From positions 339,455,375 through 339,519,374 of the forward strand of contig JAVHZZ010000003.1 in the NCBI GenBank assembly GCA_036250195.1: a DNA stretch of 64,000 bases. Reading direction: 5' to 3'. Positions within the stretch are counted from its first letter, which is position 1. The number at the start of each line of letters is the position of its first letter. Below the pieces are notes generated by a model, which saw only the letters and a list, made by a program, of their open reading frames with translations, searched no databases and was not told the origin of the DNA. This document shows, piece after piece, positions 1 to 64,000 of this stretch. The translations under genes and the position numbers were made by a program. The DNA comes from Mixophyes australis (taxonomy: Eukaryota > Chordata > Amphibia > Anura > Limnodynastidae).

Positions 1-905
1 TTTCGGTTCCTCTTTTATTTCCCCAATTCTTATCCCAGTGATTTCTTCTTTTATAGTCGCTAAAGAATCTTTCATTATAATTTTCTGTGTAGTTACGCAG
101 CACACTTCATCGTGTATTATTCTTTCTGTAAATAGATGTGAAACTTTTACTAATTATACTAATCATTATTGTTACTGTTAATTACTAACACTGTTACAAA
201 GTTTTAATAACTGCTTTTAATACTCCCTTTTTTTAATGTTCTCTCTGATTCCCTTGAGCATCCTTTGCTCCTTGTTCTTTAGGTCAGACCACCTTTTTTG
301 AATCTGAACTTTTGTTCTTTTTACCGAGTTTATCTCTAAGCAGATTTATGAGCTTCTGCATAATTAGTTCCTTTTGGTGATTCATTTTTTGGTATTTTTG
401 CTTTTAACAGTCATAGTCGTGCTGGTCCAGCACTTTCACCACCATCTCCATCGTACTCATTGGCTTGGATCTTTTACTGTCCTCCAATTGAATCCCTTCT
501 TTTCCATCTCCATCCACCTCCACTCCTTCATCACTTCTGTCACTTCTGTCTTTTACCTCTTCATCCCCCATCTTATGACGTACAGCTGGCGACAGACTGG
601 CTCCTCTATAATTTTATAGACACAGACATGGGCATTCACAGTTTGGTATGGACCAATCACAGCAGCTATAGCTGCAGAGTTGAGCATTGTGAGTGAAAGT
701 TTATTCATCTATAATACCCTTGTGCTTACAGCTGTGTCAGAAGATTTCTTTTCCTTATTTCTTTATGATTTCTTTACCTGATTTCATTGCTATTATAGCA
801 AGATATGTAATTGATAGCACAAGACTTTCTGTAGTTTTGATTTGGGGTGTCTATGTAAATATGACAAAATATGAGTTGGTTTTTTTTTTGTACGAAAACA
901 TTTAA
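1..905. other. Non-genic A/T-rich stretch
   Basis: Pyrimidine-rich, A/T-rich sequence. Short open frames here are compositionally biased (poly-Leu, poly-His, poly-Ser) and match nothing I recognise. No RNA gene or repeat boundary seen. Confidence 0.5.
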
Positions 906-907
906 GA

Positions 908-1319
908 TGGCATCTGACAAAAATGTAGAGCTCATGAAGGACTTCATTGAGGCCTACAGATGCCATATCTACTAGTGGAAAACTAAATCAAAATAGTACT
1001 CCAACAGGCAGAAGAGGAGCTTGGCTTTGGATGAAATGGGGAAAGTGCGTCTTCCCTATTGTCCCGGGGCAACTGTAGAGTGGGTTAAGGGGAAGATCCA
1101 GAACTAAGGACTGTCTTCAAAAAATAATTTAATAAGAGGCCTCCAAAAATTCAGGGGCATAGGTTGAGGATGTTTATGTACCCAAGTTGTGGTATTTTGA
1201 CCTCCTAAGTTTCACTTGTGATGAAGAAATACCAAGAGAGTCTACCTGCAACATGGAGATGGAGAGCACTTCCTGACCTGAAGTTCTACAAACAGAAGAC
1301 TAACCGGCAAGTGGTACAG
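908..1319 (+). pseudogene. MADF-domain exon of a PIF/Harbinger accessory gene (decayed)
   Basis: The frame starting at the ATG at 908 reads as a degraded MADF domain, the Myb-related DNA-binding module carried by many Harbinger accessory proteins. A start of the type MASDKNVELMKDFIEAYR is followed by an in-frame stop where MADF proteins have a conserved Leu-Trp. Then come WKTKSK, a second stop, and the conserved YSNRQKRSLAL. Near 1170 a further block reads YVPKLWYFDLLSFTCDEE, typical of the C-terminal side of these proteins. The exon appears to end at a splice-donor-like CAGTAAGT around 1316-1323. Several stops and a frame change show it is non-functional. Its partner exon is 2731-3270. Assignment is by motif recognition only. 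Confidence 0.6.
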
Positions 1320-2391
1320 TAAGTAAAACATACAACATTGTTAATGTGTAAAATATTTATTTATTTACATTTAGCTGACAATTACGTTTCCAATCAAACA
1401 TATAATGCAAATTCACATACATTATAAAATGTCATTCTGCCAGGACTTTGCCATGTTACTGGCATTTCTCACCTAGGAAGACTCCAGTTGTGTCAACCCT
1501 ACCAGTTCCAAAATTTCTACAGTGCTCTTCACATTGCTAGGTGCACTGCACACACTGTGCCTTTTACGCCTAAGAAAGTTGTGTTATGTTCGTCTAGTCG
1601 CTATCAATAAATATTGTCCGCTGCGCTCCATGTGGTTCCAATGCACAAAGAGATTTAATAGCAAGATGTAACAATTAACATTCAATGAAATAAAGTACAG
1701 CCGATACATACGCAGCACACTGGGTCCAGCATGCAGTCATTCAATCCTGAAGCCTATATTCAAAGTAGACTGAATGATGGTCTCAGTGCCTGGTTTATGT
1801 ACAGTTTGTGGTACATAAAAAAAAATATTGATGTCATAACATTTTCCCATTAGTTCAGGATTGAGGACAGTCCAGTATAATGCAGGTCATAGGTTGGCTC
1901 AAACAATGCCTTCCAAGGATGGGGGTCAACTTTCCAACAGCTGACTGCGTGTCTTCCCGACAAAATGCTGGTTCAATCTGGTCTATTAGCATTCCAAACA
2001 CAATATAATTTTGAGCATTAATCCTTTATCATCCATAATTAGCATACGCAAGGTGCGATCACTTAGCAAATAGTAGCGGATGTCTTATTTTAAAAAGTGA
2101 ATTAGAATGACATTAAACATGATACATTTCCTATATCCTGAACCTTAAATATCAATAACGTGGTTTTAACATTATTATCTTAAACTATTAAATAATTATA
2201 TTTGATTATAAAAGACTATGTGCTGGAACTTTGTTAAGGTGAACTATTTACAAATGAATGTGTGAGTATAAATGCATGAAAAAGTGTTTGCTAGTGTTAT
2301 TGCGTAACAAGCCCTTCCACGCTGTATACGTGCTATATGCTTATTTTATGATAAAGCCAATTAGATTGATGATTATTAATTTGAAACGACT
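1320..2391. other. Interior of the Harbinger remnant, no recognisable coding
   Basis: A/T-rich sequence between the MADF exon and the antisense transposase fragment. On the plus strand it would be the MADF-gene intron. No further domain, repeat or RNA gene seen. Confidence 0.4.
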
Positions 2392-2697
2392 TCATCCAAT
2401 TATTTGACTTTCACAGTTGTGTAGGACACAACAAGCCATTACTACCTTGTCTACTTTATCTAGCCACAGATTTATTGTGGAATGGAAAATTCTAAATCTG
2501 TTGCTCAATATACCAAAGGCATTTTCCACAACTCGCCTTGCTCTTGACAATCTATAATTAAAGATCCTCCTATCTGGCATGAGATTTTTTTTGGGGGGGA
2601 AAAAAAATGTATTCCAAATTGTGTTTTGCTGCGTGATGGCAAAATAAGTGCTTTGTTTTTAAGTTTGTCATGTAAAGGAGTCTGCTTCAATGCCCCA
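2392..2697 (-). pseudogene. PIF/Harbinger transposase, C-terminal fragment
   Basis: Read on the minus strand, 2580 to 2392 encodes [19 protein letters not shown] followed by SNRFRIF and a CCVLHN motif. This is the hallmark end of the HARBI1/Harbinger DDE nuclease; the Glu in VVENAFG is the third catalytic residue. Just upstream, in another frame (about 2690-2620), [10 protein letters not shown] resembles the block that precedes the second catalytic Asp. The stretch that should carry that Asp is missing, and a G/A-rich low-complexity run near 2590-2610 sits at the join. The reading frame stops at 2392. The enzyme is therefore truncated, frameshifted and inactive. Its N-terminal part is 3686-3912, and a plus-strand MADF-gene exon lies between them. 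Confidence 0.75.
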
Positions 2698-2730
2698 CCT
2701 TCTTACCTTCTGTTTTTATTACACAACCAG

Positions 2731-3270
2731 CTGTCTTATCTGAAGTCAGATTCGGTGATGTGGCAGAAGACAGCAAGGAAAGCACATTTCTACCCACACT
2801 GTTAACCACAAATGGACCCACACAGGACAATGGTAAAGTCACCCAGCTAGAAGAGGATCAAAATGGCAAGAGGGGGATAAAAGAGCCTGTGACCTTGAGC
2901 AAAGTGACGTTCTTGTGAGAAAAATGAGACTGCGACCCACTTAATGTCAAAGGAACCAGATGAATTTGACCTGCTTGGAGCAACACTCACAAAAAATGAG
3001 CAATGCAAATGTAGAGATGCGAATAGAGATGGAGCATTTGGTTATGACATCATTCATAGGGCACAGAGGGGGGGTCTCTCACTCGCTATATCGACACAAT
3101 CCTCCCACACACAGGAGAAAGGACATTTCACCAACTACCACTCTAAAGACAACATCCCGTCATGGGAAGCCAAGCAAGTACCCCTCCTGCTTACAGGACT
3201 TCAACACCTATGGGAAGCACAAGTATGCTACAGTACACAGGGAGTCCGTCGCCATTGGAAAACAGTGAAC
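2731..3270 (+). pseudogene. Second exon of the Harbinger MADF/BESS accessory gene
   Basis: A splice-acceptor-like sequence (T-rich tract then ACAACCAG) ends at about 2730. Downstream, EPDEFDLLGATLTK (from about 2959) and then, one frame over, KMSNANVEMRIEMEHLVM form a BESS-like C-terminal motif. Such motifs follow the MADF domain in Harbinger accessory proteins and mediate protein contacts. The frame change falls in an A-run near 2993-2998. Stops upstream of the motif show decay. It pairs naturally with the exon at 908-1319, but both lie opposite to and interleaved with transposase fragments. Confidence 0.5.
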
Positions 3271-3384
3271 ATTTACATTATGAACAGCTGTGACACTTGT
3301 GGGTTTTTTAATAATGTTTTTTTATATGCTTTATGTGTGCCCTATTAAAGTTAAAATATTTGCTTCACTTTCCCTTCTTTAGCT

Positions 3385-3534
3385 CATCTCTGGTCTGCAC
3401 ACCAGAGATGGGTCTCATACACCTCTAGACCCAAAGCAATGCTTGTCCTCAATGCTCAGAAATATTCATTTAGCTTTCTCATCTTTCCCAGCTTCAACCC
3501 ATCTCTGCTCATCTCTCATGAGCAGAGATGGGTT
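3385..3534. repeat. Two related hairpins built on CATCTCTG / CAGAGATG
   Basis: Positions 3385-3410 have 10-bp arms (CATCTCTGGT and its complement) around a 6-nt loop. Positions 3496-3534 have perfect 17-bp arms around a 5-nt CTCTC loop. Both stems share the CATCTCTG core and lie about 110 bp apart, between the MADF exon 2 and the transposase N-terminal exon. Confidence 0.75.
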
Positions 3535-3685
3535 CCATATATTCCGACAGCATATAGGTCCAAAACAGCACTTATACATTTCTACTGTTTTCTGTACTTT
3601 AGATTTTGCTTGTGTGTTTTTTAGTATGTTACGTTACTGTTTAGTTTCCATTTTAATGAAAAAAGTTATTTTGTCAACCTTCATA

Positions 3686-3912
3686 TATTGTCCAAGAAGA
3701 ACTTGTACGACAGCCTCAGAGGTCTCGGGTATGATTGAATCCAGAGCTTGCGGGGAAATTGCTGTGCTATATTTGATATCAGATAGTGTCCTTCATGTGG
3801 CCAAAAATCTTAGGGTAGTAACCAGTCTGTGCTCTGCAGATATGGGTCTCCTTAAATGGGTATCCTCCTTCTGGATGAGTTGGGTGACAAGCTGGAGAAG
3901 CTCCTGGAATAG
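3686..3912 (-). pseudogene. PIF/Harbinger transposase, N-terminal exon
   Basis: Minus-strand translation from about 3910 reads FQELLQLVTQLIQKEDTHLR, then an RPISAEHRLVTTLRFLAT block, one in-frame TGA, and SDIKYSTAISPQALDSIIPE. This is the conserved N-terminal region of HARBI1-type transposases (a helix-rich DNA-binding region followed by the 'RLxxTLRFLATG' signature). A single reading frame runs through it with one stop, so decay is modest. The middle of the enzyme, with the first two catalytic Asp residues, is not found between here and the C-terminal fragment at 2392-2697. Function: cut-and-paste transposition of Harbinger DNA; not functional in this copy. Confidence 0.75.
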
Positions 3913-4394
3913 GAGGTCATTCATCTTCAGTCATCAGGATTTTTGTCCTGTATCTCCTGTAGGTGGGGCATATGTGAAAAAGTGTCTCTCCTCTGGTTCC
4001 ACTCTTTGGTCCAACAAGTCCAATTCTTTCTTCTTCTTTCCCTCCGGGTTGGTGCTTGCAGTGTTCTTGCCATAGGGAAAAACAAAAAAAACCACAAGCT
4101 TTCTGTTCATTTATTGTGGCCATTAAATTAAAATAAATTATAGTAATTGTGTAGTTACAAACGGAGTTAACGAATGCATACTATACACAAAGCTGTACAA
4201 GAATGAATGGTAATGATGTATTTCTTTTTCTGGAATCTCTGTTTGTGGGTGTTGTGTGTGCTAAGGTTCAGCCTTTTATTGCTTAGCATATTGCTGCTGG
4301 GAAGCCATACATCTGCTCAGTGTGTACAGAGTCCCAATCTTTTCAGACAAGATAACAACCCCAACCTGCGAACGCTAAATCATGCAAAAGTCGT
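3913..4394. other. No recognised gene
   Basis: Probable outer part of the Harbinger remnant and flanking A/T-rich DNA. I could not locate convincing terminal inverted repeats for the Harbinger element. Confidence 0.4.
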
Positions 4395-4509
4395 TTAAAA
4401 TGTGTATAGTATGTACACATGAATCTGCAGACTGATCGGAACTTTAGTCGTTGGTACAATCATTGCAGTTAACACATTGGTTGGACATTTCTGTAGTGTG
4501 TATCTAGCC
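4395..4509. mobile_element. Right end of a MITE copy (same family as 4511-5272)
   Basis: About 115 bp that match 5158-5272 (shared GTGTATAGT.TGTACACATG, CTGCAGACTGAT and a terminal TGTAGTGTGTA.CTAGCC). It abuts the next copy head-on at 4510. A left end for this copy was not found, so it may be truncated. Confidence 0.55.
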
Positions 4510-4510
4510 T

Positions 4511-5272
4511 TGGGCTAGGTACACACTACAGGTTTTTCAGCCAATTATCGGCCCAATCACCTGATAAACAACCGTTCGGCCAGATATCGCATCAGTGTTT
4601 ATACCTACATGATAAACGAAAGTCATTCCAAAGTACTGATCGTTGTTTCATTTGATTGCTCGTTCTGTTTAAAAATCTCGTTCCAACCACCTTCCGATCC
4701 TGCAGTGTGTATGCACTCACGATCTCCAGGGTTTGCAGAGTTGTGATCTTTTCAGCTGATGCCGGCAATTATCATCAGCTGTTGTCCGGGTGAATAAATG
4801 TAGAGAGTGCTGTACGTGGAATAATTTGTCCATTCATTCTGAAACTGAATATTTTATTTCAGAGTCACAGAAGCTAACAAAATTTATAATGACATTGCGG
4901 AAAAATCGAAGGTTGTTTAATTCGAAGATGTCCTGGTGAATAAATGTAAAGAGTGCTGTAGGTGGAATAATTCATCCGTTTGTTCTGAGACTGAATATTG
5001 TGTTGCAGATTCACATAAGCTAGTGAAATTTATAATGATATTGTGGATGGCTATAACAAGGTGGTTAATCGGTGTGACAGGAATGAATGACTGAATGAAT
5101 ACTGTGCTGTCATTCTCTAAATGACTACAGGACCAGATTAAGAGCACAGATCTGAAGGTAAATCGTGTATAGTGTGTACACATGTATCTGCAGACTGATT
5201 GGAACTTCAGTCAATTGTAAAATCATTAGTGGAAACAAATTGGTCAAAAGTTTTTGTAGTGTGTACCTAGCC
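4511..5272. mobile_element. MITE with 18-bp terminal inverted repeats
   Basis: Left terminus GGCTAGGTACACACTACA (4513-4530) is the exact reverse complement of the right terminus at 5255-5272. About 760 bp, no coding capacity. The interior carries a two-copy tandem duplication. The superfamily is not determined; I could not define a clear target-site duplication. Confidence 0.65.
4785..5076. repeat. Two-copy tandem repeat, unit about 146 bp
   Basis: TGAATAAATGTA.AGAGTGCTGTA at 4791 recurs at 4937, followed in both copies by similar GTGGAATAATT, CTGA.ACTGAATATT and TTTATAATGA.ATTG segments. It lies inside the MITE at 4511-5272. Confidence 0.7.
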
Positions 5273-6151
5273 TTAGAAAGATATTTCAAGGGCTTTAACT
5301 TTTACGACCTGTACCATAAGTTGGTATTGGGCACTGTAACAATGTGTCTGGAACTCTCTATCCATAAATACCGCATGGGTAGAGCAAAAGAAATTATAAA
5401 TGATCAAAGAGTTAAAGTAATTTAGTCTCCCCTTTCAGGTTTTAACACATGGCTGGACACATAGTTCCACTGAGCCACACCAAGCAAATATTATGAATTA
5501 AATCACAATAACATATTTGCAGTTTAACAGGACTTGTAAGTAGCTTGCACATAACAACCGCCTTAATAAAAGTGTAGATTAATATTGTCCTCTTTATAGA
5601 AGTATAATAATAACATATATATGTTGTCTTCCTTCAATTCTAAAAGGTCATATAACTCAAGCAGCATGGTATTTAAGTAATTTCCCCTATCAGGTCCAGG
5701 TCTAAGTATTTTTTGAATAATTTGTGTATTATACATTTGTCAGATATACAGCAAGTTCATCTGAACTGGAACTTAAAAAAGGGATTCTCAAACCATCTCC
5801 TAATATGCTAACTAAGTGTTTTGTTGCTTAAGCCTTATTGTGGGTGTGATGATGCATGTTAAGCCAACTGGTACAAGGCATTCCATTTTATCTAATCAAC
5901 ACCATAATAAATTACATTTGTATTTAATAAATAATATATCACCTGATTAATCATGAGGTTGGCACACAATTACCTGCCCTCGACATATGAATTGGGATCT
6001 GAGTTTGTGATAAGAATGGAATTTTATATTAGATCACCAAAAAGAAGATAAAAGTTAAGAAAGTATTAATCAAATGGTACTGTAGCTACGGAATAATGAA
6101 TATAAATTGTGAACATAAAAATACATAGGATAACAGGGACACAATAATAGT
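5273..6151. other. No recognised feature
   Basis: A/T-rich sequence; no domain, repeat or RNA gene identified on either strand. Confidence 0.4.
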
Positions 6152-6855
6152 GGGCCTGATTCATTAAGGAATGTACATGCTGATACATGCCGTATTTTGC
6201 GTAAAATCACTTTGTGCATGCCCTGAACTGAACCATATGCCAGTGAACGCGGCAATGTTCAGTTCATCTTCAAGCGCAAAGGACCCTTACTAAAGCCTAC
6301 AAATTCATGGGCGGAACAGGGAGGGAAATGGGCATATGCACGTAGCCAATGTACAGTAAGGATGTGCCCCACTCGAGCGTACGCAGCAGCCTCCGATTCA
6401 AGCTTTCGGCATATCAAAATGACGTGTTTTCTTTGATATCACTTGCACCAGCTACAGGTCTAGTGTAAGTGCTAATTACTAGTGATGATGGTGTCGTATG
6501 CAAGCTAGAACTTGTGTTTGCACTCAGGAGCAACTGTAATGTACAGTAGATATTCATAACATCCTAATAATGTATTTTATAGGGGCGGGGGAAACATAAA
6601 ACAAAAACTTTTTTTAATGGTTGTCATTAATTACTTTTTTCCTGTGTGTTCTTTTGGGACTTTATATTCCACATTTGTATTGGACGTATCCTGCAGTGTA
6701 TAGTCTGCTGGAGTAAAGCGGACCTAGATCTCTATTCAACAGACGTATCTTTACATCCGCTCCTTTTTGAATACGGATATGTATATGCCAGACTGACATG
6801 CGTTTTGAAAAAACGCACAATATGTTCAATTTGAATGTCTTAATGAACCAGGCCC
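6152..6855. mobile_element. MITE with GGGCCTGATTCATTAAG-type inverted termini
   Basis: Starts GGGCCTGATTCATTAAGGA and ends with the near-complement CTTAATGAACCAGGCCC. It is flanked by AGT on both sides, a possible 3-bp target duplication. About 700 bp, non-coding. The same termini recur at 13536-14219, 56591-56893 and 63403-63694 and, as one arm, at 10404-10470. Short duplications and terminus style suggest a Harbinger-like family, but that is inference. Confidence 0.65.
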
Positions 6856-6885
6856 AGTGTGTTTGTGCACACAGCTGTGTGTATG

Positions 6886-7063
6886 TGTTATGTTCTTGCC
6901 CTTTGATTTGCCCTCATTCAAGGTGGCCGTGATTGCCTCATGAAGTTTCCATCTTGGATCTCTGATATGAACTTGCCCTTACAATAGCCCTTATCCAAGA
7001 TGGCCAGAAATGTCTCAGGAAGATTCCATCTTGGATCTGATTTCCTGTTTGGACCTAGAAAAG
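6886..7063 (+). repeat. Partial 5' LTR of the gypsy remnant
   Basis: Matches the first ~178 bp of the right LTR (offset 371 bp) with only a few differences, then switches to pol sequence after AGAAAAG. Confidence 0.85.
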
Positions 7064-7243
7064 ATCCTGGACTCTCGTATGTTTCGAAACCAATTACAGT
7101 ATCTGCTACGTTGGCAAGGATTTGGGCCAGAAGATGACTCTTGGCAATCTGCAAAGGATGTTCATGCCCCACTTTTGGTAAAAGCATTTCATCAAAAGCA
7201 TCCTGGGAAGCCTGGTCCTAAGTCATCCGGAGGACATCGTTGA
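7064..7243 (+). pseudogene. Ty3/gypsy integrase chromodomain fragment
   Basis: In frame from about 7064 the sequence reads ILDSRMFRNQLQYLLRWQGF, followed by EDDSWQSAKDV. This is the chromodomain-like tail of a chromovirus-type gypsy integrase (aromatic residues in YLLRW and SW, typical spacing) that in intact elements guides integration to chromatin. It ends with a Pro/Gly/Lys-rich tail and a stop at 7241-7243, immediately upstream of the polypurine tract and right LTR, the expected place for the pol end. Everything upstream (protease, RT, RNase H, integrase core) is absent, so this is a coding remnant, not a gene. Confidence 0.8.
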
Positions 7244-7256
7244 GAAGGGGGCATCC

Positions 7257-7679
7257 TGTTATGTTCTTGCCCTTAGATTTGCCCTCATTCAAGATGGCCG
7301 TGATTGCCTCATGAAGTTTCCATCTTGGATCTCTGATATGAACTTGCCCTTACAATAGCCCTTATCCAAGATGGCCAGAACTGTCTCAGGAAGATTCCAT
7401 CTTGGATCTCATTTCCTGTTTGGGCCTAGAAAAGGCACTTCCTGTTATGCAGCCTTTGCTCGAGTATTGTGTTTGTGTCTGAACCAGATGCTTCCACAGA
7501 ACCTTGCTCCCTTGAGATCTGGAATACAATTACTTGGTACCTCTACAGGATATTTATCCTGTTAATACTTTGGACTTGCTTGCTGGACATTTAAGATTTA
7601 TTTCTGTATCAAAATAAATCCTGTTTACTACAGTACTACCTGGCTATTGGGTTCCGTTTGTGAAACCAGAAGTGTAACA
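7257..7679 (+). repeat. 3' LTR of the gypsy remnant
   Basis: 423 bp, begins TGTTATG and ends TGTAACA. It carries an AATAAA polyadenylation signal at 7613-7618, as expected of an LTR R/U5 region. Confidence 0.85.
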
Positions 7680-7685
7680 GTATGT

Positions 7686-10403
7686 GGTGTGTTAGTAAAC
7701 TGATATTTCTCCCCTTTGTTAAAATTGATTGAACTTCCACAATTAGTTTTAACAGGGCTGTAACCAGGGCTGTGCGAGATGGGCAACCGCTCAGGGAGCA
7801 ATGCTGAACGCGGTGAATATCTTAGGCTAATTTAGTTAGAATTGAACGACCGTTTTCCTTTTCGCCCCAGGCACTAAAATTTTATGGCTCTGACTTTTAA
7901 ACTGTTTTACTGTTCTCTAACAATGGAGTTTGGGGTAGTAACTGCATACAAGGCATTTATGTGGCAGGTGCTCTACCCCAAGAACAAAGGTCCATGCTGC
8001 TGCTGATGATGATGCTGATGATTAAATAGGGACAAACAGCATGAGTTCTCTAGGCAAAAGTGGCTACCAGCATGGGTTTTGGGAAGAGCTTTAGTGCTTC
8101 AACATATGTCTGATTTTTCAAGAAGGGGGGGTATAAAGTTTTGTTTGCGTGCCCGATTCCTCTAGCTCTAGCCCTAGTTGATGATGATGAATGGTGTCTC
8201 CAGTATACAGGTTAAAACATATCCATGCGCTTTAAACGTATATTCATGCAGGCGCATATTGTAGGATATGTGGTTTTTTTTATGGCACACGTTTTTCCAA
8301 CTCTAAATGAGCCCCTCAATTTTTAGAAGACTTATTTCCAATCAGCAGGTGTACACAGAAGTATGTATCCACCTTTCAATATGTAAATCGTTTTTTTACA
8401 TCATGTTTATTTTATTAAAATGTGTTTAATAATGCACAAGAAGGTCAAATATTACAGATTACTTGCTAAAAATTGTTCTCTTAAGATGCATTCAGATACA
8501 ATATATAGAAATCTCATATAAGTTTTATAAATTAATCTAACAAGAAGGTGCTACATATAACATTACACAACATATCTAGCAAGTTAGAATAAAACATATA
8601 ACACAATTAATAAATCAAAAGCATTTAAAGAACTGAACACTCAGGAGAACCACCAGAATTAAATGGATATTGTTTTTAAACTGCTGTACAGATATAAGAC
8701 ATTCCACCATTTGGCACAACTTGCGTAAAATATGTTTTGTATGTGGTGCTTTGAGTTCATTTCAGGGTAAGGTAATTTATTGCTGAATTCCTTACTCAAA
8801 CAATTCCAGGAGAGTGATAATGCAGAGATGAATATTTTTGCCTGTTCTTTGTGGGGGAGATGATTTTTCCCTTTTAACTTTCCAAGTCAATTGGTAATAG
8901 AATAATATTTGCTGTGTATAAGATCATTCAAATATTTGTCTACAACAAGCCCCAATACAGAAATGGAAGTTGCTCAATCAATTTATAGAGTCGCAGCAGG
9001 TGTTTGAAATGGTGGGGTTATCCAGAAAGGAAAAAATACAGAGAAAAATCCTTCAGCCCACTGCTATAACCAGCAAAAGAGCTGCTATTCTTGTACATAA
9101 AAATTCAGAATTCTCAGTTATACACATTTACAAACATATGATAAGCTACCCGCCCTGTCAAGACACTTCTGCTAGTAGGGTAACTCAAAACATTGAAAGT
9201 CCCTATATTGGGTGATACATTCATGTGTTTTTAAATTGTGAACGAATTTACCAACAACAATGCTTTTTCCTATAATAAGGCAAATCGAAATTAAATATAA
9301 AACTCCCCTGTAAACAGTGTATACATAATGGGTGGATAGAGTCTACAGTGGAAGGAAGTTATTTGCACTATGTAAGCAATACGAGCAATAAGCTATATAA
9401 GAAATATTTTTAGGCATTAAATGCTACTTCAGTGAACTTATATCCGTACTTGCGTCTGTTTTGCATCACAAATACAATAATATTGTTTTAGTTTAATGTT
9501 GGTATTTTGTTTCTATTTAAACAAGGGAAGGACTCAGGAATATATAAATATAGACTTCAGCTGAGTTATCTATACGAAACATATGTAGGAATTTAATAGG
9601 TCTCTTTTACAGCCTGGGGTGTAGAAAAGCTTATGAAAACTGTCACTGAATAAATATGTGTTTCATTAGCTTTAACTATCCAAACATAATTGTTTCATCC
9701 TTATCGTCTCTTGTTTGCATTATTTTAGCTATTTTAGCTATTCTAATATCAGATATTTCTTTTCGCCCTGTAAGGACTTCATTTAGAGGTGGACATAAGT
9801 CCAGCGCTGATACTTAAAATTCTGTTTTGTTATATTGCGTATGTACGTGTTGTTCTACAAGTGCCAGTATTCCCAAGAAGCTAATGGCTGTCAGGGCTTG
9901 CAGACTAGGCAAGTTTTCAAAAGTTCACTCATTACCCCAAACCCCAAATATCACTGCCCATAGGGGGTGGAAAGAGCCCCATTGCTTTTTTCCCACGGGG
10001 CTGGTTTTCCCTAGGGCTGTGCCTTTTTTTCTGTGGGCTTCATTCCCCCAGGGAATTCAGGCCTGTGCTGATCAGGCTGGAGCTGGGTTTGCATTATAGC
10101 AGGGCAACCACACACTGCGGGTTTCCCTGTTGCAGGCTGGCAAAGCCTAGTGCTGGCAATAGTATAATTGGGGGAAGCCTGCTTTTTTTTGCTAGTACCA
10201 GCCTAGTCTGGCAGCAATAAGGTTGGTTAAACTGTTTGGGAGGGGGGGGGGGGGGATGTCATTTTGTTTTTTACAAGTATTGCTATTTTTATTGTTTACA
10301 ATTGTTTTTTTCTGTAGACACGTTGAATGTCGACTTTAAAACGCTCTACATATTTTACATGTTGACATTTTAGCAGTGTCGTCATTATGAACATGTACAC
10401 AGC
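7686..10403. other. No gene recognised
   Basis: Mostly A/T-rich unique sequence. A possible MITE of CAGGGCTGTAAC...GCCCTAGTTG type lies at about 7755-8180, but its ends match only weakly. A G14 homopolymer is at 10242-10255. Short open frames here show no domain. Confidence 0.4.
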
Positions 10404-10470
10404 GGGACTGAGTCATTAAGGAGAGCAAAGCAAAAGAAGGGAGTAACTTTGCCTAATTGCACAATTTTTT
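10404..10470. mobile_element. Single arm of the GGGCCTGATTCATTAAG MITE family
   Basis: GGGACTGAGTCATTAAGGA, then GCAAAGCAAAAG and GTAACTTTG, closely matches the left arm at 56591; no right arm found. Confidence 0.5.
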
Positions 10471-10649
10471 TTAATTTAATTGGATGTGAGGGGTGGACTA
10501 GTATTCCTTTTGTGGTATCACTTTCCAAGGTATTACAGTATATATTTTTTTTAAGATAGTCAAGATTGATTTATTTATTTAAAGGAGGTTAATATTAATG
10601 TAAGTTATTTTAATGTACCGCTTACTTTATACCTCTCTCCCAGTCTTGT

Positions 10650-10956
10650 TGATACCACCTTAAAAAACATTTCCAGAATACACCCTTTCCTTACTCAACC
10701 TGCTACCAAAACTCTTATCCATTCTCTCATCATCTCCCGTCTTGACTATATGCTCTCTGGCATTCCTGACACCCATATATATCCACGCTTCAATCTATCC
10801 TAAATGCTGCTGCAAGACTGATCTTCCTCTGTCACCACTCCACATCTGCTGCACCACTTTGCAAATCCCTACACTGGCTCACTTTGTCCTCCAGAATGAA
10901 ATTCAAATTACTTACCCTTACCTACAAAGCCCTCAACAACATCACTCCTTCATACA
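10650..10956 (+). pseudogene. L2-like LINE, C-terminal ORF2 fragment (5' part)
   Basis: Plus-strand translation gives NISRIHPFLTQPATKTLIHS then LIISRLDYMLSGIP and, after one frame change near 10795, AAARLIF, PLCKSLHWL and KFKLLTLTYKALNNITPSY. This matches the post-RT C-terminal region of L2-type LINE proteins. A stop and a frameshift show decay. The frame is interrupted at 10956 by the LTR-like insertion and resumes at 12711. Exact clade (L2 versus a relative) is uncertain. Confidence 0.6.
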
Positions 10957-12710
10957 TGTCACGGTTTGGTACACTGGATTCTTGGATCTGCCCAATCTTG
11001 GCACTACTCCCAGCAGGGCGCGGAGTCTAACGGATGGATGGTATTTACCAGTGATCACCGCTAGGTGATTTGGACTTAGCGGCGTCCTCCCGCAGGTTGC
11101 GGCCCCTACCAGAAGTGTCAGACGAGATCCTAGGGGAGGGAATAGTAAGATGTTATATAGAGACACGATGGAAGTGGATGGAATGTAAGCTCTTCAGTCA
11201 AGTAACAGGATGAAGACAGATACAGAGTGAACAATACAACTAACGGATAAATGGAGGCTAATGTAGCTTGAACAATACAGCCTGTAGAGTAGCAGCACAA
11301 AAGATAGAGGCAGCGTGAACAGTCCAGCCAGCAGGGTCACAGGGCCAAGTGCAGCTTGAGCAATACAGCCTGTAATATAATGACACAATGAAGATACTTG
11401 CAGCACGAACAGTCCAGCTAGCAGAGTAACAGAGACAAGTGCAGCTTGAGCGATACAGCCTGTAATATAATGACACAATGAAGATACTTGCAGCACGAAC
11501 AGTCCAGCTAGCAGAGTAACAGAGACAAGTGCAGCTTAGGCGTTTGGGCCCGTAGTAAAGCAGCACAGCGAAGACAGGTGCAGCATGAACGGTCTAGCCC
11601 GTAGTACAGCAACACAGCGGAGACAGGTGCAGCGTGAACGGTCCAGCCAGCAAGGTAACAGAGGCAGGTGCAGCTTGAGCGGTATAGTCCATAGTACAGC
11701 AACACAGCGGAGACAGGTGCAGCATGAACGGTCTAGCCAGCAAGGTAACAGAGACAGGTGCAGCTTGAACGGTATAGCCCTTAGTACAGCAACACAGTGG
11801 AGACTGGTGCAGCGTGAATGGTCCAGCCAGCAAGGTAACAGAGACAGGTGCAGCTTGAGCAGTATAACCCTTAGTGCAGCAACACAGTGGAGACTGGTGC
11901 AGCGTGAATGGTCCAGCCAGCAAAGTAACAGAGACAGGTGCAGCTTGAGCAGTATAGCCCTTAGTACAGCAACACAGTGGAGACTGGTGCAGCGTGAATG
12001 GTCCAGCCAGCAAGGTAACAGAGACAGGTGCAGCTTGAGCAGTATAGCCCTTAGTACAGCAACACAGTGTAGACTGGTGTAGCGTGAATGGTCCAGCCAG
12101 CAAGGTTACAGAGACAGATACAGCTTGAGCGGTATAGCCCGTAGTACAGCAACACAGTGGAGACAGGTGCAGCGTGAACGGTCCAGCCAGCAAGGTAACA
12201 CAGACAGGTGCAGATTGAGCAGTGTAGCCCATAATACAGCAACACAGCAGAGACTGGTGTAGCGTGAACGGTCTAGCCAGCAAGGTAACAGAGACAGGTA
12301 CAGTGTGATTAATCCAGCCAGCAAGGTATCAGAGGTAAGTGCAGCTTGAGCAGTATAGCCCGTAGTGTAGCAGCACAGTGGAGACAGGTGCAGGGTGGAT
12401 AATCCAGCCAGCCAAGGTAACGAGGACAAGGAGGCGCTGAGGATCCAAGTAAATACATAGGAGACAGACAGAATCCAGTCAGGCAGGTAACTTGATCAAC
12501 AGGCACTGAGGAGAAAGAGGAAGTGCCTTTTCAAGTTTGGAGCCAGGACTGAGATCCAATATGAAACCTGCAGAGGACACAAAGGCTTAGGGTCTGCGCA
12601 CGCACGCACAGAGCCAAAGCCAAGACGCCAGCAACAGAAGTATACTTCAATGGGGAACAGGTGAGCGTCTTGGTCCTCGGTTGTGGAAGCCGAATGAGTG
12701 CCATGTGACA
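10957..12710. mobile_element. Probable solo LTR (about 1.75 kb) inserted in the L2-like LINE
   Basis: The insertion begins TGTCACGG and ends ATGTGACA (TG...CA with 6-bp inverted ends) and is flanked by the 5-bp direct repeat ATACA (10952-10956 and 12711-12715). Removing it and one ATACA restores a continuous LINE frame (...ITPSYI then SNLISKYSPS...). These are the signatures of an LTR left by recombination between two LTRs. No coding sequence. Most of its length is the 90-bp minisatellite. A DNA transposon with 5-bp duplications cannot be excluded; no second LTR or internal region is present. Confidence 0.6.
11340..12425. repeat. 90-bp minisatellite, about 12 copies
   Basis: AACACAG.GGAGAC recurs at 11701, 11791, 11881, 11971, 12061, 12151 and 12241, exactly 90 bp apart. 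The preceding copies at 11402 and 11492 are also 90 bp apart. Each unit is itself a dimer of ~45-bp halves sharing GAGACAGGTGCAGC.TGA.C. Because 90 is divisible by three, both strands stay open for long distances (165 and 229 codons) with a 30-residue periodic peptide. I regard these as non-coding. Confidence 0.9.
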
Positions 12711-12845
12711 ATACATCTCAAATCTCATATCAAAATACTCTCCCTCCCGCCCTCTTAGATCTACCTCTGACCTTTGCCTTGTCTCATCTCTGGTAACCAC
12801 CTATCTCTCAAGCATACAAGACTTTTGTTCCTCATATAATGATTA
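12711..12845 (+). pseudogene. L2-like LINE, C-terminal ORF2 fragment (3' part)
   Basis: Continues the LINE frame broken at 10956: SNLISKYSPSRPLRSTSDLC followed by LVTTYLSSIQDFC, typical of the extreme C-terminus of L2-like proteins. Confidence 0.6.
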
Positions 12846-13325
12846 TTACTATTAAGCAACTGAAGCTTAGTATTTCTCGCAAAGTAAATTAAAATGCAAC
12901 TTATAACTAAAATATGACTAAAATTACATTTTTTCACAGATTTAGTAAAAGTAAAACCAAATCCAAATACAATATATATAATAAACCACTACCTGACAAC
13001 CTTTCATCACACGGGGTACAGATAATAAAAATACACATATAATAATCCTGCTATTCAAACTGGCAAGAGTTGGTCATAATATTCTTATAGAGATAAAAAA
13101 AACATTTTATTCAAAGCCTCCAATTAAAGGAAGTAGGAAAAAAGTAACTAATCATGGATATTCACACTTTTAATTCCATAATAAAGCTACACTATATAGT
13201 GATTAATAGTAACAATGATAATGATAAAAAAAAATATTTAAAACTAAAAATTTTAAAAATAATAATTAAACATAACATAAAAATAATAATAATAACAACA
13301 TTCCTAACACATAAATAAATGCATA
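12846..13325. other. A/T-rich stretch, no gene
   Basis: Very A-rich with AATAATAAC-like simple sequence around 13200-13320; nothing coding seen. Confidence 0.4.
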
Positions 13326-13329
13326 AAAC

Positions 13330-14880
13330 ACAATCCCAGAAACATGATATAATTCTCAAAATAGTCTAAAATTCCATTAGGTCCGTCAGTGGTTAGTGTA
13401 TGTAATTTAATAATCCTTAAAGTTTCTGCTTCACAAAGGTGTCGATATCGTTCTCCTCCTCTCCGTGCTTTCTCTATCTGTGCAATCCTAAAGCGTTGCT
13501 GATTGTGTACCTAAAAAAGTGTTTAAAGACACTTTGGGCCGGATTCATCAAGCCCGCATTCTGAGTGCAACCTGCACTCAATACTGGCCAGGCTCGGATC
13601 TCAAGATGTGTGTGCTTTTGAAATCAGGGACAGGTCTAATGTGCTCTACTACACCGGACTCAGCAGGATACGTCCAATACCTATGTGTATTATAAATTCT
13701 CAAAAGAGCGCTCATGAAAATAAAAAAAAAATTGCATCATTGTTACCTGATAATGATAAAGACATTAATGTAAAAAAAGTATTTTATTTTAATCAAGAAA
13801 TACATTTATTAGAATGTTGTTAATGTCTACTGAGCATAAAATAAATTTTTACAGTTGCTTGTGAGTGCAAACACATGATATAGCATGCATGCAAGATTGT
13901 CATCAATACTGATTGGTACTTAGACTTGTCCTTTAGCTGGAGCAAGAGATACGGCAGAAAAACACAGATGCAGAGAGCTGGATTCGGCTTTGTACAGACA
14001 TTGTAGCGAGCACTTAAGTTTGCAACACTACGGCAAAAACGCCCCATGCCCACCCAGTTCACGCCCTGAAATCGTAGGCTGTAATAAGCGTCCTTTGCTC
14101 ATTAGCGCATGTAACAGGACTGCGTTCATGGCCGTATCCCCCTGTTCTGGGCATGCGCAGAGAGATTTGCGTACGATGCGCTCAAAATTGGCAGATACGT
14201 GCCTTGATGGATCAGGCCCTTAAGTGTTTGTAAACCTAAACTAATATTACATTTATGTTCTCTAAAGCGAGTTTTTAGAGATCTCTTGGTCCTCTCTATA
14301 TATCGCAGTCCACATGGACATTGCAACATATAGATCACATGGGTGGACTCACAATAAATTGTTTGATAGAAACCGCACACTTTGAAACTGTAGATATAAA
14401 TTCCTTTGTTCCATTCATCCTAAATGCACATGTCATACAGATATTTTTATTACATTTAAAGCAACCAGAAGGTTTTTATGGTAGCCTACTCTGTGTTTGT
14501 ATTCTTTGAACATCATTATGTTTAAAATAACTGGGTGCCAATATATTTTTTAGATTCCTATTTTTTCCGAAAATCACTCTTGGTTTATCTCCCAATAGTG
14601 GTTTTAATAACAAATCCTGTTTCAAAATGTCATAATGTCTCATGAAAATTTTTTTAATCCATATAGATTTAGTGTTAAACTTATATATAAACAGTGGAGT
14701 GTCTTTATATTTCTTATTTGAAGAGTTTAAGGATGATTTTTTTTTATCAATGACTTGATTTTAACATCAAAGATCTATATAATTTCATGGCAGACTGCTT
14801 TGCTTCTTGTAATAAATTACTTGGGCAGCCACATTGTGCAATCTTGTGCAAACCACATTGTACCCACTTACCTTGTCTTT
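13330..14880 (-). pseudogene. Penelope-like retroelement, GIY-YIG endonuclease end (interrupted)
   Basis: Minus-strand translation upstream to downstream: the RT-EN linker (KIFMRHYDILKQDLL, RNLKNILAPSYFK, at about 14690-14520), then a Cys-rich CFKCNKNICMTC motif. One frame over comes HVIYMLQCPCGLRYIERTKR, then SLKTRFREHKCNI (14350-14250). This is the GIY-YIG endonuclease signature of Penelope-like elements, with the catalytic Arg region and CPCG. After a MITE insertion (13536-14219) the tail continues as HLCEAETLRIIKLHTL. In these elements the domain nicks DNA to prime reverse transcription. Stops, a frameshift and the insertion make it non-functional. A GAAGAAGTTTGACTGAGTCA...ATGCGTCAG segment at 14880-14917 resembles the terminal-repeat sequence of such elements. 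The RT core itself is absent. Confidence 0.75.
13536..14219. mobile_element. MITE inserted in the Penelope-like element
   Basis: Starts GGGCCGGATTCATCAAG and ends CTTGATGGATCAGGCCC (inverted). Flanked by TTT (13533-13535) and TTA (14220-14222), a near-matching 3-bp duplication. The Penelope-like protein can be read on both sides of it, so it is younger than that element. Same family style as 6152-6855. Confidence 0.7.
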
Positions 14881-14919
14881 GAAGAAGTTTGACTGAGTCA
14901 AATGAAATGCGTCAGCCAG

Positions 14920-15485
14920 AGAGACGGAGTTCTGTGTATCGGATCCTTTATTGTCCTTCACCAAGGTGTCAGATTGCCTGAAAAGTATCTAAATACAGTT
15001 GTCTTTAATTTCTGTTTGATTTTAAGAAAACTATTATACATTTATATACATGTATGCCAATTTGTTATCACTATGTTTATTCAATAAGTATTGGGACTTT
15101 TTGTCATATTAAACTCAATTTAATAACATTCTGTCTTTGTGTTCATAAATAATTCACGTGTCAGATAGGCTTGGTTCTTATAAGGCTACAATTATACAGG
15201 GGATTATTTGGTTGACAGTATCTCTGATTAAATTAGGTTATGATTGCTCTTTGGTATGTCAGGGAGTAACTGAAGGCTTCCTAAGAGTGTCAGCTCTTGA
15301 ATTAAATCTTAGTGACGACAGTACATGGTGTTTAAAACTCTGTGAAAGATTTAGGGGGATTTTAGCCATTTAATTTTTTCTGTAAACCAAACAATTCCCT
15401 GCATAAATGTAGTATTATAAAAGCCAACTTTATCTGACATGTGAATTCTTTTAGAATACAGAAATATAACTTTATTAAATGAGAC
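14920..15485. other. No recognised feature
   Basis: A/T-rich, short frames only; possibly the outer part of the Penelope-like element at its left edge. Confidence 0.35.
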
Positions 15486-15488
15486 TTA

Positions 15489-15711
15489 GGGGCATATTCA
15501 ATTGTTCCAAAGTTCCGCGGCGTTAAAACTTCTACAGTTGATACGGTAAAATCTAGCTGGATTTCAGCTCGCGGCTCAGGGAGCTGCGAGCTGAAATCCA
15601 GCGAGTAAATTACCGTATTATCTGATTTTCCGCACACGATTACCGTAATAACGATAATCATCCGCGGACCACGGGATTTTCGGCAATCCCGCTGACAATT
15701 AAATATGACCC
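15489..15711. mobile_element. Palindromic MITE with TTA target duplication
   Basis: Begins GGGGCATATTCAATTG and ends CAATTAAATATGACCC. Perfect TTA flanks (15486-15488 and 15712-15714), the duplication typical of PIF/Harbinger. The centre is a near-perfect hairpin built on CTGGATTTCAGCTCGC. Same family as 54633-54863. Confidence 0.8.
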
Positions 15712-15714
15712 TTA

Positions 15715-17240
15715 AAGTGAGAAAAAAAATCATGATTATTGAACAAAAATAGGTATAACAAAATGACATATAGAATATGAATGCAAAATAGTTTCTTGAA
15801 TTAAACAGAAATAAAACAGTAACTGAGGAACAACACTCACATACTCTTTCACAATCTGTACTTGGGAAAGGCTATATGTTTTGTTTTGGACAATTTCTCA
15901 GTAGCAGATTGATCCCAAAAAACTGACAATTTTCCGAATAATTATTTTACTTTTAAAACATTTTCCTTCTTGACCAAATCCTCCCTCTGTGAATTCACTG
16001 AAAGAGGTGTGCTGATATGCTAATCTGCTTTACACCTGATGTATTGCATTATTGTCCACTGATGGCTCTATTAATAGGTTTTTAAAAAATATTCAATAAA
16101 TCTCATCTGGAACATAAAATAATTATGGAAGGACGTTCACTAAACATGGTACAATTTTCTGCACATAGGATACCTATAGGTTCCTTATGGGGCCTGTATA
16201 TATAATTGACACGTTATCTTTCAGTCTACACATGTTACCCAGATCTTCATAAACATGTATTATAAGAGCTTTTAATATCATTCATGTTTCCTAAAAGTAA
16301 TATATACTGAACTTGATTGACCCAAATAATGGGTCAATTCCTGACCTAATCCGTGATTTTCCTGGCTAAAGGAAGATTAGCCAATATTTTAGGGATTAAT
16401 TAGGCAATGGAAAAGGCTTGTCCTTCTGTGATAACAGGCATCTCTGAGTAATTATTCAAGTTAAGGTGAAAGAAAGCAGACCTCTAAAGCATATCTATTT
16501 CCCTTAATCAAAATACATTAATCACTTGTGTAACTGTCGCTGCTCCCAGACTCCCAAGTCCTGTTTCAGCAACAGGGATTCTGCAACATGGTGCCATCCG
16601 GAGAGGCAGGAGAAACTATATGTCCTTAAAACACCGGCTGCCAGGATGGATGGGGAATCAGAAAATGCTCCAGGGGAAAGAGAGAACTGGAAAGAGACTG
16701 GGTGCAGTAGAAGACATTCCTAGGGAAAGAGACCCTCAGTCCAATTGAGAGTGGTTGCCAGGCTGGAGAGACGATTAAACACCCAGAGAAAGAGATGTTA
16801 CAGCACTTTGATTGGAGTGACAGATGCAGGAGCAGTCAGAGGTCCGCTGGTGAGGCTGCTGCACTGTTAAGGAAGAGGAGTGCATTGTTAGACAGAGGTA
16901 ACCTTCACCAGGGACAAGGGGAGACTCATTTTTGGTTGTGGCGACTGTGAAAGAATCATAGAGAAAGGCTGCATTATAGTACGATGAGGGAGATTCACCT
17001 GTGACTAGATTTGAGGGGCCCTGGGTGGGCTTTGTGACTTCTTGCTGAAATGGAGTATTCAAGCGAGTACATGGTCAGAGAGGGAGACTCCTGACCTCTG
17101 TGTATTACAAGTGAGAAAGGAGAACTACAAGCAGGAGGAGGCCAGGACAAATATGGTCCACACCGAGTCAAGTATACTTCAAAAATAACAGTGACAGATA
17201 CGTGTATTAATATAGGACATAAATTGGTACACTGTACTTG
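15715..17240. other. No gene recognised
   Basis: Unique-looking sequence. The G/C-richer part (16500-17150) carries short open frames on both strands with no recognisable domain; it could be an old repeat. Confidence 0.35.
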
Positions 17241-17608
17241 AATGAGGGTGTTTACTGTCTTTATTGTGGATTTATTATTTTTATTAAATGGATGTGGTTT
17301 TAATGAGGGAGTGGTGGTTTATTGAACATTTTCTTTTGCGGAATTACAGGTCCCAGCCAGCCGTGGGTGTCAGGGCATGTTGTCACTTGTGGTTCTCCAA
17401 GTACCAACATGCCCTGGCTGCCATGGGTATGCCGGTGTTTGTAGTTATACAAGTAGCAGAATTCCCACACTATTTATGGCACCCTGGCTGGGACTTGTAG
17501 TTCCACAAAACATAATGGCGTCCATTTGTCTTTTTCTAATTATATCGCCGTTATTAAAATTTTAATAAAAATAATAAACCCACAATAAATACAGTAAACA
17601 CCCTCATT
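17241..17608. mobile_element. MITE with about 48-bp terminal inverted repeats
   Basis: AATGAGGGTGTTTACTGT at 17241, followed by TTATTGTGG and TTTATTATTTTTATTAAA, is inverted at 17560-17608 with few differences. The interior contains a second inverted pair around GGCATGTTG/CAACATGCC. No coding capacity; superfamily unknown. Confidence 0.7.
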
Positions 17609-17611
17609 TAT

Positions 17612-17834
17612 AGGAGAGTTTGCTAAATCGCAGCTTCATACATCTGAGACTTGTATAGCCAGAGTGGCAAACAATCGGGAGTTTGATCTCTATCGATTTG
17701 GGAAATAGCGATTTTGACAGAAGCACAACTATGGCGATTTTACATGAAAACTCAGCTTCATACATCTGCGAGTTTCAACTCTCCCGAGAAAATCGCTGAT
17801 TTTGCAAAATCGGACCTTGATACATTTACCCCCA
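17612..17834. mobile_element. Degenerate MITE of the 'GGGGTAAATGTATCAAG' family
   Basis: The right end reads CTTGATACATTTACCCCC, the complement of the left end at 30593. Repeated CAGCTTCATACATCTG segments lie inside. The left end is eroded. Confidence 0.45.
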
Positions 17835-18570
17835 AATGTCCAATCAGGTCAGGAGAGAAGCACACCCTAATTTCAAAAAATCTTCCACATTTGCATCTAA
17901 ATAGATTTTTGGGGTATAATATTAAGCTTTCTGCTTCTCTGGGAAGGTCCTTTGTTAACAGTTTAATGAATCTCAATATTACATTCATTGGCATTGACAC
18001 AAGGTTGTTATAAACACCAGGAATATTTTTTCCTGAAGAGGCAAACAATTCATATACATTGACTTCCTTTCAGATGCTACAAAAAGTTTGCCCATTTTCC
18101 ACTTGCATTTTTTTTTAATATTGTGGTCTGAGTACTGTAGTGAAGGTGTAGCATATGTACAAAAAAAATGGCATGATAAATCAAGCAGGTAATACAGCAG
18201 TACCGTTTACACAGCTAGGTAATAAATTCAGTGTGCACAAGACATTACTATAGGCTAGGCTACTAATAGTAAAAGTCACACAAAGCATCCACAGATGTTT
18301 TTCCCTAGAATGATCCTGTAACAATGAGTATTGGTGGAGCTATAAATCCTTTTTAAAATGTTCGAGACATGTGACATTTGTTGATGCTTGCCGATTGGCT
18401 TATTTATGCTCCATGCACAATGATAGGTCTGTTACTATTTAGAGTGTTATCTATTCAGTAAAAGTCCAAATGTGAACCATTTTCAACTTAATTATCCTAT
18501 TTTGAATTTCTGAAATGTATTTGAATTTCAGATGCATCCGAGCAACTTCCCCCATTTCTAGCTAGAATCA
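17835..18570. other. No recognised feature
   Basis: A/T-rich; nothing convincing on either strand. Confidence 0.4.
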
Positions 18571-18920
18571 AGTAGCATGGTGGATTAGTGGTTAGCACTT
18601 CTGCCTCACAGTACTGGGATTATGAGTTCAATTCCCGACCATGGCCTTATCTGTGTGGAGTTTGTATGTTCTCCCCGTGTTTGCGTGGGATTCCTCTGGG
18701 TGCTCCGGTTACCTCCCACACTCCAAAAACATAATGGTAGGTTAATTGGTTGCTATGAAATTGACCCTAGTCTCTCTTTCTCTCTCTCTGTCTGTGTGTG
18801 TGTGTATGATAGGGAATTTAGACTGTAAGCTCCAATGGGGCAGGGACTGATGTGAGTGAGTTCTCTGTACAGCGCTGCAGAATTATTGGTGCTTGATAAA
18901 TAGCGATGATGATGATGAAG
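18571..18920 (+). mobile_element. tRNA-derived SINE with L2-like tail
   Basis: The head contains box-A-like TGGATTAGTGGTTAGC and box-B-like GAGTTCAATTCCC, the RNA polymerase III promoter of a tRNA-derived SINE. The body is a GTGGAGTTTGTATGTTCTCC...CACTCCAAAAACATA block. The 3' part (GACTGTAAGCTCCAATGGGG...) ends in a degraded 'gcgctatataaataa'-type tail followed by GATGATGATGATG. The tail resembles L2 LINE 3' ends, suggesting mobilisation by an L2-type enzyme (inference). Confidence 0.75.
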
Positions 18921-19902
18921 TATAGCAAAATTTTTGGGGCTAGCAATCTTTATTTTACTGACATATATTGCAAAAGCTAGGAAAAATTAAACAGTCTTGG
19001 GGACAAGTGTTCCTGAGAATTAAAGATTGTGCAACTTAATTTAGGGACCTCTTCACTCCATTAATTCCATAAATGTCAATATCTTCAGCATTCTAATTTT
19101 GGTTGTTCTAACAAATGACGTGGTATCAGATGTTCTATTATTAAACATTTACCCCTTGGATAAGTTCAAACTAACATTGCACTATTTTATGATGTATCTC
19201 ATTTAAAGTACAAATAGATAATTCCTTTTATCTTGTTAAAATAAAAAAGGTCATGAGAAACTTGTACATGTGACAGCAAGCTGCTTAGACAGTCTATTTT
19301 TTGTGTTTCCGTTTTTGATTTGTACGTTTTTAAGGCTGCCAAATTTAATGTGATTTGATCTTTCACTTTTTGTGTAGGGACATAATTGAAACATCAAATG
19401 AAAAGTTAACGTTCAGCAGAACTTTGGTGAAGATAACAGATTATGCTTCTGCTTCTTCATAATAAAATGAATGAGTCAGTCAAAAATCTGTTCTTTTACA
19501 TAACCCACATAAAACAATTAATTAGTGAGCTAAGGTAATTTATACCCATGTCGTGAGGCAACATGTTAAAGTAAAAGTTTGGTCCAAGCGTAGGAAGACC
19601 TCAGGGGGTATATTTACTAAACTGCGGATTTGAAAAAGTGGAGATATTAATGTCAAAAGTGAGAAATATTGCAGGAATGGGCGCTAATGTATTTCCCAAA
19701 GCCGCCTAAAATATACCAGAAAGGCCACCAACTTTCAAATATCAACATGCAAATAGACAGAAAATTTGTATACCCTCCAGCGCTAAGTGGATCAACATAG
19801 ACAAAAGTTCATCAGTACCACAGTCATATGGAATACTGTAACAAACAATAAAAAACACACATAGAGTAGTATTGTCCCAACAATATTGAATATATATTAT
19901 AT
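18921..19902. other. Non-genic, one MITE arm
   Basis: Unique A/T-rich sequence. At 19605-19690 one arm of the MITE seen at 60926-61101 (GGGGTATATTTACTAAACTGCGG, TTTGAAAAAGTGG) is present without its partner. Confidence 0.45.
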
Positions 19903-19910
19903 GATGTAAC

Positions 19911-20060
19911 TAGGGATGAGCGCACTCGGATTTATGAAATCCGAGCCCACCCGAACGTTGCCGATCCGAGTCGGATCCGAGACAGATCCGGGTATTGGCG
20001 CCAAATTCAAATCTGAAACTGAGGCTCTGACTCATAATCCCGTTGTCGGATCTCGCGATA
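19911..20060. promoter_or_regulatory. Subterminal motif cluster, hAT left end
   Basis: Repeated GGAT.C.GA/ATCCGAG words (ATCCGAGCC, GATCCGAG, GGATCCGAGAC, AGATCCGGG) within 80 bp of the terminus, mirrored by TCCGAA words at 26860-26945. Their role as transposase-binding sites is inferred from other hAT elements. Confidence 0.5.
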
Positions 20061-20164
20061 CTCGGATCCTATAAATTCCCCGCTAGTCGCCGCCATCTTC
20101 ACTCGGGCATTGATCAGGGTAGAGGGAGGGTGTGTTAGGTGGTCCTCTGTCCTGGTAGATCTCG

Positions 20165-21041
20165 TGCTGTGCTGTTTAGTTCTGTGCTGTGCTGTACTGT
20201 GCTGTGCTGTGCTGTGCTGTGCTGTGTTCTGCAGTATCAGTCCAGTGGTGCTGTGTGCTGTGCTCTGTCCTTCTGAGGTCAGTGGTGCTGCTGGGTCCAG
20301 TGCTGTGTCCTGTTCAGTCCAGTGGTGCTGTGTCCTGTGCTCTGTGCTTCTAAGGGCATAGTTATTTCCCCAATATTCCCCTGTGTTTAAAAAAATAAAA
20401 AAAAGTTATTTAAAAAAATACCAAAAACTAATTTAATTTTTTTTAATTACCACAAAATTTGCACAACCAATCCTGCAGTATAAGCCCATTGGTACTGCAA
20501 TATTACCAAGTTCACACATTCAGCAGTAAAAGTCCAGTGGTACTGCAATATTACAAAGTTTACACATTCTGCAGTATCAGTCCAGTGGTGCTGTGTCCTG
20601 TGCTCTGTCCTGCTGAGTTCCGTAGTGCTGCTGGGTCCTGTGCCGTGTCCTGTTCAGTCCAGTGGTGCTGTGTCCTGTGCTCTGTGCTTCTAAGGGCATA
20701 GTTATTTCCCCATTATTCCCAAGTTTTTAAAAAATAAAAAAAAAGTAAAAAAAAAATTACAATTAAAAATTAAAAAAAAAATATATATAATTATAACCAA
20801 ATTTGCAAAACCAATCCAGCAGTATAAGTCCATTGGTACTGCAATATTACAAAGTTCACACATTCTGCAGTATCAGTCCAGTGGTGCTGTGTCCTGTGCT
20901 CTGTCCTGCTGAGTTCCGTAGTGCTGCTGGGTCCTGTGCCGTGTCCTGTTCAGTCCAGTGGTGCTGTGTCCTGTGCTCTGTGCTTCTAAGGGCATAGTTA
21001 TTTCCCCATTATTCCCAAGTTTTTAAAAAATAAAAAAAAAG

Positions 21042-21076
<35 letters not shown>

Positions 21077-21460
21077 TATATAATAATTATAACCAAATTT
21101 GCAAAACCAATCCAGCAGTATAAGTCCATTGGTACTGCAATATTACAAAGTTCACACATTCTGCAGTATCAGTCCAGTGGTGCTGTGTCCTGTGCTCTGT
21201 CCTGCTGAGTTCCGTAGTGCTGCTGGGTCCTGTGCCGTGTCCTGTTCAGTCCAGTGGTGCTGTGTCCTGTGCTCTGTGCTTCTAAGGGCATAGTTATTTC
21301 CCCATTATTCCCAAGTTTTTAAAAAATAAAAAAAAAGTAAAAAAAAAAAAAAATTTTTTAAAAAAAAAATAATATAATAATTATAACCAAATTTGCAAAA
21401 CCAATACAGCAGTATAAGTCCATTGGTACTGCAATATTACCAAGTTCACACATTCTGCAG
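20165..21460 (+). repeat. Tandem array in the hAT leader (unit about 296-344 bp, 4 copies)
   Basis: The block CAGTCCAGTGGTGCTGTGTC with TTCTAAGGGCATAGTTATTTCCCC and an A-rich segment recurs. The last two steps are 296 bp apart (20803 to 21099) and the earlier one 344 bp (20459 to 20803). The first copy is preceded by a CTGTG microsatellite-like run (20160-20225). Each unit holds a short open frame of nearly identical sequence, which I treat as non-coding. Located between the left terminus and the transposase start, it probably forms leader or promoter DNA. Confidence 0.85.
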
Positions 21461-21478
21461 TATCTTGTGCTACATATA

Positions 21479-24473
21479 ATGGAGACCAAAAATTTGGAGG
21501 ATAAAGTAGGGAAAGATCAAGACCCACTTCCTCCTAATGCTGAAGCTGCTGCCACTAGTCATGACATAGACGATGAAATGCCATCAACGTCGTCTTCCAA
21601 GCCCGATGCCCAATCTCGTAGTACCGGGCATGTAAAATCCAAAAAGCCCAAGTTAAGAAAAAGTAGCAAAAAGAGAAACTTAAAATCATCTGAGGAGAAA
21701 CGTAAAGTTGCCAATATGCCATTTACGACACGGAGTGGCAAGGAACGGCTTAGGCCCTGGCCCGTGTTCATGACTAGTGGTTCAGCTTCACCCACGGATC
21801 TTAGCCCTCCTCCTCCTCCCCCCCCTACAAAAAATTGAAGAGAGTTATGCTGTCAGCAACAAAACAGCAAACAACTCTGCCTTCTAAAGAGAAATTATCA
21901 CAAATCCACAAGGCGAGTCCAAGGATGTTGGTGGTTGTCAAGCCTGACCTTCCCATCACTGTACGGGAAGAGGTGGCTCGGGAGGAGGCTATTGATGATG
22001 TAGCTGGCGCTGTGGATGAACTTGATGATGAGGATGGTGATGTGGTTATTGTAAATGAGGCACCAGGGGGGGAAACAGCTGATGTCCATGGGATGAAAAA
22101 GCCCATCGTCATGCCTGGTCAGAAGACCAAAAAATGCACCTCTTCGGTCTGGAGTTATTTTTATCCAAATCCAGACAACCAATGTATGGCCATATGTAGC
22201 TTATGTAAAGCTCAAATAAGCAGGGGTAAGGATCTTGCCCACCTAGGAACATCCTCCCTTATACATCACCTGAATAACCTTCATAGTTCAGTGGTTAGTT
22301 CAGGAACTGGGGCTAGGACCCTCATCGGTACAGGGACACCTAAATCCCGTGGTCCAGTTGGATACACACCAGCAACACCCTCCTCGTCAACTTCCTCCAC
22401 AATCTCCATCAGATTCAGTCCTGCAGCCCAAGTCAGCAGCCAGACTGAGTCCTCCTCAATACGGGATTCATCCGAGGAATCCTGCAGCGGTACGCCTACT
22501 ACTGCCACTGCTGCTGTTGCTGCTGTTAGTCGGTCATCTTCCCAGAGGGGAAGTCGTAAGACCGCTAAGTCTTTCACAAAACAATTGACCGTCCAACAGT
22601 CGTTTGCCATGACCACCAAATACGATAGTAGTCACCCTATTGCAAAGCGTATAACTGCGGCTGTAACTGCAATGTTGGTGTTAGACGTGCGGCCGGTGTC
22701 CGCCATCAGTGGAGTGGGATTTAGAGGGTTGATGGAGGTATTGTGTCCCCGGTACCAAATCCCGTCGAGATTCCACTTCACTAGGCAGGCGATACCAAAA
22801 ATGTACAGAGAAGTACGATCAAGTGTCCTCAGTGCTCTAAAAAATGCGGTTGTACCCACTGTCCACTTAACCACGGACATGTGGACAAGTGGTTCTGGGC
22901 AAACGAAGGACTATATGACTGTGACAGCCCACTGGGTAGATGCATCCCCTTCCGCAGCAACAGCAACAGCTGCATCAGTAGCAGCAACTACAAAATGGCG
23001 GCTCGTGCAAAGGCAGGCAACATTGTGTATTACAGGCTTTAATAAGAGGCACAACGCTGACAACATATTAGAGAAAATGAGGGAAATTATCTCCCAGTGG
23101 CTTACCCCACTTAGACTCTCATGGGGATTTGTGGTGGCAGACAATGCCAGTAACATTGTGCGGGCATTAAATATGGGCAATTTCCAGCACGTCCCATGTT
23201 TTGCCCACACCATTAATTTGGTGGTGCAGCATTACCTCAAGAGTGACAGGGGTGTGCAGGAGATGCTTGCGGTGGCGCGCAAAATTGCTGGACACTTTCG
23301 GCATTCAGCCAGTGCCTACCGCAGACTAGAGGCACATCAAAAAAGCATGAACCTGCCCTGCCATCACCTCAAACAAGAGGTTGTGACGCGCTGGAACTCC
23401 ACCCTCTATATGCTGCAGAGGATGGAGGAGCAGCAAAAGGCCATTCAGGCCTACACAGCCACCTACGACATAGGCAAAGGAGTGGGGATGCGCCTCAGTC
23501 AAGCGCAGTGGAGACTGATTTCCGTGTTGTGCAAGGTTCTGCAGCCATTTGAACTTGCCACACGAGAAGTCAGTTCCGACACTGCCAGCTTGAGTCAGGT
23601 CATTCCCCTGATCAGGCTGTTGCAGAAGCAGCTGGAGAAAGTGAGGGAGGAGCTGGTAAGCCATTGCGATTACACCAAGCATGTAGCTCTTGTGGATGTA
23701 GCCCTTCGTACGCTTTGCCAGGATCCGAGGGTGGTCACTCTTTTAAAGTCAGAGGAATACATTCTGGCCACCGTGCTCGATCCTCGGTTTAAAGCGTATG
23801 TTGTGTCTCTGTTTCCGGCGGACACAAGTCTACAGCGGTGCAAAGACCTGCTGGTCAGGAGATTGTCCTCTGAAGAGGACCGTGACATGCCAACAGCTCC
23901 ATCCTCATTTTCTTCCACATCTATGGCTGCGAGGAAAAAGCTCAGTTTTCCCAAAAGAGGCACTGGCGGGGATGCTGATAACATCTGGTCCGGACTGAAG
24001 GACCTGCCAACCATTGCAGACATGTCTACTGTCGCTGCATTGGATGCTGTCACAATAGAAAAAATTGTGGATGATTACTTTGCTGACACCATCCAAGTAG
24101 ACATGTCAGACAGTCCATATTGTTACTGGCAGGAAAAAAAGGCAGTTTGGAAGCCCCTGTACAAACTGGCTCTATTTTACCTGAGTGTCCCCCCTCCAGT
24201 GTGTACTCGGAAAGAGTTTTTAGTGCAGCGGGGAACCTGGTCAGTGAGCGGCGAAGGAGGTTGCTTCCTCAGAACGTTGAAAAAATGATGTTTATAAAAA
24301 TGAATAATCAATTCCTCAATGAAGTACAGCACTGCCCTCCAGATACTACAGAGGGACCTGTGGTTGTGGAGTCCAGCGGGGACGAATTGATAATGTGTGA
24401 TGAGGAGGAAGTACACACTGTAGGGGGAGAGGAATCAGAGGTTGAGGATGAGGACGACATCTTGCCTCAGTAG
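21479..24473 (+). pseudogene. hAT-family transposase with BED zinc finger (two apparent frameshifts)
   Basis: Cut-and-paste transposase of the Ac/Charlie/ZBED kind. Three successive frames join: 21479-21838 (N-terminal, acidic/Ser-Lys-rich), 21847-24288 (main body) and 24195-24473 (C-terminal). Numbering the main open frame from 21835, it holds a BED zinc finger (Cys121-x2-Cys124 ... His145-x4-His150), a first catalytic Asp in HLTTDMWTSG (about 348), a second in VVADNASN (about 436), the CFAHTINLVV motif just after, and VTRWNSTLYML. The final frame carries the hAT dimerisation signature SERVFSAAGNLVSERRRRLL and an acidic tail. Both frame changes fall at C runs: C8 at 21818-21825 and C6 at 24189-24194. 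Each is of the sense expected from loss of one base. If these are assembly errors or very recent changes, the protein of roughly 1,000 residues would be otherwise complete. Confidence 0.88.
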
Positions 24474-24860
24474 AGCCTGTTTAGTCTGTACAGGGAGAGA
24501 TGAATAGCTTTTTTGGTGTGGGGGCCCAAACAAACCAATCATTTCAGCCAAAGTTGTTTGGTAGGCCCTGTCGCTGAAATGATTGGTTTGGTAAAGTGTG
24601 CATGTCCTATTTCAACAACATAAGGGTGGGTGTGAGGGCCCAAGGACAATTCCATCTTGGACCTTTTTTTTTTGCATTATATGACCAATCAACAGTCGTT
24701 TGCCATGTTCAAAAAGTAAAACCAAATTTAAAAAAATACAAGAAATTAAACCAAAAGTAAAATGCCGTGTCATAATTTAAAACAAGAGGTATTGACGTGC
24801 TCTAAAACTACTGTATTGTTGTTTATATTTTATAAACACTACACTTGAAAGCTTGAGTCT
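24474..24860. repeat. hAT 3' region with an 18-bp-arm hairpin
   Basis: CAAACCAATCATTTCAGC at about 24533 and its complement GCTGAAATGATTGGTTTG at about 24573 can form a stem with a ~25-nt loop, shortly after the transposase stop. The rest is A/T-rich and non-coding. Confidence 0.7.
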
Positions 24861-25900
24861 TTCAATAAAAAAGTAACTGTCCATTGCACGAATATTTGCA
24901 ACAGGGACAATTTTAGGGTTAAGAAAGTCAACTAATAACACTTCGACGCTGTCTGTCTTTATAAACACTACACTTGGAAGTTGGAGGAGGTATTGTGGCC
25001 CCGGCACCAAATTTACTACCGGGGCCACTCCACTGTGCAGTCCATATTTAGGTGTATCAGATATTAAACAACGGTGACAGTTGATGCCCAATTTTTTAAT
25101 TATTTTGTGGCCTCGGTACCAAATTGTGTACCGGGGCCACCACACTACGCAGTCCAGATACTTGTTTGGTGGAATTCAGACCAGTTGAGGGTTTTATTAT
25201 TATATTGTGTGGACCACTCTATCTATACCACACTACAACTCTATACCACTCTATTTCATACTTTAATTCTATTTAATACTTTAATTCTATTTCATACTTT
25301 AATTCTATTTAATACTTTAATTCTATTACTAATTACCATAAAGAGGAACTGCCGCTTCTATTTAATACTTTAATTCTATTAGTAGTTACCATAAAGAGGA
25401 ACAAAATAAACCAATTTTACCAAAAGTATAATATGACTTAGACTTACAAACACTACACTTGAAAGATCGTGCCTTTAAATGAAAAAGTCAGTCTTCATTG
25501 CACGACTATGTGCAACAGGGACAGTTTTTGGGTTTACAAAGTCAACGAATAACACTTCGACCCTGTCTGTCTTTAACATACTTGATGGGATCTCAATGAC
25601 GAATTGTCTGTACCATGTTTGGAGGAGGTATTGTGGCCCCGGTACCAAATTGGGTACCGGGGCCACTCCACTATGCAGTCCAGATAGAGGTGTATCAGAT
25701 ATTAAACAACGTTGACTGTTGATGCCCAATTTTTTAATTATATTGTGGCCTCGGTACCAAATTGTGTACCGGGGCCACCACACTACGCAGTCCATACCCT
25801 TTTTTGGTGGAATTCTGACACGTGGAGGGTTTTTTAATTATATTGTGGCCTCGGTACCAAATTGTGTACCGGGGCCACCACACTACGCAGTCAAGATAGA
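24860..25900. repeat. Duplicated block with GGTACC palindromes in the hAT 3' half
   Basis: Sequence around 24865-25140 recurs, diverged, at 25465-25790 (shared CATTGCACGA, GCAACAGGGACA, AACACTTCGAC.CTGTCTGTCTTTA). The word GGTACCAAATTGTGTACCGGGGCC (an inverted pair) appears at about 25100, 25639, 25753 and 25853, and in altered form at about 25003. Confidence 0.8.
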
Positions 25901-26099
25901 TAGATGCGTATCATAGATAAAGTACATTCAGTGGTGTGGGGCAAATTGAAAAATATTCAAAATGCACTGACATTATCAAAAACAAGAGGTTGTCACACGC
26001 TAAAACTCCAACATGTATATGATGGAGAGGATGGAGGAGCAGCCGTATGTGTAGTGTAATGCAGACCTGTTGAAGGTTTTTTATATATTTTATTGTGGT

Positions 26100-26685
26100 G
26101 CCCAGTGCCCACTCCTCTAGGCAGTCCAGGTACATTTATTGGTGCGAATCATAAAAGTTCAGGGTTTTTAATATATATTGTGGTGACCCACTCCTCTACG
26201 CAGTCCAGGTACATTTATTGGTGCGATTCATAAAAGTTCAGGGTTTTTAAGATATTGTGGTGACCCACTCCTCTACGCAGTCCAGGTACATTTATTGGTG
26301 CGATTCATAAAAGTTCTGGGTTTTTAAGATATTGTGGTGACCCACTCCTCTACGCAGTCCAGGTACATTTATTGGTGCGATTCATAAAAGTTCAGGGTTT
26401 TTAAGATATATTGTGGTGACCCACTCCTCTACGCAGTCCAGGTACATTTATTGGTGCGATTCATAAAAGTTCAGGGTTTTTAAGATATTGTGGTGACCCA
26501 CTCCTCTACGCAGTCCAGGTACATTTATTGGTGCGAATCATAAAAGTTCAGGGTTTTTAATATATATTGTGGTGACCCACTCCTCTACGCAGTCCAGGTA
26601 CATTTATTGGTGCGATTCATAAAAGTTCAGGGTTTTTAATATATATTGTGGTGACCCACTCCTCTACGCAGTCCAGAAAGATACC
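26100..26685. repeat. 77-79-bp tandem repeat, 8 copies, hAT right end
   Basis: CTCCTCTACGCAGTCCAGGT starts at 26112 (variant), 26191, 26268, 26345, 26424, 26501, 26580 and 26659; spacing alternates 77 and 79 bp through a TA-dinucleotide difference. The units are nearly identical, implying recent amplification. Confidence 0.92.
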
Positions 26686-26999
26686 TTGTTGCAACGTTTT
26701 GGACTAATAACTATATTGTGAGGTGTTCAGAATACACTGTAAATTAGTGGAAATGCTTGTTATTGAATGTTATTGAGGTTAATAATAGCCTAGGAGTGAA
26801 AATAAGCCCAAAAACTTGATTTTTAAACTTTTTATGTTTTTTTCCAAAAAAATCCGAATCCAAAACCTTAAATCCGAACCGAGACCTTTCGTCAAGTGTT
26901 TTGCGAGACAAATCCGAACCCCAAAAATAACGAAAATCCGGATCCAAAACACAAAACACGAGACCTCAAAAGTTGCCGGTGCACATCCCTAGATGTAAC

Positions 27000-29650
27000 A
27001 TAGTAACATAGTAACATAGTAACATAGTTGATGAGGTTGAAAAAAGACACCAGTCCATCAAGTTCAACCTATTTTGGATCTCCTGCGATCCTGCACTTAT
27101 ATTTGAAATTAATCCAGAGTAGGCAACCGCCCATCTGTTTCAATTTTGAAAATCCCCCCAGACTCAATATTGCAATCCAATTTTTACCATATATCCACTA
27201 CTATCCTTTATTTTAACTTAACGGTCGTATCCCTGGATACACCTTTCCGCTAAAAATTTGTCTAACCCTTTCTTAAACATATCTATTGAATCTGCCATCA
27301 CAACCTTCCCTGGCAATGAATTCCATATCTTGACTGCCCTTACTGTAAAGAACCCCTTCCTTTGCTGGTTGTGAAATTTCCTCTCCTCTAACCTTAGGGG
27401 ATGACCACGTGTCCTGTGTATGGTCCTTGGGGTAAAAAGTTCCCATGAAAGCTCTCCATATTGACCCCTAATGTATTTGTGCATAGTAATCATATCTCCC
27501 CTTAGACGCCTCTTTTCTAAAGTAAACATGCCTTAACTGGCTAACCTTTCCTCATAACTTAATGACTCCATACCCTTTATCAATTTTGTCGCCCTTCTCT
27601 GAACCCTTTCTAGTTCCAAATTATCTTTTTTATAGAGTGGTGCCCAGAACTGTACTGCATATTCAAGATGAGGTCTTACCAACGATTTATACAATGGCAA
27701 AATTACACTGTCTTCCCTTGCATCTATGCCCCTTTTTATGCATGCCAATACTTTATTTGCCTTTGCAGCTGCTGCTTGACATTGAGCACTATTGCTAAGT
27801 CTACTGTCTACGAGCACTCCCAAATCCTTTTCCATTATAGATTCTCCCAAATTAATTCCATTTAATTTATAGATTGCGTTCTTGTTTTTGATCCCTGAAT
27901 GCATAACCTTACATTTATCTGTGTTAAACCTCATATTTCATTTAGCCGCCCAATCCTCCAGTTTATTTAAGTCCCTCTGTAGAGAAGCTACATCTTGCTC
28001 TGATTTTATTACCTTACAGAGTTAAGTGTCATCTGCAAAAATAGAAACTTTACTCTCTAAACCATCACCAAGGTCATTAATGAATATATTAAAAAGGAGT
28101 GGCCCCAGCACGGAACCTTGAGGTACTCCACTTAAGACTTTTGACCAATTAGAAAATGTTCCATTTATCACAACTCTCTGTTCCCTATTCTCTAACCAGT
28201 TTTTGATCCAAGTACAAATTTTGATTTCTAGACCCAGTTCCCTTATTTTGTAAACCAACCTCTTGTGTGGCACTGTATCAAAGGCCTTTGCAAAATCTAA
28301 GTAGACCACATCTACTGTCCTGCCCTGGTCTAAGTTCCCACTAACTTCCTCATAGAAACTAATTAGATTAGTTTGACATGACCTATCCCTCACAAATCCA
28401 TGTTGATTCCCACTAATAATTGTATTGCATACCAAGTAATCCTGAATACTGTCCCTTAAAATACCTTCCAGTAGTTTCCCCACTATTGATGTCAGGCTTA
28501 CAGGTCTATAATTCTCTGATTGTGATCTCGTCCCCTTTTTAAACAACGGCACCACATCTGCTATTCGCCAATCCCTTGGTACTGAGCCTGATGAGATTGA
28601 ATCTCTGAAAATTAAGAATAGCGGTCTAGCTATTTCCGAGTTTAACTCCATAAGGACCCTTGGGTGTATGCCATCTGGACCTGGAGCTTTATTTATCTTA
28701 ATATTCTTCAGTCGCCTTTGGACTTCTTCCTCTGACAACCAAGTATTAATTAATGGCATGGTTTCATTTACATTTTTATGTATTACTCCTGCCATTTGTT
28801 CCTCTCTGGTAAATACTGAAGAAAAGAACGTGTTTAATATCTCTGCTTTTTCCTTAGTATCATTTATCAATTCACCCATCTCACTTCTTAGGGGTCCTAT
28901 ATTATCTTTTTTAATCCTTTTGCCATTTATATACTTAAAAAACTTTTTGGGATTTGTCTTAATTTCTTTTGCAACGTGCCTTTCATTTTCTAATTTAGCC
29001 AATCTAATTTCCTTTTTGCATGTTTTATTACATTCCTTGTACCTATGGAAGGACTCCTCTGACATTTCAGACATAAACAATTTAAATACACGCTTCTTCC
29101 TTTGCATTTCTTCCCTTACCTTTTTATTTAGCCACATTGGTTTAGACTTAATTCTTTTACATTTATTTCCCATAGGAATGAATTTATACGTGTAGGTTTC
29201 CAACAACATTTTAAAGACAGCCCACATTTCTTCCGTATTTTTTCCTTCAAAGGCTTTGTCCCAGTCTATGCTCTTTATAGACTCCTTTAGCATATTAAAA
29301 TTTGCCTTTTTAAAGTTTAAAGTCCTAGTTGATCCCTTATACTGTTGTTTCTGGAAACTAATTTCAAATGAGACCATATTATGATCACTGTTTCCCAAGT
29401 GCTCCTTTACTTGAATATTTGATATTACGTCTACATTGTTTGTTATTACTAGGTCCAGTATAGTCCGGTTCCTAGTTGGTTCCTCAACTAATTGGGACAT
29501 GTAATGGTCTTTTAGCGTGCTCAGAAACCTATTTCCCCTAGCTGTACCGCAGGTCTCAGTACTCCAATCAATGTCCGGATAATTAAAATCCCCCATAATT
29601 AAAATTTGACCTAGTTGGGATGTGCCCTTCTCCAGGTGTACCACATGAAG
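27000..29650 (-). mobile_element. CR1-clade LINE, 5'-truncated
   Basis: Minus-strand element. The 3' end is the 8-bp tail repeat (TATGTTAC)n at about 27000-27027, typical of CR1-like LINEs, preceded by a 3' untranslated region (27028-27217). Coding part 29644-27218. The 5' end is lost at about 29650, so ORF1 and most of the endonuclease are missing. CR1 elements are often 5'-truncated because reverse transcription starts at the 3' end. Confidence 0.9.
27218..29644 (-). pseudogene. CR1 ORF2: endonuclease tail, reverse transcriptase, C-terminal domain
   Basis: One continuous minus-strand frame of about 809 codons. First comes the end of the APE-type endonuclease ([22 protein letters not shown]). 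The reverse transcriptase follows with [59 protein letters not shown] and the catalytic FADDT. The CR1-specific C-terminal part (EKDLGVLVDSRL, LVRPHLEYAVQFW, VQRRATKLIKG, TLEKRRLRGD) completes it. Three stop codons lie in this same frame: directly after FADDT (near 28022), near 27936 and near 27531. There is no frameshift, so the copy is relatively young but cannot make a full protein. Only the N-terminal endonuclease half is absent. Confidence 0.9.
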
Positions 29651-30060
29651 GGGTCCCCATAGGGGATCTGCTTTCAGAATGGACTCTTGAATTCAGCACA
29701 TCTATTAACATCTGATGGTGGAGATGATCCTTATCCTCCAGAGACGCTCCAGCATAAAACCATGGAGCAATAAATATGAAACACACACAATGAGATGGAA
29801 TGGATTACCCGGGTCCAGTCTTCTCCCAATTATGAGTGTAACATTATTCCAGGTAGTCACAGGAGCTGCCGTGGGTCGTCCAACGCGTTTCGAATCCAGC
29901 AGGGACTCTTTATCAAGGTAACCTCTAAGGCAGTATTCGTTCCTTTTAAACTTGATCATCCCGATCACATGTTGTGTTCCACGAATCGGCGACTGAATAG
30001 AGGTGTCACATGATCGCCACCTTGAATAGTCCTAATGTATTCATACTCCCGATATGTCCG
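29651..30060. repeat. Possible Penelope-type terminal-repeat fragment
   Basis: CCAACGCGTTTCGAATCCAGCAGGGACTC...TTTATCAAGG (29880-29918) resembles the 'acgcgtttcg...' segments found at ends of Penelope-like elements and echoes 14880-14917. It lies against the 5' break of the CR1 copy. No coding sequence. Low-confidence assignment. Confidence 0.3.
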
Positions 30061-30592
30061 TTATTATGGTAATCTAAGCACCAATAAACAGGAGGAGAAA
30101 TACAATAATTAGACATGTAAGGATTTATTTATGATTTTTCTACATATAGAAGCATGATTCGATTTAAAAATCGTTTATCGTATATGTAACTTAATTAGCC
30201 AAAACAAAAATCAAGATTTATTTGAAGAGAGTCAGCTTGATGCAGATACATGAGAAGGCGCAGCAGCCACGGAATGCAGGGTGGAAGTGATGAACATCTT
30301 TTCTGAGGTTCAGTTTCCTTTACAGCAATAGTATTAACGGCAGCTAACCTCTCCCCGGTGTCAGAGAGATTGACTACAATTGTTTAAAGTTTCATTTGCT
30401 GTCAGAACTGATTAATCAAGTACCATTCCAGAAATAGGAATATATGCCTATGGTGTTACAGTAAGGTTTCCTTGCTCTTAATCAAAAATCTGAAGTCTAA
30501 GAAGTCTTAGCATATTCCTAAATATTGTAATATATTGTACATAGATATACCACATAACATACAGACTATTAATGGACTGCTGGGATTTACCT
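30061..30592. other. No recognised feature
   Basis: A/T-rich unique-looking sequence. Confidence 0.4.
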
Positions 30593-30780
30593 GGGGGTAA
30601 ATGTATCAAGCTGAGAGTTTTCCAGCGTGTTTGAAAAGTGGGGATGTTGCCTATAGCAACCAGTCAGATTCTAGCTGTCATTTTGTAGAATGTACTAAAT
30701 AAATGATAGCTAGAATCTGATTGGTTGCTATAGGCAACATCTTTCCTTTTTAAAACCCACAGTTTAGTAAATATATTCCC
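30593..30780. mobile_element. Palindromic MITE (AGTGGGGATGTTGCCTATAGC family)
   Basis: Starts TGGGGGTAAATGTATC, ends TAAATATATTCCC. Internal arms GGGGATGTTGCCTATAGCAACC and its complement GGTTGCTATAGGCAACATC surround TCAGATTCTAGCTGTCATTT. The same core is in 60926-61101. Confidence 0.75.
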
Positions 30781-30850
30781 AGGAGTGAAAGTGTTGACTA
30801 GTTTACAGGAAGGTTTTAATACTACTATGAGAGATTTAAATGAGGTATTG

Positions 30851-30903
30851 CAACATTACATAGCAATGCATTAGTAGTACTAATGCATTGCTATGTAATG
30901 TTG
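30851..30903. repeat. 53-bp near-perfect palindrome
   Basis: Left arm 30851-30876 and right arm 30878-30903 are perfect 26-bp complements separated by a single G. No similarity to the MITE families elsewhere in the window. Confidence 0.95.
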
Positions 30904-33900
30904 TACTAATTTAGTACCACAATCAATTTGACTGTCCTGTTTATTAAACTGCATTGACCAGCAATAATTTACATTGCTGGGACATCACAGTCAAAAACTG
31001 CAATAATGAACTAAAGCAAGGCTAGTTTTATTGATCTCTAGAGGAGCTTTGGTCTAGCTTTAAAGATTCATATAAGTTGAAATAACTCTCTGGCATGTGC
31101 CCATAGTGCAAGGTGGGGCAATTAAAATATTTGCATTTATTTTTTTTTTAATTAATTCAGTGTATGAAATTCAACAACAATTCTTAGTACCCATTGCTGT
31201 GCTAGCCAATCAGAGCAGATATATATTTAGGGAGCTAAACCTGCTTTATTCAGATCCCCTCCAAACAACGTAAATTAGACAGCTAGAGCCAAGTTACTTT
31301 AAATAGAAGGGGCTCAAAAATGCTAGTTTTAAATATATAAGGTTAAACATGTGGTTCTTTTCTCTTTATTTTTTTAAAAATGAATAAACGACAGTCTTCA
31401 ACATCAAGGCAGCTGAGAAGTCTTTTAATTTTAAAAAGAAAAGGCAATATTTTATAGTTTGCATTAATGTCTTTGAAAGGAGCACTACATCTATGCTGCA
31501 TAGGGTTAATCTCTGCTCTCCCTGATCTTAAAATTCATCATTACAAACTGTATCTCTACTCACACCAATGTCTCCATCCTTCCTATTACATAGTAGGAAT
31601 CAATGTCTGCTTGTAGCTTCATATTTATAGGTAAAATGGAGATTGACGTTTATGGATTCCAGCTGTCAAATAAGCAGTGGGATAGGGCCATGAACACATT
31701 TATTTGGTTGCTGGCTCCTCGATCTCCATAAACAGCATGTTAGTCTTTAAAGTGTTTGTACAATAATGAAGAGCCTGACTGCTTCTGTGTTGTGTACGGA
31801 ATTCATTTGTGTAGACTAAAAATGATTCATGTTGACACCAAAGCATCACAAAAATGTAAAAATGTCTGGTCATAGAGATGTAAACCAAATATTTTTTTTT
31901 TTAAGTGGTTAGGATCAAGATTATTATTTCAGTTATTTTTGGAGGTTTCATTACATTTGGGAGCTAGGAGTTTTGATTGGTGTCATGTAGGAGTATGGGT
32001 GGGGCTATATTCCACTTTTCCATGTGTTCACTAATCCCCTAATCAAAGCAAGATAATGCTTTTAGGCAAAAACAGGCACCCATGTGTGTTAGGCAGAGTG
32101 GAGGTTGGAGCAAGATGGCTTGAGCGGAAATGCAGCCAAGAGACCACAAGGTCAGAAGCTTTTGATACCTGGTACGGTGTAATATCAGGGATGATGAAGA
32201 TCTATCTCATGTAGCATGAAGTTTGTTCTAAAATGGACACGACATAGTCACACAGTGCTGTTTGCCAATTCAGTTTTACAGATGTCTTTATGAAGCATCT
32301 TGCTTACCAGGCATATCAACTAAGCCTAATTAGATACATATATATCTCATTTTTTTTCCATTGAAATTAATGTTTTGTGGCTGTGACATTGTGTGACATT
32401 GACACTGTGTTTTAAAATGTGGAATGTGAACTAAAGTTTGTATGTTTTATTTGTTTTTATAATTTTATATACTCAACAGGACAGTATATTCCTGGCTAGG
32501 AGAACCCTCTCTTTGGAAAATATCGACATACATTCTTGTGTACAGAAAAACAATCATTAGACAGTGTAACTATTGTAGAATCTCATTAGATACAAATATG
32601 CAGCAAGGTAATTATACCACCAAAGCACTAAGCACAAAGATAAAGTCACACATGTAATCAAAATATAGAGCGGTATGATACAATGCATTGAGACCTTAAT
32701 TTACATGTAATTTTGGTTTAAAATAACCTCTCTTAGAGTATAATAATATAAAAAAAAACAATGGGAATTCAAACCTTGGGAATTTCATCAAATTCCCAAG
32801 TCTTGTAGTTGTTTTAAGATGTGAAGTCAAATATAAAACACATTTGCTTATTATGTAGAAAGTCACACATCCCAAGACATAATGGTTTTAAAATGAAAAA
32901 AAAAAAAACAATTGCAGGAAATTTGTCTGGAAAAAGAGAAAGCTTTTGAATCCCGTCAGGGCCATTTTATCCAGAAAAGCAGCATCATCAGATGACCTCA
33001 CATTTGGCAGCAATTTTGTTGCCACTGATGTACCATCGGACTTTGATTTTTGAAAAGGCTATGGCACATCTAGAGTCAAACCCTCATTTTACAGTCTTGA
33101 GTTTTACATTTTCCAATCATCACCTAATATATATATCAATAACCTTGAAATTATACTGACTTTTTTCACAGTTGACATGACAAAATATTCTCAGATACTG
33201 TATTTTGAACTGTCTTAGTACAGTATTTTAATTTTGTTATTAAACTGCAAGTGTTTAGCAGAATACAATAGACAAGCTTCATTTTTTTTTTCATTTTAGT
33301 TTGGGAAGTTTTTAGATTGTTTTACATGTTTTCTACGTTAATACCAAATTTTCCAGATTCCTCTGAAAAATGACAAATGTCAGGATCATTTTATTGAAGT
33401 GATGGAAAATGGCAATAGACTTCATTGATTTTTACAACCTTCCATACTTGATGCGGCCTACATTTCCCTCCTGATATCACTTTAAATACCCCACCTCTTC
33501 TTCAAATAAAAATTAAACAGATGACAGAAGCAGCGAGACAGGTGGCAGAATGGTTCACATAAAGTCGAATATGCTATCTCTGAAAGACTATCTGGGACAA
33601 GATACTTGGCAAGGTTCTGGTTCTGATTGTCAAAGAGAATGAGTGGCATCACTTTGGTGGGTGGGAAAAGACCTTGGCGGTAAACAGGATTTGTTTGTTT
33701 TTTATTATTTTATGTATCCTTTTTCTTTCTTACCTTTAACTGTACTTCATCCATGTTTCTCCTCTATCTCTGTAGAAATAGATTATTTTTAATAGCAATC
33801 TAATTCAAGCTGACATGCCAGCTATCAACAGAAAGAGAGATCTACTTGCTATGAGGCTTAATAATTTATAGTTACACCTCTGGGGAGGTGAAACAACCTT

Positions 33901-35183
33901 GTTAGGCTATAACACGCTGATGTTATATTACCATCTTTTTTTTACATTTGTTAAAATAAACTATTTATTCAGAGGTTCATGTAACATAATTTGCATGTCA
34001 CTTCAGTCAGAAACAATTATGTTCTCCATGTTTTTCAATCCTGAAATGAAGAGAGGGAATCAGCAGGGTGTGAGGATATATACCCAGATCAGAAGCGAAA
34101 TTAAAACCTCAGACAAGTAAAGTGCATAACATTAATTATCTTGTTATAATGGCACCTGTCAAGGGGTGGGATATATCAGGCAGCAAGTGAAAAGTCAGTT
34201 CTTGAAGTTGGTGGTTGGAAGCAGGAACAATGGGCAAATGTAAGGATTTGAATGAAAAGCCCCCAATAGGATTTTTTGAGTGAGCACTGTATCTACGAAG
34301 AGTATAAGAGTACGTCTATGCAGCAAGTGTTGGTGTGCGGTTGAATAATTAACTAGGTATTTGGCAGTGGAGTTTTTAATTTGCAATGTAACATGGTGGT
34401 AAAATTTGAGAACAGTGGTTAATTTCATGAAGTCTTTAGAAGAGACATGGGGAGGGGGGCTAGGGGTTACTGGGTTGAATTGATCTAGTTTTGGAAATGT
34501 GGACTAAAATTACCACCCTAATCGAAATAGCTCTGTCCAAACACTGCAGCCCCAGGAATGGTTTTGGTTCCCAAAAAGTAGAACATTTATTAATCAAATT
34601 GTATCTGTTATGGATGCTGTAATATGGATGCACCCGGCCATCATCATCAACATCATCTTTTCCAGGATATTTGAAAAGGACATTGAAATGTTGTTGAAAT
34701 GAAACAAGTGGCCGCAAAACAAATAAGAACAGTAGCTAAAATATTTTTTAAAAATTCTTAATTTATATCTTATTTTTAAAAATGAAACCTATGTACTGAT
34801 GCTGTCAACATCATCAACTTTACACCGAGGCTTAGGCATGAGCAAACACCCAATCTGAGGCATAAGAGGCCGCAAGCTCAATTTCTGTTATATAATATGG
34901 TCATATTCCTGCGCATGCACAGTAAGACAAAGCGCATTCTTACATTCCACAGTTGGTTTATGTCCAGAGTAACTGAGTAACTGGAGATCAGCAAATCCTC
35001 ACATTTAATATTAAAGTATGTTACTTTCCTGCAAATATTCCTCCGTTATATGTGTTTGCTGCCCATTCTTGTCCTTCCATTCTCGCCGAATTTAGTATAT
35101 TGAACTTTTTTTTTTCTCCTTGATTTACCTCTTAACGATTATGTAGACTTGTACAGTATGTATTATTGTTCTATTGTTATTGT
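30904..35183. other. Unique sequence, no gene found
   Basis: 4.3 kb without recognisable transposon, exon or RNA gene. The longest frames here are under 90 codons and show no domain. Some segments (for example 32900-33070) are less biased in composition and could hold conserved non-coding DNA, but this cannot be judged from one sequence. Confidence 0.4.
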
Positions 35184-35520
35184 GGGCAGCACGATGGCTA
35201 AGTGGTTAGCACTTCTGCCTTACAGCACTGGGGTCATGAGTTCAATTCCAGACCATGGCCTTATCTGTGAGGAGTTTGTATGTTCTCCCAGTGTTTGCGT
35301 GGGTTTCCTCCGGGTGCTCCGGTTTCCTCCCACACTCCAAAAACATACTGGTAGGTTAATTGGCTGCTAACAAATTTCCCCTAGTCTGTGTGTCTGTGTC
35401 TGTATGTGTGTTAGGGAATTTAGACTGTAAGCTCCAATGGGGCAGGGACTGATGTGAGTGAGTTCTCTGTACAGCGCTGCGGAATTAGTGGCGCTATATA
35501 AATAAATGGTAATAATAATT
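35184..35520 (+). mobile_element. tRNA-derived SINE, best-preserved copy
   Basis: Head GGGCAGCACGATGGCTAAGTGG with box A (TGGCTAAGTGG) and box B (GAGTTCAATTCC). The body contains CTCCGGTTTCCTCCCACACT. The tail is GTGGCGCTATATAAATAAATGG followed by AATAATAATT. Full length, about 335 bp. Confidence 0.85.
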
Positions 35521-35997
35521 GTTCTAAGCATTATATTACATCCTAAATGTTTATTGTTCACTACAAATATAAATTATGTGTAAATTTGTTTACAATTTGT
35601 CTTTTCACACCACATAATTATTTCTTAATGTATAAGAATATCTGTACAGCTGTAGATGATTACTGCTAGAAAGATTCCACCATGCTGTTTAGCAGTATAC
35701 ACAAAGGCTAATTAACCTGAATAATTAGCCACTGTTCACACATCCCCACACTAGGTCTGAAACAACTGAAGCTAAAACAGAATGGACCATATCTTGCAAA
35801 CTACATGTATACCTGAAAATGCATCACAATATTACTGTTACTAGTATGAACAATTAATGTAATGTATTAAAATTAATAATTTTTTTTGTAAAACTAAACA
35901 ATTTATAATTATACAACAGGCATAATGAAAAAAAATGACAATACAAATTAACTAATTTAAATGAAACATTAAAATAAAACCAACCATAGTTTTTAAG
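35521..35997. other. No recognised feature
   Basis: A/T-rich sequence. Confidence 0.4.
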
Positions 35998-36111
35998 ATC
36001 ATCATTATCATCATTTATTTATATAGCGCCACTAATTCCGAAGTGCTGTACAGAGAACTCACATCAGTCCCTGCCCCATTGTAGCTTATACACTAAGCCA
36101 CCATGTTGATT
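35998..36111 (-). mobile_element. Internally deleted SINE copy
   Basis: Tail (CATTTATTTATATAGCGCCACTAATTCC) and adjacent 3' segment join directly to TAAGCCACCATGTTG, the complement of the tRNA-like head; the body is missing. Confidence 0.7.
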
Positions 36112-36531
36112 GGTCGCACATCTTGAAGGTCTGTTTTTCAACGTGTCAGAATTACAACACTGTCGGGGAGTTTGCATTCGTTGTGTTTATGTCGGGGTGT
36201 ATGTTGTCGATGTGTTTGTAGTCGGGATATAGACTACCACCGGTTTGATATGCCATTTCACTTGACCCTTTTATGTACATATTGGTAAGCAACCTTCTTA
36301 TGAAGAAATATATTTTTGATATAAAAGTTAAAACATTTAGTGGGCCCCGAGCTTCAGAAATAAACATGCCGGTGTGGCTTCTAAAGACCAGCCAGCAGTG
36401 ACGCTATTTAATTTGTGTGTCATAGATAGAAGGCGGGCAGAGGGTTCCTTTAGTCTCCCGCTAGTGTTGCAAGTTTCCTGGATATTACTCAACGAAGACT
36501 CCACATGATTCTGACTCTGGTGGAGGCACTG
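36112..36531. other. No recognised feature
   Basis: Short unique-looking stretch between the SINE fragment and the palindromic MITE. Confidence 0.35.
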
Positions 36532-36539
36532 TATAGGAG

Positions 36540-36855
36540 CAGGGGCGGATCCAGAGAATACTTCTACCCGGGACGATTTAGGGGGGGCGATTTAGGCCAC
36601 GCCCCCTTTTTGACATCTGAGGCTGCCGGCGGCTGCACACTATGCGCAGTTCCGTTCGGCAGTGACAGGTAAGGAGAGTGTGCTGCCCGGATGCTCTGAT
36701 TGTGTTTAAAACACAATCAGAGCGGCCGGGCTGCACACTGTCCCTACCTGTCACTGCCGAACGGAACTGCACATAGTGTGCAGCCGCCGGCAGCACAGCA
36801 GGCCCTGCTAGGGGGGGCGATCAACCTCGATCGCACCCCCCTGGATCCGCCGCTG
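36540..36855. mobile_element. hAT-type palindromic MITE, 316 bp
   Basis: Termini CAGGGGCGGATCCAG / CTGGATCCGCCGCTG. Flanks TATAGGAG (36532-36539) and CATAGGAG (36856-36863), an 8-bp duplication with one mismatch. The interior folds on itself around 36709 (GATTGTGTTTAAAACACAATC) with arms of more than 70 bp including TGTCACTGCCGAACGGAACTGC. Confidence 0.85.
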
Positions 36856-36883
36856 CATAGGAGAGATGGTCGTGAGAGCTACT

Positions 36884-37417
36884 ATAAAATGCATAGTGTT
36901 GATTACCCTTCAAATGCATTCCCCTCTTTGTTTAAAACATCCCCACAAATACAACCATAAAATAAAGACACGGACACCGACTTAAGATTGGAATAAAAAA
37001 GGTCCTTTTATTACATTATTATTATTTAAATTATATGTTTATTTTATTTTATTTTAATTATCTTTATTTTATTTTATCTATCAATACTATCAAAGCTATA
37101 AGCAATTTGGACCTTTTTCTTTATAGAGGTGGCGAAGAGCAAAGGCAGCCAGCTAAAACCAACATGAACCAATACGGTGGAAGATCGCCTCCTTTCCACC
37201 AACCCAGGTTAAGCCTTAACTATTGGCCGGTACTATACACTATAAATTAACTCAATACCCTCTGACTCAAACTGGTCAAGCCCTTTCTAGGCAAAAACCT
37301 GATACTCCTTACAAGAGTACCAACGAGTCTAATAACATTGAGGGAACCAAGGCTATATTGCCAACACATTAAGTACCGTATGTTTAACAACCTTATGACT
37401 GCCAAGCTCTCCTGCCA
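36884..37417 (-). repeat. Ngaro repeat B2 (outer, 3' end)
   Basis: 534 bp matching 37672-38205 at a constant offset of 788 bp. A 71-codon frame inside is present in both copies but is A/T-biased and probably not coding. Confidence 0.92.
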
Positions 37418-37485
37418 TTCAAAAACCTCGCTCCTCGTGACGAGGGAACATAATCAATAACCTGGAACCAGGGCGGGTGGGTGGG
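37418..37485. other. 68-bp spacer between Ngaro A2 and B2
   Basis: Present only once in the element. Contains the 13-bp palindrome CCTCGTGACGAGG (37433-37445) and a GGGCGGGTGGGTGGG run. Confidence 0.7.
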
Positions 37486-37673
37486 TCTCCGGATCCAGGA
37501 AACAGGAAGCTCTCTCCTTCTCACACTGCTTGATATATTCTTTCCACGACACTCCCACTTCCTTCCTAATTGACTGATTACACTACAGCCTTAAAACCCC
37601 CCAGTGGTGAGTAACATTATCAGCTCACAACACATGATTTTAAACTCCTTCAGCTAATGGCCTCTCTCATAAT
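37486..37673 (-). repeat. Ngaro repeat A2
   Basis: 188 bp identical by eye to 44369-44556. It joins B1 through the shared AT at 37672-37673. Confidence 0.92.
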
Positions 37674-38205
37674 AAAATGCATAGTGTTGATTACCCTTCA
37701 AATGCATTCCCCTCTTTGTTTAAAACATCCCCACAAATACAACCATAAAATAAAGACACGGACACCGACTTAAGATTGGAATAAAAAAGGTCCTTTTATT
37801 ACATTATTATTATTTAAATTATATGTTTATTTTATTTTATTTTAATTATCTTTATTTTATTTTATCTATCAATACTATCAAAGCTATAAGCAATTTGGAC
37901 CTTTTTCTTTATAGAGGTGGCGAAGAGCAAAGGCAGCCAGCTAAAACCAACATGAACCAATACGGTGGAAGATCGCCTCCTTTCCACCAACCCAGGTTAA
38001 GCCTTAACTATTGGCCGGTACTATACACTATAAATTAACTCAATACCCTCTGACTCAAACTGGTCAAGCCCTTTCTAGGCAAAAACCTGATACTCCTTAC
38101 AAGAGTACCAACGAGTCTAATAACATTGAGGGAACCAAGGCTATATTGCCAACACATTAAGTACCGTATGTTTAACAACCTTATGACTGCCAAGCTCTCC
38201 TGCCA
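37672..38205 (-). repeat. Ngaro repeat B1 (inner)
   Basis: Second copy of the 534-bp repeat, ending 12 bp from the hydrolase stop codon. Confidence 0.92.
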
Positions 38206-38217
38206 CAGCCGAGTGCC

Positions 38218-38871
38218 CTACGGACCACGCGGCCCGCCACCTAAAGAAAAAACTAAACCCTTGAGCTCTGAAAAAATCCTCTCTATGAACAAAACCGTTC
38301 CTACTGGCGACAAATGAACCCCATCTGCTCTAAAAAGATGCCTCTTGTCTACCGTTAACCCAGGATGACTAATGACAACCCCCTGCGTGCCCCTAATGTT
38401 CTGTCTTGCGTATCCATTTATCTTTTTAACCACCTTTATCAATGTGGCCGGGGGAATAGATGATCTCCAGGACAATCGAGGTATAATGTTGGACCAACAA
38501 ACCTTCATTGAAGGCCATCGGGCATGTATCTGTGCGAGATCTTCACGAATATTAATGATTAAATCAAGGGATTTGCCCTTTCCTACATCATTACCTCCCA
38601 AATGAATGACCACTATATCCGGGGTACCGTGCACTTCTATTTCTTCCCTTAACGTGGGAATCAAAGCCGCCCATACCATGCCCCTTTTACCCAACCAGCG
38701 GATGTCAACTGGGTGTGTGAAACCGGACCAACTCTCCGCTATCCTGTGCTTCGCAGCCCAAAAGATAAATGAATGACCCACGACCCATATCCTCGTCTTC
38801 TTCACCGAAAAACCTAAAACAAATTGAATAGTCTCATCAATCATAACCGTGTCTGAGACATGATCCACCAA
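38218..38871 (-). CDS. SGNH/GDSL-type hydrolase of the Ngaro element
   Basis: 217 codons as an open frame; the first ATG is at 38844 (residue 10). Motifs of the SGNH hydrolase superfamily: nucleophile Ser34 in VVGHSF (block I), a Gly near 61-64 (block II), GGND at 92-95 with Asn94 (block III), and DGVHLSP with Asp183 and His186 (block V). All catalytic residues are present. The family hydrolyses esters of lipids, sugars or acylated substrates; the substrate here is unknown. Hydrolase ORFs are known in Ngaro elements, and esterases also occur in some LINEs, where they are thought to aid membrane or RNP interactions. No signal peptide or membrane segment is seen. It is the last gene, about 520 bp after the recombinase, and ends just before repeat B1. 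It may be expressed by splicing or read-through. Confidence 0.85.
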   Translation of the reverse strand: MVDHVSDTVMIDETIQFVLGFSVKKTRIWVVGHSFIFWAAKHRIAESWSGFTHPVDIRWLGKRGMVWAALIPTLREEIEVHGTPDIVVIHLGGNDVGKGKSLDLIINIREDLAQIHARWPSMKVCWSNIIPRLSWRSSIPPATLIKVVKKINGYARQNIRGTQGVVISHPGLTVDKRHLFRADGVHLSPVGTVLFIERIFSELKGLVFSLGGGPRGP

Positions 38872-39387
38872 ACAACCGTGTTAACAAACGGAACTATATT
38901 ATTATTTTATCTTTATTTTTATTTAAATTATAACACTTCGCTGAGGTATCCCCTCCCTACCAGAGGGGCCACCCCAACTAAATTCGAATATTGGAAAGGG
39001 AAAAAAGATCCTATCTTTAGTTCTAAAGGCAATTGATTTTATCTATTTTGTCTCGTTTATTGACTGATTTATTTATTTATTTTTATCTATTTTGTCTCGC
39101 TAAACTGGAATTATCTTTATTCTTTAATTCTTAACAAAAGGAAATGGAAAATTGGTAACCCATATGTAGGTAAAAACCCCTTGTAAACCCCGGGAGGCAC
39201 ACACACTAATCAGGCCTTGCCAAGGAAAACAAGAGGAAAAATCCCTCCATGCCCCCGTTTAACACAGCGAGCAGCATAACCCTGGGTCACCAAGTGATAG
39301 ATGAGAAAAGAAGAGATGAAAGCGATAAAGAACCATGAGAGACATAAGGAGAGAACATGACCATATATATAAGAGCCCTTACAAGGC
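38872..39387. other. Non-coding gap between recombinase and hydrolase genes
   Basis: A/T-rich with T/A simple sequence (TTTATTTATTTATTTTTATC) at 38890-39120. Could contain an intron or leader for the hydrolase; no splice sites assigned. Confidence 0.4.
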
Positions 39388-40305
39388 TCATTTATCCGGC
39401 CGGATATATTTCTTATAGGCCTGTGACTTCCATCTCCCTAGCGCTTGAATCTCATTGACAGATGCCCCTCTGGCTGCAGCGGCGGTGGCCGCCCCTATTC
39501 TGAAGGAATGCGTGCCATATTCAACAGGGTTAAGGCCAACCTCCCCAAGGCCCCGTTTTAACAAAGCACTAAATTGAAATTTAGTTACTGGCGTATTGTC
39601 AGAATGACTTAACCACAAACCTTCCCCTGGGGGGCGAATTTTAGCGAATTGATTGGCCAGCTTGACCGGGCATATGGATGTTTCCTGCTGCTCCGTAATC
39701 GCTAACCAATGACCTCTGCCTAGCTGATCCGTTTTGGATTTGACTATCTTACAACGTATCACATTAGTTTGTAAAATAACATTTCTAAACAACAAAGCTC
39801 CCCCTATGTCGTTCTTAGATCTGGCTACCAACTCACTAACCCTAAAGGCTCCGTGATACGCCATTGAAAAAGCCAGCCCGAATAGCAAAGCCTCATAGTC
39901 ATCTGTAGCTAAATAACGCAATGCCGCAATCAATCTGGCTAAAATTTGCCCGTCAATCGGCCGGCGTGTGTCGCTAGTTATAGGCTGAATCCTGGCCCAA
40001 CCCTTCAGCGCTTTAGTTATGATAAATGACTTTGTGGGATCCTGCGCGCTGTCTAACTTAGCCGTGAATGAAATACCAGCCAAAAGGGACCCCATCTTTG
40101 CTCTAGAAACCCCTTCGTTGTAACACTTCCACATAAAACCCGTAATGGAGGGAATCTGACCTGAAGTGTCGCTGTTGCAAGATGCGCAGTAACTCAACCA
40201 ACGTTCCCATGCCCCTTGATAACATTTCCTAGTTGCCGGAGCCAGGGACGCTTCTGCTAGCCACCTTATCCCTAACGAACCATCTGCCAAACATAAGGAG
40301 GACAC
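39388..40305 (-). CDS. Tyrosine recombinase (Ngaro integrase)
   Basis: 305 codons. The phage-integrase fold is complete: an N-terminal core-binding region (SLAPATRKCYQGAWERWLSY, residues 21-40), catalytic Arg155 in GAFRVSEL, Lys in KSKTDQ (189-194), the His266-x2-Arg269 box in GTHSFRIGAA, LGRW (289-292) and the nucleophilic Tyr300 in YKKYIRPDK. The enzyme would integrate the circular DNA made by reverse transcription by strand exchange at a short core. There is no early ATG. The frame overlaps the end of the RT gene by 34 bp and lies -1 to it, so translation by -1 frameshift or reinitiation is likely (inference). No stop or gap: apparently functional. Confidence 0.93.
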   Translation of the reverse strand: MSSLCLADGSLGIRWLAEASLAPATRKCYQGAWERWLSYCASCNSDTSGQIPSITGFMWKCYNEGVSRAKMGSLLAGISFTAKLDSAQDPTKSFIITKALKGWARIQPITSDTRRPIDGQILARLIAALRYLATDDYEALLFGLAFSMAYHGAFRVSELVARSKNDIGGALLFRNVILQTNVIRCKIVKSKTDQLGRGHWLAITEQQETSICPVKLANQFAKIRPPGEGLWLSHSDNTPVTKFQFSALLKRGLGEVGLNPVEYGTHSFRIGAATAAAARGASVNEIQALGRWKSQAYKKYIRPDK

Positions 40306-42056
40306 TGTAAGCCAGTTAAACTTGCATGTGGAGCCAGAGATCTAAAACGCTGCCATTCAAAGCGGGAAAGAGCATCAGCTATTTGGTTGTCCACGCCAGG
40401 AACATGACGTGCCCGAAAGGTAATATCAGACTCTAAACACCTCAACACCAGGACACGGAGCAAATTAATCGCCGTGCGTGAGGAGGCGCTTTGCTTGTTA
40501 ATAGCCTGCACCACACCTAAGTTGTCGCACCAAAAAACCACGCTCCTGCCGCGCAACCGGACAGCCCACAGCTCCAAAGCCACAACGATGGGAAACAACT
40601 CTAACGTTAACAGATTTCGCACCAGGCCTTCGGATCTCCATGACTCCGGCCAGGGTGCCGCGCACCATTCCCCTTGAAAAAAGGCACCAAAACCTTTCGA
40701 GCCTGATGCGTCTGTATGCAAATCCAACGAAGTACTAGCTACTGCGTGTGCTGGCCATACTCTTACACCGTTGAAAGCCACTAGAAAACGACTCCATATG
40801 CCTAGATCCTCCCTAATCTCTGTTGACAAACGCACCTGGGAATGGGGACTACGCAAGCCTGACGTTGCTAGCTGAAGCTTCCTACAAAATACTCGGCCCA
40901 TGGGTATTACTCGGCAGGCAAAGTTGAAAGAACCTAGCAATGATTGAACTTTACGCAACGTACAAGATGGAACAGCCAAGACCTCTTGTATCAGGGATTG
41001 TAACTTAGCCACTTTATCAGATGGTAAACGACAACAACCTTCCACTGTGTCAATTTCGATACCTAAAAACCTCAGGCATGTGGCCGGGCCCTCCGTTTTG
41101 TCTGCAGCTACTGGCACCCCCATCACACGAAACAACGCCTGCGCAGCATACAGTGTTTCCTTACAACTAGGGGAATCAGCCGGACCTATAAACAGGAAGT
41201 CATCAAGATAATGCGCAATGCCGCGATGTCCCGTCCCCGCCCCGATACACCAATGGAGGAATGAACTAAACGCCTCAAAATATGCGCACGATACTGAACA
41301 GCCCATTGGCAGGCACCGATCCACATAGTAACGGTTCTGAATTCTAAAACCCATAAATTTAAAGGACTCTGGATGCAACGGAAGGAGGCGAAAGGCCGAT
41401 TCTATGTCCAACTTGGCCATAAGCGCACCATTGCCAAATTCTCTCACTAGTGCTAACGCATCATCAAAGGACTGGTACACCACTGAGCTAATTTGGGGGT
41501 CAATAGCATCATTAACTGACTTACCCGCCGGGTAAGATAAATGCTGGATTAACCTAAATTTTCCTGGGGCCTTCTTAGGTACTATTCCCACCGGGGAAAT
41601 GACTAAGTCTTGAATGGGAGGGGATGAAAAAGGACCCACCATGCGCCCAAGGCCTATCTCTTTACCCACTTTTTCCGCTAAGATGTCGGGGTGTGCATAC
41701 GCTGAGCGAAGGTTTCTGGCGGCAGTACCCGCCACCCCACTATTTATGGGAAGACGAAAACCAAGGCGAAAACCCTCCCTGAGAAAAGAGGCCTGCGCCG
41801 CATCTGGGTAAAGGGACAGCCATTTGCAGAGGATAGGGAATATAATGGGGGAGTCCGCTTTAGACAGAACCCCCCGCCCCTCCCCGTCCCCTACCGACTC
41901 CGACGGAGCCCCTAGGGCATTCTTTAAGGGGATGACTACCTCTACAATTGGTGCAGACGTGTCTATACCGGCACGAATCCCCCCTCCCGCATGAGGAATT
42001 GTTAAAGGCGAAACAACGGTTTTTGGAAGACTGGGGAGCACCTCGTCTCCCCCCAT
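40272..42056 (-). CDS. Reverse transcriptase / RNase H (Ngaro pol)
   Basis: 594 codons from an ATG at 42056. The RT domain includes GKFRLIQHLSYP, LDIESAFRLLPLHP (catalytic Asp), GCSVSCAYFEAF and the active-site YLDD at about residues 281-284 (DNA near 41205). The RNase H domain follows with LHTDASGSKGFG (first Asp), LLTLELFPIVVALELWA (Glu), FWCDNLGVVQAINK (Asp) and DNQIADALSRF (final Asp). The RT resembles DIRS/Ngaro enzymes rather than LTR-type pol: no protease, no DDE integrase. The 5' end overlaps gag by about 197 bp in another frame, and the 3' end overlaps the recombinase frame by 34 bp. No disruptions seen. It copies the element RNA into DNA, probably in a gag particle. Confidence 0.93.
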   Translation of the reverse strand: MGGDEVLPSLPKTVVSPLTIPHAGGGIRAGIDTSAPIVEVVIPLKNALGAPSESVGDGEGRGVLSKADSPIIFPILCKWLSLYPDAAQASFLREGFRLGFRLPINSGVAGTAARNLRSAYAHPDILAEKVGKEIGLGRMVGPFSSPPIQDLVISPVGIVPKKAPGKFRLIQHLSYPAGKSVNDAIDPQISSVVYQSFDDALALVREFGNGALMAKLDIESAFRLLPLHPESFKFMGFRIQNRYYVDRCLPMGCSVSCAYFEAFSSFLHWCIGAGTGHRGIAHYLDDFLFIGPADSPSCKETLYAAQALFRVMGVPVAADKTEGPATCLRFLGIEIDTVEGCCRLPSDKVAKLQSLIQEVLAVPSCTLRKVQSLLGSFNFACRVIPMGRVFCRKLQLATSGLRSPHSQVRLSTEIREDLGIWSRFLVAFNGVRVWPAHAVASTSLDLHTDASGSKGFGAFFQGEWCAAPWPESWRSEGLVRNLLTLELFPIVVALELWAVRLRGRSVVFWCDNLGVVQAINKQSASSRTAINLLRVLVLRCLESDITFRARHVPGVDNQIADALSRFEWQRFRSLAPHASLTGLQCPPYVWQMVR

Positions 42057-43641
42057 ACGGAAACCTGGTTAACTGAGGGGGACCGTACCCCATGCTCACC
42101 TCCCACACCTGGGCTCTATTCAATCTTAACCAGATCTCAACATCCTTAAAAGCCAGGGGCATATAAAGCTGACCGTGTACCTTCTCGCGGAACAGCTTAT
42201 CGTACAATCTCCAGGTACCTGGGCGTTCACAACTATGCATCTCATTAATAAGGTGAAGGTATTTCCATACGTCTATAAGTGCATCAGGTCTAGTTTCCAA
42301 ATAACAAGCTGAGAAAACGGAGTACCCTGTCAGCCAGTTCGAAAAGTTTCTGTAAGCATCCTCCCCGACTCCCCCTCGCATGCACGCAGCTGCCAACTCC
42401 TTTTGAGCGACCTTCGTCAGTTCAAATATATCAACATAATGACCTCTCTTGATCTTGTGCCTCATGCTGCGCCTAACTCCTATCAACAATGCCGTGTTTT
42501 CACATCTAACTAGGGGACCTCCAGCCGGAGTAGGAGACGCTGCCTCCCGCCGATCTACGTTCTTCCTCTTAGTTCCCCCGAAGTGGGTGTTAAGAATTTT
42601 AATGAGCTTGCGCTGACCCTGCCTGGGAGAAGATGGGGCAGACTCATCACTGGTGGTGGCTATGCTAGAACTGGACATGTAGGTGTTGCTTACAGTAGAA
42701 CCATCATACTCACCGACCGCTGCCTGCGCCTCCTGCAGGTCCAATCTCGCTCCGCCCTCGCCTTCCGAAACAACTTGGTGCGACCCCTGCTGCCCTGTCG
42801 AAGTCCCCGCTGCCTCTTCCTGTTGGAGCTGCGACCCTGCTCCGTCCACGCCCGTCTGCCCTGCGACTGAAGATGGCTGCATCTGTGAAACTGGATAAGA
42901 AGACATGTTAGCACGTGGGGAAGACAGGTTATGCAACTGTTGAGTAGGAACCCCATCCGGGGTAGGTACCGGGGGGGGAACCATGAGGTGACCTAGGAAA
43001 CCCGCTTGAGGGGGAACCCCTTGATCCCTACTTCCTTGTTGTCTAACCAGAGAAAACGAATCCGTACCAGAAACGCCAGAACTATTAAACAAGGAGGGTT
43101 GAGGATAAGAATGCACGTACTGACCCGCAAGGGCTGGATAAGGGGCCGACCACAAATTCCCCGCTTCCACTACAGACCCATAACCTCTAGGGGGGTACGG
43201 TAATGACCAAGAGGGGGCGGGTCCCTCCACCCTGTGTTGCTGGCCGACATGTTGCTGCAACGGCCACATCACGGCTGTGTCAGAGGCCAGTGATCGATTA
43301 GGAGCCGAACAAACAGAAGGGGACTGCTGATGGGCTGAACCCCCCATACCTAGGGGGAAACCCACCGGGGCTGGGCCCAGCAAACCAGGGGCCCTGTTGG
43401 AAGATATCCCCACCCCAGCCTGATGCAAGGAGTCCATGGAAAAAAGGAGGGGGGAGGATGAGGAGGGAGGAGGGGGGGGGGTCCCTGGCCTGGGAGGAGG
43501 ACAGGGAGGAAAGGGGGTTGAGAGGGAGAAGGGCGTGGGGGGTGGACAGGTGGCACGAATAATGGAGGGAATGAGGCAGGGACCCAGGAAACTGTTGCCC
43601 GGAAGAAACCAAGGAGGGGGACCCTGAAACCGCCCCCAGAC
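41860..43641 (-). CDS. Gag-like protein, C-terminal part with zinc fingers (Ngaro ORF1b)
   Basis: The frame is open from the codon after a stop at 43642-43644 down to 41860; the first ATG is at 43437. The N-terminal 240 residues are Gly/Pro/Ser/Gln-rich and low in complexity. A better-ordered part follows (TKRKNVDRREAASPT; MRHKIKRGHYVDIFELTKVA; NWLTGYSVFSACYLETRPDA), probably the capsid-like region. Near the C-terminus come two Cys-rich fingers: a CCCH-like CFAFNNSSCGRGDSCRYRH, then CTNCRGSHPLKEC. This layout matches the ORF1 of Ngaro/DIRS elements, thought to package the RNA. The upstream half lies in a different frame (43298-44203). Confidence 0.8.
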   Translation of the reverse strand, partial: VWGRFQGPPPWFLPGNSFLGPCLIPSIIRATCPPPTPFSLSTPFPPCPPPRPGTPPPPPSSSSPLLFSMDSLHQAGVGISSNRAPGLLGPAPVGFPLGMGGSAHQQSPSVCSAPNRSLASDTAVMWPLQQHVGQQHRVEGPAPSWSLPYPPRGYGSVVEAGNLWSAPYPALAGQYVHSYPQPSLFNSSGVSGTDSFSLVRQQGSRDQGVPPQAGFLGHLMVPPPVPTPDGVPTQQLHNLSSPRANMSSYPVSQMQPSSVAGQTGVDGAGSQLQQEEAAGTSTGQQGSHQVVSEGEGGARLDLQEAQAAVGEYDGSTVSNTYMSSSSIATTSDESAPSSPRQGQRKLIKILNTHFGGTKRKNVDRREAASPTPAGGPLVRCENTALLIGVRRSMRHKIKRGHYVDIFELTKVAQKELAAACMRGGVGEDAYRNFSNWLTGYSVFSACYLETRPDALIDVWKYLHLINEMHSCERPGTWRLYDKLFREKVHGQLYMPLAFKDVEIWLRLNRAQVWEVSMGYGPPQLTRFPYGGRRGAPQSSKNRCFAFNNSSCGRGDSCRYRHVCTNCRGSHPLKECPRGSVGVGRGRGGAGGSV

Positions 43642-44203
43642 CTAGTGACCCCGGAGAACAAACGGAATGAACAATAACAGGCCCCAGGCCTCTATAAGGG
43701 GACCCCTGGCCCTGCTCCACCGCAGGCAGGCCCAGGACCACACTACTGGCGACATGACCAGGAGGGATGGAGGGGGAGACAGAAGGCCCGACGGAGGAGG
43801 GAGGGGGGGCTGGAGCTGGCGGTGCCACGGAGGGAACCCCAGGCGCGGGGGAAGGAGATCCCCTGCCTCGGGTTCTGGCAGCCTGTCTAATGCGGTGGAC
43901 GGCTCCGGACACGAGCGGCCTCACCGCCCGCTCCGGAGCCCTAGACCTGCGTGCGCGACCCGGCCCCGCCCCGCGAGACACACTCGCGGCGGCCGAGTCA
44001 CGTGGGCGGCGGGCGGCTGCCCTCATGGAAATACTAATGCCTCCACCGGGAGGACCCGGGGGGCATACAGGCAACTGGGCAGTACGGGGGGGGCCAGGGG
44101 GAACTGCTGGGGCTGAAGTCGCAGCCAGCGACGACGGGGGGGGAGGGGACCCCGCAAACCTGGCGGGAATGGAGCGGGACCTTCTGGGGCGGGATGATGC
44201 CAT
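43298..44203 (-). CDS. Gag-like protein, N-terminal part (Ngaro ORF1a)
   Basis: Starts at ATG 44203 (MASSRPRRSRSIPARF), about 350 bp from the 5' end of the element, and runs 302 codons. Very rich in Pro, Ser, Ala, Gly and Arg; the basic N-terminus could bind nucleic acid. It overlaps ORF1b by about 340 bp in another frame. The overlap contains a G10 run on the plus strand (43472-43481). Moving from this frame to ORF1b needs a +1 shift, explained by an extra base in a homopolymer or by a programmed shift. The DNA is far more G/C-rich than the rest of the window. Function is inferred from position only. Confidence 0.6.
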   Translation of the reverse strand: MASSRPRRSRSIPARFAGSPPPPSSLAATSAPAVPPGPPRTAQLPVCPPGPPGGGISISMRAAARRPRDSAAASVSRGAGPGRARRSRAPERAVRPLVSGAVHRIRQAARTRGRGSPSPAPGVPSVAPPAPAPPPSSVGPSVSPSIPPGHVASSVVLGLPAVEQGQGSPYRGLGPVIVHSVCSPGSLGLGAVSGSPSLVSSGQQFPGSLPHSLHYSCHLSTPHALLPLNPLSSLSSSQARDPPPSSLLILPPPFFHGLLASGWGGDIFQQGPWFAGPSPGGFPPRYGGFSPSAVPFCLFGS

Positions 44204-44368
44204 GCTGGGGAAGGGAGGACAAAGTAAAGAAAAAGGGGGAAAAATAGACAGGAGAAGCAGACAAGCAGAAGGAGAGAACAGAGAGAGAGGTAGAAAAAGC
44301 AAAAACAAATCACAACAGATAAAACTACAAATACAGAGGAGCCAGATACTAAGCCTGATGCTGCAGCT

Positions 44369-44556
44369 TCTCCGGATCCAGGAAACAGGAAGCTCTCTCC
44401 TTCTCACACTGCTTGATATATTCTTTCCACGACACTCCCACTTCCTTCCTAATTGACTGATTACACTACAGCCTTAAAACCCCCCAGTGGTGAGTAACAT
44501 TATCAGCTCACAACACATGATTTTAAACTCCTTCAGCTAATGGCCTCTCTCATAAT
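44369..44556 (-). repeat. Ngaro repeat A1 (outer, 5' end)
   Basis: 188 bp identical by eye to 37486-37673; begins the element in its own orientation and should contain the promoter. Confidence 0.92.
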
Positions 44557-46515
44557 TCTACTAAAAACACCTTTTCCATAGGCACACCTGGGATAGGAGT
44601 GTTACATTTAAATGAACTTGATTACATTTAAATTGACAAGAACATGACAAGCTACCAGGGTTTAGATTGAGATTGGCACAAGAGGTAGAAGAGGATATAA
44701 GAATAAATATGGCAGAATGTCGAAACTAGCTAGAACAAATAATTACTTTGGGGAAGTAAAAATAATTGGCACAATGAGGAAATGGTGATAGACAATTTTA
44801 AAAGAAATAAGAGATTGTGTAACATCCAACACAACATTGTAATATAATACTGCAGATTATTTCACAATCCCAAGTAAAACAAAAGTATTCAGTGACATGT
44901 GCCGAACTGCAGTCTTAATGCCAGCAATATATTGGTGTAATAAGACCCATTACAGACTCCTGACCGTCTAGCAGTGACAAAGAAGAATAGAATGCAAAGA
45001 AAGAGTCTAAAGTCAGCTAAGGTAAATCTGAATCAAATAATGAATTTTCAGATTCAAGAGCAGAAGGCTCAGACAAAAGCAACTTAGGTGCTTGTAGAGG
45101 CCTCCGATGACCACTTGTGACTCCAGCTGAAGGATTGGGACAGGCTATTCCGTGCTCAGATGCTGGTACAAGGCAGAGTGATGCTCCCCTTAGAACACAT
45201 TTTTTTCAAAAACAAATTAACCTGACTCCCTCTTACTGTTGTTTTCTAACTCCCTCTGTCTCTGTGTTCTCTGTGTTGGTGGTTATGGTGATTGTGAGGA
45301 AGGAACAGTGGGGTGTTTAGACAAAGGACCAGGGTAAACAAATAGAGTCTGGGGACTACATCCTGACGGACACTGGGATGGAAAGGAGCTCAGCCTCCAC
45401 CAAGGTCAGGCATTGATAAAGTGGAGGTGTCAGACGTGACTCCTCTGTCATGACTCAATTGCATATCTGGGTACATCCAGCACAAATGTGCTAGATGGCC
45501 ACTAGCCACCAGGTGGCTCTCTGACTTGCACTGTCACAATAAGGGATTACAAATGAGGCAAGTGACAATCTTAGAAGCATGCACCATTCCACACGTGGTA
45601 GTTTAAATTATCCCATGAAAGACAAGATGTCTGGGGATCACTACTAATACCATGCTTCACCCTGAGGCTCTAGGACAGTATCTGCAACGCTGGTCCTGAG
45701 ACCTACATGTACTCATCCAAGAGAAGGATGGAGATCTGGCCCTTTATGTACCTCTGCAACATCTGTTAGCATCTCTAATACCTATGACTAAGCCTCATCA
45801 CTGTGAAACACAGTCTCACATTTTAGAAAAAGCTCCTGTTCAATACCCACAACACCATTCACTCTTCATTTAAAATGTCTGTCTTGCCTTTTTACTATCT
45901 CTTTTTTCCTTGCTTTCTCCGTTTCGCTCCCTCCTTTTCATATTATTTCTCTCTCTCTTTCTCTACTTCTCTCTAAATCTCTTCTCTTCCACAGCAGCAG
46001 TTAGTATGATTGAAAATTTTATAGTGCGATCTGTGTTTTGCTAAATGGAATGAGATATGTCATAATGTTAAACAGAGCCCATAAGAGAAAATTCCTGACA
46101 GAGCAACAATAATGGGGCATTCGGCAATAAACTGTGTTGGAAAAATTCTGCTTTAGAAATATGCAAAATGTCAAGCTCACATATGGAGTGAGGTGAATTA
46201 CCCACATAACAGTTTTGAAAATATGTAATCTCATATGCGTATACATAATGGATGGTCATTTTTTTTTAAAGGCAAGGAATAGTCCCACATATTTTGTGAT
46301 TGCCCCTGATGAAGTGTTCATCTCTATCCTTATTTTCCCACATCATTCAGTTACATGACCATTGTTTCACCTTGACATTTTTAAGAAGCGTAATCACTAA
46401 AACGTTCTTTTAAATACTGTGCGAATTTCATCTTTATGGAATGTTACAATTATTTCAGTTGGTAAACTTACATAGTTTGGGTTACTTTTTTGTCTTGTTT
46501 TGTTTACTAATGGGT
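44557..46515. other. No gene recognised
   Basis: Unique-looking sequence. 45890-46000 is a CT-rich simple-sequence stretch (CTCTCTCTTTCTCTACTTC). Short frames carry no domain. Confidence 0.4.
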
Positions 46516-46708
46516 TCCAAAAACATACTAGTAGGTTAATTGGCTGCTATAATTTTTTTTTTACCCTAGTCTCTCTCTCTCTGTCTGTGTGTACATTAGG
46601 GAATTTAGACTGTAAGCTCCAATGGGGCAGGGACTGATGTGAATGAGTTCTCTGTACAGCGCTGCGGAATCAGTGGCGCTATATAAATAAATGGTGATGA
46701 TGATGATG
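46516..46708 (+). mobile_element. 5'-truncated SINE copy
   Basis: Begins inside the body (CCAAAAACATACTAGTAGG) and runs to GGCGCTATATAAATAAATGG plus (TGA)n. The tRNA-like head is missing. Confidence 0.8.
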
Positions 46709-47726
46709 GTGGGTTACTCTGGAAGAAACATACAAATCTGCATGGATAAAAGTGCTTTACCTGTTTGTGATCCTTAAAATATAGAGAACCTATCCACAAA
46801 AATGCACCCATTTTGGAAATGAAGTAATGGCATTTCAGTTTGACACCCCAATCTACCAATTATATTTCACACATTTAAAAATCATGCGATAATAGTCAGA
46901 TACCAGCATCCCAGAATACTCAAAATGTTGTTAAGTCTGCACAGATTGAATGATTGAATGATTGTGTTTATTATTCTATTTCTCCTACTTTGAAAGTATT
47001 GCAGTATGTTCTGGTGGAATTTATTTCTGCAATAAAGCCAGTAATCTATTTTTTATTTGTTGTAGTGTTGTCATCTTTGGGACAGAGAGTCCAGCAAACA
47101 CTGTATTAATTGCATATAAATAAATAGCTGACGGTGATGATGATGATGATGATTACATCTTTTCATGCTGCACTAGTTGATTGAAAGTATGAATACTGAG
47201 CCCTGTGACATGTCTTCTGGTGAAAACTGTGATCATTTGTTTATACAGCTGTAACGGTCAATGTCATACCTTATTTATTGCTAGGCGTTTATATATTATT
47301 CTTTCGTCAGTTCAAGTTCTTTTAGACTGAACTAATCATTACATATTACTCTATGAATCCTTTTTACGCCTACCACGGTGACAGATCACTACACTGTCTA
47401 CTAATTAATTCCAAATGATGGCCTTAACTTGAAGTGGTGAGAGAGGATGTGCCAGATGATACTAGGTTTGTAAATAGGCTTCCATGAAAAGAACCTTTTT
47501 GAGTAAATGATTGAAGATGACAATGAATGAATGGAGGAAATAATGAGAGGGGTGAAAAATAATACGTTTGGGTATGAGAATCCTGTACCACAAGCAGGGG
47601 CGGATTGGCCATTGAGGTTGGAGGGAGGTATGAGTGTAAATGAGGGAAGATACTGCTGGGAATAAGGGGGCAAGTTATGAAGATTGGAGCTGTTTATGAG
47701 GGTTATCTTAATGGATTAAAATACTA
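46709..47726. other. Non-genic; SINE-tail remnant
   Basis: At about 47110-47155 an eroded SINE tail (GCATATAAATAAATAGCTGACGG followed by TGATGATGATGATGATGAT) is visible. A lone CAGGGGCGGATTGGCC at about 47597 looks like one hAT-MITE terminus without a partner. Confidence 0.45.
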
Positions 47727-47990
47727 TGAGGGGGATAATGTGTGGCAGTCACAAAAATATATTGCGGTCACTAAGATGCTCTCTGTATTGTTTGACAGTA
47801 ACTATGATGCTTTCTGTATTGTATGACAGTCACTTGGTTGCTCTCTGTATTGTACAGTGGTCAAAAAAATGCTCTCTGTATTACATGGCGGTCATAGAAT
47901 GTTGTTTGTATTACATAGCGATCCCTAGGATGCTCTCTGTGTTGTATTGTGGTCACTAGGTTGCTCTCTGTACTGTATGGCAGGCACAGT
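47727..47990. repeat. Degenerate ~34-bp tandem repeat, about 8 copies
   Basis: GATGCTCTCTGTATTGTATG.CAGTCACTAG-type units recur from 47727 to 47990 with variable spacing and many substitutions, so the array is old. Confidence 0.8.
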
Positions 47991-50900
47991 CAAAGCGTTT
48001 TTTTAATTGCTGATGCTAGCGTCTACAAGTAATCAGTATAAAAAAGTATAGTAATAAAGTATGTGCTTTATTTTAGAAGCCATCCCTGCCCCAAGAAGAG
48101 GTACAAAGGGCATTGGGAGGGTGGAACCTCTTTTCATGGGGGTCAGGGCATGTACAGGTATGGAGAGGAAATGTATTTTTTTATTTTCTACTGATAGGGA
48201 GACTTTAGAACCAGTGGGCTGAAAATGGATGAGACCCCGGTTAGAATGATCTACCTTACAGTGACTGGGCTTCATGCCACGGCAACAAATTCCCAGGCTC
48301 AACTACTTTCACATTAATGTTAATGGTGAAAACTGCCTCATGCTGGATGAAGCTGCCCCACTCAGATGGCCAATGTTACCCACTGGTGTGCTGACTCTGC
48401 CTACTTGTGTTTCCTTCACCTACCAGATCAATGCTTTGCCTACTTGTGTGTTAGGTCCACTGATGAGGATAGGCATAACGGTGTTATAACTCCATCTACT
48501 TTTGTGTTGGCCTTGTCTACAGTTAATTTGGTCCAACCTACGCAAAGCCACTTTCAGAAAATTTTCCAGTGCCACTTTAAGTTCCCAATCTCCCCCTGAC
48601 TTCAGGTGGACTAAGATTGTTTCTTAGATACAAACTGACAGAATTAAGCAAATACAAAAAGTGTTTCTTATCTTTGACAATATTAAGTAATGTATTACAG
48701 ATATACAGTACATTGGGTATGTATAGCTCATCACCAAAATGTATTGTTAAAAATGTGAAATGATGCCTTCAGCTTCCGCTAATGAACACAAGGCTTGAAT
48801 ATATTTAATTCATTAGGAGACACAAACATATACCTTTAGATCTCTTCAGTACATTAACGCTGAAGACATAATTATGGTGTGAGCATCATGTATATTACCA
48901 TCAATCAGTTAAAGTGATATGAAGAATGTAAAGAATAAACAGTTCCCTTTCTGCTTTCCGGCCATTGTTACCAAATCAGATTCCTGCTTCCTTAAAGATA
49001 GTAACCTAATGAGTTGGGGACAGTAGTTTTAGCGAAACTAAACAAAGCATAGAGTTATTTATGATGTATATACAAGTGTTTGCAGGAGCACACTTATATT
49101 GTATACATGCTTTTTTAGTACATTTGTGTAGAAGGTATCTTAGGGTCAATAAGAAATGCACAACCAAGATTATTGAAATGCAAGCTTCTCCTTCAGCAGA
49201 TTATTGCTTAATCATGCAATCCATCCCACCCACGTATAGCAAATAGGATCTACATCCCTGTTATCAGAAACTGTGAGCAAGTTGTTTCTTTATGTCCTTA
49301 GTCCCACTCTAAACAGGACAGGAATCAGAACAAGCAGGGGAGCATAGAGGATCAGCATGCCCAAATTCAGGGAAGGGGGATGCTGGAGGTCCCAGCAGCG
49401 GTCCTGCCTGTAGGTTCCATCATCTGGATAGAGCAGTTTATGGTGAAAACTGAACAATGGATAACAAAGAGATTTTAAATAATTAATTGGAAGTTATATT
49501 TTTAAAAAACATTTCTATTTTCAAATGGATAATAAGATGATCTCAAAACATGTTTATTCATCTACTGTGTGCCTAACAGGTGAAATATATTCCAAGCATG
49601 TAAGGATATGTTTTTCTGTTACATTATGGCTTAATGGACAACTATAGTAAAGAATGTTTAAATATATATTGTTTACATCTGATAAAATGTAATACTATTC
49701 CTAAAATGAAAAGTAAGTAAGCAAAAACAATGTAAATATGTTTAAATAATGATTTTCTACACATATAATCACTATAGGCACATATATATCTGACAGTTTC
49801 CGGGTGTCAGATTTTAGATTGACTCGCCCATGATATAATTTTCTCTTTATAGTTTAGAAAACTGGCTTGGAACAATGTCTGCGGTAGAGAGATTATAAGA
49901 TCAGAGCATTGCCCTACCCTATACAACAGCTGAAAAGCCACAGGTTGCCTATGCCTACCTATCCCTCAGTAACATGGGGATGTGGAGAACTCTGTAGGCA
50001 TTTAAAACAACTTTTGGGGTACATAGTTCCATAAATGAGTAAAGATGAGCAAAGTTGATTTGAATGTTAGCATAAGTCAAGTTTTACCGTGGAGCAGGCT
50101 GCAACAGGAGAGCAGTGTATGATCTGTAGACTGAATTTAAGTTCAGTGGCAAAAAGGCCACTAAGTGTTAGTTATAATAAAAATGGTCAATAGCAGACGG
50201 CTTTAGTATACAGGGAAGCAAATAAGTTAAAGGGTTGAGACAGAGACTGAGGACAATCTGAGGTCAGTACATGAGTAATAGTTAACTGGAGGCTGAATGC
50301 AGTAACAGAAGCAGGAACTAGATTCTTGGAGAACAATCTGACAAGGAAGACAGGAACAGGACAGGCTTATATAGAACTCAGAGGGTGGAGCTAGAACATG
50401 CTGGAACATCAGGAGAACAGTAAAACTGAGCTAGAACACAGAATAAAAGCAGCCAGATAGCTCAGGCAGCAGAGCAGTAGTCTCCAGGATAGAAGCTAAG
50501 TTTGAATCCTGACATGTAGAGGTGTAAATTTCTGGCAATACAATCTTAGAGGTCCACTTTTGCTTTACCGTTCTATGTAATTTCTTTCTGTACTGTATTT
50601 GTAAATTCATATTTTGAATGTTTTCACAGTGAAGCAATAGTAAATGATTTTTTCTTTCTATTTTGCTCTTTGTTTTTTGAGAAAAGTGGGACCAGAAGCC
50701 CACGTCAGGACTTACTGTTCCTCCACACATGCGTGAACCAGCAAGCCAGTATTGCTAGGTACCTCAGTATCATAAATTGCGGCTATAATAGTTTTTCTAT
50801 CCCTGTGATAAGCAACAATAGCATAATGGTAAATAAACCTCTAAGCCTGAAAGAGCAACATAAAACGGACTGTCAACTCCACTGGGTAGCTCACTTGAAG

Positions 50901-52454
50901 TCTTATTTGTGGATGCCATTTTCAAGGACTGTGTAAGTGTAAAGTTTTTAAGTTTACTTAAATCATATTCAAGGCTTATATTTCAATGAAGGCATATTTA
51001 TTAATTAATTAATTAGTGGCAAATGATTAACAAACAATTGTACAGCCCACTTTATTAGTCTGTAAATACACAATGAGAATGACTTTGGAGAGGTTAAATT
51101 AGGACTGTTAAGATAGCTGCTGAGTATTTTCATGTTTCCTTTATACAGTAATCATCAGTTGCTGAAATAATTACTCAACGACTTTAGAGTTAATCTCATT
51201 AGCATTGACGGCTGGGGTTTATCAGCCTGCAGAACTACCTCATAATTAGTATGTAGTTATCTGTTATATTTACTGTTCTAGTTATTATTTCATACATAAA
51301 AGAAGATAACATTGTGCAACAATTATCAACTTTTGTTATTTATTATCACATTGTTTAAATCAGAAAAAAATACAGGCGTAATTCCAAGAAGTGGGGTTTA
51401 CTTGCTCTTTAAGTACAGTTTGTGCAATGCTATGAGCCATAGAGATAGCATTATCATTAGCTAGACATACTTGGACAATCTAATGCAGTAATTCCTTGAG
51501 TTAATGTAAACGCTGTCATCTTTCCATGTACTAGTAAGACTTGAAGGAAATGAAATGATTTGGACAGTTGCTCCACTCAATGACTTGATGTGACTGGCCA
51601 GGGGTGAAGGGTTTCAAGCCAATCAAAAAATACTTTTCCAAACTGCTCGGTATATTATTGTAGAAATAAGCACCTCCAAAAATATGTCTGTTTCTTTCTT
51701 GTGATCTAATTTAAGATGATTACAGATAAACTGTAGATTGTGCAGTGGATTTAGTGTTTTGTTTGAGATATTTTACAGCCAGTACATATTTTGGTATTTA
51801 TCTGAAGTGGAAAATGATTGGAATTAATTCCCTCTGTTATCATTTTTCAGACACCTGCTGCTTAAAAATTATTTTATTGCACAAAACCAGCATCCAGAAA
51901 GCAATATATAGAAACTCTTGTATTAGCGCAGTATGTAGATCTTTACTGTATGTGAGAACTGTTTGAATGTTAGAACTGATCATTACATTTTCACCCAAGA
52001 GTGATCACAGTCCACTGCACACTTTAATCGCCATCACCATGTTAACAAAAGCTCATTATCTTTAATACAGACTACTGCATGTTTAAGTGACATGAATAGA
52101 ATTCTAATTAGGTTCAAAATGCTAAGTGGAATCAGGCCGAACGTAAGATATTAGGTCAGATCAAATATTAAAGAGCAACACAGGTTGAGGTATTACCTCT
52201 AATAACCATTTATCAAACCATTTCCTTTACAAGAGAAATTTACCGATATAACTGAGATAAACTAATTTACAGGTGTTGGATCTAATATGTGAAATGTTTG
52301 TAACCTACAGTGTAATTTGATGCACCATGACACAATCAAAAAATAACCACTCTATACCCCCATACTGTTCCTAACATTCTCCGCCACATTAAAGGATAAA
52401 CCCACTTACAACTGTTGCTCCTTGCTCATGTATTCTGCCACAGACTACACACTA
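47991..52454. other. Unique sequence, no gene found
   Basis: About 4.5 kb without recognised repeats or coding domains. TTAATTAATTAATTAG at about 51000 is a short simple repeat. Confidence 0.4.
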
Positions 52455-52635
52455 CATGTCTGCAGGGCCGGATTAAGACACTGTAGGCCCCTGGGCTAGG
52501 GGTACTGTGAGGCCCCCATTTTTCAAGCGACTTATGCCTAATCCGATATTATTGGGGGCTCCCTAGTAATATCGGATTGGGCATAAGTAGTTTGAGCTGT
52601 GTTCCTTTTAATATACTAAATCAGTATTCTCAAAA

Positions 52636-52862
52636 TGCACACTTTGCCAGCCAGCCCCCAAACCCCGCCCTGCAAATATCTCCCCCAAAAGTGCACACTG
52701 TGCCAGCCAGCCCCCAAACCCCCCCCCCTGCAAATATCTCCCTCAAAAGTACACACTTTGCCAGCCAGCCCCCAAACCCCGCCCTGCAATAATCTACCCC
52801 AAAAGCACAATATGCGTGCCAGCCAGCCCCCCTTCCTTGTAATTCTCTGCACCAAAAATACA
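52636..52862. repeat. Tandem array of ~55-60-bp GCCAGCCAGCCCCC units
   Basis: CACACTTTGCCAGCCAGCCC, then AAACC...CCTGCAAATATCTCCC, repeats at least four times. The array resumes after the nested insertion at 53469 (AAAAATACAATGTACA...GCCAGCCAGCCCCCAAG). Confidence 0.85.
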
Positions 52863-53468
52863 ATAAGAAAATGGTAGTGGGAAGGGGCCGCACTTCCTTA
52901 TATGTGAGGATGCAGCCACAAAATAGAACCCGTGGTATACGTAGGGAAATCCCCACCCTCCCAAATAAAGATGGGTAACAAGATGAGGTTCAGGGCGCAA
53001 AAGTATGTGCCTAAAGCTGGATATACTGAATAAGCAAAGAAATTTCCAAATGTAAAAAGGGCAAACTTTCGGTAGTATCGTGCATTGAACAGCTACTTAC
53101 TTTTAATTTTATGGGTTTTGGCCCCAACTCATGTGTGTTTGGACTCTTTTTTTTTTTTTTGTTTTTCATTTTTTCTTTTCCATTTTTTTTTTTTTTAATC
53201 TATTTTATATCATTTTTTCATAGACTGTTTAGTCGTTTTTCATACTCCTGATCAGTTTGCCCTTTTTACATTTGGACATTTCTTTGCTTATTCAGTATAC
53301 TGTTTACTGTATTGCCCAGTGCAATTATCTCATACCGTGCTCTGCATTGTGCACATTTTATTGTTTATATGTCTTTGTTCTGGCCAGAACATGTTTATTT
53401 GCATTTATGTACACATAATAGAATAAATTTCAGCTTTAGGCACATACTTTTGAGCCCTGTACCTCATC
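52863..53468. mobile_element. Insertion nested in the tandem array
   Basis: Flanked by AAAAATACAAT on both sides (about 52854-52864 and 53479-53489, boundaries approximate). Inside are long inverted arms: GGGTAACAAGATGAGGTTCAG at 52974 with its complement near 53478, and TACTGAATAAGCAAAGAAAT at 53023 with its complement near 53302. T-rich centre. A fold-back type element, class not determined. Confidence 0.6.
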
Positions 53469-53593
53469 TTGTTACCCAAAAATACAATGTACAGTTGTCT
53501 GAGCCAGCCAGCCCCCAAGAGCGAGCTTACCTTGGTCTTCATCGCTGGTCTTCTCTTCTGTCAGCTCACACCCTGTCCCTGCTGCCTGTAGTG

Positions 53594-53700
53594 TCCGTTC
53601 CGCGGCGTGCACCTATCTCCTTCCTGAGGAGATCTCGTGAGAGTGATCTCACTCTCACGAGATCTCCTTAGTAAGGAGATAGGTGCACGCCGCGGACGGA
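53594..53700. repeat. Long hairpin inside the hAT element
   Basis: TCCG..CCGCGGCGTGCACCTATCTCCTT pairs with AAGGAGATAGGTGCACGCCGCGG, and AGATCTCGTGAGAGTGA/TCACTCTCACGAGATCT continues the stem to a very short loop; nearly 50 bp per arm. Confidence 0.9.
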
Positions 53701-53919
53701 CCATTGCCTGCAGCCTGTCAATGGAGGTGAGTGACGTGACGTCACCATCATTCAGGACTCGGAGTTGCCGACCGCGGTACAGGCTGTAGCGTGGCCGGCG
53801 GCTCGCTACAGCTCAACATAAAAAAAAACAAATACTTTCAAGAAAGGGCCCTACGGATGCCCGAGGCCCCTGGGCTGTAGCCCAGTTAGACCTCGGGTTA
53901 ATCCGGCCCTGCATGTCTG

Positions 53920-54451
53920 ACCAAAGGCAGAGATTGCGCGAGTATGGCATATATCTTTGGTTTCTCAAGATTCCTGCCTATCCAGCCATTCTTCAGAAAG
54001 GAATCACGCTGTCACATTCACTGAAATGATCGGGGGTGCCCATCATCATTTGACTGAAAAAAGCCATGCATAGTGGCTGATGCAGCACAAATATTGGGGG
54101 TGCTCAAGCCCCCACAACCCCCACAGGACCAGTTGCTATGGCCACACTAATGATTTAAGTACTATGAGCTTGCATAGCATTGCACCAGCCCTCCTGTAAG
54201 GATGCATCCATTTCTAATTGTGTCACAATTACTTGAGCACACCATTACACACCCATGAAGATCACAGGGATCAGATCTAATTGTATCATATAATTTGCGA
54301 ATGGTAACTATTATTTCTTTTCCTTGTCTCTCTGGTTTTCAGAACCTTTGGGATTACAGGTTTCTGTATAACAGATCCCATAGCTGTACTACGATTTATA
54401 GGAGAGTTCCAATGGAGCAAGTGTTGAAAAGTCCTTGATATTTATATGTTT

Positions 54452-54453
<2 letters not shown>
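53920..54453. other. No recognised feature
   Basis: Unique-looking sequence. Confidence 0.4.

Positions 54454-54493
<40 letters not shown>
54454..54493. repeat. (AT)n microsatellite
   Basis: Uninterrupted alternating AT run of about 38 bp. Confidence 0.95.
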
Positions 54494-54496
<3 letters not shown>

Positions 54497-54632
54497 TGTG
54501 AGAATTAATATCTTGGCTCATACTGTTTCATAAAAATAACATTAATTCCAATTGTTAAAATGATGGTTTATAAAAGCACATTTTCTTTTACATGTCTTGC
54601 CTTTTTATTATAGGGATTTATGTTGACATTTT

Positions 54633-54863
54633 GGGGGGTATTCAATTGTTAGCGAGTTCCGCTAAATACTCGCGCTCTAAAAATATTACCGTTAATACGG
54701 TAATATCTCGCTGGATTTCAGCTCGCAGCTCCCTGAGCTGTGAGCTGAAATCCAGCGGGTAAATTACCGTATTAACGGTATTTACGCGCATATTACCGTA
54801 TTAACGGTAATATTTTTAGAGTGCGAGTATTTAGCGGAACTCGCTAACAATTGAATACCCCCC
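54633..54863. mobile_element. Fully palindromic MITE, 231 bp
   Basis: GGGGGGTATTCAATTG...CAATTGAATACCCCCC, flanked by TTT on both sides (possible 3-bp duplication). The whole element folds into one stem with centre GCTCCCTGAGC near 54739. Inner repeats of TTACCGT.TTAACGGTAA occur in both arms. Related to 15489-15711 and, by termini, to 58984-59210. Confidence 0.85.
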
Positions 54864-55556
54864 TTTGACTGTCTACCTTACAACTCTGTCTACATTTTAC
54901 ACGTTAACCTTTGAACAGTGTAGACATTATGAACATGTACATATTCTGACTGTTGACCTTTTAACTGTGTCGACCTTATGATTAGAAATTTTGGTGTAGA
55001 CGTTTTCACTGTCGACTTTTCAGCTACATCCCTTCTGTTTTAGTATATGGACAGCCATATTATAGTGATACCATGATCTGCAAAATATATCAGCGATTAT
55101 GTTCTGCAGCTCTCAAGAGATTTTTAAACGATTAATCACTAAATGATCAGTTAAAGGGGAGCTTTGCAAAATAGAAATCATAGCTTTCTGGATTTAGAAA
55201 TTCAATACATTCTGTCCACAAATGAAAACTACTTCCATTGAGATTATAAATGTGGCATATTTCATTTATGACAGTATGCTCTCTAGCTGAATGGTTGGAC
55301 CATCACAATGCCATAGAGTGCAGGCATAAAAAAAAAATCAGAAAATGTTTTTAAAAATTGCCTTTATTTTAGAATAACTAATGGAAGAGGGAGGAAGAAA
55401 TAATGCAGTCCTGCTCAGATATGTTACCGTGCATTATTTTATACATGGAAACTGCTACCATTGAAGCATTGGGGGAAAAAACAACCCATCCTTTAAAAGT
55501 GGTTTCAGGTATAGAACACGGGTTGATTTGTCAAATGGTGAAAAGTTCTTTTGCTG
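54864..55556. other. No recognised feature
   Basis: A/T-rich; no gene or repeat identified. Confidence 0.4.
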
Positions 55557-55564
55557 GAGAAAAC

Positions 55565-56151
55565 TAGAGATGCTCACTGACCCTCGTGAACTGGTTTTGG
55601 TTTTTGTTCTGGATTAGATTCGTGTTTTGGTTTTGGTTTTGGCAAAACCGCCCTCGTGTGTTTTGGTTTTGGATTTTTTAGAAAACATCCTAAAATATGC
55701 TAAAATCACATATTTTTGCTCTTTTTTGTTCCTACATTTTTTATTAACCTCAGTAACACCAATTTCAAGTAATTTGCAGATAATTTTGACCATCTCACGG
55801 ATCACAATATTATTTTCATACACTTTCGGACAAATACTGCAGCGACCTGGCTGGATTGTAAGTGACAGAGCAATGACACAAACACAAGGCAGTTCATAGC
55901 ACAACTAGGACACATTGGCACACAGCAGTGGCAGAAAAGAAAAAAAGTGCAAGATGGAAGTGTCCTCGGGCCCACCATTATGGTAGACCTTAAAAAAGAA
56001 TCCAAAAATCGCGAGATCTGAGATCCGACGACGTAACGATGACGTTTTGGCTCGTTTTTGATTCCGAGGGCGCGTTAAAGCTCGGCTTGGTACTAGAATC
56101 CCCTAAGTTTGGTGTATTTGGTTCTCGAGGAACCGAGCCTGAGCATCTCTA
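55565..56151. mobile_element. Non-autonomous hAT element, 587 bp
   Basis: Termini TAGAGATGCTCA / TGAGCATCTCTA with a perfect 8-bp duplication GAGAAAAC (55557-55564 and 56152-56159). The left side has repeated GGTTTTGGTTTTGG motifs and the right side CCGAG motifs, similar in style to the subterminal regions of the 7-kb hAT element. No transposase. Confidence 0.92.
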
Positions 56152-56159
56152 GAGAAAAC

Positions 56160-56587
56160 TGATCTTGTTGATAAGTCGTCACCTTAATCCTGTTAATTGT
56201 GACTGACTGGTGTATTCTGCTGCTTGGAGTCTTACATTATGCAATTTATTCTTATTTGTGTAGAGTACAGAGCACAACATACCTAATTGTTGAGCTGAAA
56301 TAAAAAGCGGAAGAATTTACAACACATTAAGCAGAGAATTCTAAAGCAGACTATTATCACAGCGTGGTATAAATGCTAACATTGCACAACATTAGTACTA
56401 GTATTTATATGTTTTAAAAAAATCTGTTCAACCCATTTAATGTTATGCTGTCCTCCTTATGCTATGCAGATAAACATTTAAGACTGGTTGCTTCATGTAT
56501 TTACCTCCTGTGTTACCATAAATATTTAGGATACAATGCTTTTTATCCTTTAGCATTTGGAATAGAGAGAGAGACTCACAGAAACAC
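56160..56587. other. No recognised feature
   Basis: A/T-rich unique-looking DNA. Confidence 0.4.
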
Positions 56588-56590
56588 AAT

Positions 56591-56893
56591 GGGTCTGATT
56601 CATTAAGGAAAGTAAAGCAAAACAAAATTAGTAACTTTGAACCTGGGCAAAACCATGTTGCACATGAGGGGGAGGTAAATTTAAAATGTGCAGACAGATT
56701 TATAATTGGGGTAGAGTATGTCCTAGATCAACTTTTAGTGTCAGTATAAAAAAAAGCTATCAAGTATTTGTGTGCTACATGAAAAGCAGCCAATATTTAA
56801 CTTATGTGCAAAATAAAAAGCTAAATTTGCACCCCTTGCATTGTAACATGGTTTGTCCAGGAGAAATCTTTTTTGACTTAATGAATCAGGCCC
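56591..56893. mobile_element. MITE, GGGCCTGATTCATTAAG family, AAT duplication
   Basis: GGGTCTGATTCATTAAGG...CTTAATGAATCAGGCCC flanked by AAT (56588-56590 and 56894-56896). The arms share AAACCATGTTGCA / TGCATTGTAACATGGTTTGTCC. Confidence 0.8.
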
Positions 56894-56896
56894 AAT

Positions 56897-57430
56897 GTTT
56901 CATATATCAAGCATTACTTCAGCAGCTGCTTATTCCTTGGTAATGATTAAAAGTAAGGTAGCTACTGGTTTTCTGGCAAACTCAGAAAGGTTAGTCCTCT
57001 CGCAGGCAATGCTTCCATGAGAGTTGTGAAGAATTATGAAATATGACTTATTTTAATGCTCCATGTGCTACCTAAATCATAGATCTGTACTAGCACTGCT
57101 CCTGTGACTGAATTTCTATGAAGCCAACCGGTAGAGCTCAGGAACAACCATATCCTTAAATCTGTTTTTTAAAAAGGGATCCTGGTATTATAGAATAAGA
57201 AATTCCCCAGTCTTTCTATCTGAAGTATATGCAGGGGGTAGTGTGGGTGGAGTGGGAGGAGCTGGTTCTCCAGGCTCGGGCAGCGCAGGATGGGTGGAGC
57301 AGGGGCGGAATAATCTACAGCGCACAAATGACGTGTTTATGTCAATTTCATACACAGTATGTTAGGGGTGACAGCGGGGCTGGCCCCATTGCTGTGAAAA
57401 ACTACCCAGGGGGCAGAGTCTCTTCTTGTG
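56897..57430. other. No recognised feature
   Basis: Mixed composition; short open frame at 57229-57456 without a domain. Confidence 0.35.
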
Positions 57431-57865
57431 CACAGCAGCACAGTGCAACTGCTTGACCCCTGACCTCTGCTCCTCTTCCAACACCTCCCTGAGGACCCCT
57501 GTCCTCCCCCTGCTCCCCTCACTGTTCATCTTTCTGCTTTCCTCTGTCTACCTGTGTGGATATCTCTCTATTACCCCCTGTTTCTGTCTCCCCCTGTGTG
57601 TATGCCTCTCTGTCTGTGCACCTATAACCCCCATGTATGCATTTGTACCCCTTTTGTTTGTATGTGTATCTGTGTGTCTGCTTTGTGTGTCTGTCTATAC
57701 TTTTTTTATATGCACCTCTGTCAAACACCAGTCTGTTTTTGCTGTTCCCCATTTGTGTTTGTGTGTCTCTGTATTATGGGTGTCTGTCCTTTTCTTTCCT
57801 TCTTTCTGTGTCTGTCTCATTCACCCCTCTTACTGTATCAATCCCCACCCACCTTGACCTACCAT
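57431..57865. repeat. Pyrimidine-rich CT/TG low-complexity tract
   Basis: CTCTGTCT, TGTGTGTCTG and CCCCTG words dominate; long overlapping open frames in three phases are a compositional artefact (Cys/Leu/Ser/Val-rich). Confidence 0.75.
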
Positions 57866-58983
57866 ATTGCCCACCACCCACTTTACCTATTGGCCTAAAC
57901 CTTTTCCCACATTCCAACTCCCCTTCGGACTCCTTACCTTCCTCCTCCTCTTCTGCTAAAGTTACTGGAATCCTGCTGGCTGCCGATCTTCTGATTTGAA
58001 CAGTTTTACTCTTTATCCTGCTATCACTATCGGTAAGATTCACCAACTTTCACCATCGAAAGGCTCCCCCATGTGATCTGCACTAGTTATATGGCAGTAC
58101 ATGTACCACTACAATACATATTCTGTTAAAAGATTTTTTTTTAGTGTTTAACAGTTTATATCGGCATGTTTAATGGCCACACATAAATAAAATTACAATA
58201 TGGTAAAATATTTTTCTTTTAACTTTAGGTGGAGTAATCTGGTTTATCATTGTGAAGCAAACAGTCCTATAAATGCTATGTACAATACTTTGTAATCTTT
58301 GCATTTCTAAAACATGAACTACATTATAACATGATGTAATAATTATTTTGTGTTTTATTGCAACAAAATGATAGCTCTAGTCTAATCTGGTTTTAGCAAA
58401 ATAGGCAGGGAGTTTGATCAATTTGAAATCAGTTAAAATCAATAGAGATCCAGTTCAAATATATAGAGTCATTTTTATCATGAGCAGCCCCTTTGTGTCC
58501 AAATGTAAGATTATGTATCGCTGTTCAATTGAAAAAAGAGAGCCTTTGTCAAAAATATTATCATTTTTAAAATGATTTTAATCTTTTACCACCGGAATAT
58601 CAATATAATGAAATATTTTTCGAAAATTGATGATGAAAACAACTGTTTGCTCCCAATCAGTTTTCACAACCCTCAAGGGATTAACAAAAGGGCAGTTTTA
58701 TAGAATACAACACATGTTCATTGACCCTAATGTTTTTGAAGAGCAGGCAGAAATCTAAAAATATTGATTGCCTGAAATAGTTTATAAAATAGATCATCTA
58801 CGAAAAAGTCTACAGAAAATAAAAGACTTGAAGCAAGACAAACATAATAAAGGGATGGAAAAATCTTACAAAATTAAAAACAACATTAGTTGCTACCATA
58901 ACTTGTATATCTATTGAAGTGCCCCTGTGGCCTTCAATATGTTGCAAGACTATTAGAATGTTGAAAATAATAATTAGAAAACA
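57866..58983. other. No recognised feature
   Basis: A/T-rich unique-looking DNA. Confidence 0.4.
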
Positions 58984-59210
58984 GGGGGGAATTCAATTGG
59001 GCGCGTTACTCTCGAAAGTAACACGGCCTGCACACTATTACCGTTACTATGGTAATAGTGCGCAGTATTAACGTTAGTACGGTAATTTTTAACACTTATT
59101 TTTGCTCAGGAAGACACAAGCAGAAATCCAGATTAAAATTACAGTATGTACGGTAATGGTGCGCAGACCACGTTACTTACGAGAGTAACGTGTCCAATTG
59201 AATTCCCCCC
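58984..59210. mobile_element. MITE with GGGGGGAATTCAATTGG inverted termini
   Basis: Left GGGGGGAATTCAATTGG and right CCAATTGAATTCCCCCC are complements. The arms also share CGTTACTCTCG/CGAGAGTAACG. 227 bp. Flanks ACA/ATA match poorly as a duplication. Confidence 0.8.
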
Positions 59211-59997
59211 ATAGCGTTTCTAGACATTTGTTTAGAAACTCTTCAGAAGGATGCAAGTGGTCTAACATACGTGAGGATTGAAAAAAGCAATGTAAGATAG
59301 CAAAGGTGGAGATAGATCTGAATATAGTATCCCAAATAGAACCCTTCTGGATCTATGTATTAAAAACTATTTTGCCTAAAGTTTTAAACTTAGATATTGA
59401 CCTGGAAACTTTTATTTGATTATTCAAATATATATATGGTTGTATTTTACTAATATTTTAACTTTTCTAATATGTTTTTATAGGTTTAATATTATTTATA
59501 CTGAAATATATTTTATATTTTAAATATTTTTAAATATATATTTTTAATATATATTTATATACTCATATCATCCCCTTTCCTGCTTTCATAGCCATAATTA
59601 AATGTATTTTATATGAATATTGGGTACTTGTAGAAAAAAATTTACTTGGGAGAATAAAGGTGCCTTTATCCCTAAGGATGATTTATGAGATAAAATAATT
59701 ATAAAGTACTTAGTGGCCTCAATCATGTAACTAGACAATAAATAATCTATAGGTAAATGCATTCCCTTCTTGATAATAATATCTTTCCTAAATGTGACCT
59801 AAAGACATCTTAAGTATGAGAAATAATGTTATACAATTATATTTTTTCACGCTTAATGAATTCAAATCAACTTAAAATTTCAATTAAGATCATATTTATG
59901 GAGTTTAGTTTCTTATTTAAATCTAATAGTTTTTGTAAATGAAAAATATATTCCTGCAATATCTACACATGATAATGCAAATTTGAATTTCCACTTC
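59211..59997. other. A/T-rich, no gene
   Basis: Very A/T-rich (ATATATTTTTAATATATATT near 59530). Confidence 0.4.
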
Positions 59998-60327
59998 GTC
60001 ATCATCTATTTATATAGCGCCATTAATTCCGCAGAGCTGTACAGAGAACTGACTCACATCAGTCCCTGCCCCATTGGAGCTTAGAATATAAATCCCCTAA
60101 CATACACACACACAAACTGAGAGAGACTAAGGTCAATTTAATAGCTGCCAATTAACCTACCAGTATGTTTTTGGAGTGTGGGAGGAAACTGGAGCACCCG
60201 GAGGAAACCCACGCAAACAGAGGGAGAACATACAAACTCCTCCCAGATAAGGCCATGATCGGGAACCAAACTCATTACCCCAGTGCTGTGAGGCAGAGTG
60301 CTAACCACTAAGTCACCGTGCTGCCCA
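59998..60327 (-). mobile_element. tRNA-derived SINE, full length
   Basis: Reverse orientation: tail complement CATCATCTATTTATATAGCGCC at the left, tRNA-like head complement CACTAAGTCACCGTGCTGCCC at the right. Box B is degraded (GGGAACCAAACTC). Confidence 0.85.
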
Positions 60328-60925
60328 CTTTCACTCTTACAGCAGGAACACTATCAGTACAATTCTATAATGATCTTGTGAATCATTATCCATCAAATAG
60401 GTTACACATATTTAGTTAATTTTATCCACTTTGATACCAGTCAACAGGTTCTGTAAAGTAGATATCTAATTTATACCTGACCATCAGAAATGGTTTCAGT
60501 ATAATCCTGAGATTTATCATTTAGTTCATGTTGCAAATAAGAAATTCCCTTTATTTCCACATTGATCAAAATCAAAATGTTTTTCCAACCAATGTGTTTT
60601 ACTTATATAAGTTGCACTTTAATGTTCTTGCCTTCAATATAGTGGTTGGAACGCACAAGGACAATTCTATTTGAAGGTTTTTGTGAAGAGTTTTTTTTCT
60701 AGGAGTAATTCTGTATGTTATAAGGTATAAGCTACTTTTTACTTTTAAATAAAGAGCTATGATTATTAATAATTACTATATAATAGGCACTTTAAAGCTA
60801 TGGTCAATAGCAGAGATTTATCCCCCTTTAGTGAAATATACAATTGAAACAGAAATAATTACTTTAATTTAAACCTTCCTTAATTTTGAAGCACATGTTC
60901 AAGGCTACGAAACCAACAAAGACTA
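60328..60925. other. No recognised feature
   Basis: A/T-rich unique-looking DNA. Confidence 0.4.
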
Positions 60926-61101
60926 GGGGCTAGATTTACTAAGCTGCGGGTTTGAAAAAGTGGGGATGTTGCCTATAGCAACCAATCAGATTCTAGCTTT
61001 CATTTATTTAGTACCTTCTACAAAATGACAGCTAGAATCTGATTGGTTGCCATAGGCAACATCTCCACTTTCTCAAACCAGCAGCTTAGTAAATCTAGCC
61101 C
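60926..61101. mobile_element. Palindromic MITE with TA flanks
   Basis: GGGGCTAGATTTACTAAGCTGC...GCAGCTTAGTAAATCTAGCCC, 176 bp, with TA immediately outside each end, suggesting a Tc1/mariner-type target duplication. The arms contain GTGGGGATGTTGCCTATAGC and its near-complement. Confidence 0.85.
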
Positions 61102-61371
61102 TAGGATTTCTCAGTGATATGAACTTTTAAACAGCCTAATGAGCAGCAATTGCTTGATTGGTAACAATTGCTTGATTTGTAACAATGGAGCCTTCTCTCA
61201 ACTTTGATTACATTTTATCTTTGATTATTAGTTTTTACACATGGCAGAGGTTATCCAGACACTCAGTATAATTGAAAGTATCCTGACCTCTTTTAATAAC
61301 CAGTATTTGGTGAAAAGAAAAACACTGGAAAGTAGGAACATCAAATCCCTGCTAATGAGTTATTTCATTTA
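61102..61371. other. No recognised feature
   Basis: Includes AATTGCTTGAT..GTAACAATTGCTTGAT, a short direct repeat near 61147-61175. Confidence 0.4.
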
Positions 61372-61723
61372 TTATTATTATTACCATTTATTTATATAGC
61401 GCCACTAATTCCGCAGCGCTGTAAAGAGAACTCACTCACATCAGTCCCTGCCCCATTGGGGCTTACAGTCTAAATTCCCTAATATACACATACTCAGACA
61501 GACAGAGACCGACACAGACAGACTTGGGTCAATGTGTTAGCAGCCAACTAACCTACCAGTATGCTTTTTGGAGTGTGGGAGGAAACCAGAGCACCCGGGG
61601 GAAACCCGCGCAAACACGGGGAGAACATACAAACTCCTCACAGATAAGGCCATGGTCGGGAATTGAACTCATGACCCCAGTGTTATAAGGCAGAAGTGCT
61701 AATCACTCAGCCACCATGCTGCC
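61372..61723 (-). mobile_element. tRNA-derived SINE, full length
   Basis: Tail complement (ATTATTATTATTACCATTTATTTATATAGCGCC) on the left. Box-B complement GGGAATTGAACTCATGACC and head complement CAGCCACCATGCTGCC on the right. Confidence 0.85.
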
Positions 61724-61838
61724 TGCGCTGCCAAATTAGTTGTAATCTCCCTTAAAAAACAAAATCTCACCTAATACAGGTCGGTATATTTTATTTACAT
61801 GTTTTGGACTATTTAATGTTGTTCCCTTTTGTACACTA

Positions 61839-62640
61839 TGCAGTCATGACCAAAAGTTTTGCCAAATGTTGCTATGGTATACTGAAGTAAAATTACAAGC
61901 ATTTCATAAGTGTCAAAGGCTTTTATTGACAGTTACATTACATTTATGCAAAGAATCACTATTTGCATTGTTGACCTTTCTTTTTGAAGACCTCTGCAAT
62001 TAGCCCTGGAATGTTGTCAATCAACTTCTGGCCCACATACTGACTGATGGCCGCCCATTCTTGCCTAATCAATGCTTGGAGTTTGTCAGATTTGTGGATT
62101 TTTGTTTGTCCACCCGCATTTTTGAAGATTGACCACAAGTTCTTAATGGAATGAAGGTCTGGGGAGTTTCCTAGCCCTGGACCCAAAATTTTGATGTTTT
62201 GATCCCCAAGCCATTTAGTTATCACTTTTGCCTTATGGCAAGGTGCTCCATCATGCTGGAAAAGGCATTGTTCGTCACCAAACTGTTCTTGGATGGTTGG
62301 GAGAAGTTGCTCTTGGAGGATGTTCTGGTACCATTCTTTATTCATGGCTGTGTTCTCATGCAAAATTGTGACAACCACTGTTTTAGGAAGACGGGTATTA
62401 TTGCTTACAACAGCATTGATAGCTTTAGAAAGATTAGCCCATTTTCCAGTATTTGCCTTTGATCCGAGCAGAGTTGATAGCCAATCGCAATGCAATGTGA
62501 AGAAAACAGCAAATGTTGGGAACCAGATGTGGAGATGACCCAAGCTTGCCCTGCATCCTTCCACTGCTTTCTTTCCCAAATTTCCCCACCATCCTGTTTG
62601 TAAACTAATGCTGAGCTATTTACTGACGGATAAACTGATA
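61839..62640 (-). mobile_element. Tc1/mariner element, one end only
   Basis: The right end of the element, in its own orientation, lies at about 61839 (TGCAGTCATGACCAAAAGTTTTG, next to a TA). The opposite terminus and the N-terminal part of the transposase are missing beyond about 62640. Confidence 0.75.
61959..62579 (-). pseudogene. Tc1/mariner transposase, C-terminal half, catalytically broken
   Basis: 206 codons. The DDE catalytic domain is recognisable: KTVVVTILHENTAMNKEWYQ, then LFQHDGAPCHKAKVITKW with the second catalytic Asp at 110, and NSPDLHSIKNLW. Tc1-family proteins have PIENLW there; the third catalytic acid is replaced by Lys (position 146). The N-terminal helix-turn-helix DNA-binding region and the first Asp are not present; the first 45 codons do not match the family and may be out of frame. 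The tail (IPGLIAEVFKKKGQ) is normal for the family. It cannot be active. Confidence 0.88.
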
Positions 62641-63402
62641 GTTCTTTTTAACATGGTGATGACAACTTTACTATTTAATATGGGCATAGGAAGTTTATTA
62701 TAATGTTTGTTGGAATTGACAATCGGGTATAGACTGGAAAACCTGAAGGTACTTACAGAAATGACCACAAATTAAGCTATTGCTTCCCTTTTTTTCATAT
62801 TTAATATAATATCAGGGGGATATGTATGAAAACTGTTCTATTGGCAACTATAGAAAAGGAGTTTTTGCCCATACCAACCAATCAGATTTGAAATGCCATT
62901 TCTCTAGGACAGTGGTGTCAGTAACACACAATAGCCAAGTGCTGAGCTCTGTTTGCTCTTTGTTTGAAGTTCTGCTGCATTTCATCGCGCATGAAAAGGG
63001 AATGAACCATTACATCAAAGAACAATTATAATCAATGATTTGTGTATTTTATTTTGAAATTCACAACTATTCTATACTATATGCATAGACATTGCTATTG
63101 TACATTAAAAATACATTGTTTGTGTATATAGCAAATTTGGACCAGAATATGTGAAAAGTATATCCCAGCATATGGAGTCTATACAATGCAGGAGGCTAAT
63201 GACAGTTGGCTGCTCTTAATGGCAGTTAAATGTTTTGTTTGTTCCGAGATTGGATGTGAATAACCGTAATTTACTAGCCGCTGCCGAAATATTTTTCAAG
63301 TTAATTTTTACAATGACTGTAATTTGCAAAGCGTGCCTTCATAAATACGAAGCAGCTGTATTTTTCATGCTCACTCCCTCGTCTTATTTTACTAGAACAT
63401 CA
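62641..63402. other. Non-genic; eroded MITE arm
   Basis: At 62813-62910 GGGGGATATGTATGAAAACTG, then ACCAACCAATCAGATT, resembles one arm of the MITE at 30593-30780. The rest is A/T-rich and unrecognised. Confidence 0.4.
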
Positions 63403-63694
63403 GGAGCCTGATTCATTAAGGAACTTAAATTAAGAAGTTTCTTATTTAAGTCTCCTGGACAAAACCATGTTACAATGCAAGGGGTGCAAATTAGTTTTTG
63501 CACATAAGTTAAATACTGACTGTTTTTTCATGTAACGCACAAATATCAACTTTACATTTCAGTGTACAAATAAGCTATCAAGTATTTGTGTGAAAACAGA
63601 AAACTAATTTGCACCCCTTGCATTGTAGCATGGTTTTGTCCAGGAGACTTAAACAAGAAACTTCTTAATTTAAGCTCCTTAATGAATCAGGCCC
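63403..63694. mobile_element. MITE, GGGCCTGATTCATTAAG family
   Basis: GAGCCTGATTCATTAAGGA...TCCTTAATGAATCAGGCCC. The arms share AAATTAAGAAGTTTCTT and AACCATG.TACAATGCAAGG with complements. 292 bp; the flanks give no clear duplication. Confidence 0.8.
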
Positions 63695-64000
63695 TAGAAG
63701 TTAATCTGTTCTTATTTCTTAGGTTAAATCTTTATTTTGCTAACTGTAATGGATATAATTTGAAAATTATTTGAAATTGAATTAAGATATCTGAAGCATT
63801 GCATTTGCAAATAGTTACACACTGAAATATCAGAAATGTAATTCTTCCGATGTTTCTGTTTCCCAATACAGACATGGGTGTAATTTGCTCCCATCATGTC
63901 TAGCACCTTCAAAACATTTTAATGTCAAGAAGACCAAGGCAGCTCATTGCTATGGTTACTCTAATGGATCCCTCTAACAGTGTAATTAGCTTCTACCATG
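63695..64000. other. No recognised feature
   Basis: Short unique stretch to the window end. Confidence 0.4.

What the first reader, a model, noticed from the sequence alone, without database searches (positions are those of the whole stretch)
36884..44556. Apparently intact, recent Ngaro-like retrotransposon with identical split direct repeats
Both repeat pairs (188 bp and 534 bp) look identical by eye. RT, RNase H, recombinase and hydrolase catalytic residues are all present, and only gag shows a frame change. AT lies at both outer ends and at the B1-A2 junction, fitting circle integration at an AT core. It may be a currently mobile element.
Basis: partly seen in the sequence, partly recalled or inferred. 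Interest (0 to 1): 0.75.

Follow-up and report, generated by a model that had tools for sequence, protein, structure and literature searches.

The report
Young frog retrotransposon with spliced genes
This is a very recently copied mobile element of the known Ngaro kind in what looks like a frog genome; it seems to make two of its enzymes by RNA splicing, as retroviruses do, and it carries a conserved folded RNA that may help its unspliced RNA to be used.

Summary
The 534-bp and 188-bp repeat pairs are identical, and the order A1-gag-RT/RNaseH-YR-SGNH hydrolase-B1-A2-B2 (minus strand) fits an amphibian Ngaro-like element. It is young: 19 of 20 fetched stretches of the same genome hold full-length copies 99.5-100% identical, one differing at none of 7,671 aligned bases. 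Insertion leaves no target duplication: the joined flanks of the window insertion match through in 39 other places. The window copy's gag frame is interrupted, as in 11 of 20 copies; 9 of 20 have one open gag frame.

(1) YR and SGNH appear to be made from alternatively spliced mRNAs that share one donor in gag. Mixophyes gene models show Gag-N::YR and Gag-N::SGNH isoforms. Their junctions fall on GT and AG sites in the window, in phase, and these sites persist in two diverged families. (2) A 144-nt non-coding RNA between YR and SGNH keeps one fold in both families, with compensatory changes, and matches no Rfam family. I read it, less surely, as an export/retention element of the kind intron-retaining retroelements need. 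No transcript data were available; all splicing evidence is genomic or from predicted gene models.

The parts
36885..44555 (-). Ngaro-like element proper (7,671 bp), inserted without target-site duplication
   Evidence: Ends defined by 20 insertions; empty sites
44369..44556 (-). A1 repeat (188 bp), outermost base probably from the target
   Evidence: Identical to A2
42714..43641 (-). Gag N-terminal coding segment upstream of the splice donor (the part that the fusion proteins would share; the frame is interrupted in the 5' part of gag in this copy)
   Evidence: tblastn of P0136/P0138; frames
42708..42714 (-). Splice donor G^GTGAGT in gag (last exon base 42714)
   Evidence: GT kept in 6 of 7 family I copies
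41860..43641 (-). gag main ORF (593 codons stop to stop), with a cysteine-rich C-terminal part
40272..42068 (-). RT/RNase H ORF (598 codons), +1 frame relative to gag, overlapping it
   Evidence: frame relation worked out from the coordinates
40283..40312 (-). YR splice acceptor ...TTATGTTTGGCAG^AT (first exon base 40283), inside the RT C-terminal codons
   Evidence: AG kept in 15 of 15 copies of two families
39388..40283 (-). Tyrosine recombinase exon (298 residues from the junction)
   Evidence: 97% identical to residues 307-604 of Mixophyes isoform X1, P0138
39152..39295 (-). Conserved structured non-coding RNA element (144 nt)
38813..38842 (-). SGNH splice acceptor ...TTTGTTTTAG^GT (first exon base 38813) with a conserved 30-nt island upstream
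38218..38813 (-). SGNH (GDSL) hydrolase exon
37672..38205 (-). B1 repeat (534 bp)
37486..37673 (-). A2 repeat (188 bp)
37418..37485 (-). 68-bp spacer between A2 and B2
36884..37417 (-). B2 repeat (534 bp), outermost base probably from the target

Best explanation
A very young, multi-copy Ngaro-like YR retrotransposon in what is probably an anuran genome close to Mixophyes. SHOWN: split repeats, near-identical copies, insertion with no target duplication, RT and YR under purifying selection, conserved splice-site pairs matching predicted isoforms, and a covarying RNA fold. INFERRED: the full-length RNA serves as genome and as mRNA for Gag and, through a +1 shift, RT/RNase H. The same pre-mRNA is alternatively spliced from one donor in gag to two acceptors, giving Gag-N::YR and Gag-N::SGNH proteins; this explains how YR, which mostly lacks an upstream start codon, and SGNH are expressed. 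The conserved RNA between YR and SGNH lets unspliced and singly spliced RNA escape splicing or nuclear retention, like a retroviral transport element. cDNA is closed to a circle whose CATTTTA|TTATGAG junction is recombined by YR into A|T-type sites.
For: Repeats. Copies. Empty sites: (39 of 40 scored matches span the junction, 31 of the 39 with no net length change). Splicing: the Mixophyes models LOC142099473 isoform X1 (P0138, YR) and X3 (P0136, SGNH) share Gag-N (99% over 310 residues) and split at one point. A pair with a different gag, P0135 (YR) and P0125 (SGNH), does the same. P0125 maps in this genome as residues 1-254 in gag and 253-367 in SGNH, about 3.7 kb apart in the two same-contig pairs that I measured. 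The window has G^GTGAGT, GGCAG^AT and TTTTAG^GT exactly at the junctions, in one codon phase. Family I: donor GT 6/7, YR AG 7/7, SGNH AG 7/7; family II: donor GT 8/8, YR AG 8/8, SGNH AG 7/8. Synonymous divergence is 0.58-1.32 for the four diverged family I copies. Between the upstream stop and the YR junction 13 of 15 copies have no in-frame ATG. RNA: 97.8% of cells paired against 37.5-53.4% when slid, 48 double-changed cells against 0-12.
Against: No RNA reads were seen; the isoforms are predicted models. By a splice-site matrix recalled from memory the donor ranks 4 of 529 GT and the acceptors 14 (YR) and 11 (SGNH) of 533 AG in the window. Three other acceptor-like sites are as conserved as the SGNH one, two more equal the YR one, and two weaker donor-like sites are kept in 6 of 6 copies. 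The YR acceptor lies in RT codons, so part of its conservation may be coding. No spliced retrocopy was found for family I (0 matches for YR, 0 for SGNH), against 184 for the unspliced YR acceptor. 6 of 14 SGNH copies, the window among them, have an in-frame ATG upstream of the junction. RNA: the number of covarying pairs alone is not above shuffles (146/500) and there are fewer further pair types than in any shuffle (500/500); 8 of the 9 double-changed pairs differ only between the two families. The transport role rests on position and analogy only.
Confidence: 0.75

Rival explanations
1. An ordinary Ngaro-like element whose overlapping ORFs are all translated from one full-length RNA by frameshifting, reinitiation or internal initiation; the splice models are annotation artefacts.
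For: A paper on fungal Ngaro elements describes YR as in frame or frameshifted with RT, and 'splic' and 'intron' do not occur in its main text (PMC3783388); RT overlaps gag in the +1 frame; the window SGNH frame has an ATG 10 codons upstream of the junction.
Against: YR has a stop 1-24 codons upstream and no in-frame ATG between it and the junction in 13 of 15 copies, its first later ATG being at codon 39-50 where one was found; donor and acceptors are conserved in two families with different gag-N; the 30 nt before the SGNH acceptor are 85% conserved where the three preceding 30-nt bins are 14-49% (mean of four copies).
Confidence: 0.15
2. The repeats are identical because of gene conversion or assembly collapse, and the element is old.
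For: Nearby repeats can be homogenised; only one assembly was available (inference, no call).
Against: A1 and A2 are nearly 7 kb apart and identical in 20 of 20 copies; the 19 other copies differ from the window's by 0-37 changes in 7.67 kb and have different flanks.
Confidence: 0.03
3. The conserved RNA acts as an intronic splicing regulator, packaging signal or translation element for YR or SGNH rather than an export element.
For: It lies inside the SGNH intron and downstream of the YR stop in the YR and full-length RNAs; no Rfam match names a function.
Against: Nothing here separates these roles.
Confidence: 0.5

Closest known systems
[quoted passage not shown] passages read)
   Same: Four ORFs (gag, RT/RH, YR, SGNH hydrolase), and in DIRS-53_XT identical split direct repeats A1...B1 A2 B2; recent amplification reported.
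   Different: Repeat lengths differ (A 236, B 152 bp there; A 188, B 534 bp here). 'intron' and 'splic' do not occur in that paper's main text; it describes overlapping ORFs.
Cafeteria Ngaro elements (PMC8547959; passages read)
   Same: A1-[ORFs]-B1A2B2 repeats, RT/RH and YR.
   Different: 'hydrolase' does not occur in the main text, nor does 'splic'.
Retroviral spliced genes and constitutive transport elements (PMC11379458, passages; Cer1 in PMC10309623, abstract and outline)
   Same: Unspliced RNA must leave the nucleus although it holds splice sites; spliced RNAs make other proteins.
   Different: Here the spliced products would carry a Gag-derived N-terminus and be the recombinase and a hydrolase; transport activity is untested.
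Zebrafish ZfL2-1 ORF1p esterase domain, PDB 4c1b
   Same: SGNH esterase carried by a vertebrate retrotransposon; weak sequence match (E 0.048) and fold match.
   Different: A non-LTR element (recalled); the hydrolase sits in its ORF1, not in a spliced 3' ORF. The fold alignment is poor (rmsd about 20).

Membership tests
Ngaro-like YR retrotransposon | Split direct repeats A1 ... B1 A2 B2 with identical pairs | tested here: met
   order as described in PMC9210276; a 68-bp spacer lies between A2 and B2
Ngaro-like YR retrotransposon | Reverse transcriptase with RNase H | tested here: met
   RVT_1 1.2e-12; RVT_3 0.0042, below its curated cut-off
Ngaro-like YR retrotransposon | Tyrosine recombinase | tested here: met
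   Phage_integrase 28.5 bits over a 27.1-bit cut-off
Ngaro-like YR retrotransposon | No methyltransferase (DIRS-like) domain, no DDE integrase, no aspartic protease | tested here: met
   No such Pfam match at E <= 0.1 in the five ORFs scanned
Ngaro-like YR retrotransposon | Amphibian members: SGNH hydrolase ORF after YR | tested here: met
   Lipase_GDSL_2 at 32.2 bits is just under its 32.9-bit cut-off
Ngaro-like YR retrotransposon | RT groups with named Ngaro elements in a tree | not tested
   No named Ngaro reference sequence was at hand; of 1158 RT matches the 120 listed carry no Ngaro name
Ngaro-like YR retrotransposon | Integration without target-site duplication | tested here: met
Constitutive transport element (function) | Promotes export of intron-containing RNA | not testable with these tools
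   Needs a reporter assay
Constitutive transport element (function) | Match to a described RNA family | tested here: not met
   No Rfam 15 match at E <= 5 in 36800-44700

The most novel reading that the evidence does not exclude
Frog Ngaro elements have, independently of retroviruses, an env-like expression plan. One donor in gag feeds alternative splices that put the same Gag N-terminal tag on the recombinase and on an SGNH esterase. In a group without a protease and without a Gag-Pol-integrase polyprotein, the tag could deliver both to the particle. A new class of conserved structured RNA keeps enough RNA unspliced and exported.
Probability: 0.4. Interest if true: 0.8.

Novelty: new variant of a known kind. 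Interest (0 to 1): 0.62.

Why it matters
How YR retrotransposons express a recombinase that has no start codon of its own and no polyprotein partner, and what their hydrolase does, look open: the hydrolase's function is called unproven or unknown in PMC9210276 and PMC6681497 (passages). A common splice donor with two acceptors gives a directly testable answer, and a young family in a frog is a good place to test it. A structured RNA linked to intron retention, in a group that the passages read here describe without spliced genes, would be a further case, beside retroviruses and Cer1, of retroelements meeting the same RNA-export problem.

Tried and rejected
Rejected: the gag frame change as native architecture, because 9 of 20 copies have one open frame. 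Rejected: a strict AT core. Rejected: the conserved stretch downstream of YR as a missed sense ORF, because every sense frame of the 15 aligned rows holds a stop. Considered and dropped: splicing into RT from the gag donor; of three strong acceptor-like sites considered (window 41803, 41778, 41185), the two in the right phase are either lost in diverged copies or deep inside RT (scores; the phase was worked out by hand).

Led nowhere: search for spliced retrocopies of family I (none; the family II patterns did not complete). The chimeric N-terminus search (10 hits, 7992 candidates scored) gave no Gag for the Rana, Ranitomeya or Bombina hydrolase models, so splicing in those frogs is untested. 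The first 41 residues of the Ranitomeya model also occur in a piggyBac-type model (P0139), so that N-terminus may not be Gag at all. A third, more distant family in this genome was not reached because the search did not complete, nor was the YR protein search. The two works that I would most expect to mention introns in vertebrate Ngaro elements (Goodwin and Poulter 2004; Poulter and Butler 2015; recalled) are not held, so 'not in print' is only as strong as searches of an open-access library, whose listings I did not open beyond the papers named.
Full report
WHAT IS THERE. The finding's repeats are exact: 36884-37417 equals 37672-38205 over 534 bases and 37486-37673 equals 44369-44556 over 188 bases, with no mismatch. 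On the minus strand the order is A1, gag, RT/RNase H, YR, SGNH hydrolase, B1, A2, a 68-bp spacer, B2. Pfam supports RVT_1 (1.2e-12), Phage_integrase (1.5e-6) and Lipase_GDSL_2 (1.8e-7); RVT_3 is weak (0.0042). The hydrolase model (mean pLDDT 87.9) matches SGNH-type esterases and platelet-activating-factor acetylhydrolases in the PDB. This is the anatomy described for amphibian Ngaro-like elements, hydrolase included (PMC9210276, passages read).

AGE AND COPIES. Its relatives point to a frog near Mixophyes: the YR is 97% identical and the hydrolase 88-95% identical to Mixophyes fleayi models. A 717-bp query from B2-A2 has 77 scored matches, 42 of them over 712 bases or more and 8 (the window included) exact over all 717; only 40 of 727 candidates were scored, so this is a lower bound. 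Of 20 stretches fetched, 19 hold full-length copies at 99.5-100% identity; the other (L013) has the B2-A2 end but no match over 800 bp. Among those 19 and the window, A1 and A2 are identical in 20 of 20, B1 and B2 in 19 of 20. One copy has no difference from the window element and twelve others have 1-3 substitutions. At 3.1e-9 substitutions per site per year (the Xenopus rate used in PMC9210276), zero differences in 722 repeat bases bound the insertion at roughly 0.7 million years (95%, my arithmetic), barring gene conversion.

STATE OF THE FRAMES. In these 20 copies the 598-codon RT frame is open in 19, the 317-codon YR frame in 18 and the 220-codon SGNH frame in 20. One open gag frame across both parts is present in 9, and gag is interrupted in 11, six of which (the window included) share one pattern. 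That near-identical copies share an interrupted gag suggests that they were mobilised with help from other copies; a sequencing error cannot be excluded.

INTEGRATION. Comparing 20 insertions, the constant element is TTATGAG...CATTTTA; the next base outside is A in 17 and T in 3 on one side, and T in 10, A in 8 and G in 2 on the other. The B1-A2 junction reads CATTTTATTATGAG, the two ends joined with nothing between. Flanks of L020, L022 and L024, which lie in tandemly repeated DNA (L020 and L024 in the same kind of repeat), and of L025, whose empty homologue at 85.7% identity lies in this window at 26996-26678, rejoin without duplication or loss. The joined flanks of the window insertion gave 40 scored matches (of 87 candidates); one is the window's own right flank and 39 span the junction at 81-91% identity, 31 of them with no net length change. 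Target bases show a weak motif: C in 11, A in 16, G or T in 16, A in 14 and A in 17 of 20 at positions -5 to -1; nominal p for the commonest base is 7e-6 at -4 and 7e-7 at -1, of 20 positions looked at. These facts fit circle integration by YR; the circle itself was not seen.

SPLICED EXPRESSION. The search with the hydrolase returned a Mixophyes model (P0121) in which a Gag N-terminal segment is followed directly by the hydrolase, although the two lie about 3.9 kb apart in the window. A further search returned two isoforms of one Mixophyes locus: X1, Gag-N followed by YR (P0138), and X3, Gag-N followed by SGNH (P0136), identical at 99% over their first 310 residues. A second Mixophyes pair with a different gag, P0135 and P0125, shows the same split: the same N-terminus (90% over 255 residues) continues into YR or into SGNH. 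In the window the junctions fall on GTCG^GTGAGTATG in gag, TTTGGCAG^AT before YR and TTTTAG^GT before SGNH, all in the same codon phase.

CONSERVATION OF THE SPLICE SITES. Fifteen copies were compared: the window and six more copies of its wider family (L029-L034), and eight copies of the second family (L035-L042). The donor GT is kept in 6 of 7 and 8 of 8, the YR acceptor in 7 of 7 and 8 of 8, the SGNH acceptor in 7 of 7 and 7 of 8. Four of the family I copies are 75-79% identical to the window, with synonymous divergence 0.90-1.32 in RT and 0.58-1.09 in YR, and dN/dS 0.05-0.16. The YR frame has a stop 1-24 codons before the junction and no in-frame ATG between them in 13 of 15 copies; the first later ATG, where one was found before a stop, lies at codon 39-50. 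The 30 nt before the SGNH acceptor are 85% conserved against 14-49% in the three preceding 30-nt bins. Controls are mixed. Of 16 donor-like and 16 acceptor-like sites tested in family I, the gag donor keeps a strong score in 5 of 6 copies while the three higher-scoring window donors keep it in 2 of 6, but two weaker donors keep theirs in 6 of 6; three other acceptor-like sites equal the SGNH acceptor (6 of 6), and two equal the YR acceptor (5 of 6). Patterns for spliced, intron-free retrocopies of family I found none against 184 for the unspliced YR acceptor; the patterns for family II did not complete. No RNA was available, so splicing is strongly indicated, not shown.

A STRUCTURED RNA. Between the YR stop and the SGNH acceptor, the non-coding stretch 39152-39295 is conserved within and between the two families (mean identity 0.92 among five of seven family I rows, 0.95 among the eight family II rows, 0.685 between), with stops in every sense frame of all 15 rows. 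Each of five rows folded alone gives a long branched hairpin (z -2.5 to -4.2). The consensus has 37 pairs, 9 of them with changes on both sides. 97.8% of cells pair, against 37.5-53.4% when partners are slid; 48 cells change on both sides against 0-12 when slid and 20.9 on average when shuffled; but the number of such pairs is not unusual (146 of 500 shuffles) and further pair types are fewer than in all shuffles. Eight of the nine double changes separate the two families and may each be one event; one pair (columns 62-116) changes on both sides within family I, and 12 pairs show one-sided, pair-keeping changes within a family. Rfam has no match at E up to 5. The model built from these rows finds the element once in each of 11 of 12 sources searched and not in L013; five of the eleven are rows it was built from and the rest are near-identical copies, so this shows position, not reach. 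It lies in the SGNH intron and in the 3' part of the full-length and YR RNAs. Unspliced retroelement RNA must overcome nuclear retention (PMC10309623, abstract), and structured transport elements do this in some retroviruses (PMC11379458, passages). A similar role here is a hypothesis; splicing control or packaging are not excluded.

NOVELTY. The element is a new member of a known kind. The common-donor splicing of YR and SGNH, and the RNA fold, did not appear in the titles and abstract beginnings listed by seven searches of the open-access library, nor in the passages read of six YR-retrotransposon papers; the two key works are not held, so an earlier report cannot be excluded.

Noticed in passing
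Family I versus Mixophyes P0121, P0136, P0137, P0138: YR is 97% and SGNH 88-95% identical to the Mixophyes relatives but Gag-N only 45-51%: either very fast evolution of Gag-N or exchange of the 5' part between families.
   Followed up: partly
window 37418-37485: A 68-bp unique spacer separates A2 from B2; it lies inside the 42 genome matches of 712 bp or more, so it belongs to the element.
   Followed up: partly
G000:C12:83276391 and 83277179; C2:405850885 and 405851670: Two places carry an extra B-A unit about 785-788 bp apart, as if a repeat unit had been duplicated or a circle with an extra junction had integrated.
   Followed up: no
window 26996-26678: Repeat in the window that is the empty-site homologue (85.7%) of the L025 insertion target.
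   Followed up: partly
window 36622-36794: Inverted repeat (86-nt arms, 93% complementary) next to the element, looking like a non-autonomous DNA transposon; the kind is recalled, not tested.
   Followed up: no
window 21805-24288: 827-codon open frame with a BED zinc finger (2.2e-10), probably a hAT-type transposase (recalled).
   Followed up: no
window 28022-29692 and 61959-62615: LINE-type endonuclease/RT frame (RVT_1 4.2e-26) and a weak DDE_3 frame (0.00067, below cut-off) of a DNA transposon.
   Followed up: no
window 11265-12421 and 26108-26676: Large tandem arrays with periods of 90 and 79 bp.
   Followed up: no
G000: The SGNH query has 8,058 first-look candidates, of which 150 were scored, at 83-100% identity: hydrolase-bearing relatives may be very numerous here (most candidates are unconfirmed).
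   Followed up: partly
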